Of a stretch of 64,000 nucleotides of DNA, positions 1 to 64,000 are shown in pieces. Each line of letters starts with the position of its first letter. Within the stretch, counting starts at the first letter, position 1. The translations under genes and the position numbers were made by a program. The stretch comes from Bosea sp. 29B. Its GTDB lineage: Bacteria; Pseudomonadota; Alphaproteobacteria; Rhizobiales; Beijerinckiaceae. The notes under the pieces were generated by a model. It was not told where the DNA came from, did not search any database, and saw only the letters and a list, made by a program, of their open reading frames with translations. The DNA lies in NCBI RefSeq assembly GCF_902506165.1, contig NZ_LR733817.1, positions 5,051,625-5,115,624 of the forward strand, written 5' to 3'.

Positions 1-1247
1 CAGGTCAGGCGCCAGCCTTCCTCGCGCTCGACCAGGATGAAGTTCAGGTCGTAGAGCGCGCCCGGCAAAGGCGATGGAATCCCCGACAGCTGGAAGCTGT
101 CATTGGCGAGCTCGCCGATGAAGGCGCGCTGGACGATGAAGTTGACTGAGATCGGCGGCCGGCCGGTGTCGCGATGGCTTGGCAGCAGTCCCGTGAGCCT
201 GTCGAACGGCCATTGGTGATGATCGACCGCGTCCTCGAAGGTGTCGCGCGCGGCCTGACAGAGATCGAGAAAGCTCTGCTCGTCGGAAACCTTTGTCCGC
301 AGCACGAGCGTGTTGACGAACGGGCCGACGATCGCCTCCAGCTCGACATCGTCCCGGTTCGCCATCTGCGTGCTCAGCACGAGGTCGCAGGCGCCGGTGC
401 GTTGCCGGAGCAAGGTCAGGAGAACGGCGTAAGCGACTGAAAAGAAGGTCGTACCTTCCTTGCGTGCCAGATCGGCGAGGTTCGCGGTCAGGCGGCGGGG
501 AAGCAGCCGCGACAGCGAGGCGCCGTTTGTGCTCCGCGTCGCCGGCCGTGGACGATCGCCCGGCACCTCGACGGTGGGCAGCTCGGCGAGCTTGCGCTGC
601 CAATAGGCTTCCTCGCGTGCAAGCGCGCCGCCTTCCATGCTGTCCTGGCTGCCTTCGGCGAAATCGGAATATTGCAGGGGAAGCTCGGAGAGGACCGGCT
701 CGCGGCCACGGCCGAGCGCCTGATAGGCTGCGACGAAATCCTTGGCGATGAGACCCATCGACCAGCCGTCGCTGACGATGTGGTGGGCGACGACCAGGAT
801 CACCGCCTCGGCGCGGCTCTTGCGCAGCAGCGTCGCCCGCAGCAGCGGTGCTTCGCCGAGATCGAAGCGCGTGCAGGCTTCGCTCTGAGCAATGCGATCA
901 GCCTCCCGGGCCCTGTCCGCCTCCGGCAGGCCGGAGAGATCGATCTCCGGCAGCTTGAAAGGAACCTGCTCGGCAATCGCCTGGACGGGCCGGCCATCCT
1001 CCAGCCGGATCGCGGTCCGCAGGGATTCATGGCGATCGAGGATCGCCTGGAACGCATCCTGCGCCAGGGATGCGTCCAGATGACCGCGAATCCGCCATTT
1101 CACGGCGATGTTGAGCGCTGGCGTGCCGGGATCCCTGGCGTCGATCTCCCAATAGCGCTGCTGCGCAGATGAGCACCTGGCCGTCATCACGATGTGCTCT
1201 GGCTCGCGCAATTGCGGCTCCGGCTCGCGGGTGAACTGGTTTGCCAT
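1..1247 (-). CDS. NRPS, N-terminal condensation domain (partial, runs off the window)
   Basis: About 415 residues are visible before the window edge, so the 3' end is missing. A short leader is followed by a condensation domain. Its opening (SSAQQRYW, about residues 26-33) and catalytic HHIVSDG (about 155-161) are intact, and later there is a typical VGPFVNTLVLR-like segment. The protein should condense the chain from the upstream PCP with the next amino acid; that later module is outside the window. The ATG lies 6 bases after the stop of the PKS-NRPS gene, so the two are almost certainly co-transcribed. Seeing a C domain first, with no thioesterase yet, means the assembly line continues to the left. 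The C-domain identification is sure. The subtype (LCL, DCL or dual) cannot be set by eye. Confidence 0.9.
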   Translation of the reverse strand, partial: MANQFTREPEPQLREPEHIVMTARCSSAQQRYWEIDARDPGTPALNIAVKWRIRGHLDASLAQDAFQAILDRHESLRTAIRLEDGRPVQAIAEQVPFKLPEIDLSGLPEADRAREADRIAQSEACTRFDLGEAPLLRATLLRKSRAEAVILVVAHHIVSDGWSMGLIAKDFVAAYQALGRGREPVLSELPLQYSDFAEGSQDSMEGGALAREEAYWQRKLAELPTVEVPGDRPRPATRSTNGASLSRLLPRRLTANLADLARKEGTTFFSVAYAVLLTLLRQRTGACDLVLSTQMANRDDVELEAIVGPFVNTLVLRTKVSDEQSFLDLCQAARDTFEDAVDHHQWPFDRLTGLLPSHRDTGRPPISVNFIVQRAFIGELANDSFQLSGIPSPLPGALYDLNFILVEREEGWRLT

Positions 1248-1253
1248 GATCGC

Positions 1254-4200
1254 TCACCCTCTCTCGCGCTGCGAGACGGCGCTTGGCTCGTTCGGCTGCT
1301 GCGCACCGTCGCGCGGGCGTCGCCATGGCCGCTTCCAGAACGTCGCGGCAGGCGCGGTGGCTTCGGCGGCGGGCTCATCGGGAAGCGCGGCTGCGACGGC
1401 GGCGATCGTCCGGTTCCGGAAGAAATCCCGGGCCGCGACCTTGAGGCCTTCGCGGCGGGCACGGCTGGTGATCTGGAAGATGCTGAGGGAATCGGCGCCG
1501 AGGTCGAAGAGGTCGTCGTGGACGTCGATGTCCTCGCGCCGCAGCACCTCGCTCCAGATGCGGATCAGCGTGTCCTCGACAGGGGTCCGCGGCGCAGCTG
1601 CGTCGGCCGTCTTTTCGGCCCTGGGCGCTGTGCTCTGGGCATCCGGCGCCGGCAGCGCGGCGCGATCGAGCTTGCCGCTCTGATTCAGAGGCAAGGCCGG
1701 CAGGCCGACCCAGGCGGTCGGGACCATGTAGTCCGGCAGGTCCTGCGCCAGCGCCGCCCGCAATTCGGCCGGCGGCGGGCTGTCCGCGCTGGTGACGTAG
1801 TAGCAGACCAGGCGCGGCTCGCCCGGCACGTCCTCGCGCAGGATCACGGCCGAGACGATGCCGGCCTTGCGGGCGAGGACGGCCTCGATCTCGCCAGGCT
1901 CGATGCGGAAGCCGCGCAGCTTCACCTGATGGTCGAGCCGCCCGAGATGCACGATACGGCCGTCGGGGAGATATTTGGCACGGTCGCCAGTGCGGTAGGC
2001 CCGGGCGCTGGTGCCGGGATCGACCGGGTTGGCGATGAAGCTCCTGGCGGTGAGTTTGGGATTGTTGGCGTAGCCGCGCGCCAGGCCCGTACCGGCGATC
2101 AGCAGCTCTCCGGGGATGCCGACGCCGACAGGCTCGTTGTTGCCGTCGACGATGTAGAACTGCGTGTTGGCGATCGGCAGGCCGATCGTGACGACCTCGT
2201 CCTCCGGCTGGATGCGGGCGACCGAGGACCAGATCGTCGTCTCGGTCGGCCCGTACATGTTCCAGAGCTCGCCGCCGCCTTCGAGCAGCTTGCGGGCGAG
2301 GTCGAGCGACAGCGCTTCGCCGCCGCAGAGCATGCGCAGGCCCGGCCGTGAGCGGAAACCGGCTTCAAGCAGCAGGCGCCAGGTCATCGGCGTCGCCTGC
2401 AGCACGTTGGCGCCGCTCTGCTGCAGCCGTGCCAGTAGCTCGGCGCCGTCCTTGGCTTCGTCAGCGGTCGCGATCGCGACCCGGCCGCCCTGGATCAGCG
2501 GCAGCAGCAGTTCGAGCGCGGCGATGTCGAAGGTCACCGTCGTGACGGCGAGCATCGTGTCCGAGCTGGCGAAGCCGGGCTCGCGCGCCATCGCGAAGAG
2601 CAGGTTCGACAGCCCGCCATGGCTGACCTCGACGCCCTTCGGCGCCCCGGTCGAGCCGGAGGTGTAGATCACATAGGCGAGCTGATCGGGCCCGATCGCC
2701 GCCGTTCTGATCCCGGCGAGGTTCGCCGTGGTCCGGTCGACATCGATCAGCATGACGCTCTCATCTGGCTCGACGATCGCCGGGTCGAGCGGACCCGCGG
2801 TCAAAAGTGCGACGGCCTCTGAATCCCGCAGGATCCGCTGGATGCGCGCCTTCGGCATGACGGGATCGAGCGGCACATAGGGGAAGCCGGCCTTGAGCGC
2901 GCCGAGCATGCCGGCGATCAGCGCCGGCGAGCGTTCGATTAACAAGCCGATGCGGCTTTCGGGAGCGTCGACGCGCGCCGTCAGCTCGGCCGCGATCCGG
3001 TCGGCCCAGGCATTCAGGGCGGCATAGGAGAGCTGCTGCTCGCCGCAGGAGACGGCGATAGCCTCGGGCTGCTGCTGGACCTGGCGTTCGAAGGCCTGGA
3101 TCGTGCCGTCGTCGCCCTGCAGCGCGACCTGCGTGTCGTTGATCTCGGAGACGAGGCGCTGGCGCTCGTCGCCCTCGATCAGCGGCATCGCCGAGATGAC
3201 CATGTCGGAATTGGCGACGAAGGCCGCGAGCAGCGTCCGGTAGTGGCCGAGCCAGCGGTCGATCGTCGCCGCGTCGAAGAGATCGGCGCCATAGCAACAG
3301 TCGATGCGCAAGCCGTCGTCGGATTCGCCGATGTTGAAATAGAGATCGAAGGTGGAGAAGGCCTTGGGGTTCGGCTCTACACCGGCTTTGACACCGGCAC
3401 CGAAATCGAGATTGCCCGCCAGCCGCTCGAGATTGAACTGCACCTCGACCAGCGGCAGCCGCCCGGACACCGGCGGGACGCGCAGTCGCTTCAGCAGGGC
3501 GCCGAGCGTGAAGCTCTGATGGTCATAGGCGTCGAGGACGAGGCGTCCGACCTTGTCGAGATGGGCCGAGAACGGCTCGGCCGGATCGATGCCGCTGCGG
3601 ATCGGCAAGAAGTTGACGCAATGGCCGACGGGCGAGGGGCCGTCGAGCTGCGATTGCCCGGCGGCGGGTACGCCGATGACGAGGTCTCGCTGGCCGGAGA
3701 GCCGCAGCAGCAGCGCCTGGAAGCTGGCGAAGAGCGTGGCGAAGAGCGTCCGCCGGCGCTTAGCGCCCGCTGCCTTCACCTTGCGATAGAGCTCGGCCTC
3801 GATGAAGCTGGTGCGTGTGCCGCCATTGAAGCTGCGCGGCGCCTGCCGTGGCCGGTCGGTTGGCAGTTCGAGCGGGGCGGGAAGCTCCGCGAACATCTTG
3901 GTCCAGTAGGCCGCAGCCTCTTCCGTGCGCGGATCCTGCCGCGTTTGCGAGGCGTAGTCCGTGAAGGGCATTGCTGCCGGCAGCGCGTCGATGCCGGAGC
4001 GATAAGCCGTTGCGATCTCGTCGAGCAGGATGTTGGTCGACCAGCCGTCGCAGACGATGTGATGCGCCGACAGGATCAGCACATGCTTCTGCTCGCCGAG
4101 CCGGATGATCTCGGCTTCGGCCACCGGCCCTTGCACGAGATCGTATGGGCGGCTGGCATAAGCTTGGATCCTGGCCTGCAGCGCGGCCTGCGGGTCGGTC

Positions 4201-7200
4201 TCGCCGCGCAGGTCGCTGATCGCGACCGGCAACGTCCCCGAGGACGAAACCTGCATCATCTCGCCATCGGGCGAGAAGCGCGCATTGAGGATCGCGTGCC
4301 GGCACGCGACCTGCCTGACCGTTTCGGCGAGGCGCAGTGCATCGACGTCACCGTCGAGCGTCAGGCTGATGGATTCGTTGAAAGCGGCGCTGGCCTCGGG
4401 ACCGGTCTGGTCCGACAGCCAGATCTCGGTCTGGGCCTCGGTCAGCGGAAGCTCGATCTCCGATGTCGGGGCGGGCATGTCCGGCGGCAGGCTTTCGGCG
4501 GCCGTTCCGGGCAGCATTCCGTCCCGGCGCATCAAAGCAAGGCTGTCCTCGAAGGCGGCGACGATCGCCGCGATCTCGGCGTCGCCGTGCTGGGTCGTCA
4601 GGAAGCAGGGATAGTGTTCCTGGATGAAGATGCCGCGGGCACGCAGATGATAGTGCAGCAGGCTGCCGAGGCGGTGATCACGGCCCGGCTCGAAATAGGC
4701 GACGCTGCCATAGCTCTCGATCGGCACGTCCCAGCCGACCCTCGCGAAGGCGCGCCGCAGCGCCTCGACGAGGCCCTGCATGCGCTGCGTCAGCGCCTCG
4801 GTCAGCGCCGGCCCGTTCTCCTTGATATGCCGGAGCACGGCGACCGTCGCCGCCAGCGCCAGTGGATGCCTGACGAAAGTCCCGGCGAAGAAGGTGACGC
4901 CGACCTCGGGGACGCTGTCGTCGCCGAAGCGCCAGGCGCCGCCATCGAGCGCGTCCATGAAACGCGGCGTGCCGGCCAGCAGGCCGACCGGCAGGCCACC
5001 GCCGACGACTTTGCCATAGGTCGCAAGGTCCGGCTTGATGCCGAGCAGGGCCTGCACGCCGGCCGGATGGACGCGGAAGCCGGTGACGACCTCATCGAGC
5101 ACCAGCGCGGTACCAGCCTTCTCGGTAATGGCGCGCAATTCCTTGAGGAAGGCGACGGGGAGATAGCCCGGCCGCCGGCTCTGCACCGGCTCGACCAGCA
5201 CCGCAGCGAGCTCATGCGCATGCTCGCGCAGCCAGGCGAGGCTCTCATCTGTGCCGTAGTCCAGGATGGTCATGCGCCCGACGGCGTCCGCCGGAATGCC
5301 GGGAGCTGCCGGCACCGAACGGTGCTGCTCGCCGACGCCGCGGACCAGGACTTCGTCGAACTGGCCGTGATAAGCACCTGAGAATGCAACGATCCTGTCA
5401 CGACCGGTGACAGTGCGGGCGACCCGCATCGCCGCCATCACCGCTTCGGAGCCGGTATTGCAGAAGGCGACGCGGGCATGGCCGGTCAGTTCGCAGAACA
5501 GCGTCGAGGCTTCATGCGCGAGCGGCGATTGCGGCCCGATGGCGAAGCCGTCGGTCAGCTGTGCCTGAACCGCCTCGACGACGAAATCGGGCGCATGGCC
5601 GAATGCGGTCTGGCCGTAGCCGTTGACGAGATCGACATAGGCGTTGCCGTCGACATCCCAGATTCTGGCGCCCTTCGCCCGTGCGGAGACGATCGGGTAG
5701 ACCATTTCCTTCCAGTCGGCGGCGAAGCCGGAGACGGTGCGAGGATCGGCCAGGACCGGGCGGTGCTGGTCGGCGAGCCGCTTCGAGGTCGCGGTCTTGC
5801 CGACATAAAGCTTCGTCAGTCGGGCGATATGGGCGCGTTGCGTCTCGGTGAGCGCTTCGTTGCCCGTGCGGATCAACGGCTTGAAGCGTGCCGTCGAACC
5901 GGCCGTGCCGCTCGCGGCCGGGGAAGCCGGGGCTGGCTGAAGCAGCGTGGCCGCCTGCGGCTGCGGGGCGGTGGAGGGCTGCAAGGCGGGCGCTACGGCT
6001 GCGATGGCCGGCGCTGCCGCTTGGCCGCTCAAGGTCTGGAGTTGGCGCTCCATCAGGCGCGACATCACGTCGAGCTGCTCGCGCATCAGCGCGTCTAGGC
6101 CCGAGGCGGCCGGCCGCTCAGCCATGATGGCGGGAGCCGTCGCCACGACGGCAGGAGCAGCAGAGAGAGGTGTGGCCGGTGCAGCGGCTTGCACTGCAAC
6201 AGCCGGCTTCGCCATTTCCTGCGGGCAAAGCTCGGCGATATGGCGCGTGACGTCGTCGACGCTCGGCAGATCGTCGAGCAACTGGCGGAAGCGAATCTGG
6301 ACGCCGAAGGCCGTCTGCAGGCCCTGTGCGGCCTGCGTCAGCAGGAGTGAGTCGAAGCCGAGCTCGAGGAAGCTCGCGCCCGTCTCGTCCGCGCCGAAGG
6401 GCCGCCCGGAAAGGTTCTCGAAGATCGCTGCGACCCGGCCGCCGAGCTCCGAACGGCCCAGGGGGATGTCGGTGTCCGCGGAGGTAGCCATGGCCGGTTC
6501 CTGCTCGGGTTGAGTGGGAGGTGTTTGAACGGGCGCAGCCGCGGGCGCGGCCATTGTCTGGGAGGCCGAGGCGGCCGGCGCTTCGACCCAGTGCCGGCTG
6601 CGCTCGAACGGATAGGTCGGCAGCGAGACGCGCTTCGGCTTGCCGGCAGCCTGATAGGCCGACCAGTCGGGCACGATCCCGGCGGTCCAGAGGCGGCCGA
6701 GCGCGGCGGCGAGCATGGCTTCGGCATCGCCTTGCGCATCGGGCAGGCAGGAGATGGCGGCCCGGCCCGCACCAGCACCTTGCAATGCGAAACTGGCCAG
6801 TGCGGCGCCGGGTCCCACTTCGAGCAGGATGGGCGAGAGGCTGCGCACGAGCGTCGCGATGCCATCGGCAAAGCGCACGGGCTCGCGCGCATGCCGCGCC
6901 CAATAGGAGGGGTCGGTGGTCTGTTCGGCGCTGACCCAGTCGCCGGTCACGCCGGAGATGTACGGCAGCTCCGGCGCATTGAGGCGAATGGCCGCGACCG
7001 CCTCGGTGAAGGGCGCGACCAGCGGGTCGATCATGCCGGAGTGGAAGGCATGCGAGGTCTGCAGGCGGCGATGCGTCGCCCCGCGCTGCGCGAGCTCCGC
7101 TTCCAGCGCCTCGATTGCCTCGAACGGCCCGGCGAGCACGCCCATGCCGGGCGCGTTGATCGCCGCCATGCTGACATTGCCCTGCGCCAGCGCCGCAATC

Positions 7201-9218
7201 TCGGCGTCGGGCAGGCGCACGGCCAGCATCGCACCGCCGGGCAGCTCCTGCATCATCCGGCCGCGCCTGGCAACGAGCGAGAGCGCATCCTCCAGCGAGA
7301 AGACGCTGGCGATGCAGGCGGCGGCGAACTCGCCGACGCTGTGGCCGATCATGGCGGAGGGCTGCAGGCCCCAGCTCATCAAAAGCTGCGCCAGGGCGTA
7401 TTCGACCGTGAAGATCGCCGGCTGGGCGAGCAGCGTCGCCGAGAGCCGCTCCGGATCGCCGCCATTGCTCGGATAGAGCAGGCTGCGCAAGTCGAGCCCG
7501 AGCTCGGGCTTGAGCAATTCGCAGCACAGGTCGACCGTCCGGCGGAAGACCGGCTCGCCGGCATAGAGCTCCCGCGCCATCTGCGGATATTGCGAGCCCT
7601 GTCCGGGAAACATGAAGACGAGATCGCCGACGCCGGTCACGGCCGTGGCGCGCTCGGTGTTCTGCTTGCGCAGGGCCGCGGCAGCTTCGGCGTGATTGTC
7701 GGCGACCACGGCGAGGCGGTGCGGGAAGGAACGCCGTCCCGCCTGCAAAGTGAAGGCGATGTCGGCGAGGTTCTGCTCGGGGTGCGCTTCGACATGCTCC
7801 GCCAGCCTGTCCCGCACCCTGCCGAGCGCCGCTGTGCTGCGGGCCGAGAGCGTCAGGAGCTGGTTACGGCGGGCCGGCGCCACGGGCTCAGTTGCAGGTG
7901 CTTGCTCCAGCACGAGATGCACATTGGTGCCGCCGAACCCGAAGGCGCTGACGCCGGCGCGGCGCGGCCCGTCCTGACCGGCCCATTCCTGGCGGTGGTC
8001 GGCGATAAAGAACGGGCTGTCGGGCAACTCCAGCGCCGGGTTCGGCTGCGTGACGTGCAGGCTCGCCGGCAGCATCCCGTTCTTCACCGCGAGCGCGGTC
8101 TTGATCAGCCCGGTGACGCCGGCCGCGGCGTCGAGATGGCCGACATTGGATTTGACCGAGCCGAGCGCGCAGAAGCCGCGGTCCTCGGTCGTCAGCCGGA
8201 AGGCGGCGGTGAGGCCGGCGACCTCGATCGGGTCGCCCATCGGCGTGCCGGTGCCGTGGCACTCGACATAGCCGATCGAGCGCGCATCGACATCGGCGGC
8301 GGCATGCGCCATGGCGATTGCCGCGGCCTGGCCGTCGACGCTCGGCGCGGTGAAGCCGACCTTGCCTGCGCCGTCATTGTTGACGCCGACACCGCGAATG
8401 ACGGCGTAGATCTGGTCGCGATCCGCAACCGCATCCTCCAGCCGCTTCAGGACGACGAGGCCGGCGCCGCTGCCGAAGATCGTTCCGTTGGCGCCGGCGT
8501 CGAAGGGGCGGCAATGGCCGTCCGTCGAGACGATGCCGCCCTCCTGGGCGAGATAGCCGCGTCGCTGCGGGAAGGTGATCGAGACGCCGCCCGCCAGGGC
8601 CATGTCGCAGCCATGGCAGAGCAGGTTCTGCACGGCCTGGGCGACCGCCAAGAGCGAGGTCGAACAGGCAGACTGGACGGCAACGCAGGGGCCGGTGAGG
8701 CCGAGCTTGTAACCGATCCGCGTCGCGGTGAAATCCGCGGCCGAACCGACCAGCAGCGGCAGGTTGCCGATCTGGAAGCCTGAGGTGTAGTCGGCGATCG
8801 CCGAGCGGTCGTGCAGCAGGTTCTGCAGCAGATAGGTGCTGGAGGTGGCGCCGGCGAAGACGCCGATGCAGTGGCCGGGCGCCGCGGGGTCGTAGCCGGC
8901 ATCCTCGAGCGCTTCCCAGGCGCATTCCAGCAGCAGGCGCTGCTGCGGATCGGTGAGCGCGGCCTCGCGCGGCATCATGCCGAAGAAGGGTGCATCGAAC
9001 TGGTCGATGCCGTCGAGCACGGGCTTCGCCGCAACGAAGTTCGGGAGCGCGCGTGTTGCCGCGTCGAAGCCATCCTCGAGCGCGGCGGGATCGAACCTCG
9101 TGATCGACTCCACACCGTCCAGCAGGTTCTGCCAGAGCGTGCCGACGGTCGGTGCGCCGGGGAAGCGGCCGGCCAGGCCGATGATCGCGACGGCGCGCTC
9201 GGGGAGGGGATCAGTCAT
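1254..9218 (-). CDS. Hybrid PKS-NRPS: KS-AT-ACP-aminotransferase-C-A-PCP (2654 aa)
   Basis: Domains in order: ketosynthase (about 8-435; Cys185 in SACSTSL, His321 in CHGTGT, His361 in NVGH); acyltransferase (about 530-830; GHSVG Ser627 and HAFH at 723-726, the malonyl-type motif); ACP (about 925-1000; Ser957 in GFDSL); a class III PLP aminotransferase (about 1120-1560; Lys1403 in YGKVVGGG); condensation (about 1585-2010; HHIVCDG at 1719); adenylation (about 2050-2520); and PCP (about 2545-2612; Ser2577 in GADSL). This resembles the KS-AT-ACP-AMT-C-A-PCP part of iturin/mycosubtilin synthetases but has no N-terminal acyl-ligase. The KS should extend an aminoacyl chain from the upstream A-PCP protein, and the AMT should turn the beta-ketone into an amine. 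The A-domain pocket residues read D2231 I2232 L2235 Q2274 L2297 G2299 M2321 I2329 W2330 K2516, close to known glycine codes. The start overlaps the upstream gene by 8 bases. Confidence 0.95.
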   Translation of the reverse strand: MTDPLPERAVAIIGLAGRFPGAPTVGTLWQNLLDGVESITRFDPAALEDGFDAATRALPNFVAAKPVLDGIDQFDAPFFGMMPREAALTDPQQRLLLECAWEALEDAGYDPAAPGHCIGVFAGATSSTYLLQNLLHDRSAIADYTSGFQIGNLPLLVGSAADFTATRIGYKLGLTGPCVAVQSACSTSLLAVAQAVQNLLCHGCDMALAGGVSITFPQRRGYLAQEGGIVSTDGHCRPFDAGANGTIFGSGAGLVVLKRLEDAVADRDQIYAVIRGVGVNNDGAGKVGFTAPSVDGQAAAIAMAHAAADVDARSIGYVECHGTGTPMGDPIEVAGLTAAFRLTTEDRGFCALGSVKSNVGHLDAAAGVTGLIKTALAVKNGMLPASLHVTQPNPALELPDSPFFIADHRQEWAGQDGPRRAGVSAFGFGGTNVHLVLEQAPATEPVAPARRNQLLTLSARSTAALGRVRDRLAEHVEAHPEQNLADIAFTLQAGRRSFPHRLAVVADNHAEAAAALRKQNTERATAVTGVGDLVFMFPGQGSQYPQMARELYAGEPVFRRTVDLCCELLKPELGLDLRSLLYPSNGGDPERLSATLLAQPAIFTVEYALAQLLMSWGLQPSAMIGHSVGEFAAACIASVFSLEDALSLVARRGRMMQELPGGAMLAVRLPDAEIAALAQGNVSMAAINAPGMGVLAGPFEAIEALEAELAQRGATHRRLQTSHAFHSGMIDPLVAPFTEAVAAIRLNAPELPYISGVTGDWVSAEQTTDPSYWARHAREPVRFADGIATLVRSLSPILLEVGPGAALASFALQGAGAGRAAISCLPDAQGDAEAMLAAALGRLWTAGIVPDWSAYQAAGKPKRVSLPTYPFERSRHWVEAPAASASQTMAAPAAAPVQTPPTQPEQEPAMATSADTDIPLGRSELGGRVAAIFENLSGRPFGADETGASFLELGFDSLLLTQAAQGLQTAFGVQIRFRQLLDDLPSVDDVTRHIAELCPQEMAKPAVAVQAAAPATPLSAAPAVVATAPAIMAERPAASGLDALMREQLDVMSRLMERQLQTLSGQAAAPAIAAVAPALQPSTAPQPQAATLLQPAPASPAASGTAGSTARFKPLIRTGNEALTETQRAHIARLTKLYVGKTATSKRLADQHRPVLADPRTVSGFAADWKEMVYPIVSARAKGARIWDVDGNAYVDLVNGYGQTAFGHAPDFVVEAVQAQLTDGFAIGPQSPLAHEASTLFCELTGHARVAFCNTGSEAVMAAMRVARTVTGRDRIVAFSGAYHGQFDEVLVRGVGEQHRSVPAAPGIPADAVGRMTILDYGTDESLAWLREHAHELAAVLVEPVQSRRPGYLPVAFLKELRAITEKAGTALVLDEVVTGFRVHPAGVQALLGIKPDLATYGKVVGGGLPVGLLAGTPRFMDALDGGAWRFGDDSVPEVGVTFFAGTFVRHPLALAATVAVLRHIKENGPALTEALTQRMQGLVEALRRAFARVGWDVPIESYGSVAYFEPGRDHRLGSLLHYHLRARGIFIQEHYPCFLTTQHGDAEIAAIVAAFEDSLALMRRDGMLPGTAAESLPPDMPAPTSEIELPLTEAQTEIWLSDQTGPEASAAFNESISLTLDGDVDALRLAETVRQVACRHAILNARFSPDGEMMQVSSSGTLPVAISDLRGETDPQAALQARIQAYASRPYDLVQGPVAEAEIIRLGEQKHVLILSAHHIVCDGWSTNILLDEIATAYRSGIDALPAAMPFTDYASQTRQDPRTEEAAAYWTKMFAELPAPLELPTDRPRQAPRSFNGGTRTSFIEAELYRKVKAAGAKRRRTLFATLFASFQALLLRLSGQRDLVIGVPAAGQSQLDGPSPVGHCVNFLPIRSGIDPAEPFSAHLDKVGRLVLDAYDHQSFTLGALLKRLRVPPVSGRLPLVEVQFNLERLAGNLDFGAGVKAGVEPNPKAFSTFDLYFNIGESDDGLRIDCCYGADLFDAATIDRWLGHYRTLLAAFVANSDMVISAMPLIEGDERQRLVSEINDTQVALQGDDGTIQAFERQVQQQPEAIAVSCGEQQLSYAALNAWADRIAAELTARVDAPESRIGLLIERSPALIAGMLGALKAGFPYVPLDPVMPKARIQRILRDSEAVALLTAGPLDPAIVEPDESVMLIDVDRTTANLAGIRTAAIGPDQLAYVIYTSGSTGAPKGVEVSHGGLSNLLFAMAREPGFASSDTMLAVTTVTFDIAALELLLPLIQGGRVAIATADEAKDGAELLARLQQSGANVLQATPMTWRLLLEAGFRSRPGLRMLCGGEALSLDLARKLLEGGGELWNMYGPTETTIWSSVARIQPEDEVVTIGLPIANTQFYIVDGNNEPVGVGIPGELLIAGTGLARGYANNPKLTARSFIANPVDPGTSARAYRTGDRAKYLPDGRIVHLGRLDHQVKLRGFRIEPGEIEAVLARKAGIVSAVILREDVPGEPRLVCYYVTSADSPPPAELRAALAQDLPDYMVPTAWVGLPALPLNQSGKLDRAALPAPDAQSTAPRAEKTADAAAPRTPVEDTLIRIWSEVLRREDIDVHDDLFDLGADSLSIFQITSRARREGLKVAARDFFRNRTIAAVAAALPDEPAAEATAPAATFWKRPWRRPRDGAQQPNEPSAVSQRERG

Positions 9219-11208
9219 GCGAGCCGCCTATCGACGTGCTTTCAGGGAAGGATGCGGGCAGGCCGCGCGAGCGCAGGCCGCGTTCGCGTGCCGCGGCGAG
9301 GCTGCCGAGCACGCTCGGCTTCTGCGGCGTCAGATGGCCGGCCAGCGCCCGCACATTCGGGTAACGGTAGAGGTCGACCAGGGCGAACCAGGGCAGATCC
9401 CGGACGAGGCGCCGGTGCAATTCGGCGACGAGCAGGGAATTGCCGCCGAGATCGAAGAAATTGTCGTCGATGCCGACGATGTCGATCTGGAAGACATCGG
9501 CGACGGCATCGGCGAAGCGCCGCTCCATCGCATTGCGGGGCGCAGCATAGGGCGCTGCCGTCTCTGGCCGGGCGCGGCCGGGCGCCGGCAGCGCGACGCG
9601 GTCGAGCTTGCCGTTCACGGTCAGCGGGATATCAGGCACGAAGACGAACGCCGCGGGCACCATATGCGCCGGCAGGGTCTCGCCGAGATGGGCCTTCAGC
9701 GCTGCGGGGGAGGGACGCTCCGCGCCATCGGCCACGAGATAGCCGACGAGCCGCTCGTTCCCGTCGTCGGAGCGGAGCAGCACGGCGGCCTGCCTGATTC
9801 CGGGATGCGCCATCAGCGCCGTCTCGATCTCGCCGAGCTCGACGCGGAAGCCGCGGATCTTCACCTGCTGGTCCGCCCGCCCGAGATATTCGTAGTCGTC
9901 GTCCTCGACCTGCCGAGCAAGGTCACCCGAACGGTAGAGCCGGGCGCCGGGCTCCTCCGGATGCGGCACGAAGCGCGCGGCGTTGAGCTCGGGACGGTTG
10001 AGATAGCCGCGGGCGAGCCCGGCTCCCGCCACGAAGATCTCGCCGATCTCGCCCCGCGGCACCGGACGCATGGTCTCGCCGTCGAGCAGCAGGAGCTTGA
10101 GGTCCGGGATCGGCCGCCCGATCAGGCTCGACCGCTGTTCCGTATCTGTGGGCGAGAGGGGGCGATAGGTGACGTGCACCGTCGTCTCCGTGATCCCGTA
10201 CATGTTGACGAGATGGGCATGCTCGCCGCGGCGCTGGTACCAGCCGGCGAGGCGGCGCGGATCGAGCGCTTCGCCGCCGAAGATCACCAGCCGCAGGGAG
10301 AGCTGGTCGCGTCCGCCGCGGTCATGATCGGCGCGGTCGAGGGCCGCGAAGGCCGACGGTGTCTGGTTGAGCACCGTGACGCCCTCGTCGGCGAGCAGCC
10401 GCAAAAAGGCGGCGGGGTCCCGCGTCGTGCTCTCCGGCACGATCACGAGACGCCCGCCGTGAAGCAGCGCCCCCCAGATCTCCCAGACCGAGAAGTCGAA
10501 CGAGACGGAGTGGAACAGGGTCCAGACATCGCTGGGCCGGAAGCCGAACCAGCCATCCGTCGCACTGAACAGCCGCGTCACTGCGGCATGCTCGAGGGCG
10601 ACGCCTTTCGGCTTGCCGGTCGAGCCGGAGGTGTAGATCACATAGGCGAGGTCGCTGGCCGCAGCCGCGCGCCGCGTCGGCGAAGCTGCCGCCCTGGCGT
10701 CTTCGGCCGGATGCGGATCGATCCGTTGCCGGCCGGGCGGCAGCCAGTCGGCGTGCTCGGAGGCGATGATGAGCGAGGCATCGGCATCCTCGACCATGAA
10801 GGCGAGGCGCTCGCCCGGATAGGCCGGGTCTAGCGGGAGATAGCCGGCGCCGCTCTTCAGGATCGCGACCAGCGCGATGATGAGGTCGAGCGAGCGCGGC
10901 AGGCAGAGCCCGACCATTGCGCCGGGGCCGGCGCCCATCGCGGTCAACTGCTCGGCCAGTCGTTCGGCGCGCGCATCAAGGTCCGCATAGGAGAGATGGG
11001 TCGCGCCGAAGGACAAGGCGACGGCGCGTGGCCGGGCCGCGACTTGCGCGGCGAAGAGGTCGACCAGGGTCGCTGGCGCGGTTCGCGGCGCCTCTCGCCG
11101 GGTGACTTGCGGGCGGGCGGCTCCAGCGAGATCGGGAGCGGCGGACGCCCGAGGCCGGCGACGACGCGGGGCCTGGCGGGCAGATTTCCTGTCGATGGTC
11201 TGTGTCAT
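9211..11208 (-). CDS. NRPS initiation module A-PCP, predicted threonine-activating
   Basis: A 665-residue stand-alone loading module: adenylation domain at about 45-545 (A3 motif YTSGSTGKPKG, A5 NMYGITETT, A7 YRSGDL, A10 NGKLDR), then a PCP with Ser591 in GGNSL. There is no C domain, so it should start a chain. The ten pocket residues, aligned by eye to GrsA, are D238 F239 W242 N281 I309 G311 M336 V344 H345 K534. DFWNIGMVHK is the established threonine code. The gene overlaps the KS-containing gene by 8 bases, which fits direct hand-over of Thr to that KS. The start is uncertain: ATG at 11208 is chosen, but in-frame ATGs at 11268 and 11307 exist and none has a good ribosome site. The N-terminal 45 residues are basic and not part of the domain. 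Confidence 0.93.
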   Translation of the reverse strand: MTQTIDRKSARQAPRRRRPRASAAPDLAGAARPQVTRREAPRTAPATLVDLFAAQVAARPRAVALSFGATHLSYADLDARAERLAEQLTAMGAGPGAMVGLCLPRSLDLIIALVAILKSGAGYLPLDPAYPGERLAFMVEDADASLIIASEHADWLPPGRQRIDPHPAEDARAAASPTRRAAAASDLAYVIYTSGSTGKPKGVALEHAAVTRLFSATDGWFGFRPSDVWTLFHSVSFDFSVWEIWGALLHGGRLVIVPESTTRDPAAFLRLLADEGVTVLNQTPSAFAALDRADHDRGGRDQLSLRLVIFGGEALDPRRLAGWYQRRGEHAHLVNMYGITETTVHVTYRPLSPTDTEQRSSLIGRPIPDLKLLLLDGETMRPVPRGEIGEIFVAGAGLARGYLNRPELNAARFVPHPEEPGARLYRSGDLARQVEDDDYEYLGRADQQVKIRGFRVELGEIETALMAHPGIRQAAVLLRSDDGNERLVGYLVADGAERPSPAALKAHLGETLPAHMVPAAFVFVPDIPLTVNGKLDRVALPAPGRARPETAAPYAAPRNAMERRFADAVADVFQIDIVGIDDNFFDLGGNSLLVAELHRRLVRDLPWFALVDLYRYPNVRALAGHLTPQKPSVLGSLAAARERGLRSRGLPASFPESTSIGGSHD

Positions 11209-11376
11209 GCAGGGAAGGCTATGCGCCAAGCCCGCGCGACAACATTGGAGCAGGTGGAGTAACGCCATCTTCCCATGGGGTAGGCGCACCCGGCGCGGAT
11301 GACACATGCCAAGCGCGCTCAGCCGGGCAAAGCATGCCCGAAAGGGCTGTGGATGCGGGGGCGTGGTTCGGGGACG

Positions 11377-12234
11377 TCAGGATCCTAGCCGGAAGTAGAG
11401 CCCCGAATAGGTCTCGACATGGCATTCCGGATGGAACGGCACGTCGAGGCTGCGTGGCTTCTCCCAGGAATCCACGAGCTCATAGCCGAGCGCGAGCAGG
11501 CCATCGATGAAGCCGGTGCGCGCCGGAACGCTGTAAGGACAGAACGAGACCTCGCCCGTTCGCGTGATCACCGACTGGATCGTCGCGAAGGAGTGCCGCG
11601 CGTGGAGCGGCGTGCGCTGGACGATCAGGTGCCGGGGGCGCTTCGGCCAGGCCTTCAGCCTCTCGTGCAGATAGTTCTCCGGCAGGTATTGCAGCGAGCC
11701 CGCTGCGAGCAGGATCTCCATGCCGCAGCCGTCGTCGGCGCTGTTGGTGAAGCGCAGGCGTGGCGTGGGCTGCCGTGCGGCGATCGCCTGTCCCGCCCGG
11801 GTGATGTGCGGCAGGTCGAAGACGGTCCAGCGGAAGTCATCGGGAAAGCCGAGATACCGGTCGTATTGGCGGAAGGCGTGCCCGACATAGCCGCCGAGAT
11901 CGAGCAGCGTCCGGGCGCCTTCGTCGAGCGCGCCGCGCAGCCAGAACAGTACCGGATACTCGGTCGCCGGCATCGGCTCGATTCCGCCGGCCATGGTGGT
12001 GTAGTGGTCGATGTCCGCCATCGCGTCATGGTCGAAGCCGGACAGGCCGGTCGGCAAGGCACGCTCGGCCGCCTCGAAGCCGGCAAACCTGCCGCTGTAG
12101 CCGCAGTGATATTGGCCGGCGCGAAAGCGGGCCTCGTAGAGCTTCCGGCGGAACTGGGCGATGCCGGGCCAGTGCGCCGAGGCTGTGCGGGCGCTCAGGC
12201 GCAGGCTCTGTTTCCATGTGGCGCTGGCGGGCAT
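11377..12234 (-). CDS. Putative methyltransferase, TIGR04325-like family
   Basis: 285 residues. The N-terminal third contains the GYSGRFAGFEAA segment typical of the TIGR04325 (LIC12133-type) proteins found in polysaccharide and O-antigen loci. A Rossmann motif follows (TLLDLGGYVGHAF, about residues 111-123), with further conserved W-x-VFDLP and LLAAGSLQYLPE-like blocks as in SAM-dependent methyltransferases. The substrate is unknown. It lies between a small membrane protein (stop 3 bases upstream) and the NRPS loading module, so it may methylate either a sugar or the peptide-polyketide product. No membrane segment is visible. The family call is from remembered motif pattern, not a search. 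Confidence 0.75.
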   Translation of the reverse strand: MPASATWKQSLRLSARTASAHWPGIAQFRRKLYEARFRAGQYHCGYSGRFAGFEAAERALPTGLSGFDHDAMADIDHYTTMAGGIEPMPATEYPVLFWLRGALDEGARTLLDLGGYVGHAFRQYDRYLGFPDDFRWTVFDLPHITRAGQAIAARQPTPRLRFTNSADDGCGMEILLAAGSLQYLPENYLHERLKAWPKRPRHLIVQRTPLHARHSFATIQSVITRTGEVSFCPYSVPARTGFIDGLLALGYELVDSWEKPRSLDVPFHPECHVETYSGLYFRLGS

Positions 12235-12237
12235 CGT

Positions 12238-12672
12238 TCAGGCCTCGCCGGCGCGTTTCGCCTCGGGGCGAGGGCTCGGTTTCAGTAGCGGCGCCTTGCC
12301 GCGCGGCGAGACCTCGGCGGTGCCGGCCCGCTCGGGCCGCGGCGCGAAACCCAGCAGCCTGGCGGCAGGCGTGGCGAAAAGCACGGCCAGGACGAGCAGG
12401 AGCAGGGCGACGGTTGCCCGCAGGCGGGAAGGGGCCGGCGCGCTGTGCGAAGCGGGCGCGGAGGAGGTCGAGGATTGTGCCGCCTTGTTCGGAGTTGGCG
12501 CGGGCGGTGCCCGCCGGATGGGCGCACCGAACACGGCCTTGGTCAGCTCCGCGCCGCCTTCGTCGATAGCGAGCCAATGCTTCGCGAAGGCGGAGTTCCG
12601 GACCGCCGGAAGAAAGGGGGCGGTGCGTGCGCTGCTGCCATCGTCCCGGCTGTGCTTCTCCGAACTCGTCAA
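12238..12672 (-). CDS. Small single-pass membrane protein of unknown function
   Basis: 144 residues with no family I recognise. The first half is hydrophilic, with a Pro/Ala/Ser-rich stretch. One hydrophobic segment (about residues 86-108, rich in Leu, Val and Ala) is followed by a basic, Pro-rich tail, suggesting a single-pass inner-membrane protein. Its stop is 3 bases before the methyltransferase ATG, which argues for translational coupling and for it being a real gene despite low complexity. It sits between a Wza-like export protein and the NRPS genes, so a role in anchoring or export is possible but not shown. Confidence 0.6.
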   Translation of the reverse strand: MTSSEKHSRDDGSSARTAPFLPAVRNSAFAKHWLAIDEGGAELTKAVFGAPIRRAPPAPTPNKAAQSSTSSAPASHSAPAPSRLRATVALLLLVLAVLFATPAARLLGFAPRPERAGTAEVSPRGKAPLLKPSPRPEAKRAGEA

Positions 12673-12691
12673 GAGTGCCTCCGTCCTGGCC

Positions 12692-12711
12692 GGGAGAGGG
12701 CTTGCTCTCCC
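12692..12711. other. Short inverted repeat between operon genes
   Basis: Arms GGGAGAG and CTCTCCC (7 bp, 6-base loop) lie in the 145-base gap between the export-protein gene and the small membrane-protein gene. There is no T-run, so at most it is a weak attenuator or an mRNA-stability hairpin. Confidence 0.3.
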
Positions 12712-12817
12712 CGTCGTCTTGAGATCGCCCGATCATTGAACTGGATCGCGCTCGGCCACGTCGTCGACGACTGCCTTTTCAGGCATGGCGGCGCAGCCGG
12801 CGTGAGCCGTGACAGGG

Positions 12818-14149
12818 TCATTGCTGGCTGGCGAGGCCGGTGAGCTGGCGCACCGGCGTCTTTGCCGCCTCCCCTGGAAGGGAGCTCTCCGCAGCGCGCG
12901 TCTTCGGGGTCACCTGGACGATGTCGCCGGGTTGCAGGGTGGTTTCGAAATTCGCTTGGATCGTCACCGGCGTGAGGCCGGCCTGTCGCGTGATCCTGAT
13001 GTCCCAATCCGCCGCCGTACCGGAGCCCTGGCTCGCCACAAGCCTGCGACGCCGGCTTTCAGCGATCTCGCGCGCGGTCGGCAGGCTGCGCTCGACCTCG
13101 AGGATCTTTTGCCGGGTGTCCTGCAGCTCGAGCACGACACGGCGCATATAGGTCGTGTCGAGCTCGCGCAGCCGCAGCGTCAGCTCGCCGAGCGCCGTCT
13201 CGCTCTTGGCCAGCTCCGCCCGCAGGCGCGCCGCTTCGCCCTGCGTGCGGGTATAGTCGCGCTCGCGCTCGACCTGGACGGTACGCAAGCCGTGGCCGGT
13301 CGTCGCCAGCTTGTTGTATTCGCTCGATTGCTCGCGCGTCAGCTCGACCTGCCGCTCGACCAGTCGAGCTTGCTCGGTCAGGGCGGCCTTTTCGGACTGG
13401 AGCCGCGCGACCTGCTGGCTCAGCAAATCGCGCTCGCCCTCGCGCGCCCGGCGCTGGAAGTCGAGGATCTCCTGTTCGCCGGCCAGAATCTGGACGCTGC
13501 CTGCGCTTCGTGCATCGGCCACGAGCTGCTTGACGCCGTCGCGCTCGGCTTCGAGGCGCTGGCGGCGTGCCGTCAACGTCTGGAGCGAGGCGGTGAGCAG
13601 CTGCTCGCGCTCGTCGGCGAGCAGGAGCTCGGATTTGAGGACGGCGATCGACTCGTCGCCCACCCGATAGCCGCCGGCCAGTGCGACCGCCGCGAGGACG
13701 TTGAGCCCGTGCCGGAAGGGATAGGTCCCCGGCGAGCGCACCTCGCCCATGATGTAGACCGGCTTCAGCTCGGCGATCCGCAGGCTGACCACGGCATCGC
13801 GCAGATAGCCGTCCATCAGCGCGCTGCGGATTCGCGCTTCCGCTTCCGACGCCGAGAGCCCGGCGATCCTGATCCGCCCGGCCAGCGGCATGTTGACCGC
13901 GCCAGAGCCGTCGAGGACGAAGTCGCCGGAGAGATCACTCTGCCCGAAGACCGAGATCGTGACCTTGTCGCCGATCGAGAGCGTGTCGGCTGCCTCGCGC
14001 TCGGCGGCCGAGACGGTCACGACCAGGATGAGTGCCCAAGCCACCAGCGCCAGGATGAGCGGCTGGAGCCAATGCCATCCCGATGGGACGGCGAGTGCCG
14101 CGGCGCGCGAGGCATGGTGAGGTTTCCGGGGGTGGATTGACGTGTCCAA
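12818..14149 (-). CDS. Polysaccharide export protein (Wza/ExoF-like) with coiled coil
   Basis: About 443 residues. A hydrophobic segment near the N-terminus (residues about 28-47) precedes the export domain, which begins DTLSIGDKVTISVFGQSDLSG, the usual Poly_export (Wza) start. A SLBB-like block follows (VYIMGEVRSPGTYPF). Then comes a long Gln/Glu/Arg/Leu-rich coiled coil (about residues 190-370) and a C-terminal SLBB-like piece ending in GDIVQV. ExoF-type proteins of rhizobia have this layout and act in exopolysaccharide export across the envelope. I chose the TTG at 14149 because GGAG stands 6 bases upstream; an ATG at 14287 would add 46 residues that look unrelated. It is the first gene of the probable minus-strand operon ending in the NRPS genes and is divergent from the decarboxylase gene. 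Confidence 0.82.
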   Translation of the reverse strand: MDTSIHPRKPHHASRAAALAVPSGWHWLQPLILALVAWALILVVTVSAAEREAADTLSIGDKVTISVFGQSDLSGDFVLDGSGAVNMPLAGRIRIAGLSASEAEARIRSALMDGYLRDAVVSLRIAELKPVYIMGEVRSPGTYPFRHGLNVLAAVALAGGYRVGDESIAVLKSELLLADEREQLLTASLQTLTARRQRLEAERDGVKQLVADARSAGSVQILAGEQEILDFQRRAREGERDLLSQQVARLQSEKAALTEQARLVERQVELTREQSSEYNKLATTGHGLRTVQVERERDYTRTQGEAARLRAELAKSETALGELTLRLRELDTTYMRRVVLELQDTRQKILEVERSLPTAREIAESRRRRLVASQGSGTAADWDIRITRQAGLTPVTIQANFETTLQPGDIVQVTPKTRAAESSLPGEAAKTPVRQLTGLASQQ

Positions 14150-14436
14150 AGCCGGCTCCGATCGTCGTGCCCGAAGAGGGGCGATGCGATGCCGGCAGGA
14201 TGTCAGGGCAGGGCCGCTTTCCGCATTGGCATTCGGGCCAAGGCGTGTCGCTACCGGATTAATCCCATAGTCGAGCGCGGCAGCCATCCTCGGGCCGAGG
14301 TGCCATTCGCGTCGCGTGGGAGTAGCCCTTCCTTGTTCGCGCCGGGGCGCTCACCTCCCAAAGCGTCCTTTGAGAAGGCGGCGCTTGCGGCAAAGCTTTT
14401 GGCTCCCTCCCGTGCACGATCCGGCGGAGCTCAGAC

Positions 14437-15423
14437 ATGCAGAAGCGTATCCTTGTCACAGGTGGCGCCGGCTTCGTTGGCTGCCACCTCTGTGAGCGGC
14501 TGGTCGCCCAGGGGCACCAGGTCATTGCGGTCGACAACTATTATACCGGGCGCCGCGAGAACCTGACGGCGTTGCTCGGCCTGCCCAATTTCGAGACGCT
14601 CAGGCACGATGTGACCTTCCCGCTCTATCTCGAGGTCGACGAGATCTACAATCTCGCCTGTCCGGCCTCGCCGGTGCATTATCAGCGCGACCCCGTGCAG
14701 ACCACGAAGACCAGCGTGCTCGGCGCGATCAACATGCTCGGCATGGCCAAGCGGCTCGGCATCCCGATCTTGCAGGCATCGACCAGCGAGATCTACGGCG
14801 ACCCGGACGTCCATCCGCAGGTCGAGGATTATCGCGGGCTCGTCAGCATCAGCGGTCCGCGCGCCTGCTATGACGAAGGCAAGCGCTGCGCCGAGACGCT
14901 GTTCTACGACTACAAGCGGCGCCATGGCGTCGAGATCCGCGTCGCCCGCATCTTCAACACCTACGGGCCGCGGATGAATCTGGAGGATGGCCGCGTCGTC
15001 TCCAACTTCATCGTCCAGGCGCTGCGCAACGAGCCGATCACGCTCTATGGCGATGGCCGCCAGACCCGCGCATTCTGCTTCGTCGACGACCTGGTCGAAG
15101 GCCTGATGCGGCTGATGAACGTGACCCAGCCTTTGGACAGCGCGGTCAATCTCGGCAATCCGGTCGAGACCTCCATGGCCGAGATCGCCGAGCTGATCAT
15201 CTCGCTGACGGGCTCGCGCTCGCCGATCGTCTTCAGGCCGCTGCCGCAGGACGATCCGCGCCAGCGCTGCCCCGACATCAGCAAGGCGCACGAGCTGCTG
15301 CACTGGCGGCCCAAGGTGCCCCTGCGGGATGGGCTCAAGCGCACGATCGCCTATTTCGAAGGTGTGCTGTCGAAGATGCACGACCCCGTGCGTAGGGTCG
15401 AGGTCGCGAGGGTGAGCTCGTGA
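14437..15423 (+). CDS. UDP-glucuronic acid decarboxylase (UDP-xylose synthase)
   Basis: 328 residues, an extended short-chain dehydrogenase. It has the NAD motif GGAGFVG (8-14), the TSEIYGDP block, and the YDEGKR form of the YxxxK catalytic pair. It closely follows the UXS pattern, including the [10 protein letters not shown] and [15 protein letters not shown] segments. These enzymes oxidise and decarboxylate UDP-glucuronate to UDP-xylose, a nucleotide-sugar donor. It is the first gene of the plus-strand polysaccharide cluster and overlaps the next gene by 4 bases (GTGA). A dTDP-glucose 4,6-dehydratase is less likely because of the YDEGKR signature. Confidence 0.88.
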
Positions 15424-16211
15424 CGCAGGACGGCACGCTTCCCCGCGCACGCATCATGGGCGTCAACGTCAGCGCCATCACCATGGCGGACGCCCTCGGC
15501 GCGGTCGAGGGCTGGATCGCCCGCAAGGCCCGGAACTATGTCTGCATCACCGGCGTCCACGGCGTGATCGAGAGCCAGTCGGATCCCAGGCTGATGGCGA
15601 TCCATGAGCGTGCGGGGATGGCAACGCCCGACGGCATGCCGCTGGTCTGGATGGCCCGCAAGCTCGGCCATGGCCGGACCGAGCGGGTCTACGGCCCGGA
15701 CCTGATGCTGCGTCTCACGGCGTTGTCGGCCGAGAAGGGCTATCGCCAATATTATTTCGGTGGCGCGCCCGGCCTTGCCGAGCGCCTGCGCGAGCGTCTC
15801 ACCGCGCGCTTTCCCGGACTTTCTGTCGCGGGCACCTTCTCGCCGCCGTTCCGTCCTTCATCGGCGGCGGAGGACGAGGAGATCGTGCGCATGATCAACG
15901 CCGCCAAACCGGACATCGTCTGGGTCGGGCTCAGCACGCCGAAGCAGGAATACTGGATGGCCGCGCATCTCGACCGGATCGAGGCGCCGGTCATGATCGG
16001 TGTCGGCGCCGCATTCGATTTCCTCGCCGGCACCAAGCGCCAGGCCCCGGCCTGGATGCAGAAGCGCGGGCTCGAATGGCTGTTCAGGCTGCTCTCGGAA
16101 CCGCGGCGGCTCTGGCGCCGCTACGGCAAGATCGTGCCGCAGTTCATGCTCGGCGCCAGCCTGCAACTGCTCCGGCAGAGGACCGCGCTGGCTGCTACCT
16201 CCAAAAGGTAG
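15420..16211 (+). CDS. WecG/TagA/CpsF family glycosyltransferase
   Basis: 263 residues. The family pattern is clear: an early [12 protein letters not shown] block, the TPDGMPLVW motif with its Asp, YGPDLM, and the C-terminal [12 protein letters not shown] block. Members transfer sugars such as ManNAc or ManNAcA to lipid-linked GlcNAc, or extend capsule and exopolysaccharide repeat units, at the inner face of the membrane. It starts at a GTG overlapping the stop of the decarboxylase gene, so the two are coupled. The sugar transferred cannot be told from sequence. Confidence 0.9.
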
Positions 16212-16323
16212 GTCTAACCCCAAGAGATAGCTCGTCCCAAAAGGGTTATAGTTCCGTTTAACCACCTGATTTAAAAAGATAAAAACGCTATCACTGAGTC
16301 CCATTCTTCAGTGGAGCGAAGTA

Positions 16324-17334
16324 ATGTCCAAGAAATCTGTGCTGGTTACTGGCGCTGGCGGCTTTATCGGCTTCCATCTTGTCAATTACCTCAAGGATCG
16401 AGGCTATTGGGTCCGAGGAGTCGATATCAAGGACCCGGAGTACCAAGCCAGCGCGGCGGATGAATTCCGCATTCTCGACCTGCGCGAGATGGATGATTGC
16501 CGTGAAGCGGTCCACGGCATGGACGAGGTCTACAATCTCGCCGCCGACATGGGTGGCATCGGCTACATCTCCGGCGCGCACGCCTCGATCACCTTCAACA
16601 ACACGATGATCAGCGCGCAGATGCTGAAGGCGGCCTACGACGCCAAGGTCAAGCGCTTCCTGTTCTCGTCCTCGGCCTGCGTCTATCCGCAATATCTTCA
16701 GGACGTGCCTACGGTCGTGCCCCTGAAGGAGGACGATGCCTTCCCCGCCGATCCCGAGCCGGGATACGGGCTGGAGAAGCTCTACACCGAGAAGCTGTGC
16801 GAGTATTTCACCCAGGACTACGGCTTCCAGACCCGGCTGGTCCGCTTCCACAATGTCTACGGGCCGCTCGGCACCTGGGACGGCGGCAAGGAGAAGGCGC
16901 CGGCCGCGATCTGCCGCAAGGTCGCGATGGCGAAGTCGGGCGAGACGATCGAGGTCTGGGGTGACGGCAAGCAGACCCGCTCCTTCATGTACATCGACGA
17001 CTGCGTCGAGGGCATCTACCGCATCATGCGCTCTGACTATTCCGGGCCGCTCAACCTCGGTACGGACGAGCTGGTCGATGTCAGCGGGCTGGTCGACATC
17101 ATCGCCGGGATCTCCGGAAAGACGATCCACAAGCGCTTCAACATCAATCGTCCGCAAGGCGTGCGCGGTCGCAACAGCGACAACAACCGCCTGCGCGAGG
17201 TCCTCGGCTGGGAACCCTCGATCCATCTCGGCGAGGGGTTGATCCCGACCTATGCCTGGATCTCGGGCGAGGTGAAGGCGAGGGCCGAGCGCGAGGCCGG
17301 CATCGAGCACATCCCCACGATCGCGGCGCAGTAG
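16324..17334 (+). CDS. GDP-mannose 3,5-epimerase-like (plant GME type)
   Basis: 336 residues, extended SDR fold with GAGGFIG (residues 11-17). The match to plant GDP-mannose 3,5-epimerase is striking: AADMGGIGYI, SSSACVYP with the catalytic-position Cys, EPGYGLEK with the Tyr/Lys pair, GTWDGGKEKAPAA with the second catalytic Lys, and VRGRNSDNN. That enzyme converts GDP-D-mannose to GDP-L-galactose or GDP-L-gulose. The mannose-1-P guanylyltransferase/isomerase at 27770 could supply its substrate. The ATG has GGAG 7 bases upstream. The 112-base gap before it is AT-rich, so it may have its own promoter. A less specific epimerase is possible, but all catalytic positions I know for GME are present. 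Confidence 0.85.
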   Translation: MSKKSVLVTGAGGFIGFHLVNYLKDRGYWVRGVDIKDPEYQASAADEFRILDLREMDDCREAVHGMDEVYNLAADMGGIGYISGAHASITFNNTMISAQMLKAAYDAKVKRFLFSSSACVYPQYLQDVPTVVPLKEDDAFPADPEPGYGLEKLYTEKLCEYFTQDYGFQTRLVRFHNVYGPLGTWDGGKEKAPAAICRKVAMAKSGETIEVWGDGKQTRSFMYIDDCVEGIYRIMRSDYSGPLNLGTDELVDVSGLVDIIAGISGKTIHKRFNINRPQGVRGRNSDNNRLREVLGWEPSIHLGEGLIPTYAWISGEVKARAEREAGIEHIPTIAAQ

Positions 17335-17353
17335 CGCCGCTTTTCCGCCTGGA

Positions 17354-17421
17354 GCATTTTCGAGCGAGGTGGATACCGGCTCGCGGGAAGAAAATGCGAC
17401 AAAACAAAGAGTTGGGGCATG
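17354..17421. repeat. Rhizobiales-type palindromic intergenic element with conserved tail
   Basis: Outer arms GCATTTTC (17354-17361) and GAAAATGC (17390-17397) enclose a second imperfect palindrome (cgagcg...ctcgcg). They are followed by the tail GACAAAACAAAGAGTTGGGG. From memory this matches a repeat scattered through Hyphomicrobiales genomes. The tail AAACAAAGAG also occurs after the palindrome at 24205. The upstream candidate ATG of the next gene (17419) lies in this tail. Confidence 0.65.
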
Positions 17422-17478
17422 TCTGCGCTTCAAGGAAGTGCGGACATGCTCAGCCGAGCGAGATCCCAGGAGTCTGTC

Positions 17479-18954
17479 ATGCCGGATGTAGTCACGACTG
17501 TCGTGCCCACCTCTATCGGCATGGCAAAGCCGGGCCGGGTGCTCGGCGCCAATGTCACGCCAGCCGAGCGGCGGCGGCTTGTCGCCGCCGCTCTGATGGT
17601 CGGGGACCTCGTCACGCTGACCATCGTCGCCGGGTTGCTGCAGTTGGGCGCGGCTATCGCCGTGTCGGATACCGACACCAATATGGCGAGCCTGATGCTG
17701 GTCTGGGCCCTGGCGCTATGCGGTGCCTTGGGCGGCTTCGGGCTTTATGGTTCCGACCGGTCCGAACCGGTCGACCGCTTGCGCCGGCGCACGCTCGGCA
17801 ACGTCGTCGCCGCTGCCGTGGTGCTCGCCTGGCTCGCGCTGGATGATCCGGCCAGCCATCTCTGGGGCTTCGTGGTCGCCGGCGCGGGGTTGTCGGTGGT
17901 GCTCGGCTATTATGTCGAGGCGCTGGTTCGCGGCGCGTTGGTGCGGCGCGATCTCTGGTCCGCCCCGACCGTGCTCTACGGCACGATGCCGGCCTGCCTG
18001 GCCCTGGCGCGCGATCTGGCTTTGCACCCGGAGCTCGGCCTGAAGCCGGTCGCCATCCTCACCGACGAGGAGGCCGATGTGCTCACCGAGGCTTTGGAGA
18101 CTGCGGGCCTTCCGGTGATCACCCGCGGCCAGGCCAACATTATCTCGCCGGGGATCGAGGTCGCGCTCTGCGCCTCGGGGGATCTCCATGTCGAGAAGGC
18201 CGACTGGCTGGCCCGCCTGCCGCTTCGCCAGATCTTCGTGGTCCACGACGCCTCGATGCTGCAGGTCCTCAATCCCCAATTGCGGGCCATGGGCGGGCTG
18301 CTCGGCCTCGAATTGCGCAGTGCCATCCACATGCCGCGCAACCTGCGCCTGAAACGGGTGCTCGACCTCGTCGTCACGATCCCGCTCGCCCTTCTGGCTC
18401 TGCCCGTGATCGCAGTGATCGCATTGGCGGTGAAGGCGGTCGACAACGGGCCCGCCTTCTATGCCCAGCCGCGGATCGGCCGGAACGGCCACGTCTTCAA
18501 GGTCTACAAGCTGCGCAGCATGTATGCCGACGCCGAGGCGCGGCTCGCCGCGCATCTGGAGGCCGATAGCGCGGCGCGGCATGAATGGGAGCGCTTCTTC
18601 AAGCTGTCGAACGACCCCCGGATCCTGCCGCGGATCGGCCAGCTCATCCGCCGCACCAGCCTCGATGAATTGCCGCAGCTCTGGAACGTCCTGCGCGGCG
18701 AGATGAGCATCGTCGGGCCGAGGCCGTTCCCAGCCTATCACAACCAGTGCTTCGACACCGCATTCCAGGCGCTGCGCACCAGCGTGCCGCCCGGCCTGAC
18801 CGGCCTCTGGCAGGTCACGGACCGCAGCGACGGCGATCTCGTCGTCCAGAAGCGGCAGGACAGCTTCTACATCCACAACTGGTCGTTCTGGCTGGATTTC
18901 TACGTGCTGCTGCAGACGGTCCCGGCCGTTCTGCATGGGCGCGGCGCGAAATAG
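17479..18954 (+). CDS. Polyprenyl-phosphate sugar phosphotransferase (priming enzyme of exopolysaccharide)
   Basis: About 491 residues. Several hydrophobic segments fill the N-terminal half, then a central CoA-binding-like domain, then the C-terminal bacterial sugar transferase domain. That domain starts at RLKRVLDLVVTIPLALLALP and contains KVYKLRSMYADAE, RRTSLDELPQLWNVL and GEMSIVGPRP, all hallmark motifs. Such enzymes load glucose-1-P or galactose-1-P onto undecaprenyl phosphate to start each repeat unit at the inner membrane. I chose the ATG at 17479 because AGGAG precedes it; the ATG at 17419 falls within an intergenic repeat. The first sugar cannot be predicted with confidence. Confidence 0.9.
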   Translation: MPDVVTTVVPTSIGMAKPGRVLGANVTPAERRRLVAAALMVGDLVTLTIVAGLLQLGAAIAVSDTDTNMASLMLVWALALCGALGGFGLYGSDRSEPVDRLRRRTLGNVVAAAVVLAWLALDDPASHLWGFVVAGAGLSVVLGYYVEALVRGALVRRDLWSAPTVLYGTMPACLALARDLALHPELGLKPVAILTDEEADVLTEALETAGLPVITRGQANIISPGIEVALCASGDLHVEKADWLARLPLRQIFVVHDASMLQVLNPQLRAMGGLLGLELRSAIHMPRNLRLKRVLDLVVTIPLALLALPVIAVIALAVKAVDNGPAFYAQPRIGRNGHVFKVYKLRSMYADAEARLAAHLEADSAARHEWERFFKLSNDPRILPRIGQLIRRTSLDELPQLWNVLRGEMSIVGPRPFPAYHNQCFDTAFQALRTSVPPGLTGLWQVTDRSDGDLVVQKRQDSFYIHNWSFWLDFYVLLQTVPAVLHGRGAK

Positions 18955-19049
18955 CGCGCAAGGCGATCTGAGCCGGAGCCGGTCGCTCGCGAGGCGCCGG
19001 CCGGTTCGGTCGGTATCCCCGGGTGAAACCGCAGGCGAGGCACGAGGCC

Positions 19050-21218
19050 ATGGATCTATTCAGCGACATGCGAGGCCCCCGTCAGCCTGTGACGCTCGCC
19101 AGGCACTATGATGTGGTGACCTTCGACTTTCTCTCCATGCTTTGGCGCCGCAGATTGCTGATCGCCGCAGTCACCTGCGGGGTCATGCTGATGGCGGCCC
19201 TCTATCTGATGGTGACGCCGCAGCGCTACACCGCCGACCTGGTGCTGCAATTCGACTTCACGCGCGAAGACAGCGGCGGGGGCGGCAAGGCGAGCAGCGT
19301 CGCGCTCGATGCCTCGACGCTGGTCGAAAGCGAGGCGCGGATCATCCGCTCGCTCGCGACGGCGCGCGCCGTCGCGGCGCGCCTGGGTCTCGACCAGGAG
19401 ACAAGGACGCAGTCCTCCGGCCTTCTCGGAGGGGCGGCCGAACTGATCTTTCCGTCGGCTGTGCGCAGGACGTTGCGCGACCTCACCGGTTTTGGCGATG
19501 CCGCCGAGCCGACCCAGCGCGACATCGCCGCCCAGCGGCTGCTCGCGTCGCTCGGCGTCAGCAACGATACCAAGGCCTATCTGGTCACGCTGACCTATCG
19601 CGACACCGATCCCGACCGTGCGGCGCTGATCGTCAACACCTTCGGGAACGAGTATCTGCGTCGAAAGATGGAGGCTACGGCGAACGCCTCGCAGCGCTCC
19701 AGCCAGTGGTATGGCGCGCAGGCCCAGGAGGCCCGCGCCAATCTGGGACGGATCGAGAAGGAGATCGAAACCTTCCGAGTACGGACCGGCTTCGTCGAGC
19801 TCGGACAGGACGGTGCCGACATCCAGCAGCAGCAGCTTCGCGACATGCTGACCCAGCTCAACACGGTTTCCGCCGCGCGGCTCGCCGAGGAGACCCGCCT
19901 GCAGCGCGCGCGGGTCTCGCTTGCGGCCGGCAACGTCCCGCAGACCAGCGATCTCGGCAGCTCGCCGGTGGTCCAGCAGCTCCTCGACGAAGAGGGCAAG
20001 GCCCGCCGGGCGCTCGACGAGATGGTCGCAGTGTCGGGCGAGCGTCATCCGGCGGTGCAGCGGCTGCGGCTGTCGCTGACGGCGGTACAGGAGCGGCTGC
20101 AGAAGCAGCTGGCGCAATCCGTCGCCAATATCGAGACCGACGTCCAGGCCGCCCGCGCCGCCGAGGCTGCGCTGCGCGAACGCGTCGCGGCGCTGCAGAC
20201 CAAGTCGATCGAGGCGAGGGGGCTGGAAGGACAGCTGCGCACCCTGCAGGCCGAAGCGACGGCGGCGCGCGACCGCCTGAAGCAGCTTTCGGATGCCCAT
20301 CAGCAGGCCAGCGCCGTGAGCGAATTGCGGCCGATCATCGCCCAGATCGTCGCGCCGGCCGACATTCCCTCGCTGCCGAGCTCGATCAAGCCGTCGCTGG
20401 TGCTGGGGCTGGCCATGGCGGGTGGGCTGATGGCCGGGGCAGGGCTCTCCTATCTGCTGGAGAAGCGCGATCGCGGCTTCCGCAGCGAGAACGAGTTCGC
20501 CACCGAGACGAGAACCAACTGCGTCGGCCTTCTGCCGAATCTCGAGCATTATCCGGGCGGGCTGGAGAGCCTGGTCTTCGCCGAGGCGGTGCGCTCGATG
20601 GTGGCCGAGCTGTTTCCGGCCAGCAATCCGCCCAAATTCGTGCTGATCACCTCGTCGGCGCCGGGGGAGGGCAAGTCCTTCGTCGCCTCCGCCATGGCGC
20701 GCGTGCTGGCGATGATGGGCCAGCGGGTCCTGGTCGTGGATGGCTCGCCGCGGCGTCTTCTCCTCGGCCAGAACTTCCCGCACGAGGCGCTGCTCGACCA
20801 GTGCCTGCCGCAGGTCGGCGACGCCGGCGGTCCGGGAACGAGCCCGGTCGCCACGGTCCGGCGCGCGTCCGGCCTGCGCGACAGCCAGAACGTTTATTCG
20901 AATCCGGCTTTCGAGGCGATGTTGCGCGAGGCGCGGGCGCGCTACGACGTCATCCTGTTCGAGGTGGCGCCAGTGCTGCTCTCCGCCGACAGCGCCTTGC
21001 TGCGCGAGCACGCCGATACCGTGCTGCATGTGGTCAGATGGAACGACACGCTGAAGAGCACCGTTTCCGCGACGCTCGACCATCTCGGCAAGCTCGGTCT
21101 GGATGTCGCAGGCGTCGTGCTCAACGGCGTCGATCTCGAGGAGCAGGGCCGGTACGACGTGTCTGACCGCGGCCGGGTCTATCGCAACTACAAGTCCTTC
21201 TATCAGGCTTCGGCATGA
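19050..21218 (+). CDS. Wzc/ExoP-like polysaccharide co-polymerase with altered tyrosine-kinase domain
   Basis: About 722 residues. A Wzz domain begins near the N-terminus with a membrane segment (about 36-55), followed by a long coiled coil and a second membrane segment (about 440-465, AMAGGLMAGAGLSYLL). The cytoplasmic domain has a good Walker A (SAPGEGKS, about 535-542). Walker A' reads VLVVDGSPRR, not VDxDxR, and Walker B reads VILFEVAP, where kinases usually have an Asp followed by xPP. A Tyr cluster (four Tyr in the last 20 residues) is present. It should control chain length and export of the polysaccharide; kinase activity is doubtful. Start uncertain: GTG at 19023 and ATGs at 19050 and 19068 are possible. 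Confidence 0.88.
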   Translation: MDLFSDMRGPRQPVTLARHYDVVTFDFLSMLWRRRLLIAAVTCGVMLMAALYLMVTPQRYTADLVLQFDFTREDSGGGGKASSVALDASTLVESEARIIRSLATARAVAARLGLDQETRTQSSGLLGGAAELIFPSAVRRTLRDLTGFGDAAEPTQRDIAAQRLLASLGVSNDTKAYLVTLTYRDTDPDRAALIVNTFGNEYLRRKMEATANASQRSSQWYGAQAQEARANLGRIEKEIETFRVRTGFVELGQDGADIQQQQLRDMLTQLNTVSAARLAEETRLQRARVSLAAGNVPQTSDLGSSPVVQQLLDEEGKARRALDEMVAVSGERHPAVQRLRLSLTAVQERLQKQLAQSVANIETDVQAARAAEAALRERVAALQTKSIEARGLEGQLRTLQAEATAARDRLKQLSDAHQQASAVSELRPIIAQIVAPADIPSLPSSIKPSLVLGLAMAGGLMAGAGLSYLLEKRDRGFRSENEFATETRTNCVGLLPNLEHYPGGLESLVFAEAVRSMVAELFPASNPPKFVLITSSAPGEGKSFVASAMARVLAMMGQRVLVVDGSPRRLLLGQNFPHEALLDQCLPQVGDAGGPGTSPVATVRRASGLRDSQNVYSNPAFEAMLREARARYDVILFEVAPVLLSADSALLREHADTVLHVVRWNDTLKSTVSATLDHLGKLGLDVAGVVLNGVDLEEQGRYDVSDRGRVYRNYKSFYQASA

Positions 21219-21517
21219 GCCGGCTCTTGCATCGTTATGCAGCGCTGCTTGCGCCCCCGGACATTGGCGCGCCTGCGCCATCGACGGGGGGCGGGTTCAG
21301 CTGCAAGGAATGCGGGTCGCCCGCGGTCCATCTGCCGAGCGACCTGTCACCCGAGGCGCTGGTCATCTGCGATGGCTGCCAGCGCCCCGTCGGAACGCTG
21401 GCGGCTTTCCGCGCCTATGTCGATCGCCTGGCTGCGAGTGCCCGGTTCTGCGACCATCATTTGACGGTCTGCCATTCGGACGGTGGAACCGGGGCGGACC
21501 CGACCGCGTTGACATAA
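21215..21517 (+). CDS. Small zinc-ribbon protein coupled to the co-polymerase
   Basis: 100 residues, starting at an ATGA overlap with the preceding gene, which is strong evidence that it is translated. The centre holds CKECG and, about 27 residues on, CDGCQ, a paired CxxC zinc-ribbon layout, followed by a short amphipathic helix. The Cys/His-containing tail (FCDHHLTVCH) may add ligands. I recognise no named family. The position suggests a partner of the polysaccharide co-polymerase or a locus-specific regulator; neither is proven. Confidence 0.6.
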   Translation: MSRLLHRYAALLAPPDIGAPAPSTGGGFSCKECGSPAVHLPSDLSPEALVICDGCQRPVGTLAAFRAYVDRLAASARFCDHHLTVCHSDGGTGADPTALT

Positions 21518-21673
21518 GCGGTGATTTCGCCTTCTGGTTTCGAGAATAAGGCCATTTGAGGGCCCGATCTGTGAGGCAAACCGCTGCCTCGGAGCGTATG
21601 AGGCCAATCCATCAACAGGATGAGGCTGGCGACGCCAAGAATTAATCCATTGATATATTGTGCCAAAACAAGA

Positions 21674-21697
21674 GGATTAGTTCGTTTGGACTAATCC
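21674..21697. promoter_or_regulatory. Perfect inverted repeat upstream of the secreted beta-helix gene
   Basis: Arms GGATTAGT (21674-21681) and ACTAATCC (21690-21697) are separated by 8 bases. The repeat lies about 100 bases before the beta-helix ATG, in a 282-base intergenic stretch that is AT-richer than its surroundings. The size and dyad fit a regulator operator; there is no T-run for a terminator. Confidence 0.4.
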
Positions 21698-21799
21698 CTC
21701 GGAGTAAGCGTTCGTCGGTTTAGGTGGCGCCGAATCAGGTCTCAAGGGTATCTAGGCAGCGATCACTTAATGTGTTCCCGCCAAAAAAGGAGCCCCTTT

Positions 21800-24196
21800 A
21801 TGGCCACAATTTATGTCTCGACCACCGGAAACGATAACAATACAGGATCGGATGCAAATTCAGCTTTCCAGACTTTGGAGCGGGCGGTGGAAGCCATGCA
21901 CCAGAGCAATGGTGCAGACACGATCTACATTGCCGGTGGCACCTATTATGTGGACGACGCACTCCAGCTGACCTCCGCCGATTCCGGTTCGTCCTTCGTA
22001 GCGATGTCCGGACAGAACGTCGTCATCAGCGGCGGCACGCAAGTGACCGGCTGGACTGAAGGTGCAAACGGCATCTGGACGGCGCATGTCGATGCCGAGG
22101 ACGTCCAGCAGTTCACCGTCAACGGCGAGAAGCAGACCGAGAGCCGCTACCCCGACGTCGATCCGAACGATCCGGTTCATGGCGGCTGGCTCTGGGGGCA
22201 GGATCTCCCGGCAGGATACGACGCCCAGAAGTCGATGGCGTACAACCCGTCGGATTACCCGGCCGGCGAGGAGCCGAAAGCCGGCGACACGGTCACGGTC
22301 TTCACCGAGAACGGCTATTCCAGCGAGGTGCTGACCGTCGCCTCGGTCCAGGGCAATGTGATGACCTTCACCACGGAGGCCAATTACGATCTTGGCGCCG
22401 CGAGCCGCTACTATGTTTCGCAGGACACGCCGGACAATGTTGGCGAGTGGTCCTACGACGCCGAGACGCAGACCATTTCGTACAAGGCTCCGGACGGCTT
22501 CACCGGCCAGGGCGGCGTCGTCTCCGGCGATCACAGCATCTTCGTCGTCGACGGCGCCGACAACGTCTCCTTTAAGGGCATGACCTTCACCGACACCGCT
22601 TCGAAGTCGGGCGACCCCGAGACCGCTGCGATCGAGGCGCATGACGCAACCGGACTGGTCGTCGAGGGCAACCACTTCACCAATGTCGGCGTCGGCGTCG
22701 CCCTGCATGGCGACAGCAGCGGGAATACCGTCTCGGGCAACAGCTTCGAGCATACCTGGTCGAGCGCCGTCGCGATGACGGCAGGAACGAGCGACAACCG
22801 CGTCACGAACAATACCGTCGACCATTCGAACGAGGTGTTCGTCCAGTACGGCTCGATCGACATGACGGAGTCGGCGGGCAACCAGATCGATCACAACACG
22901 ATCACGAACGTGCCGCGCTTCGGCATCTCCGAGGTCAACTACGATCCCGACATCCAGTCCGGCGGAAACACCATCGAATACAACGACATCCGCCATTCCG
23001 GGCAGCAGACGCCCGATACCGGCGCCATCTACCTGTTCTCGGCCGACGATTCCGGCGCGGACGGCAGCGTCATCCGCTACAACACCATCGTCGACACCGG
23101 TGGAACGAACACCAAGGATGGCGGCTTCGCGGAAGACTGGAGCTCCGGCATCTATCTCGACAACATGGCGAGCAATGCCCAGATCTACGGCAATTTCGTT
23201 CAGGGGACGACGTTCAGCGGCATCCTCGTCCATGGCGGATCGAACAACGAGATCCACGACAACACGCTGCTCGACAACGGCAAGTACGGGATCTCGACGA
23301 TCACGGCCGACGACCACGCGATCAATGGCAACGAGACCTACAACAACTTCATCCAGGTCTCCGGAGACGGCAGCAACACGATCGATACCGACCAGACCGA
23401 TCCGAGCCTGATCCACGATAACGTCTACTACAACCCGGATGGTGGCGAGCTGACCATCGCCGACGTCTCGCTGGCGAGCTTCCAGCGCCAGGGCGGCGAT
23501 ATCGGCAGTGCCGAGACGAGCCAAGCGGGCTTCGTCGATGCGGCGAACGGCAATTATGGCTTCGTCTCAGGGTCGATGGCGCAGGCGCATGGCATCGACT
23601 CCGTGCCGTTCGACTCGGTCGGTTCGGCGCTGACCGGGACCTCGCCCGAGGTCGAGACACCATCCAGCGGGAACGGGAGCGGCACGCCGCCGACGACCTC
23701 CGAGCCGGTTACGGAGACGCCTCCGGTGACCGCCGAGCCGTCGACGCCGAGCGAGGAGACGCCGACGACGCCTGCGACCGGGGAGGGCACGACGCCCGGC
23801 ACCTCCGAGCCTGGCAGCGAGACCCCGCCGGTCACCGCCGAGCCCGAAACGCCGCAATCGGAAACGCCGGTCTCCAATCCGTCCGAGAACCCGGACGTGA
23901 TCACCATTCCCGAGGTCGACGCCGGTACGGGTGGTACGGACGCGGAAACTCCGTCGAATTCCGGACATGGTGGCTGGAGCGGCCATGGTGGCTGGGGCGG
24001 CCTCAGTGGCGGCCGCTGGTCCTGGGATGGCGGCTCATCGCGCGGCGACGACCATAGCGGCGGCCGCAACTGGTCGCGGGACAGTCAGGTGGCCAGCGAT
24101 GACACCAGCCGTAATGACTGGCGAGGCAGCCAGTCGCGCCATGACGACGACAACGACCACCACAGCCACAGCCAGCTCTCGCACTGGCACTGGTAG
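21800..24196 (+). CDS. Secreted right-handed parallel beta-helix protein, probable type I secretion substrate
   Basis: 798 residues with no Sec signal. The N-terminus (ATIYVSTTGNDNNTG) opens a right-handed beta-helix domain running to about residue 600, with many G-N-x-I/V rungs (GNTVSGNSF, NNEIHDNTLL, GNQIDHNTI), as in polysaccharide lyases, C5-epimerases and NosD-like proteins. Then comes a Pro/Thr/Glu linker of about 110 residues, and a Gly/Trp/Ser/His/Asp-rich tail with GHGGW repeats ending SHWHW. No RTX nonapeptides are present. The next two genes encode a PrtD-type ABC exporter and an HlyD-type adaptor, so the tail probably carries the export signal. It likely binds or modifies the locus's own polysaccharide. 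AAGGAG sits 7 bases before the ATG; the ATG at 21770 has no such site. Confidence 0.83.
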   Translation: MATIYVSTTGNDNNTGSDANSAFQTLERAVEAMHQSNGADTIYIAGGTYYVDDALQLTSADSGSSFVAMSGQNVVISGGTQVTGWTEGANGIWTAHVDAEDVQQFTVNGEKQTESRYPDVDPNDPVHGGWLWGQDLPAGYDAQKSMAYNPSDYPAGEEPKAGDTVTVFTENGYSSEVLTVASVQGNVMTFTTEANYDLGAASRYYVSQDTPDNVGEWSYDAETQTISYKAPDGFTGQGGVVSGDHSIFVVDGADNVSFKGMTFTDTASKSGDPETAAIEAHDATGLVVEGNHFTNVGVGVALHGDSSGNTVSGNSFEHTWSSAVAMTAGTSDNRVTNNTVDHSNEVFVQYGSIDMTESAGNQIDHNTITNVPRFGISEVNYDPDIQSGGNTIEYNDIRHSGQQTPDTGAIYLFSADDSGADGSVIRYNTIVDTGGTNTKDGGFAEDWSSGIYLDNMASNAQIYGNFVQGTTFSGILVHGGSNNEIHDNTLLDNGKYGISTITADDHAINGNETYNNFIQVSGDGSNTIDTDQTDPSLIHDNVYYNPDGGELTIADVSLASFQRQGGDIGSAETSQAGFVDAANGNYGFVSGSMAQAHGIDSVPFDSVGSALTGTSPEVETPSSGNGSGTPPTTSEPVTETPPVTAEPSTPSEETPTTPATGEGTTPGTSEPGSETPPVTAEPETPQSETPVSNPSENPDVITIPEVDAGTGGTDAETPSNSGHGGWSGHGGWGGLSGGRWSWDGGSSRGDDHSGGRNWSRDSQVASDDTSRNDWRGSQSRHDDDNDHHSHSQLSHWHW

Positions 24197-24204
24197 CGCC
24201 TGAA

Positions 24205-24305
24205 GCATCGGACCGAAAAGTGGAGTCCACTTTTCGGGAAATCCGATGCTGAAACAAAGAGCTAGATCGCCATTTCGCGTCCGTTAGAACGCACGGCGAT
24301 CTAGC
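24205..24305. repeat. Composite palindromic repeat element (two hairpins)
   Basis: First hairpin: GCATCGGA (24205-24212) pairs with TCCGATGC (24242-24249), enclosing CCGAAAAGTGGA / TCCACTTTTCGG (24213-24224 / 24226-24237, loop 1). The tail AAACAAAGAG follows, then a second hairpin GCTAGATCGCC (24261-24271) / GGCGATCTAGC (24295-24305). It lies 8 bases after a stop codon and may also act as a terminator. The shared tail with the 17354 element marks them as one repeat family. Confidence 0.75.
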
Positions 24306-24455
24306 CGCTGCCTCGAGGCGACCCGGCCGTGATGGCCGGGTCGCCAATCTCCGCGACGAGCTTCGCGGGGGCCATGCCTTCCTCTCCCAATGATTGCCGC
24401 CCGCCCGGATACGCCGGCGTCGACGGCTGCAATCGCGCCAAGGAAACCGACGGAC

Positions 24456-26195
24456 ATGCTCTCGCAAACGGTTCGCAAGCTGACGCCCGCATTCGCATCG
24501 CTGTTCGGGCTTTCCTTCGTGCTGAACCTGTTCGTCTTCGTCTCCCCGCTCTACACGATGCAAATCTATGACAGGGTGCTGACCAGCCGGAACGGCACCA
24601 CGCTGGTCATGCTGTCACTGATCGTGCTCGCCCTGTTCGCGGCCTATGCCGCACTCGAGCATTTCCGCAGCCGGGCGCTGGTCCAGCTCGGCCTGTGCGT
24701 CGACAAGGCGCTGTCCGAGCCTGCCTTCGAAGCGGCCTTCAACGGCGCGCTCGACGCGAAGGGCTCGCCGACCCTGCCCATTCGCGATGTCGAGACATTG
24801 CGGGCGACTCTCTCCGGCAGCCTGGTGCCGTCGCTGATGGATGCGCCCTGGATTCCGATCTATCTCGCCCTCTGCTTCATCCTGCATCCGGCGATCGGCG
24901 CCGTCGCCACGCTAGGCGCCATCGCGATCCTGGGTGTCGCCCTACTGAACGAGCGCATCACCAAGGGATCGCTGATCCGCGCTTCCGAGCTCGGCCACGG
25001 CGCGAACGAGCGGCTGACGGCCTCGCTGCGCAACGCCGAGATCATCAAGGCGCTCGGCATGGGCCAGCCGATCCGCGAGCAATGGCAGCGCCAGCGTGGC
25101 CAGGCGCTGGCGTACCACACGGCCGCGGCCGATTGGGGCGGGACGCTGCTGGCGGCGACGAAGCTGTTGCGGCTGACGCTGCAATGCGCGGTGCTCGGCG
25201 TCGGCGCCTATCTCGCGATCAACCAGAACCTCGCGGCCGGCGCGATGTTCGCGGCATCGCTGATCATGGGCCGCGCGCTCGCGCCCATCGAGGGCGCCGT
25301 CGGCCAATGGAAGAGCTTCGTCTCCGCCCGCAGCGCCTTGCAGCGCCTGAACCGGACCCTGAAGGCGCCGTCGGATGATATGACGCCGATGACCTTGCCG
25401 AACCCGGCCGGCTCGCTGCGGGTCGAGGGCCTGAGCGTGCGCAGCCCGAACGGGAAGACCTTGCTGCTGCACAACGTCTCGTTCGAGGTCGAGCCCGGCG
25501 AGATCGCTGCCGTGGTCGGGCTGACCGGCTCCGGCAAGTCGTCGCTGGCCCGGGCGCTGGTCGGCGTCTGGTCCCCGGCCCATGGCGTGGTGCGGCTCGA
25601 CGGCAACGACATCAGGCATTTCCCCGACGAGCAGCGCGGCCGCATCCTCGGCTATCTGCCGCAGGATGTGGAACTGTTCGCCGGCAGCGTGCGCGACAAC
25701 GTCACCCGCTTCGACCCCGACGCGACCGACGAGGCCGCCGTCGCTGCCGCCTCGGCCGCCTCGGCGCATGAGCTGATCCAGGGCTTCCCGGACGGCTATG
25801 CCACGCAGATCGGCGAGGGCGGAGCGATCCTCTCCGGCGGGCAGCGCCAGCGCATCGGGCTGGCACGCGCGCTTTACGGGCAGCCAGCGCTGGTCGTGCT
25901 CGACGAGCCGAACGCCAATCTCGACATGGATGGCGATGCCGCGCTGGCGCGCTCCTTGGCCGGCCTGCGCGATGCCGGCGCGATCGTCGTCGTGATCACC
26001 CATCGCCCGCAACTGCTCTCGCAGGTCGACAAGATCATCCTGATGCAGAAGGGCCAGGCCGTCAGGGTCGGCGGGCGCGACGAAATCCTGCCGGTGCTGC
26101 TGCAGCCGGGCAATGGCGCACGCATCCAGCCGCCACAGCGCGGCCAGACGGGACAGGTCGAGCCGCTCTCGGCAGCAAGGTGGGCACGTCGATGA
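24456..26195 (+). CDS. Type I secretion ABC transporter (PrtD-like permease-ATPase)
   Basis: 579 residues. An N-terminal exporter membrane domain (about 20-310; starting SPLYTMQIYDRVLTSRN, a hallmark of the PrtD/HasD group) is followed by an ATPase. The ATPase has Walker A GLTGSGKSS, signature LSGGQRQR and Walker B LVVLDEPNANLD. There is no N-terminal C39 peptidase, so substrates carry an uncleaved C-terminal signal. It should energise export of the neighbouring beta-helix protein, together with the HlyD-type adaptor at 26192, whose start overlaps this gene's stop (ATGA). The outer-membrane TolC partner is not in the window. I chose the ATG at 24456, preceded by AAGGAA; one at 24390 is in frame but lacks a ribosome site. 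Confidence 0.92.
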   Translation: MLSQTVRKLTPAFASLFGLSFVLNLFVFVSPLYTMQIYDRVLTSRNGTTLVMLSLIVLALFAAYAALEHFRSRALVQLGLCVDKALSEPAFEAAFNGALDAKGSPTLPIRDVETLRATLSGSLVPSLMDAPWIPIYLALCFILHPAIGAVATLGAIAILGVALLNERITKGSLIRASELGHGANERLTASLRNAEIIKALGMGQPIREQWQRQRGQALAYHTAAADWGGTLLAATKLLRLTLQCAVLGVGAYLAINQNLAAGAMFAASLIMGRALAPIEGAVGQWKSFVSARSALQRLNRTLKAPSDDMTPMTLPNPAGSLRVEGLSVRSPNGKTLLLHNVSFEVEPGEIAAVVGLTGSGKSSLARALVGVWSPAHGVVRLDGNDIRHFPDEQRGRILGYLPQDVELFAGSVRDNVTRFDPDATDEAAVAAASAASAHELIQGFPDGYATQIGEGGAILSGGQRQRIGLARALYGQPALVVLDEPNANLDMDGDAALARSLAGLRDAGAIVVVITHRPQLLSQVDKIILMQKGQAVRVGGRDEILPVLLQPGNGARIQPPQRGQTGQVEPLSAARWARR

Positions 26196-27619
26196 ATTCC
26201 GTCCTGAACAAGCTGAAGCTCGTCCCGAACACAATGAAATCCATCCTGAACCGGCTGGCCTGGCGCCGGCGCCTCGAACCCCTGTTCACGGTCGCGAGGC
26301 AATGGCTCCAGCGCACGAGCTTGCCCGCTGCGGGGGATGGCGATTGGCGCGCCCCGGTGCGCAAGGGCTATGTCGTGGTCGGCCTCGCGCTGGGGGCCGG
26401 CGGCCTCTGGTCGGTGACCGCGCGCCTCGACAGCGCCGTGGTGGCGCATGGCAGCATCGTCGTCGAGAGCGATCGCAAGGCCGTGCAGCATCTCGAAGGC
26501 GGGCTCGTCGAGGCGATCGCGGTGCGCGACGGGGCCGACGTCAAGGCTGGCGAAACCCTGCTGCGCCTCGATACGACGCAGGCGGCGGCGCAGCGCAGCG
26601 TGGCGCGGCTGATCGTGCTGCAGGCCCTGGGTGAGGAAGCGCGCTTCACGGCCGAAATCGACCGGCTCGACCGCATCACTTTCCCGAGCGAACTGCTCGA
26701 CACCGCTGAAACAAAGGAGGCACGCCGGGTCATGCTCGACCAGGAGCGCCTGTTCAAGGAACGGCAATCCACGCAGAAGCTGGAGGTCTCGATCCTGAAG
26801 GAGCGGCTGACGCAGTCCGAAAAGCAGTACCAGTCGAACGAAGCGCAGCGCGAGGCCGCGATCGGGCAGGCCGCGAGCATCAACGAGGAGCTCGTCAGCC
26901 TGCGGCCTCTTGCCGACAAGGGCTATGTCGCCGCGACGCGGATCAACCCGCTAAAGCGCTCGCTGACCGAATTGCAGGGTCGCATGGGCTCGCTGGAGGC
27001 CGATCTGGCGCGGCTTTCGGTCGCCAATGACGAGATCAGGCTCCAGATGAGCCAGATCGGCCTGAAAGCCTCCGAAGAAGCCTCGACCAAGCTCGCCGAA
27101 TGCCGGGTCAAGCTCGCCGATGCCCGCGAGAAGCTGCGCATGGCAGAGGATGTGCTGGCGCGCGCGGAAGTCCGTGCGCCGCGGGCCGGGCGGGTGGTGG
27201 CTTCGAAGATCCATACCGTCGGCGCCGTGGTCAAGCCGGGCGAGACTCTGATGGAGATCGTGCCGCAGGACGACGAGCTCATCGTCACTGCCAAGGTCTC
27301 GCCGATGGACGTGAACAACTTGCATCCGGGCATGGCCGCGGAGGTGCGCCTGCCGTCGTTCAAGGGCCGGGCGACGCCGTTCACCGTCGGTGAGGTCAAA
27401 TCCGTCGCGGCGGACGCGCTGCGCGACGATGTCCTGCAGCAGATGGTCTACGAATTGCGCGTCAGCGTCTCGGCCTCGGGCTTCCCGCCCAAGGTCAGGG
27501 CCAAGCTCCGGCCCGGCATGCCGGCCGAGGTCTATGTCCCGACCGGCGAGCGCACTGCCATCGCCTATCTGATGCAGCCGCTGACCGACTCGATGCGGTC
27601 GAGCTTCCGGGAGGAGTGA
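26192..27619 (+). CDS. Type I secretion membrane-fusion protein (HlyD/PrtE family)
   Basis: 475 residues. A short cytoplasmic N-terminus and one membrane segment (about residues 58-76) lead to a biotinyl-lipoyl half-motif (VVAHGSIVVESDRKAVQHLE and GGLVEAIAVRDGADVKAGE). A long coiled-coil hairpin (about 145-290), the second lipoyl half (APRAGRVVASKIHTVGAVV) and a beta-barrel domain (DELIVTAKVSPMDVNNL) follow. This is the periplasmic adaptor linking the inner-membrane ABC exporter to an outer-membrane channel. The ATG overlaps the exporter stop by four bases, which beats the upstream GTG at 26180. Confidence 0.93.
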   Translation: MNSVLNKLKLVPNTMKSILNRLAWRRRLEPLFTVARQWLQRTSLPAAGDGDWRAPVRKGYVVVGLALGAGGLWSVTARLDSAVVAHGSIVVESDRKAVQHLEGGLVEAIAVRDGADVKAGETLLRLDTTQAAAQRSVARLIVLQALGEEARFTAEIDRLDRITFPSELLDTAETKEARRVMLDQERLFKERQSTQKLEVSILKERLTQSEKQYQSNEAQREAAIGQAASINEELVSLRPLADKGYVAATRINPLKRSLTELQGRMGSLEADLARLSVANDEIRLQMSQIGLKASEEASTKLAECRVKLADAREKLRMAEDVLARAEVRAPRAGRVVASKIHTVGAVVKPGETLMEIVPQDDELIVTAKVSPMDVNNLHPGMAAEVRLPSFKGRATPFTVGEVKSVAADALRDDVLQQMVYELRVSVSASGFPPKVRAKLRPGMPAEVYVPTGERTAIAYLMQPLTDSMRSSFREE

Positions 27620-27633
27620 GCGCAGACGGGGTA

Positions 27634-27658
27634 GGGCGATCGGAGGAGCCGATCGCCC
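27634..27658 (+). terminator. Hairpin after the secretion genes
   Basis: Perfect 10-bp arms GGGCGATCGG (27634-27643) and CCGATCGCCC (27649-27658) with a 5-base loop, 14 bases after the HlyD-type stop. No T-run follows, so termination would be weak or Rho-assisted. Confidence 0.5.
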
Positions 27659-27769
27659 GACGATGCGGCAACTTCGCTCGGGAGATCAGCCGAGATGGCC
27701 GCTTGAGCCCGGCGGTTTCTCTTCCAGTATTGCGGCGCGATCAGCAGCCGCTTTCTGGGAGCAGGGCCC

Positions 27770-29167
27770 ATGCCGAAGATCATCCCGGTCGTGATATGCA
27801 CGGGACATGGCGCCGGCCTGTGGCCGATCGCGCGCGAGACGATGCCCAAGCAGTTCATCCCGCTCTTCGGCCGGGACTCAACCTTCCAGCGCACGCTTCG
27901 GCTCCTGTCCGATCCTGGCGTGTTCGACACACCGATCGTGGTTACGAACGCGGAGCAGCGCTTCACCGTCGCCGACCAGTTGCAGGCGATCGGCCTGCGC
28001 GCCGAGATCGTGCTGGAGCCGGCTGGGCGCGGCGCCCATTCCGCCGCGGCGATCGCGGCCGAGCTTGGCTTGGCCCGGAGTGAATCCGCGCTCGTTGGCA
28101 TCTTCCCCGCCGACCATGTCGTGCAGGACGGCAAGCTCTTCGTCGAAACCTGCGCCAGGGCCGCGGCAGTCGCCGCACAGGGTCGTATCGTCGCGATCGG
28201 CATACCTCCATGCTATCCGGCGACCGCGTATGGCTATATCCGCCCGGGAACCGAGATCGCCGAGGGTGTACGCGGGGTCGAGGACGTGGCGGCAAAGCCT
28301 GACGCGGCGCTGGCGGCGCGCTATCTCGCCGACGGCTATCTCTGGAACTCCGGCAATGTCGTCTTCGACGCGGCGACGATGCAGGTGAGGCTCCAGGCGG
28401 CTACCAGGGCGCCGATCGGCAACGGTAAAGCTAACGGGGTCAATCTCGGCATCCGCATGCTCGAAGCCGACGGTTCCGCCGATTTGCCGGCGATCGCGGC
28501 AGAGCCTCAGGTGCTGGAGCAGGCCGATACGGCGGCGGTGATTGCCGGTCATTTCGGCTGGTCGGATGTCGGCAACTGGAGCGCGGTCTGGCAGCTTTCC
28601 GAGAAGGGCGCGCACGGCAACGTCGTCCAGGGACGCGGCTACGTGCTCGATGGCGCGAACAACCTGGTCCGCTCAGAGGATGCGGTCGTCGCCATCGCCG
28701 GGCTGGACGATGTCGCCGTCATCGCGACCCGCGACGCCATCCTGGTGACGTCGAAAGCCAAGGCCGACAAGGTCAAGGACGTCGTCGCGCTGGTCGCGGC
28801 GAACCATGAGCCGGAAGCAGCCAGCCATCGCGAGATCCACCGGCCCTGGGGCAAGTATCTCTCCGTCGATCTCGACGAGCGCCATCAGGTCAAGCGGATC
28901 ACTGTCAAGCCGAACGGCGTGCTCTCCCTGCAGAAGCATCATCACCGCGCCGAGCACTGGGTCGTGGTCCGCGGCACCGCGCAGGTGACTCGCGACCATG
29001 AGACCATCCTCGTGCACGAGAACGAGGCGATCTACCTGCCGATCGGCTGCGTCCATCGCATGGCCAATCCAGGCAAGATCCCGCTCGAGATCATCGAGGT
29101 GCAGGTCGGCTCCTATCTCGGTGAGGACGACATCATCCGCATCGAGGACATCTATCAGCGCTGCTGA
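27770..29167 (+). CDS. Mannose-1-P guanylyltransferase / mannose-6-P isomerase, degenerate first domain
   Basis: 465 residues with the two-domain layout of XanB/AlgA. The C-terminal cupin isomerase part (from about 350) is fully typical: RPWGKY, QVKRITVKP, LSLQKHHHRAEHWVVV, GSYLGEDDIIR. The N-terminal nucleotidyltransferase part is not. The GGxGxRLWP loop is CTGHGAGLWP, with the Arg replaced by Gly. The usual RNTAPA block is RGAHSA, and FVEKP is DVAAKP. PADH, WNSGN and DVGNW remain. It may therefore act only as a phosphomannose isomerase, or have altered nucleotide use. In this locus it would supply mannose phosphates, or GDP-mannose, for the epimerase at 16324. A hairpin before it suggests separate transcription from the secretion genes. 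Confidence 0.85.
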   Translation: MPKIIPVVICTGHGAGLWPIARETMPKQFIPLFGRDSTFQRTLRLLSDPGVFDTPIVVTNAEQRFTVADQLQAIGLRAEIVLEPAGRGAHSAAAIAAELGLARSESALVGIFPADHVVQDGKLFVETCARAAAVAAQGRIVAIGIPPCYPATAYGYIRPGTEIAEGVRGVEDVAAKPDAALAARYLADGYLWNSGNVVFDAATMQVRLQAATRAPIGNGKANGVNLGIRMLEADGSADLPAIAAEPQVLEQADTAAVIAGHFGWSDVGNWSAVWQLSEKGAHGNVVQGRGYVLDGANNLVRSEDAVVAIAGLDDVAVIATRDAILVTSKAKADKVKDVVALVAANHEPEAASHREIHRPWGKYLSVDLDERHQVKRITVKPNGVLSLQKHHHRAEHWVVVRGTAQVTRDHETILVHENEAIYLPIGCVHRMANPGKIPLEIIEVQVGSYLGEDDIIRIEDIYQRC

Positions 29168-29178
29168 AAGCGCCGCAG

Positions 29179-29991
29179 CTACCGCACCTCGTTGACGTAG
29201 ATATGGGCTCGCGTCGTGGCGCGATGCCAGCCGAGGATCGTCGGGATACCGGCCTGGTCGTAGGCGACCTCGTCGATCGTCAGCACCGGATCACCAGCGG
29301 CGAGCGCCAATAGCGCGACGTCCTCCTCGCTTGCGAGGTCGGCGGTGATCTGCTCGCGCATGGCCGAAATCCGGATGCCGTAGCGCTCGAGCAGGTGGAG
29401 GTAGAGCAAAGGCGGCAACTCGGCGATGTCGCGCGGCCAGTCCGGCAGCCGCTCCTGCGCCAGCAGCAGCTTGTCGTGCATCACCGGGTGGCCGTCGGCA
29501 TGGCGGATGCGGTGGACGCTGATCACGCCGCCGGCCTTGATCTGGAGAGCCTCGGCCTGTGCTTGCGTGGCAGGCAGGGCCTCGACACTGAGGAACTGGC
29601 TGGTCGAGCGCACCAGGCTGCCATCGGCCCGGTGGAGGCGAAAATACTGGAAGACGAAGCGCAGGCTGTGATGCGGCGTGCGTCCGGTCACCACCGTCCC
29701 GGTCTTGCGGCGGCGCGTCAGCAGCCCCTCCGCCACCAGATCGGCCATCGCCCGGCGGACCGTGCCGACGGCGATGCCGAAGCCCTGGGCCAGCGAGGTC
29801 TCGCTCGGCAGCACCATGCCGGGCGGCCATTCGCCGACGAGGATCGCCTCCGACATGTGCCGTTTCACGCGCTCATAGAGCGGTGCGGCTTCCCCAGCGC
29901 CGAAATTCGGCAGGGTCGGTGCCGAGGCCCCGGCGCCGTTGCCCGTTCCGGCGGCAGTGGCCGTCGCTTTTTTGGCATTGACAGGAGGCAT
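29179..29991 (-). CDS. GntR family regulator with UTRA (HutC-type) ligand domain
   Basis: About 270 residues. An Ala-rich leader precedes a GntR winged helix (about residues 37-105; PLYERVKRHMSEAI, LPSETSLAQGFGIAVGTVRRAM, LTRRRKTGTVV). A C-terminal UTRA domain (about 115-268) follows, with the family's HRIRHADGHPVMHDKLLL strand. It is divergent from the M20/ABC operon at 30127, so it is probably that operon's ligand-responsive repressor. The start at 29991 leaves a short leader; an in-frame ATG at 30078 would reach into the divergent promoter and is less likely. Confidence 0.87.
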   Translation of the reverse strand: MPPVNAKKATATAAGTGNGAGASAPTLPNFGAGEAAPLYERVKRHMSEAILVGEWPPGMVLPSETSLAQGFGIAVGTVRRAMADLVAEGLLTRRRKTGTVVTGRTPHHSLRFVFQYFRLHRADGSLVRSTSQFLSVEALPATQAQAEALQIKAGGVISVHRIRHADGHPVMHDKLLLAQERLPDWPRDIAELPPLLYLHLLERYGIRISAMREQITADLASEEDVALLALAAGDPVLTIDEVAYDQAGIPTILGWHRATTRAHIYVNEVR

Positions 29992-30010
29992 GCCGATCGT
30001 TCCTATTTCT

Positions 30011-30023
30011 ATATAGTTTATAT
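30011..30023. promoter_or_regulatory. AT-rich dyad in the gntR / M20 divergent region
   Basis: ATATA (30011-30015) and TATAT (30019-30023) flank GTT, 20 bases before the regulator ATG. The 135-base region is otherwise GC-rich. It could be a -10 region, an operator for the adjacent GntR protein, or both. Confidence 0.35.
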
Positions 30024-30126
30024 GAAAGAGAGGTATCCGCAAATGGCGTTGCCAACTGCGGCTTTTCGAGGGTTCCATCGCAGATCACGCTGCCGCTGGA
30101 CAAGCACGGCGTCGTTGGGCTGAGCG

Positions 30127-31452
30127 ATGAGTGAGCCCGCATCCCTGTCGCGTGGTGAAAAGGCGCTGGCCGAGGCCAGCAGCTGGATCGCCGACAATAT
30201 CGAAGGCGCCGTCGCCGAGCTCGGCCGAATGATCGCGGTCGACACCTCGTTCCCGCCGGGCCTGGGCTATGACGGCTTCGCCGGGCTGATGGAGGAACTC
30301 GTCGCACCGCTCGGCTTCGCGACCGAGCGCGTGACCGTGCCCGAGAGCCGGTGGAAGGTGCCGAACGGTCCGGCCGCCGGCCCGCGCACCAACCTGATCG
30401 CCAGCCGCGCCAGTGGCCGGCCGGTCTGCGGCCTCTACTTCCATGTCGACACCGTTCCTGCTGCGGCCGGCTGGGAAAGCAACCCGCTCGTGATGGGACG
30501 CGATGGCGATTGCCTGATCGGACTTGGCGCGGCCGACATGAAGGGCTGCATCGCCGCGATCCTCCTGGCCTTGCGTGCGGCGAGGGCCTGCGGTGTCGCG
30601 CTCGCTTATGACCCCATGTTGCTGTTCTGCACCGATGAGGAGGGCGGCCTTTATCCCGGCATCCGCTATCTCGCCGAGCAGGGGAATCTCCCCGGCCACA
30701 TCCTCAACTTCAATGGCAGCGCCGAGGCGCGGATCTGGGCCGGCTGCTTTGGCCTGTTCAATCTGCTGGTGCGCATCCACGGCCAGGCTGTTCACGCCGG
30801 CGAGGGTAATCGCAAGGGCTCCGGCCTCAACGCGATCGAGGGCGCCCTGCCGCTGCTCAATGCGCTGATGGAGCTGAAGGCACAGATCGCGACCCGGACC
30901 TCCGCCTTACCGCCACCGCCCGGCAAACCGCGGCTTACCGCCCAGCTCAACCTGGCCGCGATCGAGGGCGGCACCGCCGGCGGCCAGGTTCCTGCGCTCC
31001 TCGAACTGACGATCAACCGGCGCTATGCCCCCGAGGAACGCTTCGAGGCGGCGTTGGCCGAGATCGAGGCGGTGATCCACCGCAGCGTCGCCGCCGTGCC
31101 GGGCCTCACAGTCGAGACCGCCTTGGTCGGCCATCTCATGCCGACTGCCGATCCGGCCGGCCCACATTGGCTGCGCTGGCAGGCGGCGATGGGGCAGGGC
31201 TTCGGCTACGCGCCCGAGGATTTCCGGCGCTGGGGCGCGGCGAGTTGCTCCGATTTCGGCTGGGTCCAGCGCGCGACCGGCCAGCAGGAGGTGCTGCTCG
31301 GCGGTCTTGGCCGGCCCGACCGCAACATCCATTCGCCCGGCGAATACACGACGGTGCCTGACATCGTCTCGCTGGCGCAGGCCGTGCTGTCCTATCTCGC
31401 CGCCGATTTCAGGCCCGATCTCAACCCCGACATCCCGCCGTCCCAGAGCTGA
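30127..31452 (+). CDS. M20 family metallo-hydrolase (ArgE/DapE/carboxypeptidase type)
   Basis: 441 residues. The dinuclear-zinc motifs are intact: FHVDTVP (His about 106, Asp 108), GLGAADMKG (bridging Asp about 138) and TDEEGG (Glu-Glu about 171-172). A dimerisation/lid domain sits between, and a C-terminal HSPGE-like segment (IHSPGEY) supplies the last His. It should hydrolyse an N-acyl amino acid or a small peptide in the cytoplasm. First gene of an operon with a Dpp-type transporter and two more amidohydrolases, 11 bases ahead of the binding-protein gene, so it probably acts on the imported compound. Confidence 0.88.
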   Translation: MSEPASLSRGEKALAEASSWIADNIEGAVAELGRMIAVDTSFPPGLGYDGFAGLMEELVAPLGFATERVTVPESRWKVPNGPAAGPRTNLIASRASGRPVCGLYFHVDTVPAAAGWESNPLVMGRDGDCLIGLGAADMKGCIAAILLALRAARACGVALAYDPMLLFCTDEEGGLYPGIRYLAEQGNLPGHILNFNGSAEARIWAGCFGLFNLLVRIHGQAVHAGEGNRKGSGLNAIEGALPLLNALMELKAQIATRTSALPPPPGKPRLTAQLNLAAIEGGTAGGQVPALLELTINRRYAPEERFEAALAEIEAVIHRSVAAVPGLTVETALVGHLMPTADPAGPHWLRWQAAMGQGFGYAPEDFRRWGAASCSDFGWVQRATGQQEVLLGGLGRPDRNIHSPGEYTTVPDIVSLAQAVLSYLAADFRPDLNPDIPPSQS

Positions 31453-31463
31453 AGGAGCGCCCC

Positions 31464-33017
31464 ATGCCGAGCATCCATCGTCGCGATTTCCTCGCCGCTT
31501 CCGCCGCGCTGAGCGGTCTCGCTTTGTCCGGCGTGCCGGCCTTCGCCCAGGCGCCGCGCCGTGGCGGCACGCTGCGCGTCAGCGTCGACCAGGCGGTCGC
31601 CAAGCTCAACCCGCTCGTCACCCGGGTGAACCCGGAATATCTCGTCGCCGAACTGCTCTATTCCGGCCTGACCCGGCTGAAGCCCGACATGAGCGCTGAG
31701 TCGGATCTCGCTGAATCCTGGACGAATTCCGCTGACCTGACCGAATGGACTTTCGCCCTGCGCAAAGGCCTGACCTTCCATGACGGCTCGCCCTGCACCG
31801 CAGCAGACGTCGTCGCGACCTTCGAGGCGATCCTCGACGCCAAGACCGCCTCGCCCGCCCGCCAGAATGTCGGGCCGATCGCCAAGGTCACCGCCAAGGA
31901 CGACGCCACCGTCGTCTTCAACCTGTCGGCGCCGTTCGCCGACCTGCCGGTGACGCTGGCCTACACCAACGCCAAGATCGTGCCGGCCGCCGTGATCAAA
32001 GGCGGGCTAGAGAAGCTCGACCGCCAGGCGGTCGGCACCGGCCCGTTCAAGCTCGTCTCCTTCGAGCCGGAACGCCTGATCGTCGTCGCTCGCAACGAGG
32101 CCTTCTATGACAAGGACCGGCCTTATCTCGACCGGATCGAGGTCGTGATCTACCCGGACGTCAGCGCCGAGGCTTCCGCACTGATCTCGGGCGACACCGA
32201 CCTCATCACCACCACGCCGCCGACCGAGTTCGGGCGCCTGCAGAAGGCGTCGGGCGTCAAGGCGCTGCGCGTGCCCTCGGGCCAGTTCTGCAACGTCAAT
32301 TTCGGCTGCGACCAGAAGCCGTTCAATGACGTGCGCGTGCGCCAGGCGCTGGCGCTCACCGTCGATCGTGCCGCGATGGTCGACTTCGTCACCGAGGGCT
32401 TCGGCTCGGCCGGCAACGACACGCCGCTCAACCCCGCCTATCGCTTCTATGCCGACCTGCCGGCCAAGAAGGCCGACATCGCCAAGGCCAAGGGGCTGCT
32501 CGCCGAGGCCGGCTATCAGAAGGGGCTCGAAGCGACGCTGATCGCCTCCGACCGGCCGGGCCAGCGCACCCAGCTCGCGGTCGCGCTGCGCGAGATGGCC
32601 AAGCCCGCCGGCTTCGACATCAAGGTCGAGACCATGCCGCACGCGACCTATCTCGACCAGGTCTGGAAGAAGGGCTCGTTCTATGTCGGCTTCTACAACA
32701 TGCAGGCGACGGCCGACGCCATCTTCTCGCTGCTCTACACCTCCAACGCCGCTTGGAACGAGACGCGCTGGAACAACGCCGTCTTCGACAAGCTGGTCTT
32801 CGAGGCCAGGGCCACGGTCGACGAGGCCAAGCGCCGCGCGCTCTACGGCGAGGCGCAGAAGCTGATGAACGCCGAGGTGCCCTCGATCATCCCGGCCTTC
32901 TTTGATCTGCTTGGCGCCCAGCGCGACTGGGTCGAGGGCTATCAGCTGCACCCGCGCGGCGCCGTCTTCCGGCTCGACCATGTCTCGCTCGGCGCCAAGG
33001 CGCCGAAGCGCGGCTGA
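31464..33017 (+). CDS. ABC transporter substrate-binding protein (SBP family 5), Tat-exported
   Basis: 517 residues. The N-terminus has a twin-arginine signal (HRRDFLAAS, then a hydrophobic run ending VPAFAQA). The mature part starts RRGGTLRVSVDQAVAKLNPL, typical of family 5 (Dpp/Opp/nickel) binding proteins, and contains AESWTNSADLTEWTFALRKG, RQAVGTGPFKLVSF and VRQALALTVDR. It captures a peptide-like or other amidic solute in the periplasm and hands it to the permeases downstream. Substrate unknown. The M20 and M24-like neighbours point to an amide-containing compound. Confidence 0.92.
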   Translation: MPSIHRRDFLAASAALSGLALSGVPAFAQAPRRGGTLRVSVDQAVAKLNPLVTRVNPEYLVAELLYSGLTRLKPDMSAESDLAESWTNSADLTEWTFALRKGLTFHDGSPCTAADVVATFEAILDAKTASPARQNVGPIAKVTAKDDATVVFNLSAPFADLPVTLAYTNAKIVPAAVIKGGLEKLDRQAVGTGPFKLVSFEPERLIVVARNEAFYDKDRPYLDRIEVVIYPDVSAEASALISGDTDLITTTPPTEFGRLQKASGVKALRVPSGQFCNVNFGCDQKPFNDVRVRQALALTVDRAAMVDFVTEGFGSAGNDTPLNPAYRFYADLPAKKADIAKAKGLLAEAGYQKGLEATLIASDRPGQRTQLAVALREMAKPAGFDIKVETMPHATYLDQVWKKGSFYVGFYNMQATADAIFSLLYTSNAAWNETRWNNAVFDKLVFEARATVDEAKRRALYGEAQKLMNAEVPSIIPAFFDLLGAQRDWVEGYQLHPRGAVFRLDHVSLGAKAPKRG

Positions 33018-33038
33018 GCCGGACGGGATCGCAGCGCC

Positions 33039-33986
33039 GTGTCGCCGGCTTACGTCCTCAAGCGCATCCTGCTGATCGGCTACACGTTGCTCGTCGTGTC
33101 GCTGATCGTCTTCGCGATCACCCAGGTCCTGCCGGCCGATGCGGCTGTGATGATGCTGGGCGAGAATGCGACGCCGGACGCGCTGGCGGCGCTGCGCGCC
33201 AAGATGGGGCTGAACGACCCCATCTGGATGCAGTACCTGCACTGGCTCTCCGGCGTGGTGCGCGGCGATTTCGGCGTCTCGATGCGCACCGGCCAGCCGG
33301 TCGCCCCGGCGATGCTGGAGGCGCTCGGCCGTTCGCTACTGCTCGCTTTGTTCTCGATCACGCTGATGCTGGCGGTGGCGATCCCGCTCGGCATCGTTGC
33401 CGCGGTCAGGCGGGGCAGGGCGGCCGATCTCGGCGTCGGCTTCCTCTCCTATGTCGGCGTCTCCTTGCCAGAGTTCGTCACCGCGACGCTGATCGTGCTG
33501 GTGCTGGCCGACTGGCTGCAATGGCTGCCGGCGACCGGCTACGTGCCGCTGACCGAGGATCCGCTGCGGGGCCTGAAGCACCTCGTCCTGCCGGTGCTGA
33601 CGGTGTCGCTGATCCTGATCGCGCATGTCTCGCGCATGGTGCGCTCCGAGCTCGTCGATGTCTTGCACTCCGACTACATCCGCGCTGCCCGGCTGAAGGG
33701 TCTGTCGAAGCGGCAGGTGCTGTTCAAGCATGCGTTGCGCAATGCGCTGCTGCCGACCATCACCATCGTGGCGCTCGATGTCGGCTATCTGCTCGGCGGC
33801 GTCATCGTGGTTGAGGAAATCTTCGCGCTGCCCGGGATCGGCCGGCAGCTCATCGTCGCGATCCAGGCGCGAGACCTGCCCTCGATCCAGGCCGGGGCGC
33901 TGATCATGGCGACGACCTATGCCATCGCCAATTTCCTCGCCGACATCGCCTATGCCTGGCTCGACCGGAGGATCCAGTATGATTGA
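33039..33986 (+). CDS. ABC transporter permease, DppB type
   Basis: 315 residues starting at GTG. It has about six membrane segments, with the DppB-like opening (YVLKRILLIGYTLLVVSLIVF). Conserved blocks include DPIWMQYLHWLSGVVRGDFG and the cytoplasmic EAA loop (DYIRAARLKGLSKRQVLFKHALRNALLP) that contacts the ATPase. It overlaps the next permease gene by 8 bases. Confidence 0.93.
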   Translation: MSPAYVLKRILLIGYTLLVVSLIVFAITQVLPADAAVMMLGENATPDALAALRAKMGLNDPIWMQYLHWLSGVVRGDFGVSMRTGQPVAPAMLEALGRSLLLALFSITLMLAVAIPLGIVAAVRRGRAADLGVGFLSYVGVSLPEFVTATLIVLVLADWLQWLPATGYVPLTEDPLRGLKHLVLPVLTVSLILIAHVSRMVRSELVDVLHSDYIRAARLKGLSKRQVLFKHALRNALLPTITIVALDVGYLLGGVIVVEEIFALPGIGRQLIVAIQARDLPSIQAGALIMATTYAIANFLADIAYAWLDRRIQYD

Positions 33987-34803
33987 GATCCTCAGGCGCA
34001 TGCTGCGCTCGCCGCAAGGCGCGCTCGGCCTCCTGATCGTCGGGCTGATTCTGCTCGTCGTGATCGCCGGCCCTTGGTTCGCGCCGCAAGATCCCGAGAA
34101 GATGGCGCCCTTGATGCGCTACAAGCCGCCGAGCGCACAGTTCTGGCTCGGCACCGACCAGTATGGCCGCGATATCCTGAGCCGGCTTCTGCACGGCGCC
34201 CGCGCCACAGTTCTGCTTGCCGTGCTGGCGACCGCGCTCGGCACGCTGGTCGGGGCGGTCATCGGCACCGTCTCGGCCTTCCTCGGCGGGCGCAGCGACG
34301 AGGCGATCATGCGCACCGTCGACGCGATCATGTCGATCCCGAGCCTGCTGCTGGCGCTGCTGATCGTGAACCTGCTCGGCAAGAGCAGTCTCAACGCGCT
34401 CTTCGCCATCGCGCTCGCCTTCGCGCCGGGCATGGCGCGCGTCACCCGCTCGGTCGCGCTCTCCGTGCGCAAGCAGGACTATGTCAACGCCGCGATCGCG
34501 CGTGGCGAGAGCGCCGCCTTCATCGTCGGGCGCGAGATGCTGCCCAATGTGATCGCGCCAATCATTGTCGAGATGACGATCCGCGTCGCCTTCGCGGTGA
34601 TGCTGTTCGCGACGCTCTCCTTCCTCGGCCTCGGCGCCCAGCCGCCGGCGTCCGAATGGGGGCTGATGGTCTCGGAAGCCCGGCGCTTCATGCACTTGAG
34701 CCCCTGGATGATCCTGTGGCCGAGCCTTGCGGTCGCGCTGGTCGCGATCGGCTTCAACCTGCTCGGCGACGGCCTGCGCGATGTGCTGAACCCGAGGAGC
34801 TGA
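33979..34803 (+). CDS. ABC transporter permease, DppC type
   Basis: 274 residues. It has the DppC N-terminal motif (one helix followed by FAPQDPEKM), then LGTDQYGRDILSRLLHGAR, the family hallmark, and an EAA loop (DYVNAAIARGESAAFIVGREMLPN). The start at 33979 overlaps the DppB-type gene by 8 bases. It forms the second half of the channel. Confidence 0.93.
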   Translation: MIEILRRMLRSPQGALGLLIVGLILLVVIAGPWFAPQDPEKMAPLMRYKPPSAQFWLGTDQYGRDILSRLLHGARATVLLAVLATALGTLVGAVIGTVSAFLGGRSDEAIMRTVDAIMSIPSLLLALLIVNLLGKSSLNALFAIALAFAPGMARVTRSVALSVRKQDYVNAAIARGESAAFIVGREMLPNVIAPIIVEMTIRVAFAVMLFATLSFLGLGAQPPASEWGLMVSEARRFMHLSPWMILWPSLAVALVAIGFNLLGDGLRDVLNPRS

Positions 34804-34806
34804 GCG

Positions 34807-36429
34807 ATGAGCGAACCGATCCTCGACATCGCCGGCTATAGCCTCGACTACGCGACACCGACGGGCTTCACCCGTGCGCTCGACGAGGTCACGCTGGCGA
34901 TCGCCAAGGGCGAGGTGCTCGGCCTCGTCGGCGAATCCGGCTCCGGCAAGACCTCGCTTGCCTGGGCGATCATGCACCATCTGCCGAAGAACGCGCGTGA
35001 GGCCGGCAGCATCTGCCTGACCGGGCAGGACCTGCTCAAGGCCTCGGAGGCGCAGATCGAGGCGATCCGCGGCAGACGGATCGGCATGGTCTTCCAGGAC
35101 CCGAGCACCTCGCTCAATCCGACGCTGCCGCTCGGCGAGCAGCTCGCCGAGGTGCTTGTGCGCCATCGCGGCCTGACGCGCCGCCAGGCCTGGGCGGAGG
35201 GTGAGGAGCGCCTCGCCCATGTCGGCCTCAAGGTGCCCGGACAGATGATGCGGCGCTATCCGCACGAGGCCTCGGGCGGCGAGAAGCAGCGCGTCGTCAT
35301 CGCCACCGCCTTCGCCTGCCAGCCCGAATGCATCATCTTCGACGAACCGACGACGGCGCTCGACGTCATCACCGCCCGGCAGATCCTCGACCTGTTCAAG
35401 ACCCTGCAAGAGGAGACCGGCGTCGCCTCGCTCTACATCTCGCATGATCTCGCGCTGGTCTCGCAGATCGCGACCAGGGTCGCAGTGATCCATCGCGGCA
35501 GGGTCGTCGAGCAGGGTGGCGTGGCCGAGGTCTTCGCCCGTCCGCGCGACGCCTATACGCAAAGGCTGCTCGCCGCCGTGCCGCGACCTGACAATCGCCT
35601 TGTCGAGGCGGCTCCCGAGGCTGCGGACAAGCCGCTGGTCGAGGTCGAGAAGGTCAGCGTCCATTATGGCCGCAAGCCCTTCCTCGGGCGCCTGCTCGGT
35701 CGGACGAACACGCAGTTCACCGGCAATCGCGAGGTCAGCCTGTCGGTGAAGCCGGGCGAGATCCTCGGCATCGTCGGCGAATCCGGCTCGGGCAAGTCGA
35801 CGCTCGCCAAGGCGATGACGGGCCTCAACCGCTTCGAGGGCGAGATCCACTTTGCCGGCCGCAGGATCACCGGTCTCTCCGACATGGACCGGGCCTACCG
35901 CCGCGACGTCCAGATCATCTTCCAGCACCCGGATTCCTCGCTCAATCCGCGCCAGCGTATCCGCGAGATCCTGTCGCGGCCGCTCGCGCTCTATGGCGGG
36001 CCGGGGGCGCGCAAGGATGCTGCCGCGATCGGCGCGCTGCTGGAGCAGGTGCGCCTGCCGGCATCCTATGCCGAGCGCTATCCGCACCAGCTCTCCGGCG
36101 GCGAGAAACAGCGCGTCGCCATCGCGCGCGCCTTCGCCTCCAGGCCGAAGCTGGTGATCTGCGACGAGATCACCTCGGCGCTCGACGTTTCCGTGCAGGC
36201 TTCGGTGATCGAGCTTCTGGTCGACCTGCAGAAGCGCTTCGGCACGGCCTATCTCTTCATCACCCACGACCTCAACCTGGTCCGCCAGATCGCCCACCGC
36301 ATCGCGGTGATGTATCGCGGCGACCTCGTCGATCTCGTCGATGTCGCCGCGCTCTCCGGCGCCGACCTCCATCCCTACACCCGCTCCCTGCTCGCCGCCG
36401 TGCCCGCTCCGGCTACGGCCGCCGCCTGA
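34807..36429 (+). CDS. Fused double ATP-binding protein of a Dpp-type ABC transporter
   Basis: 540 residues with two complete ATPases in tandem. The first (about 1-265) has Walker A GESGSGKTS, a degenerate-looking signature SGGEKQRV and Walker B CIIFDEPTTALD. The second (about 275-530) has GESGSGKST, LSGGEKQRVAIARAF and LVICDEITSALD. Such DppD-DppF fusions (YejF/GsiA style) are common in alphaproteobacteria. It starts 3 bases after the DppC-type stop and powers the importer. Confidence 0.93.
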   Translation: MSEPILDIAGYSLDYATPTGFTRALDEVTLAIAKGEVLGLVGESGSGKTSLAWAIMHHLPKNAREAGSICLTGQDLLKASEAQIEAIRGRRIGMVFQDPSTSLNPTLPLGEQLAEVLVRHRGLTRRQAWAEGEERLAHVGLKVPGQMMRRYPHEASGGEKQRVVIATAFACQPECIIFDEPTTALDVITARQILDLFKTLQEETGVASLYISHDLALVSQIATRVAVIHRGRVVEQGGVAEVFARPRDAYTQRLLAAVPRPDNRLVEAAPEAADKPLVEVEKVSVHYGRKPFLGRLLGRTNTQFTGNREVSLSVKPGEILGIVGESGSGKSTLAKAMTGLNRFEGEIHFAGRRITGLSDMDRAYRRDVQIIFQHPDSSLNPRQRIREILSRPLALYGGPGARKDAAAIGALLEQVRLPASYAERYPHQLSGGEKQRVAIARAFASRPKLVICDEITSALDVSVQASVIELLVDLQKRFGTAYLFITHDLNLVRQIAHRIAVMYRGDLVDLVDVAALSGADLHPYTRSLLAAVPAPATAAA

Positions 36430-36445
36430 CCTTGCGAGGCTGACG

Positions 36446-37666
36446 ATGAACCCCCGTGACCTGATCCACGTGCTCGACGAGAAGGCCTGCCTCGCGCTGC
36501 TCTCCGACTGGGTGAAGCACAAGAGCTACAGCGAGACCGAAGGTGAGAAGGCGCTCGTCCACCATGTCGTCGGTCAGATGCAGGCGATGGGCATCGAGGC
36601 GGAAGCGCAGCCCTTCGACGACGGGCGCCGAGCCAACGCGATCGGCCGCTGGAAGGGTACTGGCGGCGGCAAGAGCCTGCTCTTCAACGGCCATCTCGAC
36701 ACCAATCCGGCGACCGAGGGCTGGACGGTCGATCCCTGGGGCGGGGTGGTCGACGACGAGTTCATCTACGGCATCGGCGTCTCCAACATGAAGGCAGGCG
36801 ACGCCGCCTCCTATTGCGCGGTCAAGACACTGCGCGACGCCGGCGTGAAGCTGAAGGGCGACGTGATCCTGACCTATGTCGTCGGCGAATTGCAGGGCGG
36901 CGTCGGCACGGTCGCTGCGATCCGCAACGGCATCCGCGCCGACTATTTCGTCAACAGCGAGCCGACCGACGTGCAGGCCGTGACCATGCACGCCTGTGCC
37001 TTCTCCTTCGTCATCGAGCTCACCGGCAACACCCGCCATCTCTCCAAGCGCGAGCAGGCGGTCGATGCGATCATGGCCGCCTGCGACCTGATCCCGCGGC
37101 TCAACGCCATGACCTTCTCCGGCGCGCCATCGCCCGAGCATGAATCGATCAACCGCGTCCATGTCGGCGTCGTCCATGGTGCGCTCGGCAAGGAGCTGCA
37201 CGAATGGCGCGCTCCGCAGGTCTCGGACTATTGCAAGCTCAAGGGTTCCGGCCGCTACGCGCCGGGGCAGACGGAAGCCGGTGCGCTTGCCGACATGCAG
37301 CGCGAGCTCGCTGCGCTCGAGCAGCGCTTCCCCGGCCTCAAGGCCTCGATCCGCATCGAGAAGAAGGAAGGGCACCAGTCGATGCCGGCCTTCGAGGTCG
37401 CCAAGGACGCCCGGATCGTAAAGACCGTCAACGCGGCCTACCAGGTGGTGCGCAGCGAGACGCAACCGACCGGCGCGATCAAGCCGCCCGGCTTCTTCGG
37501 CACCGATGCCGGCCATCTCTATGCCGAGGCTGGCATGGAAGGCATCGTCTGCGGCCCGGGCGGGCGCTACAACACCATGCCTGACGAGCGAGTCGAGATC
37601 CGCGACTTCCTCGACATGGTCCGCATCTACATGCTGACCATTCTCGACATCTGCGAAGTGGCGTGA
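36446..37666 (+). CDS. M20 family hydrolase with altered bridging residue
   Basis: 406 residues. The fold follows M20: NGHLDTNP supplies His and Asp (about residues 83-85). The usual bridging Asp in DMKxG is Asn here (GVSNMKAG, about 114), and the usual Glu-Glu is GELQGG (about 148). HESINRVHVGVVHG marks the lid domain, and a FFGTDAGHLY segment precedes the end. I recall SNMKAG in some rhizobial M20 proteins, so it may be a real subgroup and not a dead enzyme. It lies in the same operon as another M20 protein and overlaps the creatinase-like gene by 4 bases. Start at 36446, 16 bases after the ATPase stop. Confidence 0.83.
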   Translation: MNPRDLIHVLDEKACLALLSDWVKHKSYSETEGEKALVHHVVGQMQAMGIEAEAQPFDDGRRANAIGRWKGTGGGKSLLFNGHLDTNPATEGWTVDPWGGVVDDEFIYGIGVSNMKAGDAASYCAVKTLRDAGVKLKGDVILTYVVGELQGGVGTVAAIRNGIRADYFVNSEPTDVQAVTMHACAFSFVIELTGNTRHLSKREQAVDAIMAACDLIPRLNAMTFSGAPSPEHESINRVHVGVVHGALGKELHEWRAPQVSDYCKLKGSGRYAPGQTEAGALADMQRELAALEQRFPGLKASIRIEKKEGHQSMPAFEVAKDARIVKTVNAAYQVVRSETQPTGAIKPPGFFGTDAGHLYAEAGMEGIVCGPGGRYNTMPDERVEIRDFLDMVRIYMLTILDICEVA

Positions 37667-38799
37667 GCCCGCTCTTCCCGCGCGAGGAGTTTGCCGGTCG
37701 GGTCGCCCAGGCCCGGGCCGCGATGGCGGAGGTGGACGCCGAGCTGCTGCTGGTGGACCATGCCGAATTCCTGGCCTGGCTGACCGGCTACACCGTCTCG
37801 GAGACGATGTACCGCGCCGCCTTCCTGCCGCGGGAGGGCGAGCCCTGGTTCGTGCTGCGCGCGCTCGACGCCGGCCCCTGCCGCGATGCCTGCTGGTTCG
37901 CCGACATCGTCGGCTTCGCCGATGCGGCCGAGCCGCATGAAGTGATGGCAGGGGAAATCCGCCGGCGCGGCTTCGCACAGGCTGCGATCGGCGCCGATCA
38001 CGCCTCCTATGGCTTCATAGCTGCAGCGCGCGAGCGCTTCGCCGGGCTGCTGCCAGAGGCGCGTTTCGTTGATTTGCCGCGTGCGAGCGACCTGCTGCGG
38101 GCGGTGAAATCGCCGGCCGAGATCGCATTGATCGCGCAGGCGTCGAGGATCGCCGACAAGGCCATGGCTGCAATCGCGGCCCAGGCCCGGCCAGGATTCT
38201 CGCCGCGCGCCGCCGCTGCGATCGCCGCCGCCTGCTTCCTGGAGAACGGTGCCGACACCGGCGAGACCGGGCCGATCCTGCCCGGCGTCGGCGATCACGA
38301 ATTCCTGCACGGCGTCATGACCGGCCGGCCGCTCGCCGAAGGCGACATTCTGCATGTCGAGCTGATCCCGAAGGTCCGCAATTATGGTGCCCGGCTGATG
38401 CGGCCGGTCCTGATCGGGGCGGATCGGCGCGGCCTCGCGCCACTGGCCGCGCGCCTCGTCGCCTTGCAGGACAAGCAATTCGCCACGATGCGCCCGGGCG
38501 CCCTGGCCTGCGAGGTCGATGCCGTCCTGCGCGAGGCCGTGCTGGCGGAGGGCCTGCGCCCGGTCTACGACAACGTTACCGGCTACACGCTCGGCCTCTA
38601 TGGCCGCACGCCACGCACCAGCGACTTCTCTCGCGTCTTCCTGCCGAATGCCCGCTGGCGGCTGGAGCAGGGCATGGTCTTCCACATGTATGTCTCGGCT
38701 GGCGGCCTCGGCTTCAGCGAGACCATCGTCGTCGAGGCAGAAGGCTGCCGGAGGCTGACTGCGGCGCCGCGCAAGCTGCTGACCGACCGCATCGACTGA
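37663..38799 (+). CDS. Creatinase-like M24 family protein lacking metal ligands
   Basis: 378 residues: an N-terminal creatinase/prolidase domain (about 1-135) and a pita-bread C-terminal domain. The five metal ligands of M24 aminopeptidases are mostly lost. The D-x(10)-D strand reads HVELIPKVRNYGARLMRP, the HGxGH block is TGYTLGLYG, and the first Glu site is MYVSAGG. The His in FLHGVMTG, equivalent to the creatinase catalytic His, is kept. Creatinase and ectoine hydrolase are metal-free or atypical C-N hydrolases of this fold, so a small cyclic or guanidino amide is a better guess than a proline peptide. It starts at GTGA, overlapping the M20 stop, and ends the operon. Confidence 0.82.
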   Translation: MSPLFPREEFAGRVAQARAAMAEVDAELLLVDHAEFLAWLTGYTVSETMYRAAFLPREGEPWFVLRALDAGPCRDACWFADIVGFADAAEPHEVMAGEIRRRGFAQAAIGADHASYGFIAAARERFAGLLPEARFVDLPRASDLLRAVKSPAEIALIAQASRIADKAMAAIAAQARPGFSPRAAAAIAAACFLENGADTGETGPILPGVGDHEFLHGVMTGRPLAEGDILHVELIPKVRNYGARLMRPVLIGADRRGLAPLAARLVALQDKQFATMRPGALACEVDAVLREAVLAEGLRPVYDNVTGYTLGLYGRTPRTSDFSRVFLPNARWRLEQGMVFHMYVSAGGLGFSETIVVEAEGCRRLTAAPRKLLTDRID

Positions 38800-38849
38800 G
38801 AGACGGCGAGGCGCGGGCCGGTCGCCTGCCGGCGTCCCTGTGTCTTTTT

Positions 38850-38887
38850 CAATTAGCGTTGACTAATGAATTAGTGATTGCTAATTG
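38850..38887. promoter_or_regulatory. Nested ATTAG dyads upstream of the arsR-type gene (likely operator)
   Basis: Outer arms CAATTAGC (38850-38857) and GCTAATTG (38880-38887) enclose inner arms ACTAAT (38862-38867) and ATTAGT (38870-38875). This gives four ATTAG half-sites in 38 bases, ending 8 bases before the ATG. Strong AT content and double symmetry suit autoregulation by the ArsR protein. Confidence 0.6.
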
Positions 38888-38894
38888 ATTTCCC

Positions 38895-39224
38895 ATGCTT
38901 GAGATCGCTTCCGTCTCCACTGTCATGCGTGCGCTCGCCGACCCGACACGTCGGGCCGTGTTCGAGCGGATCTCGGCCTGTGACGAGATTACCGTCGCCG
39001 AACTCACTCGCGGCAGCGGCGTGACGCAGGGCGCCATCTCGCAGCATCTCAAATCACTGAAGCAGGCGGGCCTCGTCGCCGAGCGGCCGGAGGGCCGTAA
39101 TGTCTTCTATCGCGCCGAGCCGGAAGGCCTGGCGCCGCTCGTCGACTGGATCGGCCATTACGGCGTGTTCTGGCGCGAGCGCTTCGCCAACCTCCGCACC
39201 CTTCTCAAGGAGATCGACCCATGA
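38895..39224 (+). CDS. ArsR family winged-helix repressor
   Basis: 109 residues. It has the compact ArsR fold: ALADPTRRAVFERIS at the start, then a helix-turn-helix TVAELTRGSGVTQGAISQHLKSL and wing RPEGRNVFYRAE. No CxC/ELCVCD metal site is present, so it is a non-metal member, of the kind usually paired with SRPBCC proteins. It overlaps the next gene (ATGA) and has a dyad-rich region directly upstream. Confidence 0.92.
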   Translation: MLEIASVSTVMRALADPTRRAVFERISACDEITVAELTRGSGVTQGAISQHLKSLKQAGLVAERPEGRNVFYRAEPEGLAPLVDWIGHYGVFWRERFANLRTLLKEIDP

Positions 39225-39685
39225 CCGCTCTCGACCTGCAGCCCACGACACAGGACATCGTCGTCGACGAAATCCTTCCGCACGCCCCGGAGACGATCTG
39301 GAAGGCGCTTACCTCGAGCGCGCTGATCGCCCGCTGGATCATGGAGCCCTCCGGCTTCGCACCGGTCGCCGGGACCCGCTTCACCTTCAAGACGACGCCG
39401 GCCGGCGCCTGGGACGGCACGATCCGCTGTGAGGTGCTGGAGGTGACCCCGAACGAATGCCTGGCCTACTCCTGGAAGGGCGGAGACGACGGCAATGCCG
39501 GCTACGGCTCCCGGCTCGACACGGTCGTCACCTGGACGCTGTCCAAGGCAGCGAACGGCACCCGCGTGCGCCTCGTCCACTCAGGTTTCGAGCTGCCGCG
39601 CAACGAGGCCGCCTTCACCAATATGGGCCGCGGCTGGAAGAGCATCCTGCCCCGCCTCGGGGATGTCGCTGGCGAGCCGGCCTGA
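39221..39685 (+). CDS. SRPBCC / AHSA1-domain protein
   Basis: 154 residues. It has the AHSA1 (activator of Hsp90 ATPase homologue 1-like) START-fold pattern: LPHAPETIWKALTSSALIARWI, GTRFTFKT, an ECLAYSWKGG strand, and the C-terminal amphipathic helix with GWKSILPRLGD. ArsR-AHSA1 pairs are widespread, but their ligands are mostly unknown. Start overlaps the regulator by 4 bases, so they are co-expressed. Confidence 0.88.
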   Translation: MTALDLQPTTQDIVVDEILPHAPETIWKALTSSALIARWIMEPSGFAPVAGTRFTFKTTPAGAWDGTIRCEVLEVTPNECLAYSWKGGDDGNAGYGSRLDTVVTWTLSKAANGTRVRLVHSGFELPRNEAAFTNMGRGWKSILPRLGDVAGEPA

Positions 39686-39730
39686 CATCGCGAGACTGCC
39701 GTCTACCACTGATCTGTCGAGGACATGATG

Positions 39731-40144
39731 ATGAGCCATGCCTACACCGGCGGCTGCGCCTGCCGCGCGATCCGCTATGAGATTTCGGCCGAGCCGGTCG
39801 AGAGCAATGACTGCCAATGCCGCCAGTGCCAGCAGCAGAGCGGCACCGGCCACAGCTCCTATCTGAGCTTCGTCGGAGCGTCCGTCACGGTCGAGGGCAA
39901 GGCCAGCACTTGGGACGTGGTCGGCGAAGGCGGCACGGTCAAGCGCTGCGCCTTCTGCCCAACCTGCGGCTCACCAGTCTACCTGAGCTTCCCGGACATT
40001 CCCGACCTGTTCATCATCCGCGCCGGCAGCCTCGACGAGCCCGGCCGCTACAAGCCGGAGATGGTGTTCTGGCATTCGGTCGCCCAGCCCTGGGACCATG
40101 TGCCTCCAGGCATTCCGAGGCACGAGAAGCTGCCGCCGCGATGA
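39731..40144 (+). CDS. GFA family (DUF636) zinc protein
   Basis: 137 residues. Cys pattern of the glutathione-dependent formaldehyde-activating family: GGCACRAIRYE, CQCRQCQQQSG and CPTCGSPVY. These bind zinc; most members are not true formaldehyde-activating enzymes. Three ATGs stand in a row at 39725, 39728 and 39731; GAGG is best spaced (8 bases) for the last. It may belong to the ArsR operon, with a 45-base gap. Confidence 0.88.
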   Translation: MSHAYTGGCACRAIRYEISAEPVESNDCQCRQCQQQSGTGHSSYLSFVGASVTVEGKASTWDVVGEGGTVKRCAFCPTCGSPVYLSFPDIPDLFIIRAGSLDEPGRYKPEMVFWHSVAQPWDHVPPGIPRHEKLPPR

Positions 40145-40171
40145 GGGCAGGGCACGGCGGCCTGCCCAGCC

Positions 40172-41428
<1,257 letters not shown>

Positions 41429-41468
41429 TCACCCAACCTCTTGGACAAAACGAATATCGGATTGTGCG

Positions 41469-42344
41469 ATGACGCTCGCCTCGGTGCCCGCCTACTGGCT
41501 CTATGACGAGCCACGCGAGCAGCGTTTCCCGGATGCGCTGCATATCGAGCGGATCAGCGCTCGCAGCGCCCCGCGCGACTGGCGAATCGAGCCGCATCGC
41601 CATCAGGACATGGCCCAGTTCTTCCTGATCGCCTCGGGCGGCGGGCTGGTGCGGATCGACGGCACGGACCATCGGCTCATCCCCGGCACGGTTCTGCTGT
41701 TGCCGCCGCTGGCGATCCACGAGTTCCGCTTCGAGCCGGATACCGAAGGCTTCGTCGCCAGCGTCGCAAGTCCGACCCTGGCGCCACTGATCGAGGCGGA
41801 ACCCGCGCTCGGCGCCGTGCTCGGCGAGGCGTTCGTCGGCAGGCGCGGGCCGGGCGATGCCAGCATCATCGAGCTCGCGGCGATGATGGAAGCGGCGCTT
41901 GCCGAGTTCGGCCGCAATCGTGGCAGCCGCGAGCTCGCGCTCGCCGCCCATGCGCGCCTGATCGCGATCTGGTTCACCCGCACCGCGCGCTCTCATGCGG
42001 TCGCGATCAGCGGCGCGGGTGACGCGCGTGCCGTCCTGGTCCGCCGCTTCATCGAGCGGGTCGAGAGCCATTTCCACACGCATGAGCCGCTCGATGCCTA
42101 TGCACGCGATCTTGGCGTCACCGGCCCGCATCTGACCCGCGTCTGCCGCGAATTGCTCGGCCATTCGGCGATGCGGGTGATCCAGGGGCGGCTGATGATC
42201 GAGGCGCGGCGGGACCTCGTCTACACCCGCTCGCCGGTCTCGCAGATCGCCTTCCGGCTCGGCTTCTCCGACCCGGCCTATTTCTCCCGCTTCTTCGCCG
42301 CCCGGGTGGGGATGTCGCCCTCGGAATACCGGGCGGCCGGGTGA
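41469..42344 (+). CDS. AraC family regulator, PobR-like
   Basis: 291 residues: an N-terminal cupin sensor (about 25-105; PHRHQDMAQFFLI, RIDGTDHRLIPGTVLLLPP) and a C-terminal double helix-turn-helix (about 190-288; LGVTGPHLTRVCRELLGHS, SQIAFRLGFSDPAYFSRFF). It is divergent from pobA across 127 bases and is very likely its 4-hydroxybenzoate-responsive activator, as in other alphaproteobacteria. Confidence 0.9.
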   Translation: MTLASVPAYWLYDEPREQRFPDALHIERISARSAPRDWRIEPHRHQDMAQFFLIASGGGLVRIDGTDHRLIPGTVLLLPPLAIHEFRFEPDTEGFVASVASPTLAPLIEAEPALGAVLGEAFVGRRGPGDASIIELAAMMEAALAEFGRNRGSRELALAAHARLIAIWFTRTARSHAVAISGAGDARAVLVRRFIERVESHFHTHEPLDAYARDLGVTGPHLTRVCRELLGHSAMRVIQGRLMIEARRDLVYTRSPVSQIAFRLGFSDPAYFSRFFAARVGMSPSEYRAAG

Positions 42345-42358
42345 GGGGGATTGCATTT

Positions 42359-42373
42359 GTTCTTTATTTGTTC
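42359..42373 (+). promoter_or_regulatory. Alphaproteobacterial SOS box (LexA operator)
   Basis: GTTC (42359-42362), seven bases TTTATTT, GTTC (42370-42373): exactly the GTTC-N7-GTTC direct repeat bound by LexA in alphaproteobacteria. It lies 12 bases before the next ATG, in a locally AT-rich stretch. Confidence 0.75.
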
Positions 42374-42385
42374 TAGATACTGGAG

Positions 42386-43033
42386 ATGGGAAAACCGTCT
42401 CCAGATCAACCAGGTCTGTTCGGTTGGGATCCCTGGTATGGGATCGCGGCGGACCGCGACTGGTCGAAAACCCTAATTGTACCCGGTTGGGTCAGATACT
42501 TCTTCGCGCTGGTGCCGCCGCCGGAGCACGCTGCGGCAATCCACGCTTTCGCGCATGCTCTGCGCAGATCGCACGGCTTGCGCGGGTGGCCAATCGGACC
42601 GGAACGCTATCACCTCACTTTGGGGGGCATCGAGCGTTACGGCGGGGCCACCGATGAGGAGATCGCGACCTTGGAGAGGATCGCCGCGTCCATTGTCGCG
42701 CCGAGTTTCTCTGTCGCCTTCGACCATGTCGCGGGGTATGGCGGCCCGGGCGATCGGCAGGCCATCTTTCTGGAGACGAGCGAGACGTTCTCGATCCTCG
42801 ATAGGCTTCAGAGGAGGCTATGTCGCGAGATGCGGGCGAGAGGTTTTTGGATGCCATCCAAATTCGGGCCGCACGTGACGCTGCTCTACGATGAATGCCC
42901 ATTCGACAAGCCGATAATCCCCCCTGAGAGCTTTCCAGTCCGGGAGTTCGTGCTCATCCGCAGCGTCCATGGCGCAAGCCATCACGACCATCTTGCTCGC
43001 TGGCCGTTGCGCGATCGCGCCGACGTAATCTAG
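42386..43033 (+). CDS. 2H phosphoesterase (2'-5' RNA ligase / LigT family), SOS-box controlled
   Basis: 215 residues. Two HxT motifs define the family: YHLTLGG (His about 74) and GPHVTLLYDE (His about 158), about 84 residues apart as expected. The front 32 residues (with PDQPGLFGWD) form an extension. LigT/ThpR enzymes open or hydrolyse 2',3'-cyclic phosphates or 2'-5' links in RNA. A LexA-type box ends 12 bases before the ATG, implying induction on DNA damage. GGAG abuts the ATG, too close for an ordinary ribosome site. Base composition looks less GC-rich than its neighbours, possibly from transfer. Confidence 0.85.
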   Translation: MGKPSPDQPGLFGWDPWYGIAADRDWSKTLIVPGWVRYFFALVPPPEHAAAIHAFAHALRRSHGLRGWPIGPERYHLTLGGIERYGGATDEEIATLERIAASIVAPSFSVAFDHVAGYGGPGDRQAIFLETSETFSILDRLQRRLCREMRARGFWMPSKFGPHVTLLYDECPFDKPIIPPESFPVREFVLIRSVHGASHHDHLARWPLRDRADVI

Positions 43034-43614
43034 ACGCCCTCCGCATTCTCCGGTGCCGTGCGCGGGACAGTGCGCAGCACCTCGGCCGTGATGCCGCCCT
43101 GGGCCAGGCGCTCGAGCCCGCCCATGCCCTCGATGTCGAAGACGAAGAGCGCCGTGTTGCAATGGCCGCCGAGCCGGCGGATCAGCCGCGCCGTCGCCAG
43201 CGCCGTGCCGCCCGAGATCAAACAATCGTCGACGATCGCGACATGGCGGCCTGCCAGCCGGGCGCCTTTCGAGATCACGACGCCTTCGCCGAGCTCGTAA
43301 TTCGCCATGATGCTGCGCATCACCTCGTTGCGCAGCGAATCGACCTTGCGGATGTCGATGAAGCCGAGGCCGTTGCGATAGGCCAGTGCCCCCGCAAGGC
43401 CGAGCCCGCCAATGTCGAGACCGGCCAGCACCTCGATCCCGGCCGGGATCCGCGACGCGAGGGCGTCGATGATCGGGCGGGTTCGGGCCGCTTCGCTGGT
43501 CGCGGTGGAGAGGTCGGGAAAATCCACTCCGGCAGCAGGATGATTCTTCCAGGAGCGGAACGGAATATCGAGGTCGTCGTCGCGGTTCGCGACCTGTTGC
43601 AGCCGATCGATCAT
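43030..43614 (-). CDS. Phosphoribosyltransferase (adenine/orotate type fold)
   Basis: About 194 residues. The front, DIPFRSWKNHPAAGVDFPDL, resembles the start of adenine phosphoribosyltransferases. VAIVDDCLISGGTALATA is the PRPP-binding loop, with Cys where many have Val. The true substrate base is unclear; it could be a salvage enzyme or a PRTase-like regulator. An in-frame ATG at 43761 exists, but the conserved part starts after 43614. It converges with the 2H gene, overlapping by 4 bases at the stops. Confidence 0.75.
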   Translation of the reverse strand: MIDRLQQVANRDDDLDIPFRSWKNHPAAGVDFPDLSTATSEAARTRPIIDALASRIPAGIEVLAGLDIGGLGLAGALAYRNGLGFIDIRKVDSLRNEVMRSIMANYELGEGVVISKGARLAGRHVAIVDDCLISGGTALATARLIRRLGGHCNTALFVFDIEGMGGLERLAQGGITAEVLRTVPRTAPENAEGV

Positions 43615-43796
43615 GATACGCCCATGCGATTCCCTGCTCGCCCGATACCCGCCATCGTTGCCGATCGGATGACGGAACGCGAGGGGCGTCGAATTGCCGT
43701 GCACCTCGTGCACCGAGGCCCGGCGGAGACGTCGCTTGATCTCCGGAAAGGCCCATGCCACCCCCGCGCCGACGGCAATCAGGGACGGTCGGGACG

Positions 43797-44150
43797 ATGG
43801 TCACGCTCTACGGCATCAAGAACTGCGACACGATGAAGAAGGCCTGGAGCTGGCTCGACGCGCACGAGATTTCCTACACCTTCCACGATTATCGCGTCTC
43901 CGGCATCGACAAGCCCAAGCTCGAGGCCTGGTGCCGCGAGCTCGGCTGGGAGAAGGTGCTCAATAAGGGAAGCACCACCTTCCGCGAGCTGCCCGAGGCC
44001 GACAGGCAGGGTCTCGACGAGAAGAAGGCGATCGCACTGATGCTGGCGCAGCCGACCATGATCAAGCGCCCGGTGCTCGATCTCGGCGACCGCCGCATCC
44101 TCGCCTTCAAGCCCGACGTCTACGCAGCCGCATTCTCCCGGGCGCGATAA
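43797..44150 (+). CDS. ArsC/YffB-like thioredoxin-fold reductase
   Basis: 117 residues with the opening VTLYGIKNCDTMKKAWSWL. The single Cys of the ArsC-family CxxT site is present; arsenate-reductase Arg residues are partly conserved (KRPVLDLGDRRILAF). It resembles the Spx/YffB group with unknown substrate, not a proven arsenate reductase. No ars operon neighbours are present. Confidence 0.87.
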   Translation: MVTLYGIKNCDTMKKAWSWLDAHEISYTFHDYRVSGIDKPKLEAWCRELGWEKVLNKGSTTFRELPEADRQGLDEKKAIALMLAQPTMIKRPVLDLGDRRILAFKPDVYAAAFSRAR

Positions 44151-44221
44151 TCTGAGAGCAAGCGGACCTGTGTCTTGTCGATCAGGGAACCGGCAGACTG
44201 ACCGGGTTTAATTAGCTGGCT

Positions 44222-44240
44222 GTTCAAGGTTTTATTGAAC
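44222..44240. promoter_or_regulatory. Short dyad upstream of a membrane-protein gene
   Basis: GTTCAA (44222-44227) and TTGAAC (44235-44240) with a 7-base loop, 10 bases before the 44251 ATG. It is an inverted repeat, not the direct repeat of an SOS box. It could be an operator. Confidence 0.3.
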
Positions 44241-44250
44241 GATATGCGGG

Positions 44251-45009
44251 ATGTCGGATCTCCGCTCTGCACGGCAAATTGCATTACCTTCAGTCTCCTA
44301 TGGCCCGTTTCGTCACATTGGGGCGGTGCCGTGGCTGATATTGGCTGCGTGGATGCGTGTGCTCGCATTCGCCGGCGGACTGATCGCTGTGCCCGCGATC
44401 GTGATCGCCGACGTCTCATTGCTGATGGCCTTCGTGACCGTGACGTGGCGCATGGTCATGGCCAGCCATGGTCGAACCGGCCTTGGACAATTGGGGTTGC
44501 CCGCGAAGCTCAAGATGGCGCGGAGCGTGCTGCTGCCCGTATTTGGTCTGCTGGTCATGGCCGCGATTGTTGCCGCTGGATCCGGCCTTTTCGCCCGGCC
44601 GCAGGAGTTCATTCTGGGATTTGACGGCATCGCCTTCGATCAGCGGACGCACCCCGGCCGGGTCTGGAGCGCTTTCGTCGCGGCTGTTGTCCTGATGATG
44701 GTTCTGCAGGTCGATGAAAACGCCAAGCCCAGCTTGCCTCGTGCAATCAAGGAGATCGGTCGACATGCTCTCTGGCTCGTGCCTGGCATTCTTCTGGCAG
44801 CCGCGGTTTCGATCCTGCTCCATCCGATCCAGGGCTGGTTTCGGGAGCTGATCGTCGACGCCTGGTTTAAGAAAGGAGCACCGCAGGACCTCAAGATCGT
44901 GCTCTTCTTCAGCTATGTCCTGATTTTCGCGACGATCCGGCTCTGGCTGACGGTTGCAATTCTCGTGTTCGCGTTGCGGCAATCTTACCGCACTCGGATG
45001 AGCGCCTGA
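44251..45009 (+). CDS. Hypothetical integral membrane protein
   Basis: 252 residues with about five to six hydrophobic segments (about 26-62, 91-112, 138-152, 172-188, 212-243). No family is recognised. A charged loop holds [11 protein letters not shown] and a polar [19 protein letters not shown] stretch. Its codons are less GC-rich than those of neighbours such as tgt, and the upstream stretch is AT-rich, so recent acquisition is possible. Confidence 0.7.
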
Positions 45010-45071
45010 GGGCGGCCGCCACGGCACGGATGGCCTTTCGCAAGGCTGCCGATTGCGCTACCTCGCGAACC

Positions 45072-46241
45072 ATGACCTCACTGCCTGACATGTCCGAGCC
45101 GCAGGTGTCACAACCCGGCGCGACCGATTTCAGCTTCCATCTCCTCGGCCAGGACGGCTCTGCCCGCACCGGCGAGGTCCGCATGCCGCGCGGCGTGATC
45201 CGCACGCCGGCCTTCATGCCGGTCGGCACCGCCGCGACGGTCAAGGGCATGTATCCCGAGCAGGTCAAGGCGCTCGGCGCCGATGTCGTGCTCGGCAACA
45301 CCTATCACCTGATGCTGCGGCCGGGTGCCGAGCGCGTCGCCAGGCTCGGCGGCCTGCACAAGTTCATGAACTGGCCGCATCCGATCCTGACCGATTCCGG
45401 CGGATTCCAGGTGATGTCGCTGGCCAATCTGCGCAAGCTGACCGAGGAGGGCGTTACCTTCCAGTCCCACATCGATGGCTCGAAACATGTGCTGACGCCG
45501 GAGCGCTCGGTCGAGATTCAGAACCTGCTCGGCTCCGACATCGTCATGCAGCTCGACGAATGCGTCTCGCTGCCCTGCGAGGACAAGGTCGCGCAGAAGG
45601 CGATGCATCTGTCGCTTCGTTGGGCCGAGCGCTGCAAGAAGGCTTTTGGCGATCCGGCGGGCAGGGCGCTGTTCGGCATCGTCCAGGGCGGCGCCGTGCC
45701 GGCGCTTCGCGTCGAGAGCGCCCGCGAGCTCGCCGCCATGGACCTCAAGGGCTACGCGATCGGCGGCCTCGCGGTCGGCGAGCCGCAGGATGTGATGCTG
45801 GCGATGATCGAGACGGTCGAGCCGCATCTGCCCAGTGAGAAGCCGCGCTATCTGATGGGCGTCGGCACGCCGGACGACATCGTCGAGGCGGTCAGGCGCG
45901 GCGTCGACATGTTCGATTGCGTGATGCCGACACGTGCCGGCCGCCACGGCCAGATCTTCACCCGCTTCGGCCGGATGAACCTGAAGAACGCCAAGCACGC
46001 CGAGGATGCCAGGCCGGTCGATCCGCAATCCTCCTGCCCGGCGGCGAACAGCTATTCGCGCGCCTATCTGCACCATCTGGTCAAGGCCGAAGAGATGCTC
46101 GGCAAGATGCTGCTGACCTGGGTGAACCTCGCCTATTACCAGGAGCTGATGGCGGGCCTGCGCGCTGCCATCGCCGCAGGGCGCCTGGAAGACTTCATCG
46201 CTGAAACGAAAGAAGGCTGGGCCAAAGGCGAGCCGGCGTGA
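45072..46241 (+). CDS. tgt: tRNA-guanine(34) transglycosylase
   Basis: About 389 residues (family about 375). It has [23 protein letters not shown] with the catalytic Asp, [15 protein letters not shown], and a C-terminal zinc site region ([31 protein letters not shown]). It exchanges guanine-34 for preQ1 in tRNAs with GUN anticodons, in queuosine synthesis; queF lies 4 kb away. Start uncertain between 45072 and 45090. It overlaps the next gene by 4 bases. Confidence 0.96.
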
Positions 46242-47032
46242 TCGATCCCTGGCTCGGTCTGCTGCTGCTGAAGATGGCGGTCGCGGCCGCCATCGTCGTC
46301 AGCTGCTCGATGCTGGCCGAGCGATCGGGACCGTTGCTCGCGGCGATGATCGCGACGCTGCCGATCTCGGCCGGGCCGGTCTATGTCTTCCTGGCGCTCG
46401 ATCACGACTCCGCCTTCATCTCGGCGAGCGCGCTCGCCAGCATGAGCTCTAATCTCTCCAATGCCGGTCTATCGCTGGTCTATGTGCTGCTGGCGCAGCG
46501 TTTCGGAACGGTGACCTGCCTGGTTGCGGCGCTGCTGACCTTCTTCCTGCTCGTCTCCGGCCTGCAGGCGTTGGCCTTAGCCTTCAGTGTCATGCTTGTG
46601 GCGACACCGATCGTCTTCCTGATCCTGCACCGCATCGTTCGGCCTTATCTCGCGGCACGTCCTGCGATCACGCCGCGGCGGCCCTGGTATGCCATCCCGC
46701 TGCGGGCCGCTGCGGTCGCAGCCCTGGCCGGAACGGTTACCACCATCAGCGCGCGCGTCGGCCCGGCCTGGTCGGGCGTGCTGGCGACCTTTCCGATCGT
46801 GCTGTCGAGCCTGATCGCGATCCTGCAGCCGCGCATCGGCGGGCCGGCCAGCGCCGCGGTCATCGCCAACAGCCTGCTGGGGCTGCTCGGTTTCGGCTTC
46901 GCGATGGCGCTGGTCCATGTCACGGCCGTGCCGCTCGGCTCCTGGCTGGCGCTCGGCCTCGGCCTGCTGGTCTGCGTCGTCTGGAATCTCGGCCTGATGT
47001 CACTGGCGCGACGCCGGCGCCGGGTATCGTAG
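46238..47032 (+). CDS. Polytopic membrane protein of unknown function
   Basis: 264 residues, largely hydrophobic, about eight membrane helices, with a short Pro/Arg loop ([11 protein letters not shown]) in the middle and an arginine-rich end. It starts at GTG overlapping the tgt stop (GTGA), so it is co-translated with tgt. Two similar halves each carry a T/V-x-P-I-like turn ([21 protein letters not shown]), which suggests an internal duplication. It may be a transporter; the family is not recognised. Confidence 0.72.
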
Positions 47033-47076
47033 GCCTCTGCCGCGGCTGCGGTCGTCGAAGCGAGGAGTTTGGCACG

Positions 47077-47532
47077 ATGTATCAGAGGATCGTGCAGGCG
47101 CGGGTGCGTGCGCTGTTCGACGCGGTGAACAGGGGCGACGCGGAGCCGGTGATCGCCGCCTTCGCGCGAACCTTCGAGCATCGCTTCCTCGGCGACGACC
47201 ACGCGCTTGGTGGTTCGCGCACCTCGCTTTCGGCGGTGCGCGACTGGTATGAGCGTCTCTACCGGCTGCTGCCCGACATCCACTTCGATCTCGAGCGGAT
47301 CGATGTCGCCGGACCGCCATGGAACGCGGTCGTGGTCGTGGATTGGCGCGAGACCAACAGCGGCACCGATGGCGTGCGCACCTTCAACCGCGGCCACCAC
47401 GTCCTGCATCTCGCCTGGGGGCGAGCGACGCGCCTGTTGATCTGCCCGGATACGACGCTGCTCGTGGCGACGCTCGACCGGCTCTTTGCAGCCGGCAATC
47501 TGGAGGCGCATGCCCCGCCGATCACGGGATGA
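47077..47532 (+). CDS. NTF2-like (SnoaL-type) protein
   Basis: 151 residues. The first helix contains VRALFDAVNRGDAEPVIAAFA, then FEHRFLGD, and the strand-rich second half has VVVVDWRETNSGTDG and GHHVLHLAWGRATRLLI. This matches the NTF2/SnoaL cone fold, used by many small-molecule isomerases and hydrolases. The specific role is unknown. Confidence 0.77.
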   Translation: MYQRIVQARVRALFDAVNRGDAEPVIAAFARTFEHRFLGDDHALGGSRTSLSAVRDWYERLYRLLPDIHFDLERIDVAGPPWNAVVVVDWRETNSGTDGVRTFNRGHHVLHLAWGRATRLLICPDTTLLVATLDRLFAAGNLEAHAPPITG

Positions 47533-47539
47533 TCCGGCT

Positions 47540-48460
47540 CTAGGGCGCCGCTGGGCGACGCCATGAGGCGACGAACAGCCCGGCGATGATCAGCGCGATG
47601 CCGCCGATCTGCAGCCCGCTCGGGATCTCGCCGAGCACGGGAATCGCAAGCAACGTACCGACGACCGGGATCATCGGCGGAAAGCGTCCTGCGACGGAGG
47701 GGCCGAGTATCGGCGTCGACCAGCTCCAGATCCACAGGCCGACGATGACGTTGAGCACGCCCTGATTGATCGCGTGCAGCAGCAGGACCCACCAGGGTGC
47801 GACGTCGAAGCCGCGGAAATAGAAGGCGAAGTAGATCGGCAGATAGGCCATCGATAGCACGGAGACGACGGCCGTGGCCTTGAGGGCGTTGACCCGCCAG
47901 AGCTGGATCAGCAGCGGATAGCCGCCCCAGACCAGTCCGACGCCGAGGAAGCAGAGATCGCCGAAGACGATGCTCGGGTTGGAATGCGTCGTGCCGGCAA
48001 TGCCGAGGCAGGCGAGGCCGATGAGCACCGCGATCACGCCGAGCACGAGCTGCCGCGTCAAGAGCGCGCCGAACAGGACGACGCTGCCGACGATGCCGAT
48101 CACCGTGACGGTGCCCGGCCCGATCACCGCGCCATGGGCGGCGGGAGCATAGGTCAGTCCCGTCATGAGCAGGAAGCTCATCGGGAAACCGCTCATCACC
48201 GCCAGGACCAGACCGCGCTTCCAGCCGAGACCGGCGCAATCGCGCAATCCCCCGCCCATCATGAAGCTAGGCAGCAGCAGGAAGCCGGCGGTGACGAAGC
48301 GCAGCGCCAGCATGTCGTGCGATGACAGGCCGTTCAGCACGGCGTGACGGCTGACGACGAAATTCGCCCCGAAGATCAGCATGGCGAAGGCCATGCCGGC
48401 AAAGGCGAGTTGCCGGCGCCAGCGCAGCCGCTCGTCCGAAAGGGGCACGGATTGATGCAT
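47540..48460 (-). CDS. DMT superfamily (EamA) transporter
   Basis: 306 residues with ten hydrophobic helices in two repeated halves. The FGANFVVSRHAV, LRFVTAGFLLLPSF and WVLLLHAINQGVLNVIVGLW blocks follow the EamA pattern. It is likely an efflux pump for metabolites. It converges with the NTF2-like gene. Confidence 0.88.
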   Translation of the reverse strand: MHQSVPLSDERLRWRRQLAFAGMAFAMLIFGANFVVSRHAVLNGLSSHDMLALRFVTAGFLLLPSFMMGGGLRDCAGLGWKRGLVLAVMSGFPMSFLLMTGLTYAPAAHGAVIGPGTVTVIGIVGSVVLFGALLTRQLVLGVIAVLIGLACLGIAGTTHSNPSIVFGDLCFLGVGLVWGGYPLLIQLWRVNALKATAVVSVLSMAYLPIYFAFYFRGFDVAPWWVLLLHAINQGVLNVIVGLWIWSWSTPILGPSVAGRFPPMIPVVGTLLAIPVLGEIPSGLQIGGIALIIAGLFVASWRRPAAP

Positions 48461-48548
48461 GCTCTAGCTTAGTTCGAAGCTGGAGCATGCGGTTAGTGGT
48501 ATCAGCGCATGGCGTGGCCGCGCCGCTGGCTATTGCAGCGCAACAAAC

Positions 48549-49847
<1,299 letters not shown>

Positions 49848-49989
49848 TTAGGTGGGCAAGGGATGTCGCGCTTCTAGACACAAGCGGCGGCGACGGGAAG
49901 GGGCGGTGGCATTTATCCGGGCCGGGGATTAAAAGCCGCGACAACTCAGCGTCCGCCCACGGCGGATGTGCATCGATCAGGACCACGAC

Positions 49990-50445
49990 ATGACCATCGA
50001 CGCCTCGACCCTCCAGCTCGGCAAGGCGAGCGAATTGCCGCGCTCGCCGGAGGAAGCTCGCCTCGACCGCGTGCCGAACCCGCATGCTGGCACCGACTAT
50101 CTCGCCCGCTTTACCTGCCCGGAGTTCACCTCGATCTGCCCGGTCACCGGCCAGCCCGATTTCGGCATCCTGGTGATCGACTATCTGCCGGGCGACTGGC
50201 TGGTCGAATCGAAGTCGCTCAAGCTCTATCTCGGCGCCTTCCGCAATCACGGTGCCTTCCACGAGGACTGCACCGTCGGCATCGGCAAGACGCTGGTCGA
50301 GCTGCTCGAGCCGAAATGGTTCCGCATCGGCGGCTACTGGTATCCGCGCGGCGGCATCCCGATCGACGTCTTCTTCCAGACCGGCGAGGCTCCGAAAGGC
50401 CTCTGGCTGCCCGACCAGGGCGTCGCGCCCTATCGCGGGCGCTGA
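49990..50445 (+). CDS. queF: NADPH-dependent 7-cyano-7-deazaguanine reductase
   Basis: 151 residues, the short QueF form. [19 protein letters not shown] holds the catalytic Cys, followed by [23 protein letters not shown] with the substrate-binding Glu and the partner Asp. It reduces preQ0 to preQ1, which tgt (45072) inserts into tRNA. An alternative ATG at 49966 adds 8 residues. Confidence 0.96.
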
Positions 50446-50462
50446 CGCTCAGGACTGAAGCT

Positions 50463-51680
50463 CTAAGTCCGGCTTCCGGCCAAGGGCAGGATGCGCGGCG
50501 CCAGCACGCCAAGCACCGCGATCCCGGCGGCAAAGATCAGGATGGCGCTGCTGGTGCCGAACAGATGCAGGGCGGCGCCCATCAGCACCGGCCCAAGCGC
50601 ATGGCCACAGAACAGCGCGCAGGCGAACAGCGCCACGGCCGAGCCGCGGGCGGTCGGCGCGAGTTCGGTCGCCTGCGCCTGGAAGGTGCCGTGCATCAGG
50701 AAGAAGCCGAAGCCACTCAGCGTGAAGATCGCGACCGCACTCCACCAGGGCAGGAAGGCGAGCGAGAACAGGGCATAGGCGAAGCCCATCACGATGCCGC
50801 CCAGGGTCGTCATCCGGGTCGGCCCGAGCCGCTCGACCAGGATCCGGGTCAGGACGCCGTAGATGATGCCGCCGAGCCCGGTGCCGGCGATGACGAGGCC
50901 GGCTTGTGACGGGCCGACATCGGCGCGCTCGTGCAGGATTGCGGCGATATAGGGCGGCATGCCGAAGATCAGGCTGCCCTCGACCACGACGAGACCATAG
51001 AGCAGCTTCGAGCGTGGATTGGCGAAGACGGCGGCATAGCTGGTCAGCGCGGTCTTGAAGCTGAGCGGCGGGCGCGACGCGTTCGGCCGGGGCTTCAGCA
51101 CCAGCACGACCAGCATCCCGGCGATTCCGGCGATCGCACCCGCCATCACGAAGACGTAGCGCCAGCCGAGGTGCTCGGCGATCAGCCCGGAGCAGGCGGC
51201 GCCGACCATCTGCCCGACGATCATCAGCACCAGGAAGCGGCCGAGCATGATCTGGCGTTCGGCCATGGGCGCGCGGTCGCCGATCGCCGCCATCGCGACA
51301 GGAATGACGCCGCCTGCAGCGATGCCGGCGACCGTGCGGACGCCCGTCAGCATCTCGAAAGAGCCGGCGAAGCCGGCGGCCAGTGAGAGCAGGGCGAGCG
51401 CGCCGAGGCAGACCGCGATCGTTCGCAGCTTGCCGATCGAATCCGCGATCGGGCCGAGAAAGGGCTGGCCAACCGCATAGGCGAAGGCGAAGGCCGTCGC
51501 GACCGCGGCGACCTGCGCGATGCTGCGCGTGAACTCCGCCGCCAGCGTCGGTACCAGCGGGTCGAGCAGACGCATGGTGAAGGTCGAGGCGAAGCCGCAC
51601 GCCCCGAGCACCAGGATGAGTGACTTCAGCGAACCTTGCGGGGGCGCGGGCGGAACGGTACTGGCGGGCGTCTCAGACAT
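50463..51680 (-). CDS. MFS transporter
   Basis: 405 residues, about twelve helices. It has the loop 2-3 motif in [18 protein letters not shown], and the start follows the AraJ/YdhP-like layout ([23 protein letters not shown]). It is likely proton-driven efflux of a drug or sugar-like compound. The ATG at 51680 overlaps the kdsA stop by 8 bases, so it is the second gene of that operon. Confidence 0.9.
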
Positions 51681-52542
51681 ACGCCAGCGTAGAATGCGTC
51701 GTGCGCTTGGCAAGCCGGTCGAACTCTTGCAGTTCTGCGATCAGTGCATGGAAGTCACGCAGTGGCACCATGTTCGGCCCGTCAGACGGGGCGTTGTCGG
51801 GGTCGGGATGGGTCTCGATGAAGACGCCGGCGACGCCGACCGCGACCGCGGCACGCGCCAGCACCGGCACGAATTCGCGCTGGCCGCCGGTCGAGGCGCC
51901 TTTGCCGCCGGGCTGCTGCACCGAATGGGTGGCGTCGAAGATCACGGGCGCGCCGATCTCGGCCATGATCGGCAGGGCGCGCATGTCGGTGACCAGCGTG
52001 TTGTAGCCGAAAGAGGCGCCGCGCTCGGTCAGCATCACGTTCGGATTGCCGCTCTCGGTCACCTTGGCGGCGACGTTGACCATGTCCCACGGAGCCAGGA
52101 ACTGGCCCTTCTTGACGTTGACGACGCGGCCGGTCTTGGCGGCGGCGACGAGCAGGTCGGTCTGCCGGCAGAGGAAGGCCGGAATCTGCAGGATGTCGAC
52201 CACCTCGGCGACCGGCGCGCACTGGCTCACATCGTGGATGTCGGTCAGCACTGGCAAGCCAGTGCGCTCGCGGATCTCGGCGTAGACGGGCAGGGCGGCT
52301 TCCAGGCCGATGCCACGCTGGCCCTTCACGCTGGTGCGGTTGGCCTTGTCGAACGAAGCCTTGAAGACCAGCCCGATGCCGAGCTTCTCGGACGTCTCCT
52401 TCAGCGCCAGGGCGATCTCCAGCGCGTGATCGCGGCTCTCCATCTGGCAGGGGCCGGCGATCAAGGCGAGCGGCAGGCCGTTACCGAATCGGACGGGCCT
52501 GGCGAGGTCGGCGCCCACGGTGACGATGGCGTTGGCGGTCAT
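51673..52542 (-). CDS. kdsA: 3-Deoxy-D-manno-octulosonate 8-phosphate synthase
   Basis: 289 residues. It shows [27 protein letters not shown], the [10 protein letters not shown] block, [15 protein letters not shown], and [12 protein letters not shown]. It condenses arabinose-5-phosphate with PEP to Kdo-8-phosphate for lipid A inner core; enolase nearby makes PEP. Confidence 0.97.
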
Positions 52543-52580
52543 GGCAGGCTCCTGGCTGAGGCGGCTGGTTTAGAAGCCGC

Positions 52581-52985
52581 TCACTTGGCTGGCAAGCGCC
52601 GCCATGGCCAGCGCGTGACGCCGGAAGCGTGCAGCGCCGCCCAGATCAGCACCGGCTGCAGGGCTAGGCGAGGGCCATGATCCCACCAGCTGCTCGGCAA
52701 TCCCGGAAGGACGACACCTTCTAGGGCGTGCTTGAGATTGGCCGGGAACACACAGAGCGCATAGAGCGCAAGGCCGGTTCCTGCGGTCTTGCGCAGCCGC
52801 GGAATCAACAGGCCGAGTGCGCCGAGAATTTCGGCGATGCCCGTCGCGATCACGGTTCCGTATGGCGCAGGGACCCAATCCGGCACGATCGGCAGGAAGG
52901 CTGCAGGCGAGCGCAGATGCAGCAGTCCGGCAGCAAGATAAAACGCCGCCAGCAGCCAGAGCAGGCCCTGCTGCCCCGCAGTCAT
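52581..52985 (-). CDS. DoxX-like membrane protein
   Basis: About 134 residues, four helices, in the DoxX family pattern (LLAAFYLAAGLLHLRSP, ATGIAEILGALGLLIPRLRK). It starts directly after the multicopper-oxidase-fold gene stop (TGA-GTG-ATG), so the two are an operon. Electron-transfer or quinone-linked roles have been proposed for the family; the exact job is unknown. Confidence 0.85.
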   Translation of the reverse strand: MTAGQQGLLWLLAAFYLAAGLLHLRSPAAFLPIVPDWVPAPYGTVIATGIAEILGALGLLIPRLRKTAGTGLALYALCVFPANLKHALEGVVLPGLPSSWWDHGPRLALQPVLIWAALHASGVTRWPWRRLPAK

Positions 52986-52988
52986 CAC

Positions 52989-54434
52989 TCACGTCACCTC
53001 GAACCAGCTCCACAGCCCGCGGTCGAAGCGCTCCAGCACGGTCGATGAGATCAGCCAGCGGCCGGGATTGTCGGCGATGAAGGCGATATGCAGGCGCTTG
53101 CCCTCGGGGATTTGCACTGTGTCGAGGAAATAGGGCTCCCAGCCGTCGTCGAGCGGATGCAGCAGGCGGAAGCAGTGGCCGTGGACATGGAAGGGCTGCA
53201 GGAAGGCGGTCTTGTTGGTGATGCCGATCACCACCGGTGATCCGCGCTTGACGCTGAACAGCGGCTTGCCCTTCGGATCGCCCTGGCCGCCATTGACGGT
53301 CCAGGGCCTGGCGAGGTCGAGGCCGGCGAGATCGAGCTTGTTCTCCGGCGTGACCTTGGCGCCGCCCTCGATGATCATCTCGGAGCGCCTGGCGTCCTGG
53401 AGCCTGACCGCCGCCGGCAGCGCCGGATTGAGCGGCATGGCCGTGATCGCCGGGCGCGCCGGCTTCGCCGTCCCGTCGCTGACGAAGCGCACCAGCGGCA
53501 CGCCGGGGCCGATCAGCGCGGTGACGCTGGCGGCGGCGCCGACCGTCTCGGGCATGTCGAAGATCACGTCGTAGCGCGTGCCCGGCGCGAAAGGCAGCTG
53601 ACCCCGGACCGGTTCGAAGGTCTCGGTCGGCTGGCCGTCGACCGCGGCGACGAAAGCCTTCATCTCGTCGAAGCGCAGCCGCATGATCCGGGCATTGCAG
53701 GCATTAGCAAGCCGAAGCCGGACGCGGGCGCCCGGCGGCAGCTTGACCGGCAGTGGCGGCGGCTTGCCGTTGACCGTCAGCCAGCTGCCGAGTCGGCCGG
53801 CCGCGGCGCCGTCCTGTGCGTCCACCGCAAAGGGTAGAAGTTTCTGGTCGTCGCCGAGCAGCCAGTCGCCGATCAGGGCGGGCAAATCGAGATCGACTGC
53901 GGGCGGCTCCTTCTCCTCGACGATGAGCAGGCCGGAGAGCCCGCGCCCGGCCGGCTCGGACGATCCGCCGAGCAGCATCGGCCGATAAAGGAATGTGCCG
54001 GAATCAGGTGGCGTCAGTCGGTATTCGAATTGCCCGCCGGGAGGCACCGGCTCCTGGCTGAAGCCGCCGACACCGTCCATGGCGTGGTCGGCGCGCAGGC
54101 CGTGCCAATGCAGCGAAAGCGGCTTGTCGGTCCGATTCTGCAGGTTGAGACGCAAGGTCTCGCCCTGCTTCACCTTGAGGACGGGTCCCGGGGTCGCACC
54201 ATCGAAGGACCAGATCTCGGTCTCGGGCGCCGGCGCCGGTCGCAAGCGCAGCTTGGCGGGGGCGGCGACGAGATTCGGTGCGGCGCCTGCCGACGCGGCT
54301 TGCGGGGCAGCCGGCGACTGTTGGGCCAGTGCGGACAGCGGCGAGAGCAGGGTCGCCATGCCGGCGCCCTGTGCGATGACGAGGCGTCGACTGGGATGAG
54401 GGCGCGAGGCCGGCGGCGAAGCGTCTTTGCTCAT
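52989..54434 (-). CDS. Multicopper-oxidase-fold protein without copper ligands (SufI/FtsP-like), Tat-exported
   Basis: 481 residues. A twin-arginine signal (SRRLVIAQGAG, then a hydrophobic run to ALAQ) precedes three cupredoxin domains. The first domain keeps LHWHG, but the paired WYHxH is LYRPM. The C-terminal domain keeps HVHGHCF but has GRWLISSTVLERF where oxidases have the HCHxxxH ligands. Without type 1 and most type 2/3 copper ligands it should not be a laccase. SufI/FtsP is the known copper-free relative, so a structural or division-linked role is possible. Confidence 0.86.
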   Translation of the reverse strand: MSKDASPPASRPHPSRRLVIAQGAGMATLLSPLSALAQQSPAAPQAASAGAAPNLVAAPAKLRLRPAPAPETEIWSFDGATPGPVLKVKQGETLRLNLQNRTDKPLSLHWHGLRADHAMDGVGGFSQEPVPPGGQFEYRLTPPDSGTFLYRPMLLGGSSEPAGRGLSGLLIVEEKEPPAVDLDLPALIGDWLLGDDQKLLPFAVDAQDGAAAGRLGSWLTVNGKPPPLPVKLPPGARVRLRLANACNARIMRLRFDEMKAFVAAVDGQPTETFEPVRGQLPFAPGTRYDVIFDMPETVGAAASVTALIGPGVPLVRFVSDGTAKPARPAITAMPLNPALPAAVRLQDARRSEMIIEGGAKVTPENKLDLAGLDLARPWTVNGGQGDPKGKPLFSVKRGSPVVIGITNKTAFLQPFHVHGHCFRLLHPLDDGWEPYFLDTVQIPEGKRLHIAFIADNPGRWLISSTVLERFDRGLWSWFEVT

Positions 54435-54600
54435 GCTCGCGACATAGCCTCACCGGGTCATTCTGGCGAGCGTAAAGCCGCGCGGGGGCCGCCTTCGCAG
54501 AAGTGTCGCATTTTTTTGCTGCATGACGCGCCCGAAATGGTATAGCGGCGCGGCCTACGGTGCTGCTGTCGCGAGGACTGCGATGTGGCGCACCGGGTCG

Positions 54601-54685
54601 GCGGGCGTGGCGGAACTGGTAGACGCACTGGTTTTAGGTACCAGCGGCGAAAGTCGTGGGGGTTCGAGTCCCTCCGCCCGCACCA
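54601..54685 (+). tRNA. tRNA-Leu (anticodon TAG)
   Basis: 85 bases. The acceptor GCGGGCG pairs with CGCCCGC. Anticodon stem CTGGT/ACCAG encloses TTTAGGT with anticodon TAG. It has the long variable arm of class II leucine tRNAs, a TTCGAGTCC arm, and an encoded CCA. Confidence 0.97.
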
Positions 54686-54771
54686 GGATTCGGATTTCGC
54701 GAGCGCGGCGGCGGTCACCCGGCGTCGCGCTTTGGACATTGAAGTAAAGAGCTGTTGAGCGGATCAGAGCG

Positions 54772-56205
54772 ATGAACGTGACCGAAACCCTGTCCCAGGG
54801 CCTCAAGCGCGAATTTCAGGTGGTGCTGAACGCCACCGACCTCAAGACCAGGCTGGATGACGGCCTCGCCGGTCTGCAGGGCAAGGCCCGCATCAACGGC
54901 TTCCGTCCCGGCAAGGTTCCGGTCGGCCATCTGCGCCGGCTCTACGGCCGCTCGGTCATGGCCGATGTCGTCCAGAACGCCGTCAACGAGGCGAACCAGA
55001 AGATCGTCGCCGACAACGGCCTGAAGCTCGCCTTCGAGCCGCAGATCAAGTTCCCCGAGAACAAGGACGAGATCGAGGCCGCGATGGAGGCCAAGGGCGA
55101 TCTCGCCTTCACCGTCGCGCTCGAAGTTCTGCCGAAGATCGAAGTCGCCGACGTCTCCGACGTCTCGCTCGAGAAGCCGGTCGCGGAGGTCCCCGAGGCC
55201 GATGTCGATGCCGCGCTGGAGCGCATGGCCTCGCAGAATCGCGCCTTCGAGTCGAAGAAGGACGGCGCCAAGGCCGCCAAGGGCGATCGCCTGCTGATCT
55301 CCTTCGTCGGCACGCTCGAAGGCAAGCCTTTCGACGGCGGCACCGGCTCGGAAATCCCGCTCGAACTCGGTGCGGGCCAGTTCATCCCGGGCTTCGAAGA
55401 GCAGCTCGAGGGCGTCAAGAAGGGTGAGCAGCGCACCGTTTCGGTGACCTTCCCCGAGAACTATGCGGCTGAGAACCTCGCCGGCAAGCCGGCCGAGTTC
55501 GCCGTCACCGTCGACGATGTCCAGGCTCCGGGCGAGCTGAAGATCGACGACGAGCTCGCCAAGGGCTTCGGCATGGAGTCGCTCGACGCGCTCAAGACCG
55601 CGATTCGCGAGCAGATCGGCCGCGAGTTCGGCGAGCAGTCGCGCCGCAAGATCAAGAAGGCCCTGCTCGACGCGCTCGACGGCAAGTACAGCTTCGACCT
55701 GCCGCCGACCCTGGTCGAGCAGGAGTTCGCGGCGGTCTGGAGCCAGGTCGAGGCGGACATGAAGAACGCCAACAAGACCTTTGCCGACGAGAACACCACC
55801 GAGGACGAGGCTCGCGCCGAGTATCGCAGGATCGCCGAGCGCCGCGTGCGCCTCGGCCTGGTGCTGGCCGAAATCGGCGAGCAGGCCAAGGTCCAGATCT
55901 CGGATGACGAGGTGACTCAGGCCCTGATCGCGCGCGCCCGCCAGTTCCCGGGCCAGGAGAAGGAAGTCTGGGAGTTCTATCGCAAGAACCCGCAGGCGCT
56001 CGCCGAGATCCGCGCCCCGATCTTCGAGGAGAAGGTCGTCGACCATCTGCTCGGTCAGGTGAAGGTCTCCGACAAGTCGGTCTCGCGCGAGGCGCTCTTC
56101 GCCGACGACGAGGACGAAGGCGCTGCCGAGGCCAAGCCGAAGGCCGCCAAGGCGAAGAAGACCAAGAAGGCTGCGACCGAGGCGGCGGACGAGGCCTCGG
56201 CCTGA
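54772..56205 (+). CDS. tig: Trigger factor
   Basis: 477 residues. The ribosome-binding domain carries [17 protein letters not shown] (the GFRxGxxP signature, about residues 43-59). A PPIase FKBP domain follows (about 160-245; [20 protein letters not shown]), then the helical C-terminal arm, and a Lys/Ala tail typical of alphaproteobacteria. It assists nascent chains at the ribosome. The tig-clpP-clpX-lon order is conserved. Confidence 0.98.
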
Positions 56206-56231
56206 TCCTTCCCAGCTGATCGATGATATCG

Positions 56232-56268
56232 GCGCCGTCCGCACTCTGCGGGCGGCGCTTCCCTTTTC
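56232..56268 (+). terminator. Terminator after tig
   Basis: A 12-bp stem (GCGCCGTCCGCA at 56232-56243, one G-T pair) with loop CTC and the partner at 56247-56258. The T-run is interrupted (TTCCCTTTT). Confidence 0.6.
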
Positions 56269-56346
56269 AGCCGCCGCAGGCATGCTTATGTGGGGTCTTC
56301 GCCGCTATCGGCTGATTCCCGCCCGCTTTGACCCCAAGGACCGACG

Positions 56347-56970
56347 ATGATGCGTGACCCGATCGAGACCTATAACAATCTCGTCCCGATGGTGGTCGAG
56401 CAGTCGAGCCGCGGCGAGCGCGCCTTCGACATTTATTCGCGCCTGCTGCGCGAGCGCATCATCTTCCTGACCGGCCCGGTCGAGGATTACTCCGCCTCGC
56501 TCATCGTGGCGCAGTTGCTGTTCCTCGAGGCCGAGAACCCGAAGAAGGAAATCTCCTTCTACATCAACTCGCCCGGCGGCGTGGTCACTTCCGGCCTGTC
56601 GATCTACGACACCATGCAGTTCATCCGCTGCCCGGTGACAACGCTCTGCGTCGGCCAGGCCGCCTCGATGGGCTCGCTCCTGCTGACCGCCGGCGCCAAG
56701 GACATGCGCTTCGCGCTGCCGAACGCCCGCATCATGGTCCATCAGCCGTCCGGCGGCTTCCAGGGCCAGGTCACAGACATCCTGATCCATGCCCGTGAGG
56801 TCGAGAGCCTGAAGCGGCGCCTGAACGAGATCTACGTCAAGCACACCGGCCGCTCCTACGAGGATATCGAGGCGGCGCTGGAGCGCGACAATTTCATGAC
56901 CGCCGACCAGGCCAAGGAGTTCGGCCTGATCGACAAGGTCATCGACAAGCGCGCGGACGAGGCGGCCTGA
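56347..56970 (+). CDS. clpP: ATP-dependent Clp protease proteolytic subunit
   Basis: 207 residues. Catalytic Ser in [11 protein letters not shown] (about 109), His in [11 protein letters not shown] (about 134), and the downstream Asp. [23 protein letters not shown] and FYINSPGG are typical. It forms the tetradecameric chamber served by ClpX downstream. A second ATG at 56350 is possible. Confidence 0.98.
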
Positions 56971-57239
56971 GGTCGTTAGAGGTACACGCGCCTGTGGGTT
57001 GGCGAGCGGCTCCCGAAGGGCCATATTGCCTTGAGACTAGGCCCCATGTTTGCATGGGGCATCTGAAGGGCGCGGCAAGGCGCTCGAGCGGTCCGATTTT
57101 GGGTCAGTTTCGTCGCCACCTGCGCCAGAGCGACGCGTTAACCTAAAAATCGTGATCTGAGCGCCTATTATGACGGGGAGACGACATCAGCCCGCCGTTA
57201 TTCGGTGGCGGATTTTGTCCTCCGAGATGGAGAATCACG

Positions 57240-58508
<1,269 letters not shown>

Positions 58509-58536
58509 GCAATAACCGGATTCCGGTTCAGTTCGG

Positions 58537-58565
58537 AACGCGCGCCCCTGGCGCGCGTTTTGCTT
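58537..58565 (+). terminator. Rho-independent terminator after clpX
   Basis: 10-bp arms AACGCGCGCC (58537-58546) and GGCGCGCGTT (58550-58559), loop CCT, followed by a T-rich stretch (TTTTGCTTT). Confidence 0.8.
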
Positions 58566-58844
58566 TGTGGGTCTGGGTGTTTAGGGCTACCCCGAAACTG
58601 CTTTTGCCCTGCCGGATCCCTCACGGCCTCGTGTGCCGATTGCGGCAGAAGCTGTGGTGGACTGCGTGAGGCGTCGCTTGAAAGCCGGCGTCGAAACATC
58701 CACCTTATGATCACCTGTGAGACTCGCGTGCCTGTCGAGGGCGCGATCCGCGGGGGCGCCTGGCGCGAATGGTCGCGCCGCGCGGTACGTCCGCTCGATT
58801 GCCTTTCAAAGGGGTCGGCCGGGCGAAAACTTGAAGGACTAGAC
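58566..58844 (+). other. lon leader region
   Basis: 279 bases between the clpX terminator and lon. AAGGA sits 9 bases before the lon ATG. A CTTGAAA at 58677 recalls a heat-shock -35, but no well-spaced -10 is seen. The frame open from 58560 is not supported as coding before 58845. Nothing else stands out. Confidence 0.4.
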
Positions 58845-61274
<2,430 letters not shown>

Positions 61275-61295
61275 GCCCAGCGCTCGCGAGTTGAG

Positions 61296-61325
61296 AGGCC
61301 GCCGGCATCGCCGGCGGCCTTTTTT
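61296..61325 (+). terminator. Rho-independent terminator after lon
   Basis: Perfect 10-bp GC-rich stem GGCCGCCGGC / GCCGGCGGCC with loop ATC (61297-61319), extended by an A-T pair, followed by six T. Confidence 0.93.
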
Positions 61326-61385
61326 GTTGGCCGGGCCTTGAGCCGCACCCTGCGTCATAGCTTAGCGCTGGGTCAGGAGGTGCCG

Positions 61386-62468
61386 ATGAGCGTGCGAAAC
61401 ACGGGTGAGATCTGGCTCGAGGCCAATGAGTGCGCAGCCCGGATCGGTCTGTCGAAGCGGGCTTTGCGGCTCTACGAAGAGCACGGCCTGATCCGGCCGC
61501 GGCGAACGCAGAAGGGCTGGCGCCTCTACGGCGCCGACGAGATCGCCCGTTTGCACGAGATCCTGGCGCTGAAGCGGTTGGGGTTCAGCTTGAAGCGGAT
61601 CACCGCGCTGCTGCAGGGCAAGGCGGTCGATCTCGCCGGAGTCCTCGGCATCCAGCACGACCTGCTGACAGACCAGCGCGAGCGGGCCGAGCAGGGGCTT
61701 ACCCTAGTCCGCGCCGCGCAGGCCAAGCTCGCCACCGGTACCTCCCTCACTGCCAACGAACTGATCAGGCTCGCGAAGGAGGCCAACATGACCGAGACCA
61801 GCACTGACACCGTCGCCTGGCGGCGCTACGAGCAGGCGCGGCCGCGCACCGAGGTCAAGATCGATCCGCGCCGCTTCGAGCGCTGCACCGGCTTCTACCG
61901 CCATCCCGCCGGGTTGATCATGGCCGTTACCCAGGAGGGAGAGCGCTTCTTCCTGCAGCTCACGGGGCAGCCCAAGGTAGAGCTCTTCGCCGAGAGCGAG
62001 AGCAATTTCTTCCTGAAGGTCGTACCGGCGCAACTCACCTTCGCGGCGATTGGTAACGACTCGGCCGAGGCGCTGACCCTTCATCAGGGCGGACACGACA
62101 CAGTCGCCACGCGCATCGATGAGGCGGAGGCGAGGCACCAGAGTAAGAAGCTTGGCGAGCGCGTGCGCAATCGGGTTCCGCATCCGCGCAGCGAAGAGAC
62201 CTTGCGTGAGGTCCTCGAACAGCAGCAACGCGGCACCATGCCGTTCGAGCTTCTGAGCGACGAGCTGGCGGAGATCGTGCGCGAGCAGCAGCCGATCGTC
62301 AGCGCCGAGCTCGAATCGAAAGGCAGTTTGCAATCGCTCGGATTCCGCCGCGTCGGCGAGGACGGCGTCGACATCTACGAGGCGCAGTTCGCCCGAGGCT
62401 CCCTGCAATGCGGCATCGGCTTCGGCGGGGATGGCCGGGTCCACACGCTGTGGATGCTGCCGGCCTGA
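61386..62468 (+). CDS. MerR family regulator with C-terminal ligand-type domain
   Basis: 360 residues. It has a winged-helix MerR domain (about 10-80; ANECAARIGLSKRALRLYEEHGLIRP, LKRLGFSLKRITALL), a coiled dimerisation helix, and then about 220 residues I do not recognise. The latter contain RFERCTGFYRHPAGLIMAV-like and GQPKVELFAES segments, the first resembling DUF3471/beta-lactamase-associated tails. AGGAGG precedes the ATG at 61386. Its target and ligand are unknown. Confidence 0.85.
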   Translation: MSVRNTGEIWLEANECAARIGLSKRALRLYEEHGLIRPRRTQKGWRLYGADEIARLHEILALKRLGFSLKRITALLQGKAVDLAGVLGIQHDLLTDQRERAEQGLTLVRAAQAKLATGTSLTANELIRLAKEANMTETSTDTVAWRRYEQARPRTEVKIDPRRFERCTGFYRHPAGLIMAVTQEGERFFLQLTGQPKVELFAESESNFFLKVVPAQLTFAAIGNDSAEALTLHQGGHDTVATRIDEAEARHQSKKLGERVRNRVPHPRSEETLREVLEQQQRGTMPFELLSDELAEIVREQQPIVSAELESKGSLQSLGFRRVGEDGVDIYEAQFARGSLQCGIGFGGDGRVHTLWMLPA

Positions 62469-62487
62469 GTCGCACGATGGGAAGGGT

Positions 62488-62563
<76 letters not shown>

Positions 62564-62917
62564 TTGCCCGCCGTTTAAGGCTACGGGGCCGGCTTCGCAA
62601 GCCACAGGACGCAGAGTGCGCAGCCTTTGCCCAGCGGCGAGCCTAGTGGGCGAGGCAGGTGGCGGTCTGAACGGCTCCAGGCCGCCATGCCAGAACGACG
62701 CAATTGTGGAGACCGCAGCCCAGATTCGCCGTCGCTGGCCGGGCACGCCGATTGATCCGCGTGCGTCGCCTCGATCGCAGAGCTGGAAAACTGCCAGTTT
62801 CAGCCTCTTTCCACGGACTTTGGAGATGATCGATATTTTGGCGGCTTCAGTGCTTGACAGTCAGGGCCGGGGGCCATAATCCCAACGCCGCCGGGGACGA
62901 GTTCCTCCGCCGCCCGC
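62564..62917. other. Intergenic region between tRNA-Val and tRNA-Asp
   Basis: 354 bases. The frame open at 62616-62879 looks random (no ribosome site, no family). The only clear content is the tRNA-Asp promoter at its right end. Confidence 0.5.
62854..62882 (+). promoter_or_regulatory. Sigma-70-type promoter of tRNA-Asp
   Basis: TTGACA (62854-62859), 17-base spacer, TAATCC (62877-62882). It lies 36 bases upstream of the mature tRNA 5' end. Confidence 0.7.
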
Positions 62918-62994
62918 GCGGGCGTAGCTCAGTTGGTTAGAGTGCCGGCCTGTCACGCCGGAGGTCGCGGGTTCGAGCCCCGTCGCCCGCGCCA
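62918..62994 (+). tRNA. tRNA-Asp (anticodon GTC)
   Basis: 77 bases. GCGGGCG pairs with CGCCCGC. Anticodon arm CCGGCCTGTCACGCCGG has anticodon GTC. T arm GGGTTCGAGCCCC; discriminator G; CCA encoded. Confidence 0.97.
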
Positions 62995-63229
62995 TTTTCA
63001 GCACATGATCCCAGTATGTTGAAGCTGTTGCTTCATGTCATGCTGAAGCTGTTCGGATGCAGCCTCGCATCCTCCCGCAAATTGCGCGCCCTGTCGGAAG
63101 CGGCTCCTGGTTCGGCTCCCCGTCGTGCGGCAGGACGGTCGCCAATGCCGCGCTGAGGCGGCCAGGAGAGCGATCGGTAAGGTCCGGATCGCTCAAGCCC
63201 ATGAGCTCCGGGCAGGGCCCGGCATCCGC

Positions 63230-63841
63230 TCACCAGGGCCGGCGCGGGCCGGTGTCGATATGGATCAGCCCGTTCCAGTAGACCTTGTTGCCGCCGACCT
63301 CGGGCAGGGTGCGGGCCCATTCCAGGACGGTGCGCGGCCTGACGCCGGGCACACGGAAATCCATCGCCTCGCAGCGCTTGTGGAAGGAGCCGCGCCGCGC
63401 CCGCCAGGGCGGGCGCCAGGTCGAGGTCACCTTCACCGCCCCGTATTTGTCCGAAATCTTGCCGAGAATCGCCTTCAGCACCGGCGGCAGGCAGACGATC
63501 GAGGTGCCTGGATCGGTCGAGATGCCTGGCCTGTCGGGCTTCTCGTTGGGATCGAAGGCGGGTTCCTCGGTGGTCTGCCCCGGCGCGCGCTGCGGCCATT
63601 CCGGCCCTTCGTCGTCGTCGGGCTGGGCGAGAGTGGGCGCGGGGCCCGGTGTCGTCACGACGCTGGCTTCGACCGGAGCCTGTGGAAGCACGACGACCGG
63701 CGGTGCGCCCGGCTTGACCTGCAGGTCGAGATCGAACGGACGCCCGGGCGGCAATGGCGCAAGCATCATCTGGGCCGTGGCCTCGGCGCCGAACGCCATC
63801 GCGACGGCGCAGGCGAGCGCTGTCCTCCGCATTGCGCTCAT
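63230..63841 (-). CDS. M15-like (DUF882/extensin-like) peptidase, exported
   Basis: 203 residues. A signal peptide (about 1-23, ending ATAQ) is followed by a Pro/Glu-rich linker of about 85 residues and a small C-terminal domain. That domain has VTSTWRPPW, FHKRCEAMDF (His and Asp ligands) and NGLIHIDTG (last His), the layout of LD/D-Ala-D-Ala peptidases of the VanY/DUF882 group. It likely trims peptidoglycan or is a periplasmic homologue. The alternative reverse frame 63033-63920 is a shadow. Confidence 0.83.
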   Translation of the reverse strand: MSAMRRTALACAVAMAFGAEATAQMMLAPLPPGRPFDLDLQVKPGAPPVVVLPQAPVEASVVTTPGPAPTLAQPDDDEGPEWPQRAPGQTTEEPAFDPNEKPDRPGISTDPGTSIVCLPPVLKAILGKISDKYGAVKVTSTWRPPWRARRGSFHKRCEAMDFRVPGVRPRTVLEWARTLPEVGGNKVYWNGLIHIDTGPRRPW

Positions 63842-64000
63842 GCGATCCGGGATGCCGATGGCAGGGCTGCGGCCAAGAGCGCGCGATCACGATGCGTTGT
63901 TGGCCACGGCATTCCCGCAACGGTGCTCCTGACGCATCGGCGCGCTTGCCGACGAATCGTGCCGGCGCCGAAGACTTGACGTTACGTCCCCGTTTGCCAT

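Follow-up and report, generated by a model that had tools for sequence, protein, structure and literature searches.

The window, a 64,000-nucleotide stretch of the Bosea sp. 29B genome, together with its left flank probably holds one Wzx/Wzy-type exopolysaccharide (EPS) locus with a built-in NRPS-PKS arm, which would add a unit to the polysaccharide repeat before export. The observed gene content and order, and the conservation, motifs and co-distribution of the parts, suggest that an amine-rich, peptide-like unit is attached to polysaccharide in Bosea and in other soil and marine bacteria.

The first-pass annotation had described six tightly spaced same-strand genes, running from an export protein through a small membrane protein and a TIGR04325 methyltransferase into an NRPS-PKS line, with an EPS locus diverging from them. 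Coordinates and family matches confirmed the row, which reads:

3..1247, minus strand, C-TE protein, first 415 residues (condensation domain; PF00668, 260 bits)
1254..9218, minus strand, KS-AT-ACP-aminotransferase-C-A-T protein of 2654 aa, A domain with a glycine code, DILQLGMIW (Pfam, PDB match)
9211..11307 (start perhaps 11208), minus strand, A-T loading protein with a threonine code, DFWNIGMVH (Pfam, code)
11377..12234, minus strand, TIGR04325 family methyltransferase (NCBIfam 174.5 bits, cut-off 80; co-distribution)
12238..12672, minus strand, small protein with one hydrophobic segment and no family match
12818..14287 (start perhaps 14044-14149), minus strand, OPX (Wza/ExoF-like) export protein with SLBB and an HlyD-like part

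From the OPX gene towards C-TE, the gaps calculated from the coordinates are 145, 3, 168 (or 69 if A-T has its longer start), -8 and 6 bases. The KS protein and C-TE genes lie 5 to 8 bases apart in 14 of 15 Bosea genomes and 57 apart in one, and the A-T and KS protein genes overlap by 8 or 4 bases in all 14 Bosea genomes that hold A-T. In 7 of the 13 readable Bosea loci, a ManC-like gene lies between OPX and A-T, beside the slot of the small protein. The OPX protein matched PF02563 (65 bits) and TIGR01843 (47 bits, under its cut-off). A longer reading of the small protein (12026-12736) was rejected, as it overlaps the methyltransferase and matches no family. A scan of 9000-14700 gave no sigma-70-like promoter (0.4 expected in shuffles), which is little informative; the Rfam scan returned nothing of use.

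Rightward of the OPX gene, EPS families were matched on the opposite strand, and the divergent locus was thus borne out as well:

14437..15423, plus strand, NAD-dependent sugar epimerase/dehydratase (PF01370, PF16363)
15420..16211, plus strand, WecG/TagA/CpsF glycosyltransferase (PF03808, 221 bits; TIGR00696 above cut-off)
16324..17334, plus strand, second NAD-dependent sugar epimerase
17419..18954, plus strand, initiating sugar transferase (polyprenyl-phosphate; PF02397, 194 bits; TIGR03025 above cut-off)
19023..21218, plus strand, Wzz chain-length regulator with a tyrosine-autokinase part
21770..24196, plus strand, right-handed beta-helix protein, perhaps a type I secretion cargo (PF13229; adjoins type I secretion genes)
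24390..26195, plus strand, type I secretion ABC permease/ATPase, PrtD subfamily (TIGR01842, 640 bits, cut-off 510)
26180..27619, plus strand, HlyD-type periplasmic adaptor (TIGR01843, 367 bits, cut-off 209)
27770..29167, plus strand, ManC-like mannose-1-phosphate guanylyltransferase (PF01050, PF00483)

The ABC-HlyD pair is unlikely to be a peptide exporter, as both proteins exceed the cut-offs of type I secretion families.

The left flank, to which the first-pass annotation had pointed for wzx/wzy and thioesterase genes, holds a flippase-like gene, a Wzy fusion and a thioesterase (TE), the last within C-TE. At full length, C-TE has 751 aa (L007:17616-19871; genome C1:5050616-5052871) and consists of a condensation domain and a thioesterase. 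Beyond it lie the opposing flippase-like gene and an Sfp-type PPTase, then the Wzy-beta-helix fusion, a methyltransferase and a GT2. The polymerase part of the fusion matched PF04932 (53 bits), a family shared by ligases and polymerases, and has ten hydrophobic segments. The flippase-like protein (L007:15495-16895) has seven hydrophobic segments, no Pfam family and only a weak NCBIfam match (TIGR02900, 24.6 bits, cut-off 372); clear flippase families were matched in the G272 and G459 loci. The flippase-like gene and PPTase pair is present in all 15 Bosea genomes with the locus. A reading of L007:16724-17836 as a gene was rejected, as it is antisense to that pair.

Wzx/Wzy-dependent EPS loci of alphaproteobacteria include the rhizobial Pss and Exo regions. 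The Bosea locus has the Wzx/Wzy-type features of an initiating sugar transferase, Wzz with autokinase, OPX and a Wzy-like polymerase, and also resembles such loci in its glycosyltransferases and, putatively, its flippase-like protein. In contrast to them, it adds a three-protein NRPS-PKS line, the PPTase of that line and a TIGR04325 gene, none of which we know from described Wzx/Wzy EPS loci.

The assembly line is formed by A-T, KS-AT-ACP-AMT-C-A-T and C-TE. The KS, AT, ACP and class III aminotransferase (AMT) are all present, with active-site motifs intact by eye. The nearest PDB match of the AMT was the mycosubtilin AMT (397 bits), and in a tree the AMTs of these lines were separated from nine control NRPS-PKS AMTs at 100/100. 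The KS-AT-ACP-AMT order, with its in-line aminotransferase, is shared with the mycosubtilin, iturin, bacillomycin and microcystin lines; the Bosea line differs from the mycosubtilin type in its amino-acid starter, single short glycine module, carrier-free C-TE end and EPS context. From the residue codes, the first A domain is predicted to select threonine and the second glycine. PheA positions served as anchors for reading the codes; the amino-acid names given to the codes and the reading of HAFH are putative. With the beta ketone predicted to be transaminated by the in-line AMT, the unit assembled from threonine, malonate and glycine is predicted to be 3,4-diamino-5-hydroxyhexanoyl-glycine. 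A uniform glycine-ended product across the lines was weakened by one more glycine-coded module in G1059, G645 and G676, and by a differing second code in G319, G637 and Aliiroseovarius.

The condensation domain of C-TE carries HHIVSDG, an intact HHxxxDG motif, and the TE carries GFCRSG; after the C domain, the Bosea protein shows no carrier match or motif. Most members from other genera keep a terminal carrier motif in the alignment, one of them together with a complete A domain, so a carrier-free C-TE would not be the general means of transfer. By alignment the TE triad is Cys-Asp-His. All 42 aligned rows, which come mostly from Bosea and were chosen by length (<1000 aa), have the Cys nucleophile. 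It holds near Bosea, but a wider set of 58 TE rows gave 46 Cys, 10 Ser, 1 Gly and 1 gap. The structure was predicted for a 95% identical relative (pTM 0.59), with a low-confidence linker between C and TE, and the C-to-TE arrangement in this model carries no meaning. Each of the 50 matches listed by Foldseek for the model was a C-domain-containing structure.

C domains that use a free amine are known in VibH and SgcC5. The terminal C domain of glidonin module 13 is reported to do the same (PMC10587159); similarly to these three, C-TE ends its line with an intact HHxxxDG C domain, but it adds a TE with a Cys nucleophile, and its acceptor is putative. The ObiF1 thioesterase also has a catalytic cysteine in place of serine, with Asp and His (PMC6668435). 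An ObiF1-like geometry, with Asp on a later strand as in the RifR-like triad, was not found in the model; there, Asp592 comes after the strand that follows the nucleophile elbow, which we read as an EntF-like place (PMC6668435).

In the proposed route, A-T would load threonine, KS-AT would add malonate, and the aminotransferase would convert the beta ketone to an amine, so that the ACP would carry 3,4-diamino-5-hydroxyhexanoyl. Glycine would come from the C-A-T that follows, with the carriers activated by the PPTase of the locus. C-TE would then move the acyl unit from the last T domain to an amine or hydroxyl on a sugar of the polyprenyl-linked repeat, and TIGR04325 would methylate the unit. 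Once the repeat is flipped, the Wzy fusion would polymerise it, and the polymer would leave via Wzz and OPX. We infer the transfer to sugar, the covalent link, the methylation target and the step order. Amino-acyl decoration of surface polymers is known from Dlt and from the amide-linked amino acids of O antigens. As proposed, the Bosea locus would likewise place amino-acid groups on a surface polymer, but its unit is a predicted PKS-extended diamine from a multi-module line.

C-TE, Wzz (at 76% identity or above) and the Wzy-beta-helix protein (at 72% or above) all occur in one identical set of 15 out of 67 Bosea genomes, and Wzz at this identity is confined to that set. The first-pass annotation would have counted relatives with the same EPS locus and no NRPS genes against a link; all 15 Bosea genomes with this locus have the NRPS genes. 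TIGR04325 occurs in 14 of the 15 NRPS-bearing genomes as opposed to 1 of the 52 others; G052 keeps the line without it. Base composition is alike in the NRPS and EPS gene sets. Six other Bosea have an EPS locus that is related yet clearly distinct (Wzz at 35-36% and Wzy at 47-49% identity), and lack C-TE, TIGR04325 and this NRPS.

Beyond Bosea, in a set that counts Bosea once, 13 of 15 genomes had PF02397 within 36 kb of the line, as did 10 of 11 genera, compared with 0.59 genomes expected under uniform placement and 0 of 13 controls; G676 and G417 had none within this distance. The controls were genomes with low-scoring AMTs, 13 of 15 being used (G526 and G1119 were left out) and 9 giving rows for the AMT tree; control flanks were shorter in some (20 kb for G499, G505, G522 and G1032), and several controls are in many contigs, where a nearby gene could be missed. 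The NRPS-EPS combination occurs more than by chance, though the P values take no account of shared descent. Across the order, TIGR04325 was present in 11 of 11 NRPS-bearing genomes and in 8 of 386 others. NRPS lines were defined here by a C-TE search at E 1e-60 with hits checked by AMT, and the 397 genomes of the C-TE and TIGR04325 searches were taken as one draw, the 11 being in both; among order genomes with C-TE matches, G417 and G440 were fetched, and G101, G209, G237 and G260 were not. The TIGR04325 gene lies outside the fetched locus in G187, G264, G216, G340, G645 and G1059, and none was found in G785, G753 and G637. Against solved structures, TIGR04325 gave four matches (best E 0.054), none meaningful.

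The idea of a peptide or amino-acid decoration of the EPS, raised in the first-pass annotation, gained strong indirect support from the 15/15 co-occurrence, the recurrence in other genera, the pair of PPTase and flippase-like genes and the tracking by TIGR04325. Its companion idea, a natural product sharing the exporter, came out weaker, surviving in that the Cys-Asp-His triad of the TE could release a free product. Such a diffusible signal, inhibitor or metallophore, with EPS co-location reflecting a shared surface or biofilm need and regulation, is in our view unlikely. It would agree with the ordinary C-A-T-TE end of the G1059 line and with lines whose flanks, as far as read, contain few EPS genes or none, namely G676, Spirosoma (none within 20 kb) and Variovorax WDL1 (one GT only). 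Nevertheless, none of the scanned locus genes was recognised as a small-molecule exporter or resistance gene, the ABC exporter is of the type I secretion kind, and the line accompanies this EPS locus in 15/15 Bosea and reappears beside rearranged EPS genes in many genera.

It is less probable still that the unit acts on the polymer's lipid or terminal anchor, modifying or replacing it, or that it caps chain growth. PKS-type enzymes have precedent in surface polysaccharide loci, where the fatty-acid-synthase-like proteins of some capsule loci (RkpA, WcbR) have been proposed in such a role; however, a single KS-AT extension is present here, and a small, amine-rich product is predicted rather than a lipid. 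That an NRPS island and an EPS island were merely inserted near each other is highly improbable: every part comes from a known family, but Bosea-wide co-occurrence, recurrence in other genera, the AMT clade, TIGR04325 tracking and similar base composition argue against chance adjacency.

Returning to the decorated EPS, we tentatively suggest a widespread class of surface polymer, which we did not find described, whose repeat would hold an NRPS-PKS diamine unit as a side group or as Wzy-linked backbone. Its first amino acid would vary (Thr, Val-like, Ile-like and others) around a near-constant malonate-amine-glycine core, TIGR04325 proteins would be dedicated tailoring partners, and it would span Bosea, Labrys, Rhizobiaceae (including Sinorhizobium fredii plasmids), Rhodobacterales and Variovorax. 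A literature search of open-licence papers gave no EPS locus with such an arm. If the proposal is true, NRPS-PKS lines supply building blocks of surface polysaccharides as well as free small molecules, and apparent natural-product clusters would have a product that forms part of slime. The predicted cationic diamine groups would then alter polymer charge, adhesion, metal binding and host recognition, and the TIGR04325 family would gain a directly testable biochemical context.

A C-TE search of plasmids gave 54 records, 0 of them spanning 80% of the query. At a cut of 47.5% identity, 24 plasmid records were of the clade type, and 14 of these were read; Burkholderia arboris, the one read of the 9 others, showed no match to a sugar transferase, OPX, Wzz or flippase. 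Several carriers of the line are rhizobia in which large plasmids bear the genes. On annotated plasmids of Rhizobium, Loktanella, Rhodobacter, Jannaschia, Aliiroseovarius and Variovorax, EPS genes are close to the line; by the HMMs of this analysis, the same holds for unannotated plasmids of Ensifer, Sinorhizobium and Rhizobium. Flanks of ~20 kb had led us to read Labrys as having the line without EPS; wider flanks overturned this, as in Labrys-type genomes the EPS genes lie ~15 to 25 kb from the line, with regulatory genes between.

EPS-type genes were found on both flanks of the NRPS-PKS line in Bosea sp. 29B, and the NRPS genes therefore lie inside a single EPS locus, not beside one. The locus is laid out as follows, L007 being the fetched stretch that extends left of the window, which spans G000:C1:5051625-5115624.

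14287 to the left window edge, minus strand, six genes with no large gap between: Wza/ExoF-like export protein (OPX), small protein with a single hydrophobic segment, TIGR04325 methyltransferase, A-T, KS-AT-ACP-AMT-C-A-T (AMT, in-line class III aminotransferase domain), condensation-domain protein
L007, minus strand: the sixth protein completed, C-TE, 751 aa
L007, beyond C-TE, opposite strand: flippase-like protein and Sfp-type PPTase
L007, further left, minus strand again: fusion of a Wzy-type protein with a right-handed beta-helix, methyltransferase, then a protein annotated by NCBI as glycosyltransferase family 2 in its Bosea relatives
From 14437, plus strand: two sugar epimerases (epim1, epim2), WecG/TagA-type glycosyltransferase, initiating sugar transferase, Wzz with autokinase, beta-helix protein, type I secretion pair, ManC

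The first-pass annotation had pointed leftward for thioesterase, Wzy and flippase genes, and L007 indeed holds a thioesterase, a Wzy-type protein and a flippase-like gene. Within the locus, the 808-aa beta-helix protein adjoining the type I secretion pair (21770-27619) is perhaps a secreted polymer-modifying enzyme.

Full-length C-TE (at least 76%) was present in 15 of 67 Bosea genomes, and exactly those 15 carried Wzz at 76% or above and the Wzy-beta-helix protein at no less than 72%; the chance of such co-occurrence is ~3e-15 if independent, a figure overstated by shared descent. Close relatives of C-TE in ten named records came from seven Bosea, the rest being Boseaceae plus one MAG each of Methylobacterium and Hyphomicrobiales. 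Gene order and strand were kept across the Bosea loci as far as the fetched stretches reach, those of G054 and G024 ending early. PPTase and flippase-like genes were found in 15/15 NRPS-bearing Bosea. Moreover, a ManC-like gene lies between OPX and A-T in seven of the 13 readable loci, placing sugar-nucleotide, export and NRPS genes in one row. The Wzy/O-antigen-ligase-type protein, fused to the beta-helix domain in NRPS-bearing Bosea (L007:12378-15359), is apparently split in G066, and the two parts are separate adjoining genes in six other Bosea.

A related EPS locus that lacks this NRPS occurs in six further Bosea genomes, again with OPX divergent from epim1; identities were 62-75% for epim1, WecG and epim2, 47-49% for Wzy and 35-36% for Wzz. 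These genomes supply the comparison of strains with and without the NRPS genes that the first-pass annotation proposed, although the NRPS-less six carry a relative of this EPS locus, not the same locus; the line is in 15/15 genomes with the locus itself. Genes scanned in the related locus of one genome (G003, stretch L061) encoded three GNAT-type acyltransferases (Acetyltransf_6, L061:3991-9094), a FAD enzyme, an acyltransferase, a glycosyltransferase and an oxidoreductase-epimerase. The GNAT proteins could offer a different way of acylating the polymer.

Relatives of the line were sought at three ranks, in 397 genomes of the order, 398 of the phylum and 385 of the class. In the AMT tree, 15 genomes of 11 genera, a group initially picked by score, were split from nine other NRPS-PKS AMTs by a 100/100 branch. 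With a 36 kb limit chosen after the distances were known, 13 of these 15 had a PF02397 initiating sugar transferase within that distance of the AMT (not G417 and G676), versus 0.59 expected under uniform placement (P ~2e-17 by genome; 10/11 by genus, P ~1e-12). None of 13 control genomes, which have other, low-scoring AMTs and many of which are in smaller contigs, had PF02397 near the AMT on the same contig. Pfam placed EPS genes beside the line in the Labrys-type, G637, G1059, G785, G417, G272, G459 and G340 loci. On public plasmids, EPS genes lay within ~20 kb of the line in 12 of 14 clade-type records read: Rhizobium CCGE532, SL42, NXC24 and AB2/73, Ensifer canadensis, Sinorhizobium fredii, S. 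americanum, Loktanella, Jannaschia, Rhodobacter CZR27, Aliiroseovarius and Variovorax paradoxus. The Spirosoma linguale record had no EPS genes in that range, and Variovorax WDL1 had one glycosyltransferase near the line. A PPTase was nearby in 12/14 clade-type records and TIGR04325 in 11/14.

The A1 residue code, DFWNIGMVH in 14/14 readable Bosea loci, we take to be that of Thr; A2, DILQLGMIW in 15/15 Bosea and six relatives, presumably specifies Gly, and the HAFH motif of the AT presumably malonyl. Inspected by eye, the KS, ACP, T, C and AMT motifs appeared intact, and the mycosubtilin domain was nearest to the AMT among solved structures. The predicted unit is 3,4-diamino-5-hydroxyhexanoyl-glycine. 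The first code varies across relatives (Val-like, Ile-like, others without assignment). The Gly code is retained in most, with G319, G637 and Aliiroseovarius as exceptions; Variovorax paradoxus, Rhodobacter and Jannaschia have variant codes.

On the simplest reading, the NRPS-PKS supplies an acyl unit for the EPS, whose attachment we infer. A free product is a less likely alternative, kept in play by two features of the terminal protein. The TE triad is present: 42 aligned rows of similar length had the Cys nucleophile and Asp in all and His in 40, and of 58 TE rows in a wider set, 46 had Cys and 10 had Ser. The second is a carrier retained in other genera: the line of the Labrys type and of G459 ends in C-T-TE. 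Elsewhere the terminal protein consists of a C domain plus an A-subdomain remnant (G272, G753, G785), a pair of C domains (G319, G340) or a full Gly-coded module (G1059). For a Bosea C-TE that shares 95% identity with that of the window, the predicted model showed mostly confident C and TE folds joined by a disordered linker, with no carrier. Nevertheless, we prefer the acyl unit for EPS to a free product because no Bosea genome found with this EPS locus lacks the line, because the pairing turns up again in several families with the EPS genes reshuffled, and because the locus has its own PPTase and no small-molecule exporter was identified among its scanned genes. A terminal C domain loading a free amine has a precedent in glidonin (PMC10587159). 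Every part of the locus is of a known family and its product is predicted; searches of an open-licence paper library found no description of an NRPS-PKS arm in EPS loci.

The TIGR04325 family tracks the line closely. Members over the cut-off occurred in 14/15 NRPS-bearing Bosea (not G052) versus 1/52 others (Fisher P ~2e-12, disregarding descent like the P values that follow), and in 0/6 with the related EPS locus. Across the 397 order genomes there were 19, comprising 11/11 with the line and 8/386 without (P ~9e-17), or 6/6 versus 6/135 by genus (P ~9e-8); within the AMT clade, 12/15 had it versus 0/13 controls. The gene lies elsewhere than in the fetched locus in six genomes, and this favours a tie to the product over plain neighbourhood. 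All ten aligned members have an unchanged D-x-G-G-x-x-G stretch, presumably the SAM motif. The only match in NRPS-less Bosea (G022:C1:1659850-1660387) is broken across two frames.

Left of the locus lie genes for three response regulators of the LuxR type and for a histidine kinase (L007:5356-9258); the regulators had no match within relatives' fetched stretches, and the kinase matched at the stretch edge in three relatives. Elsewhere, the genome carries another NRPS cluster (G000:C1:3268589-3276190).
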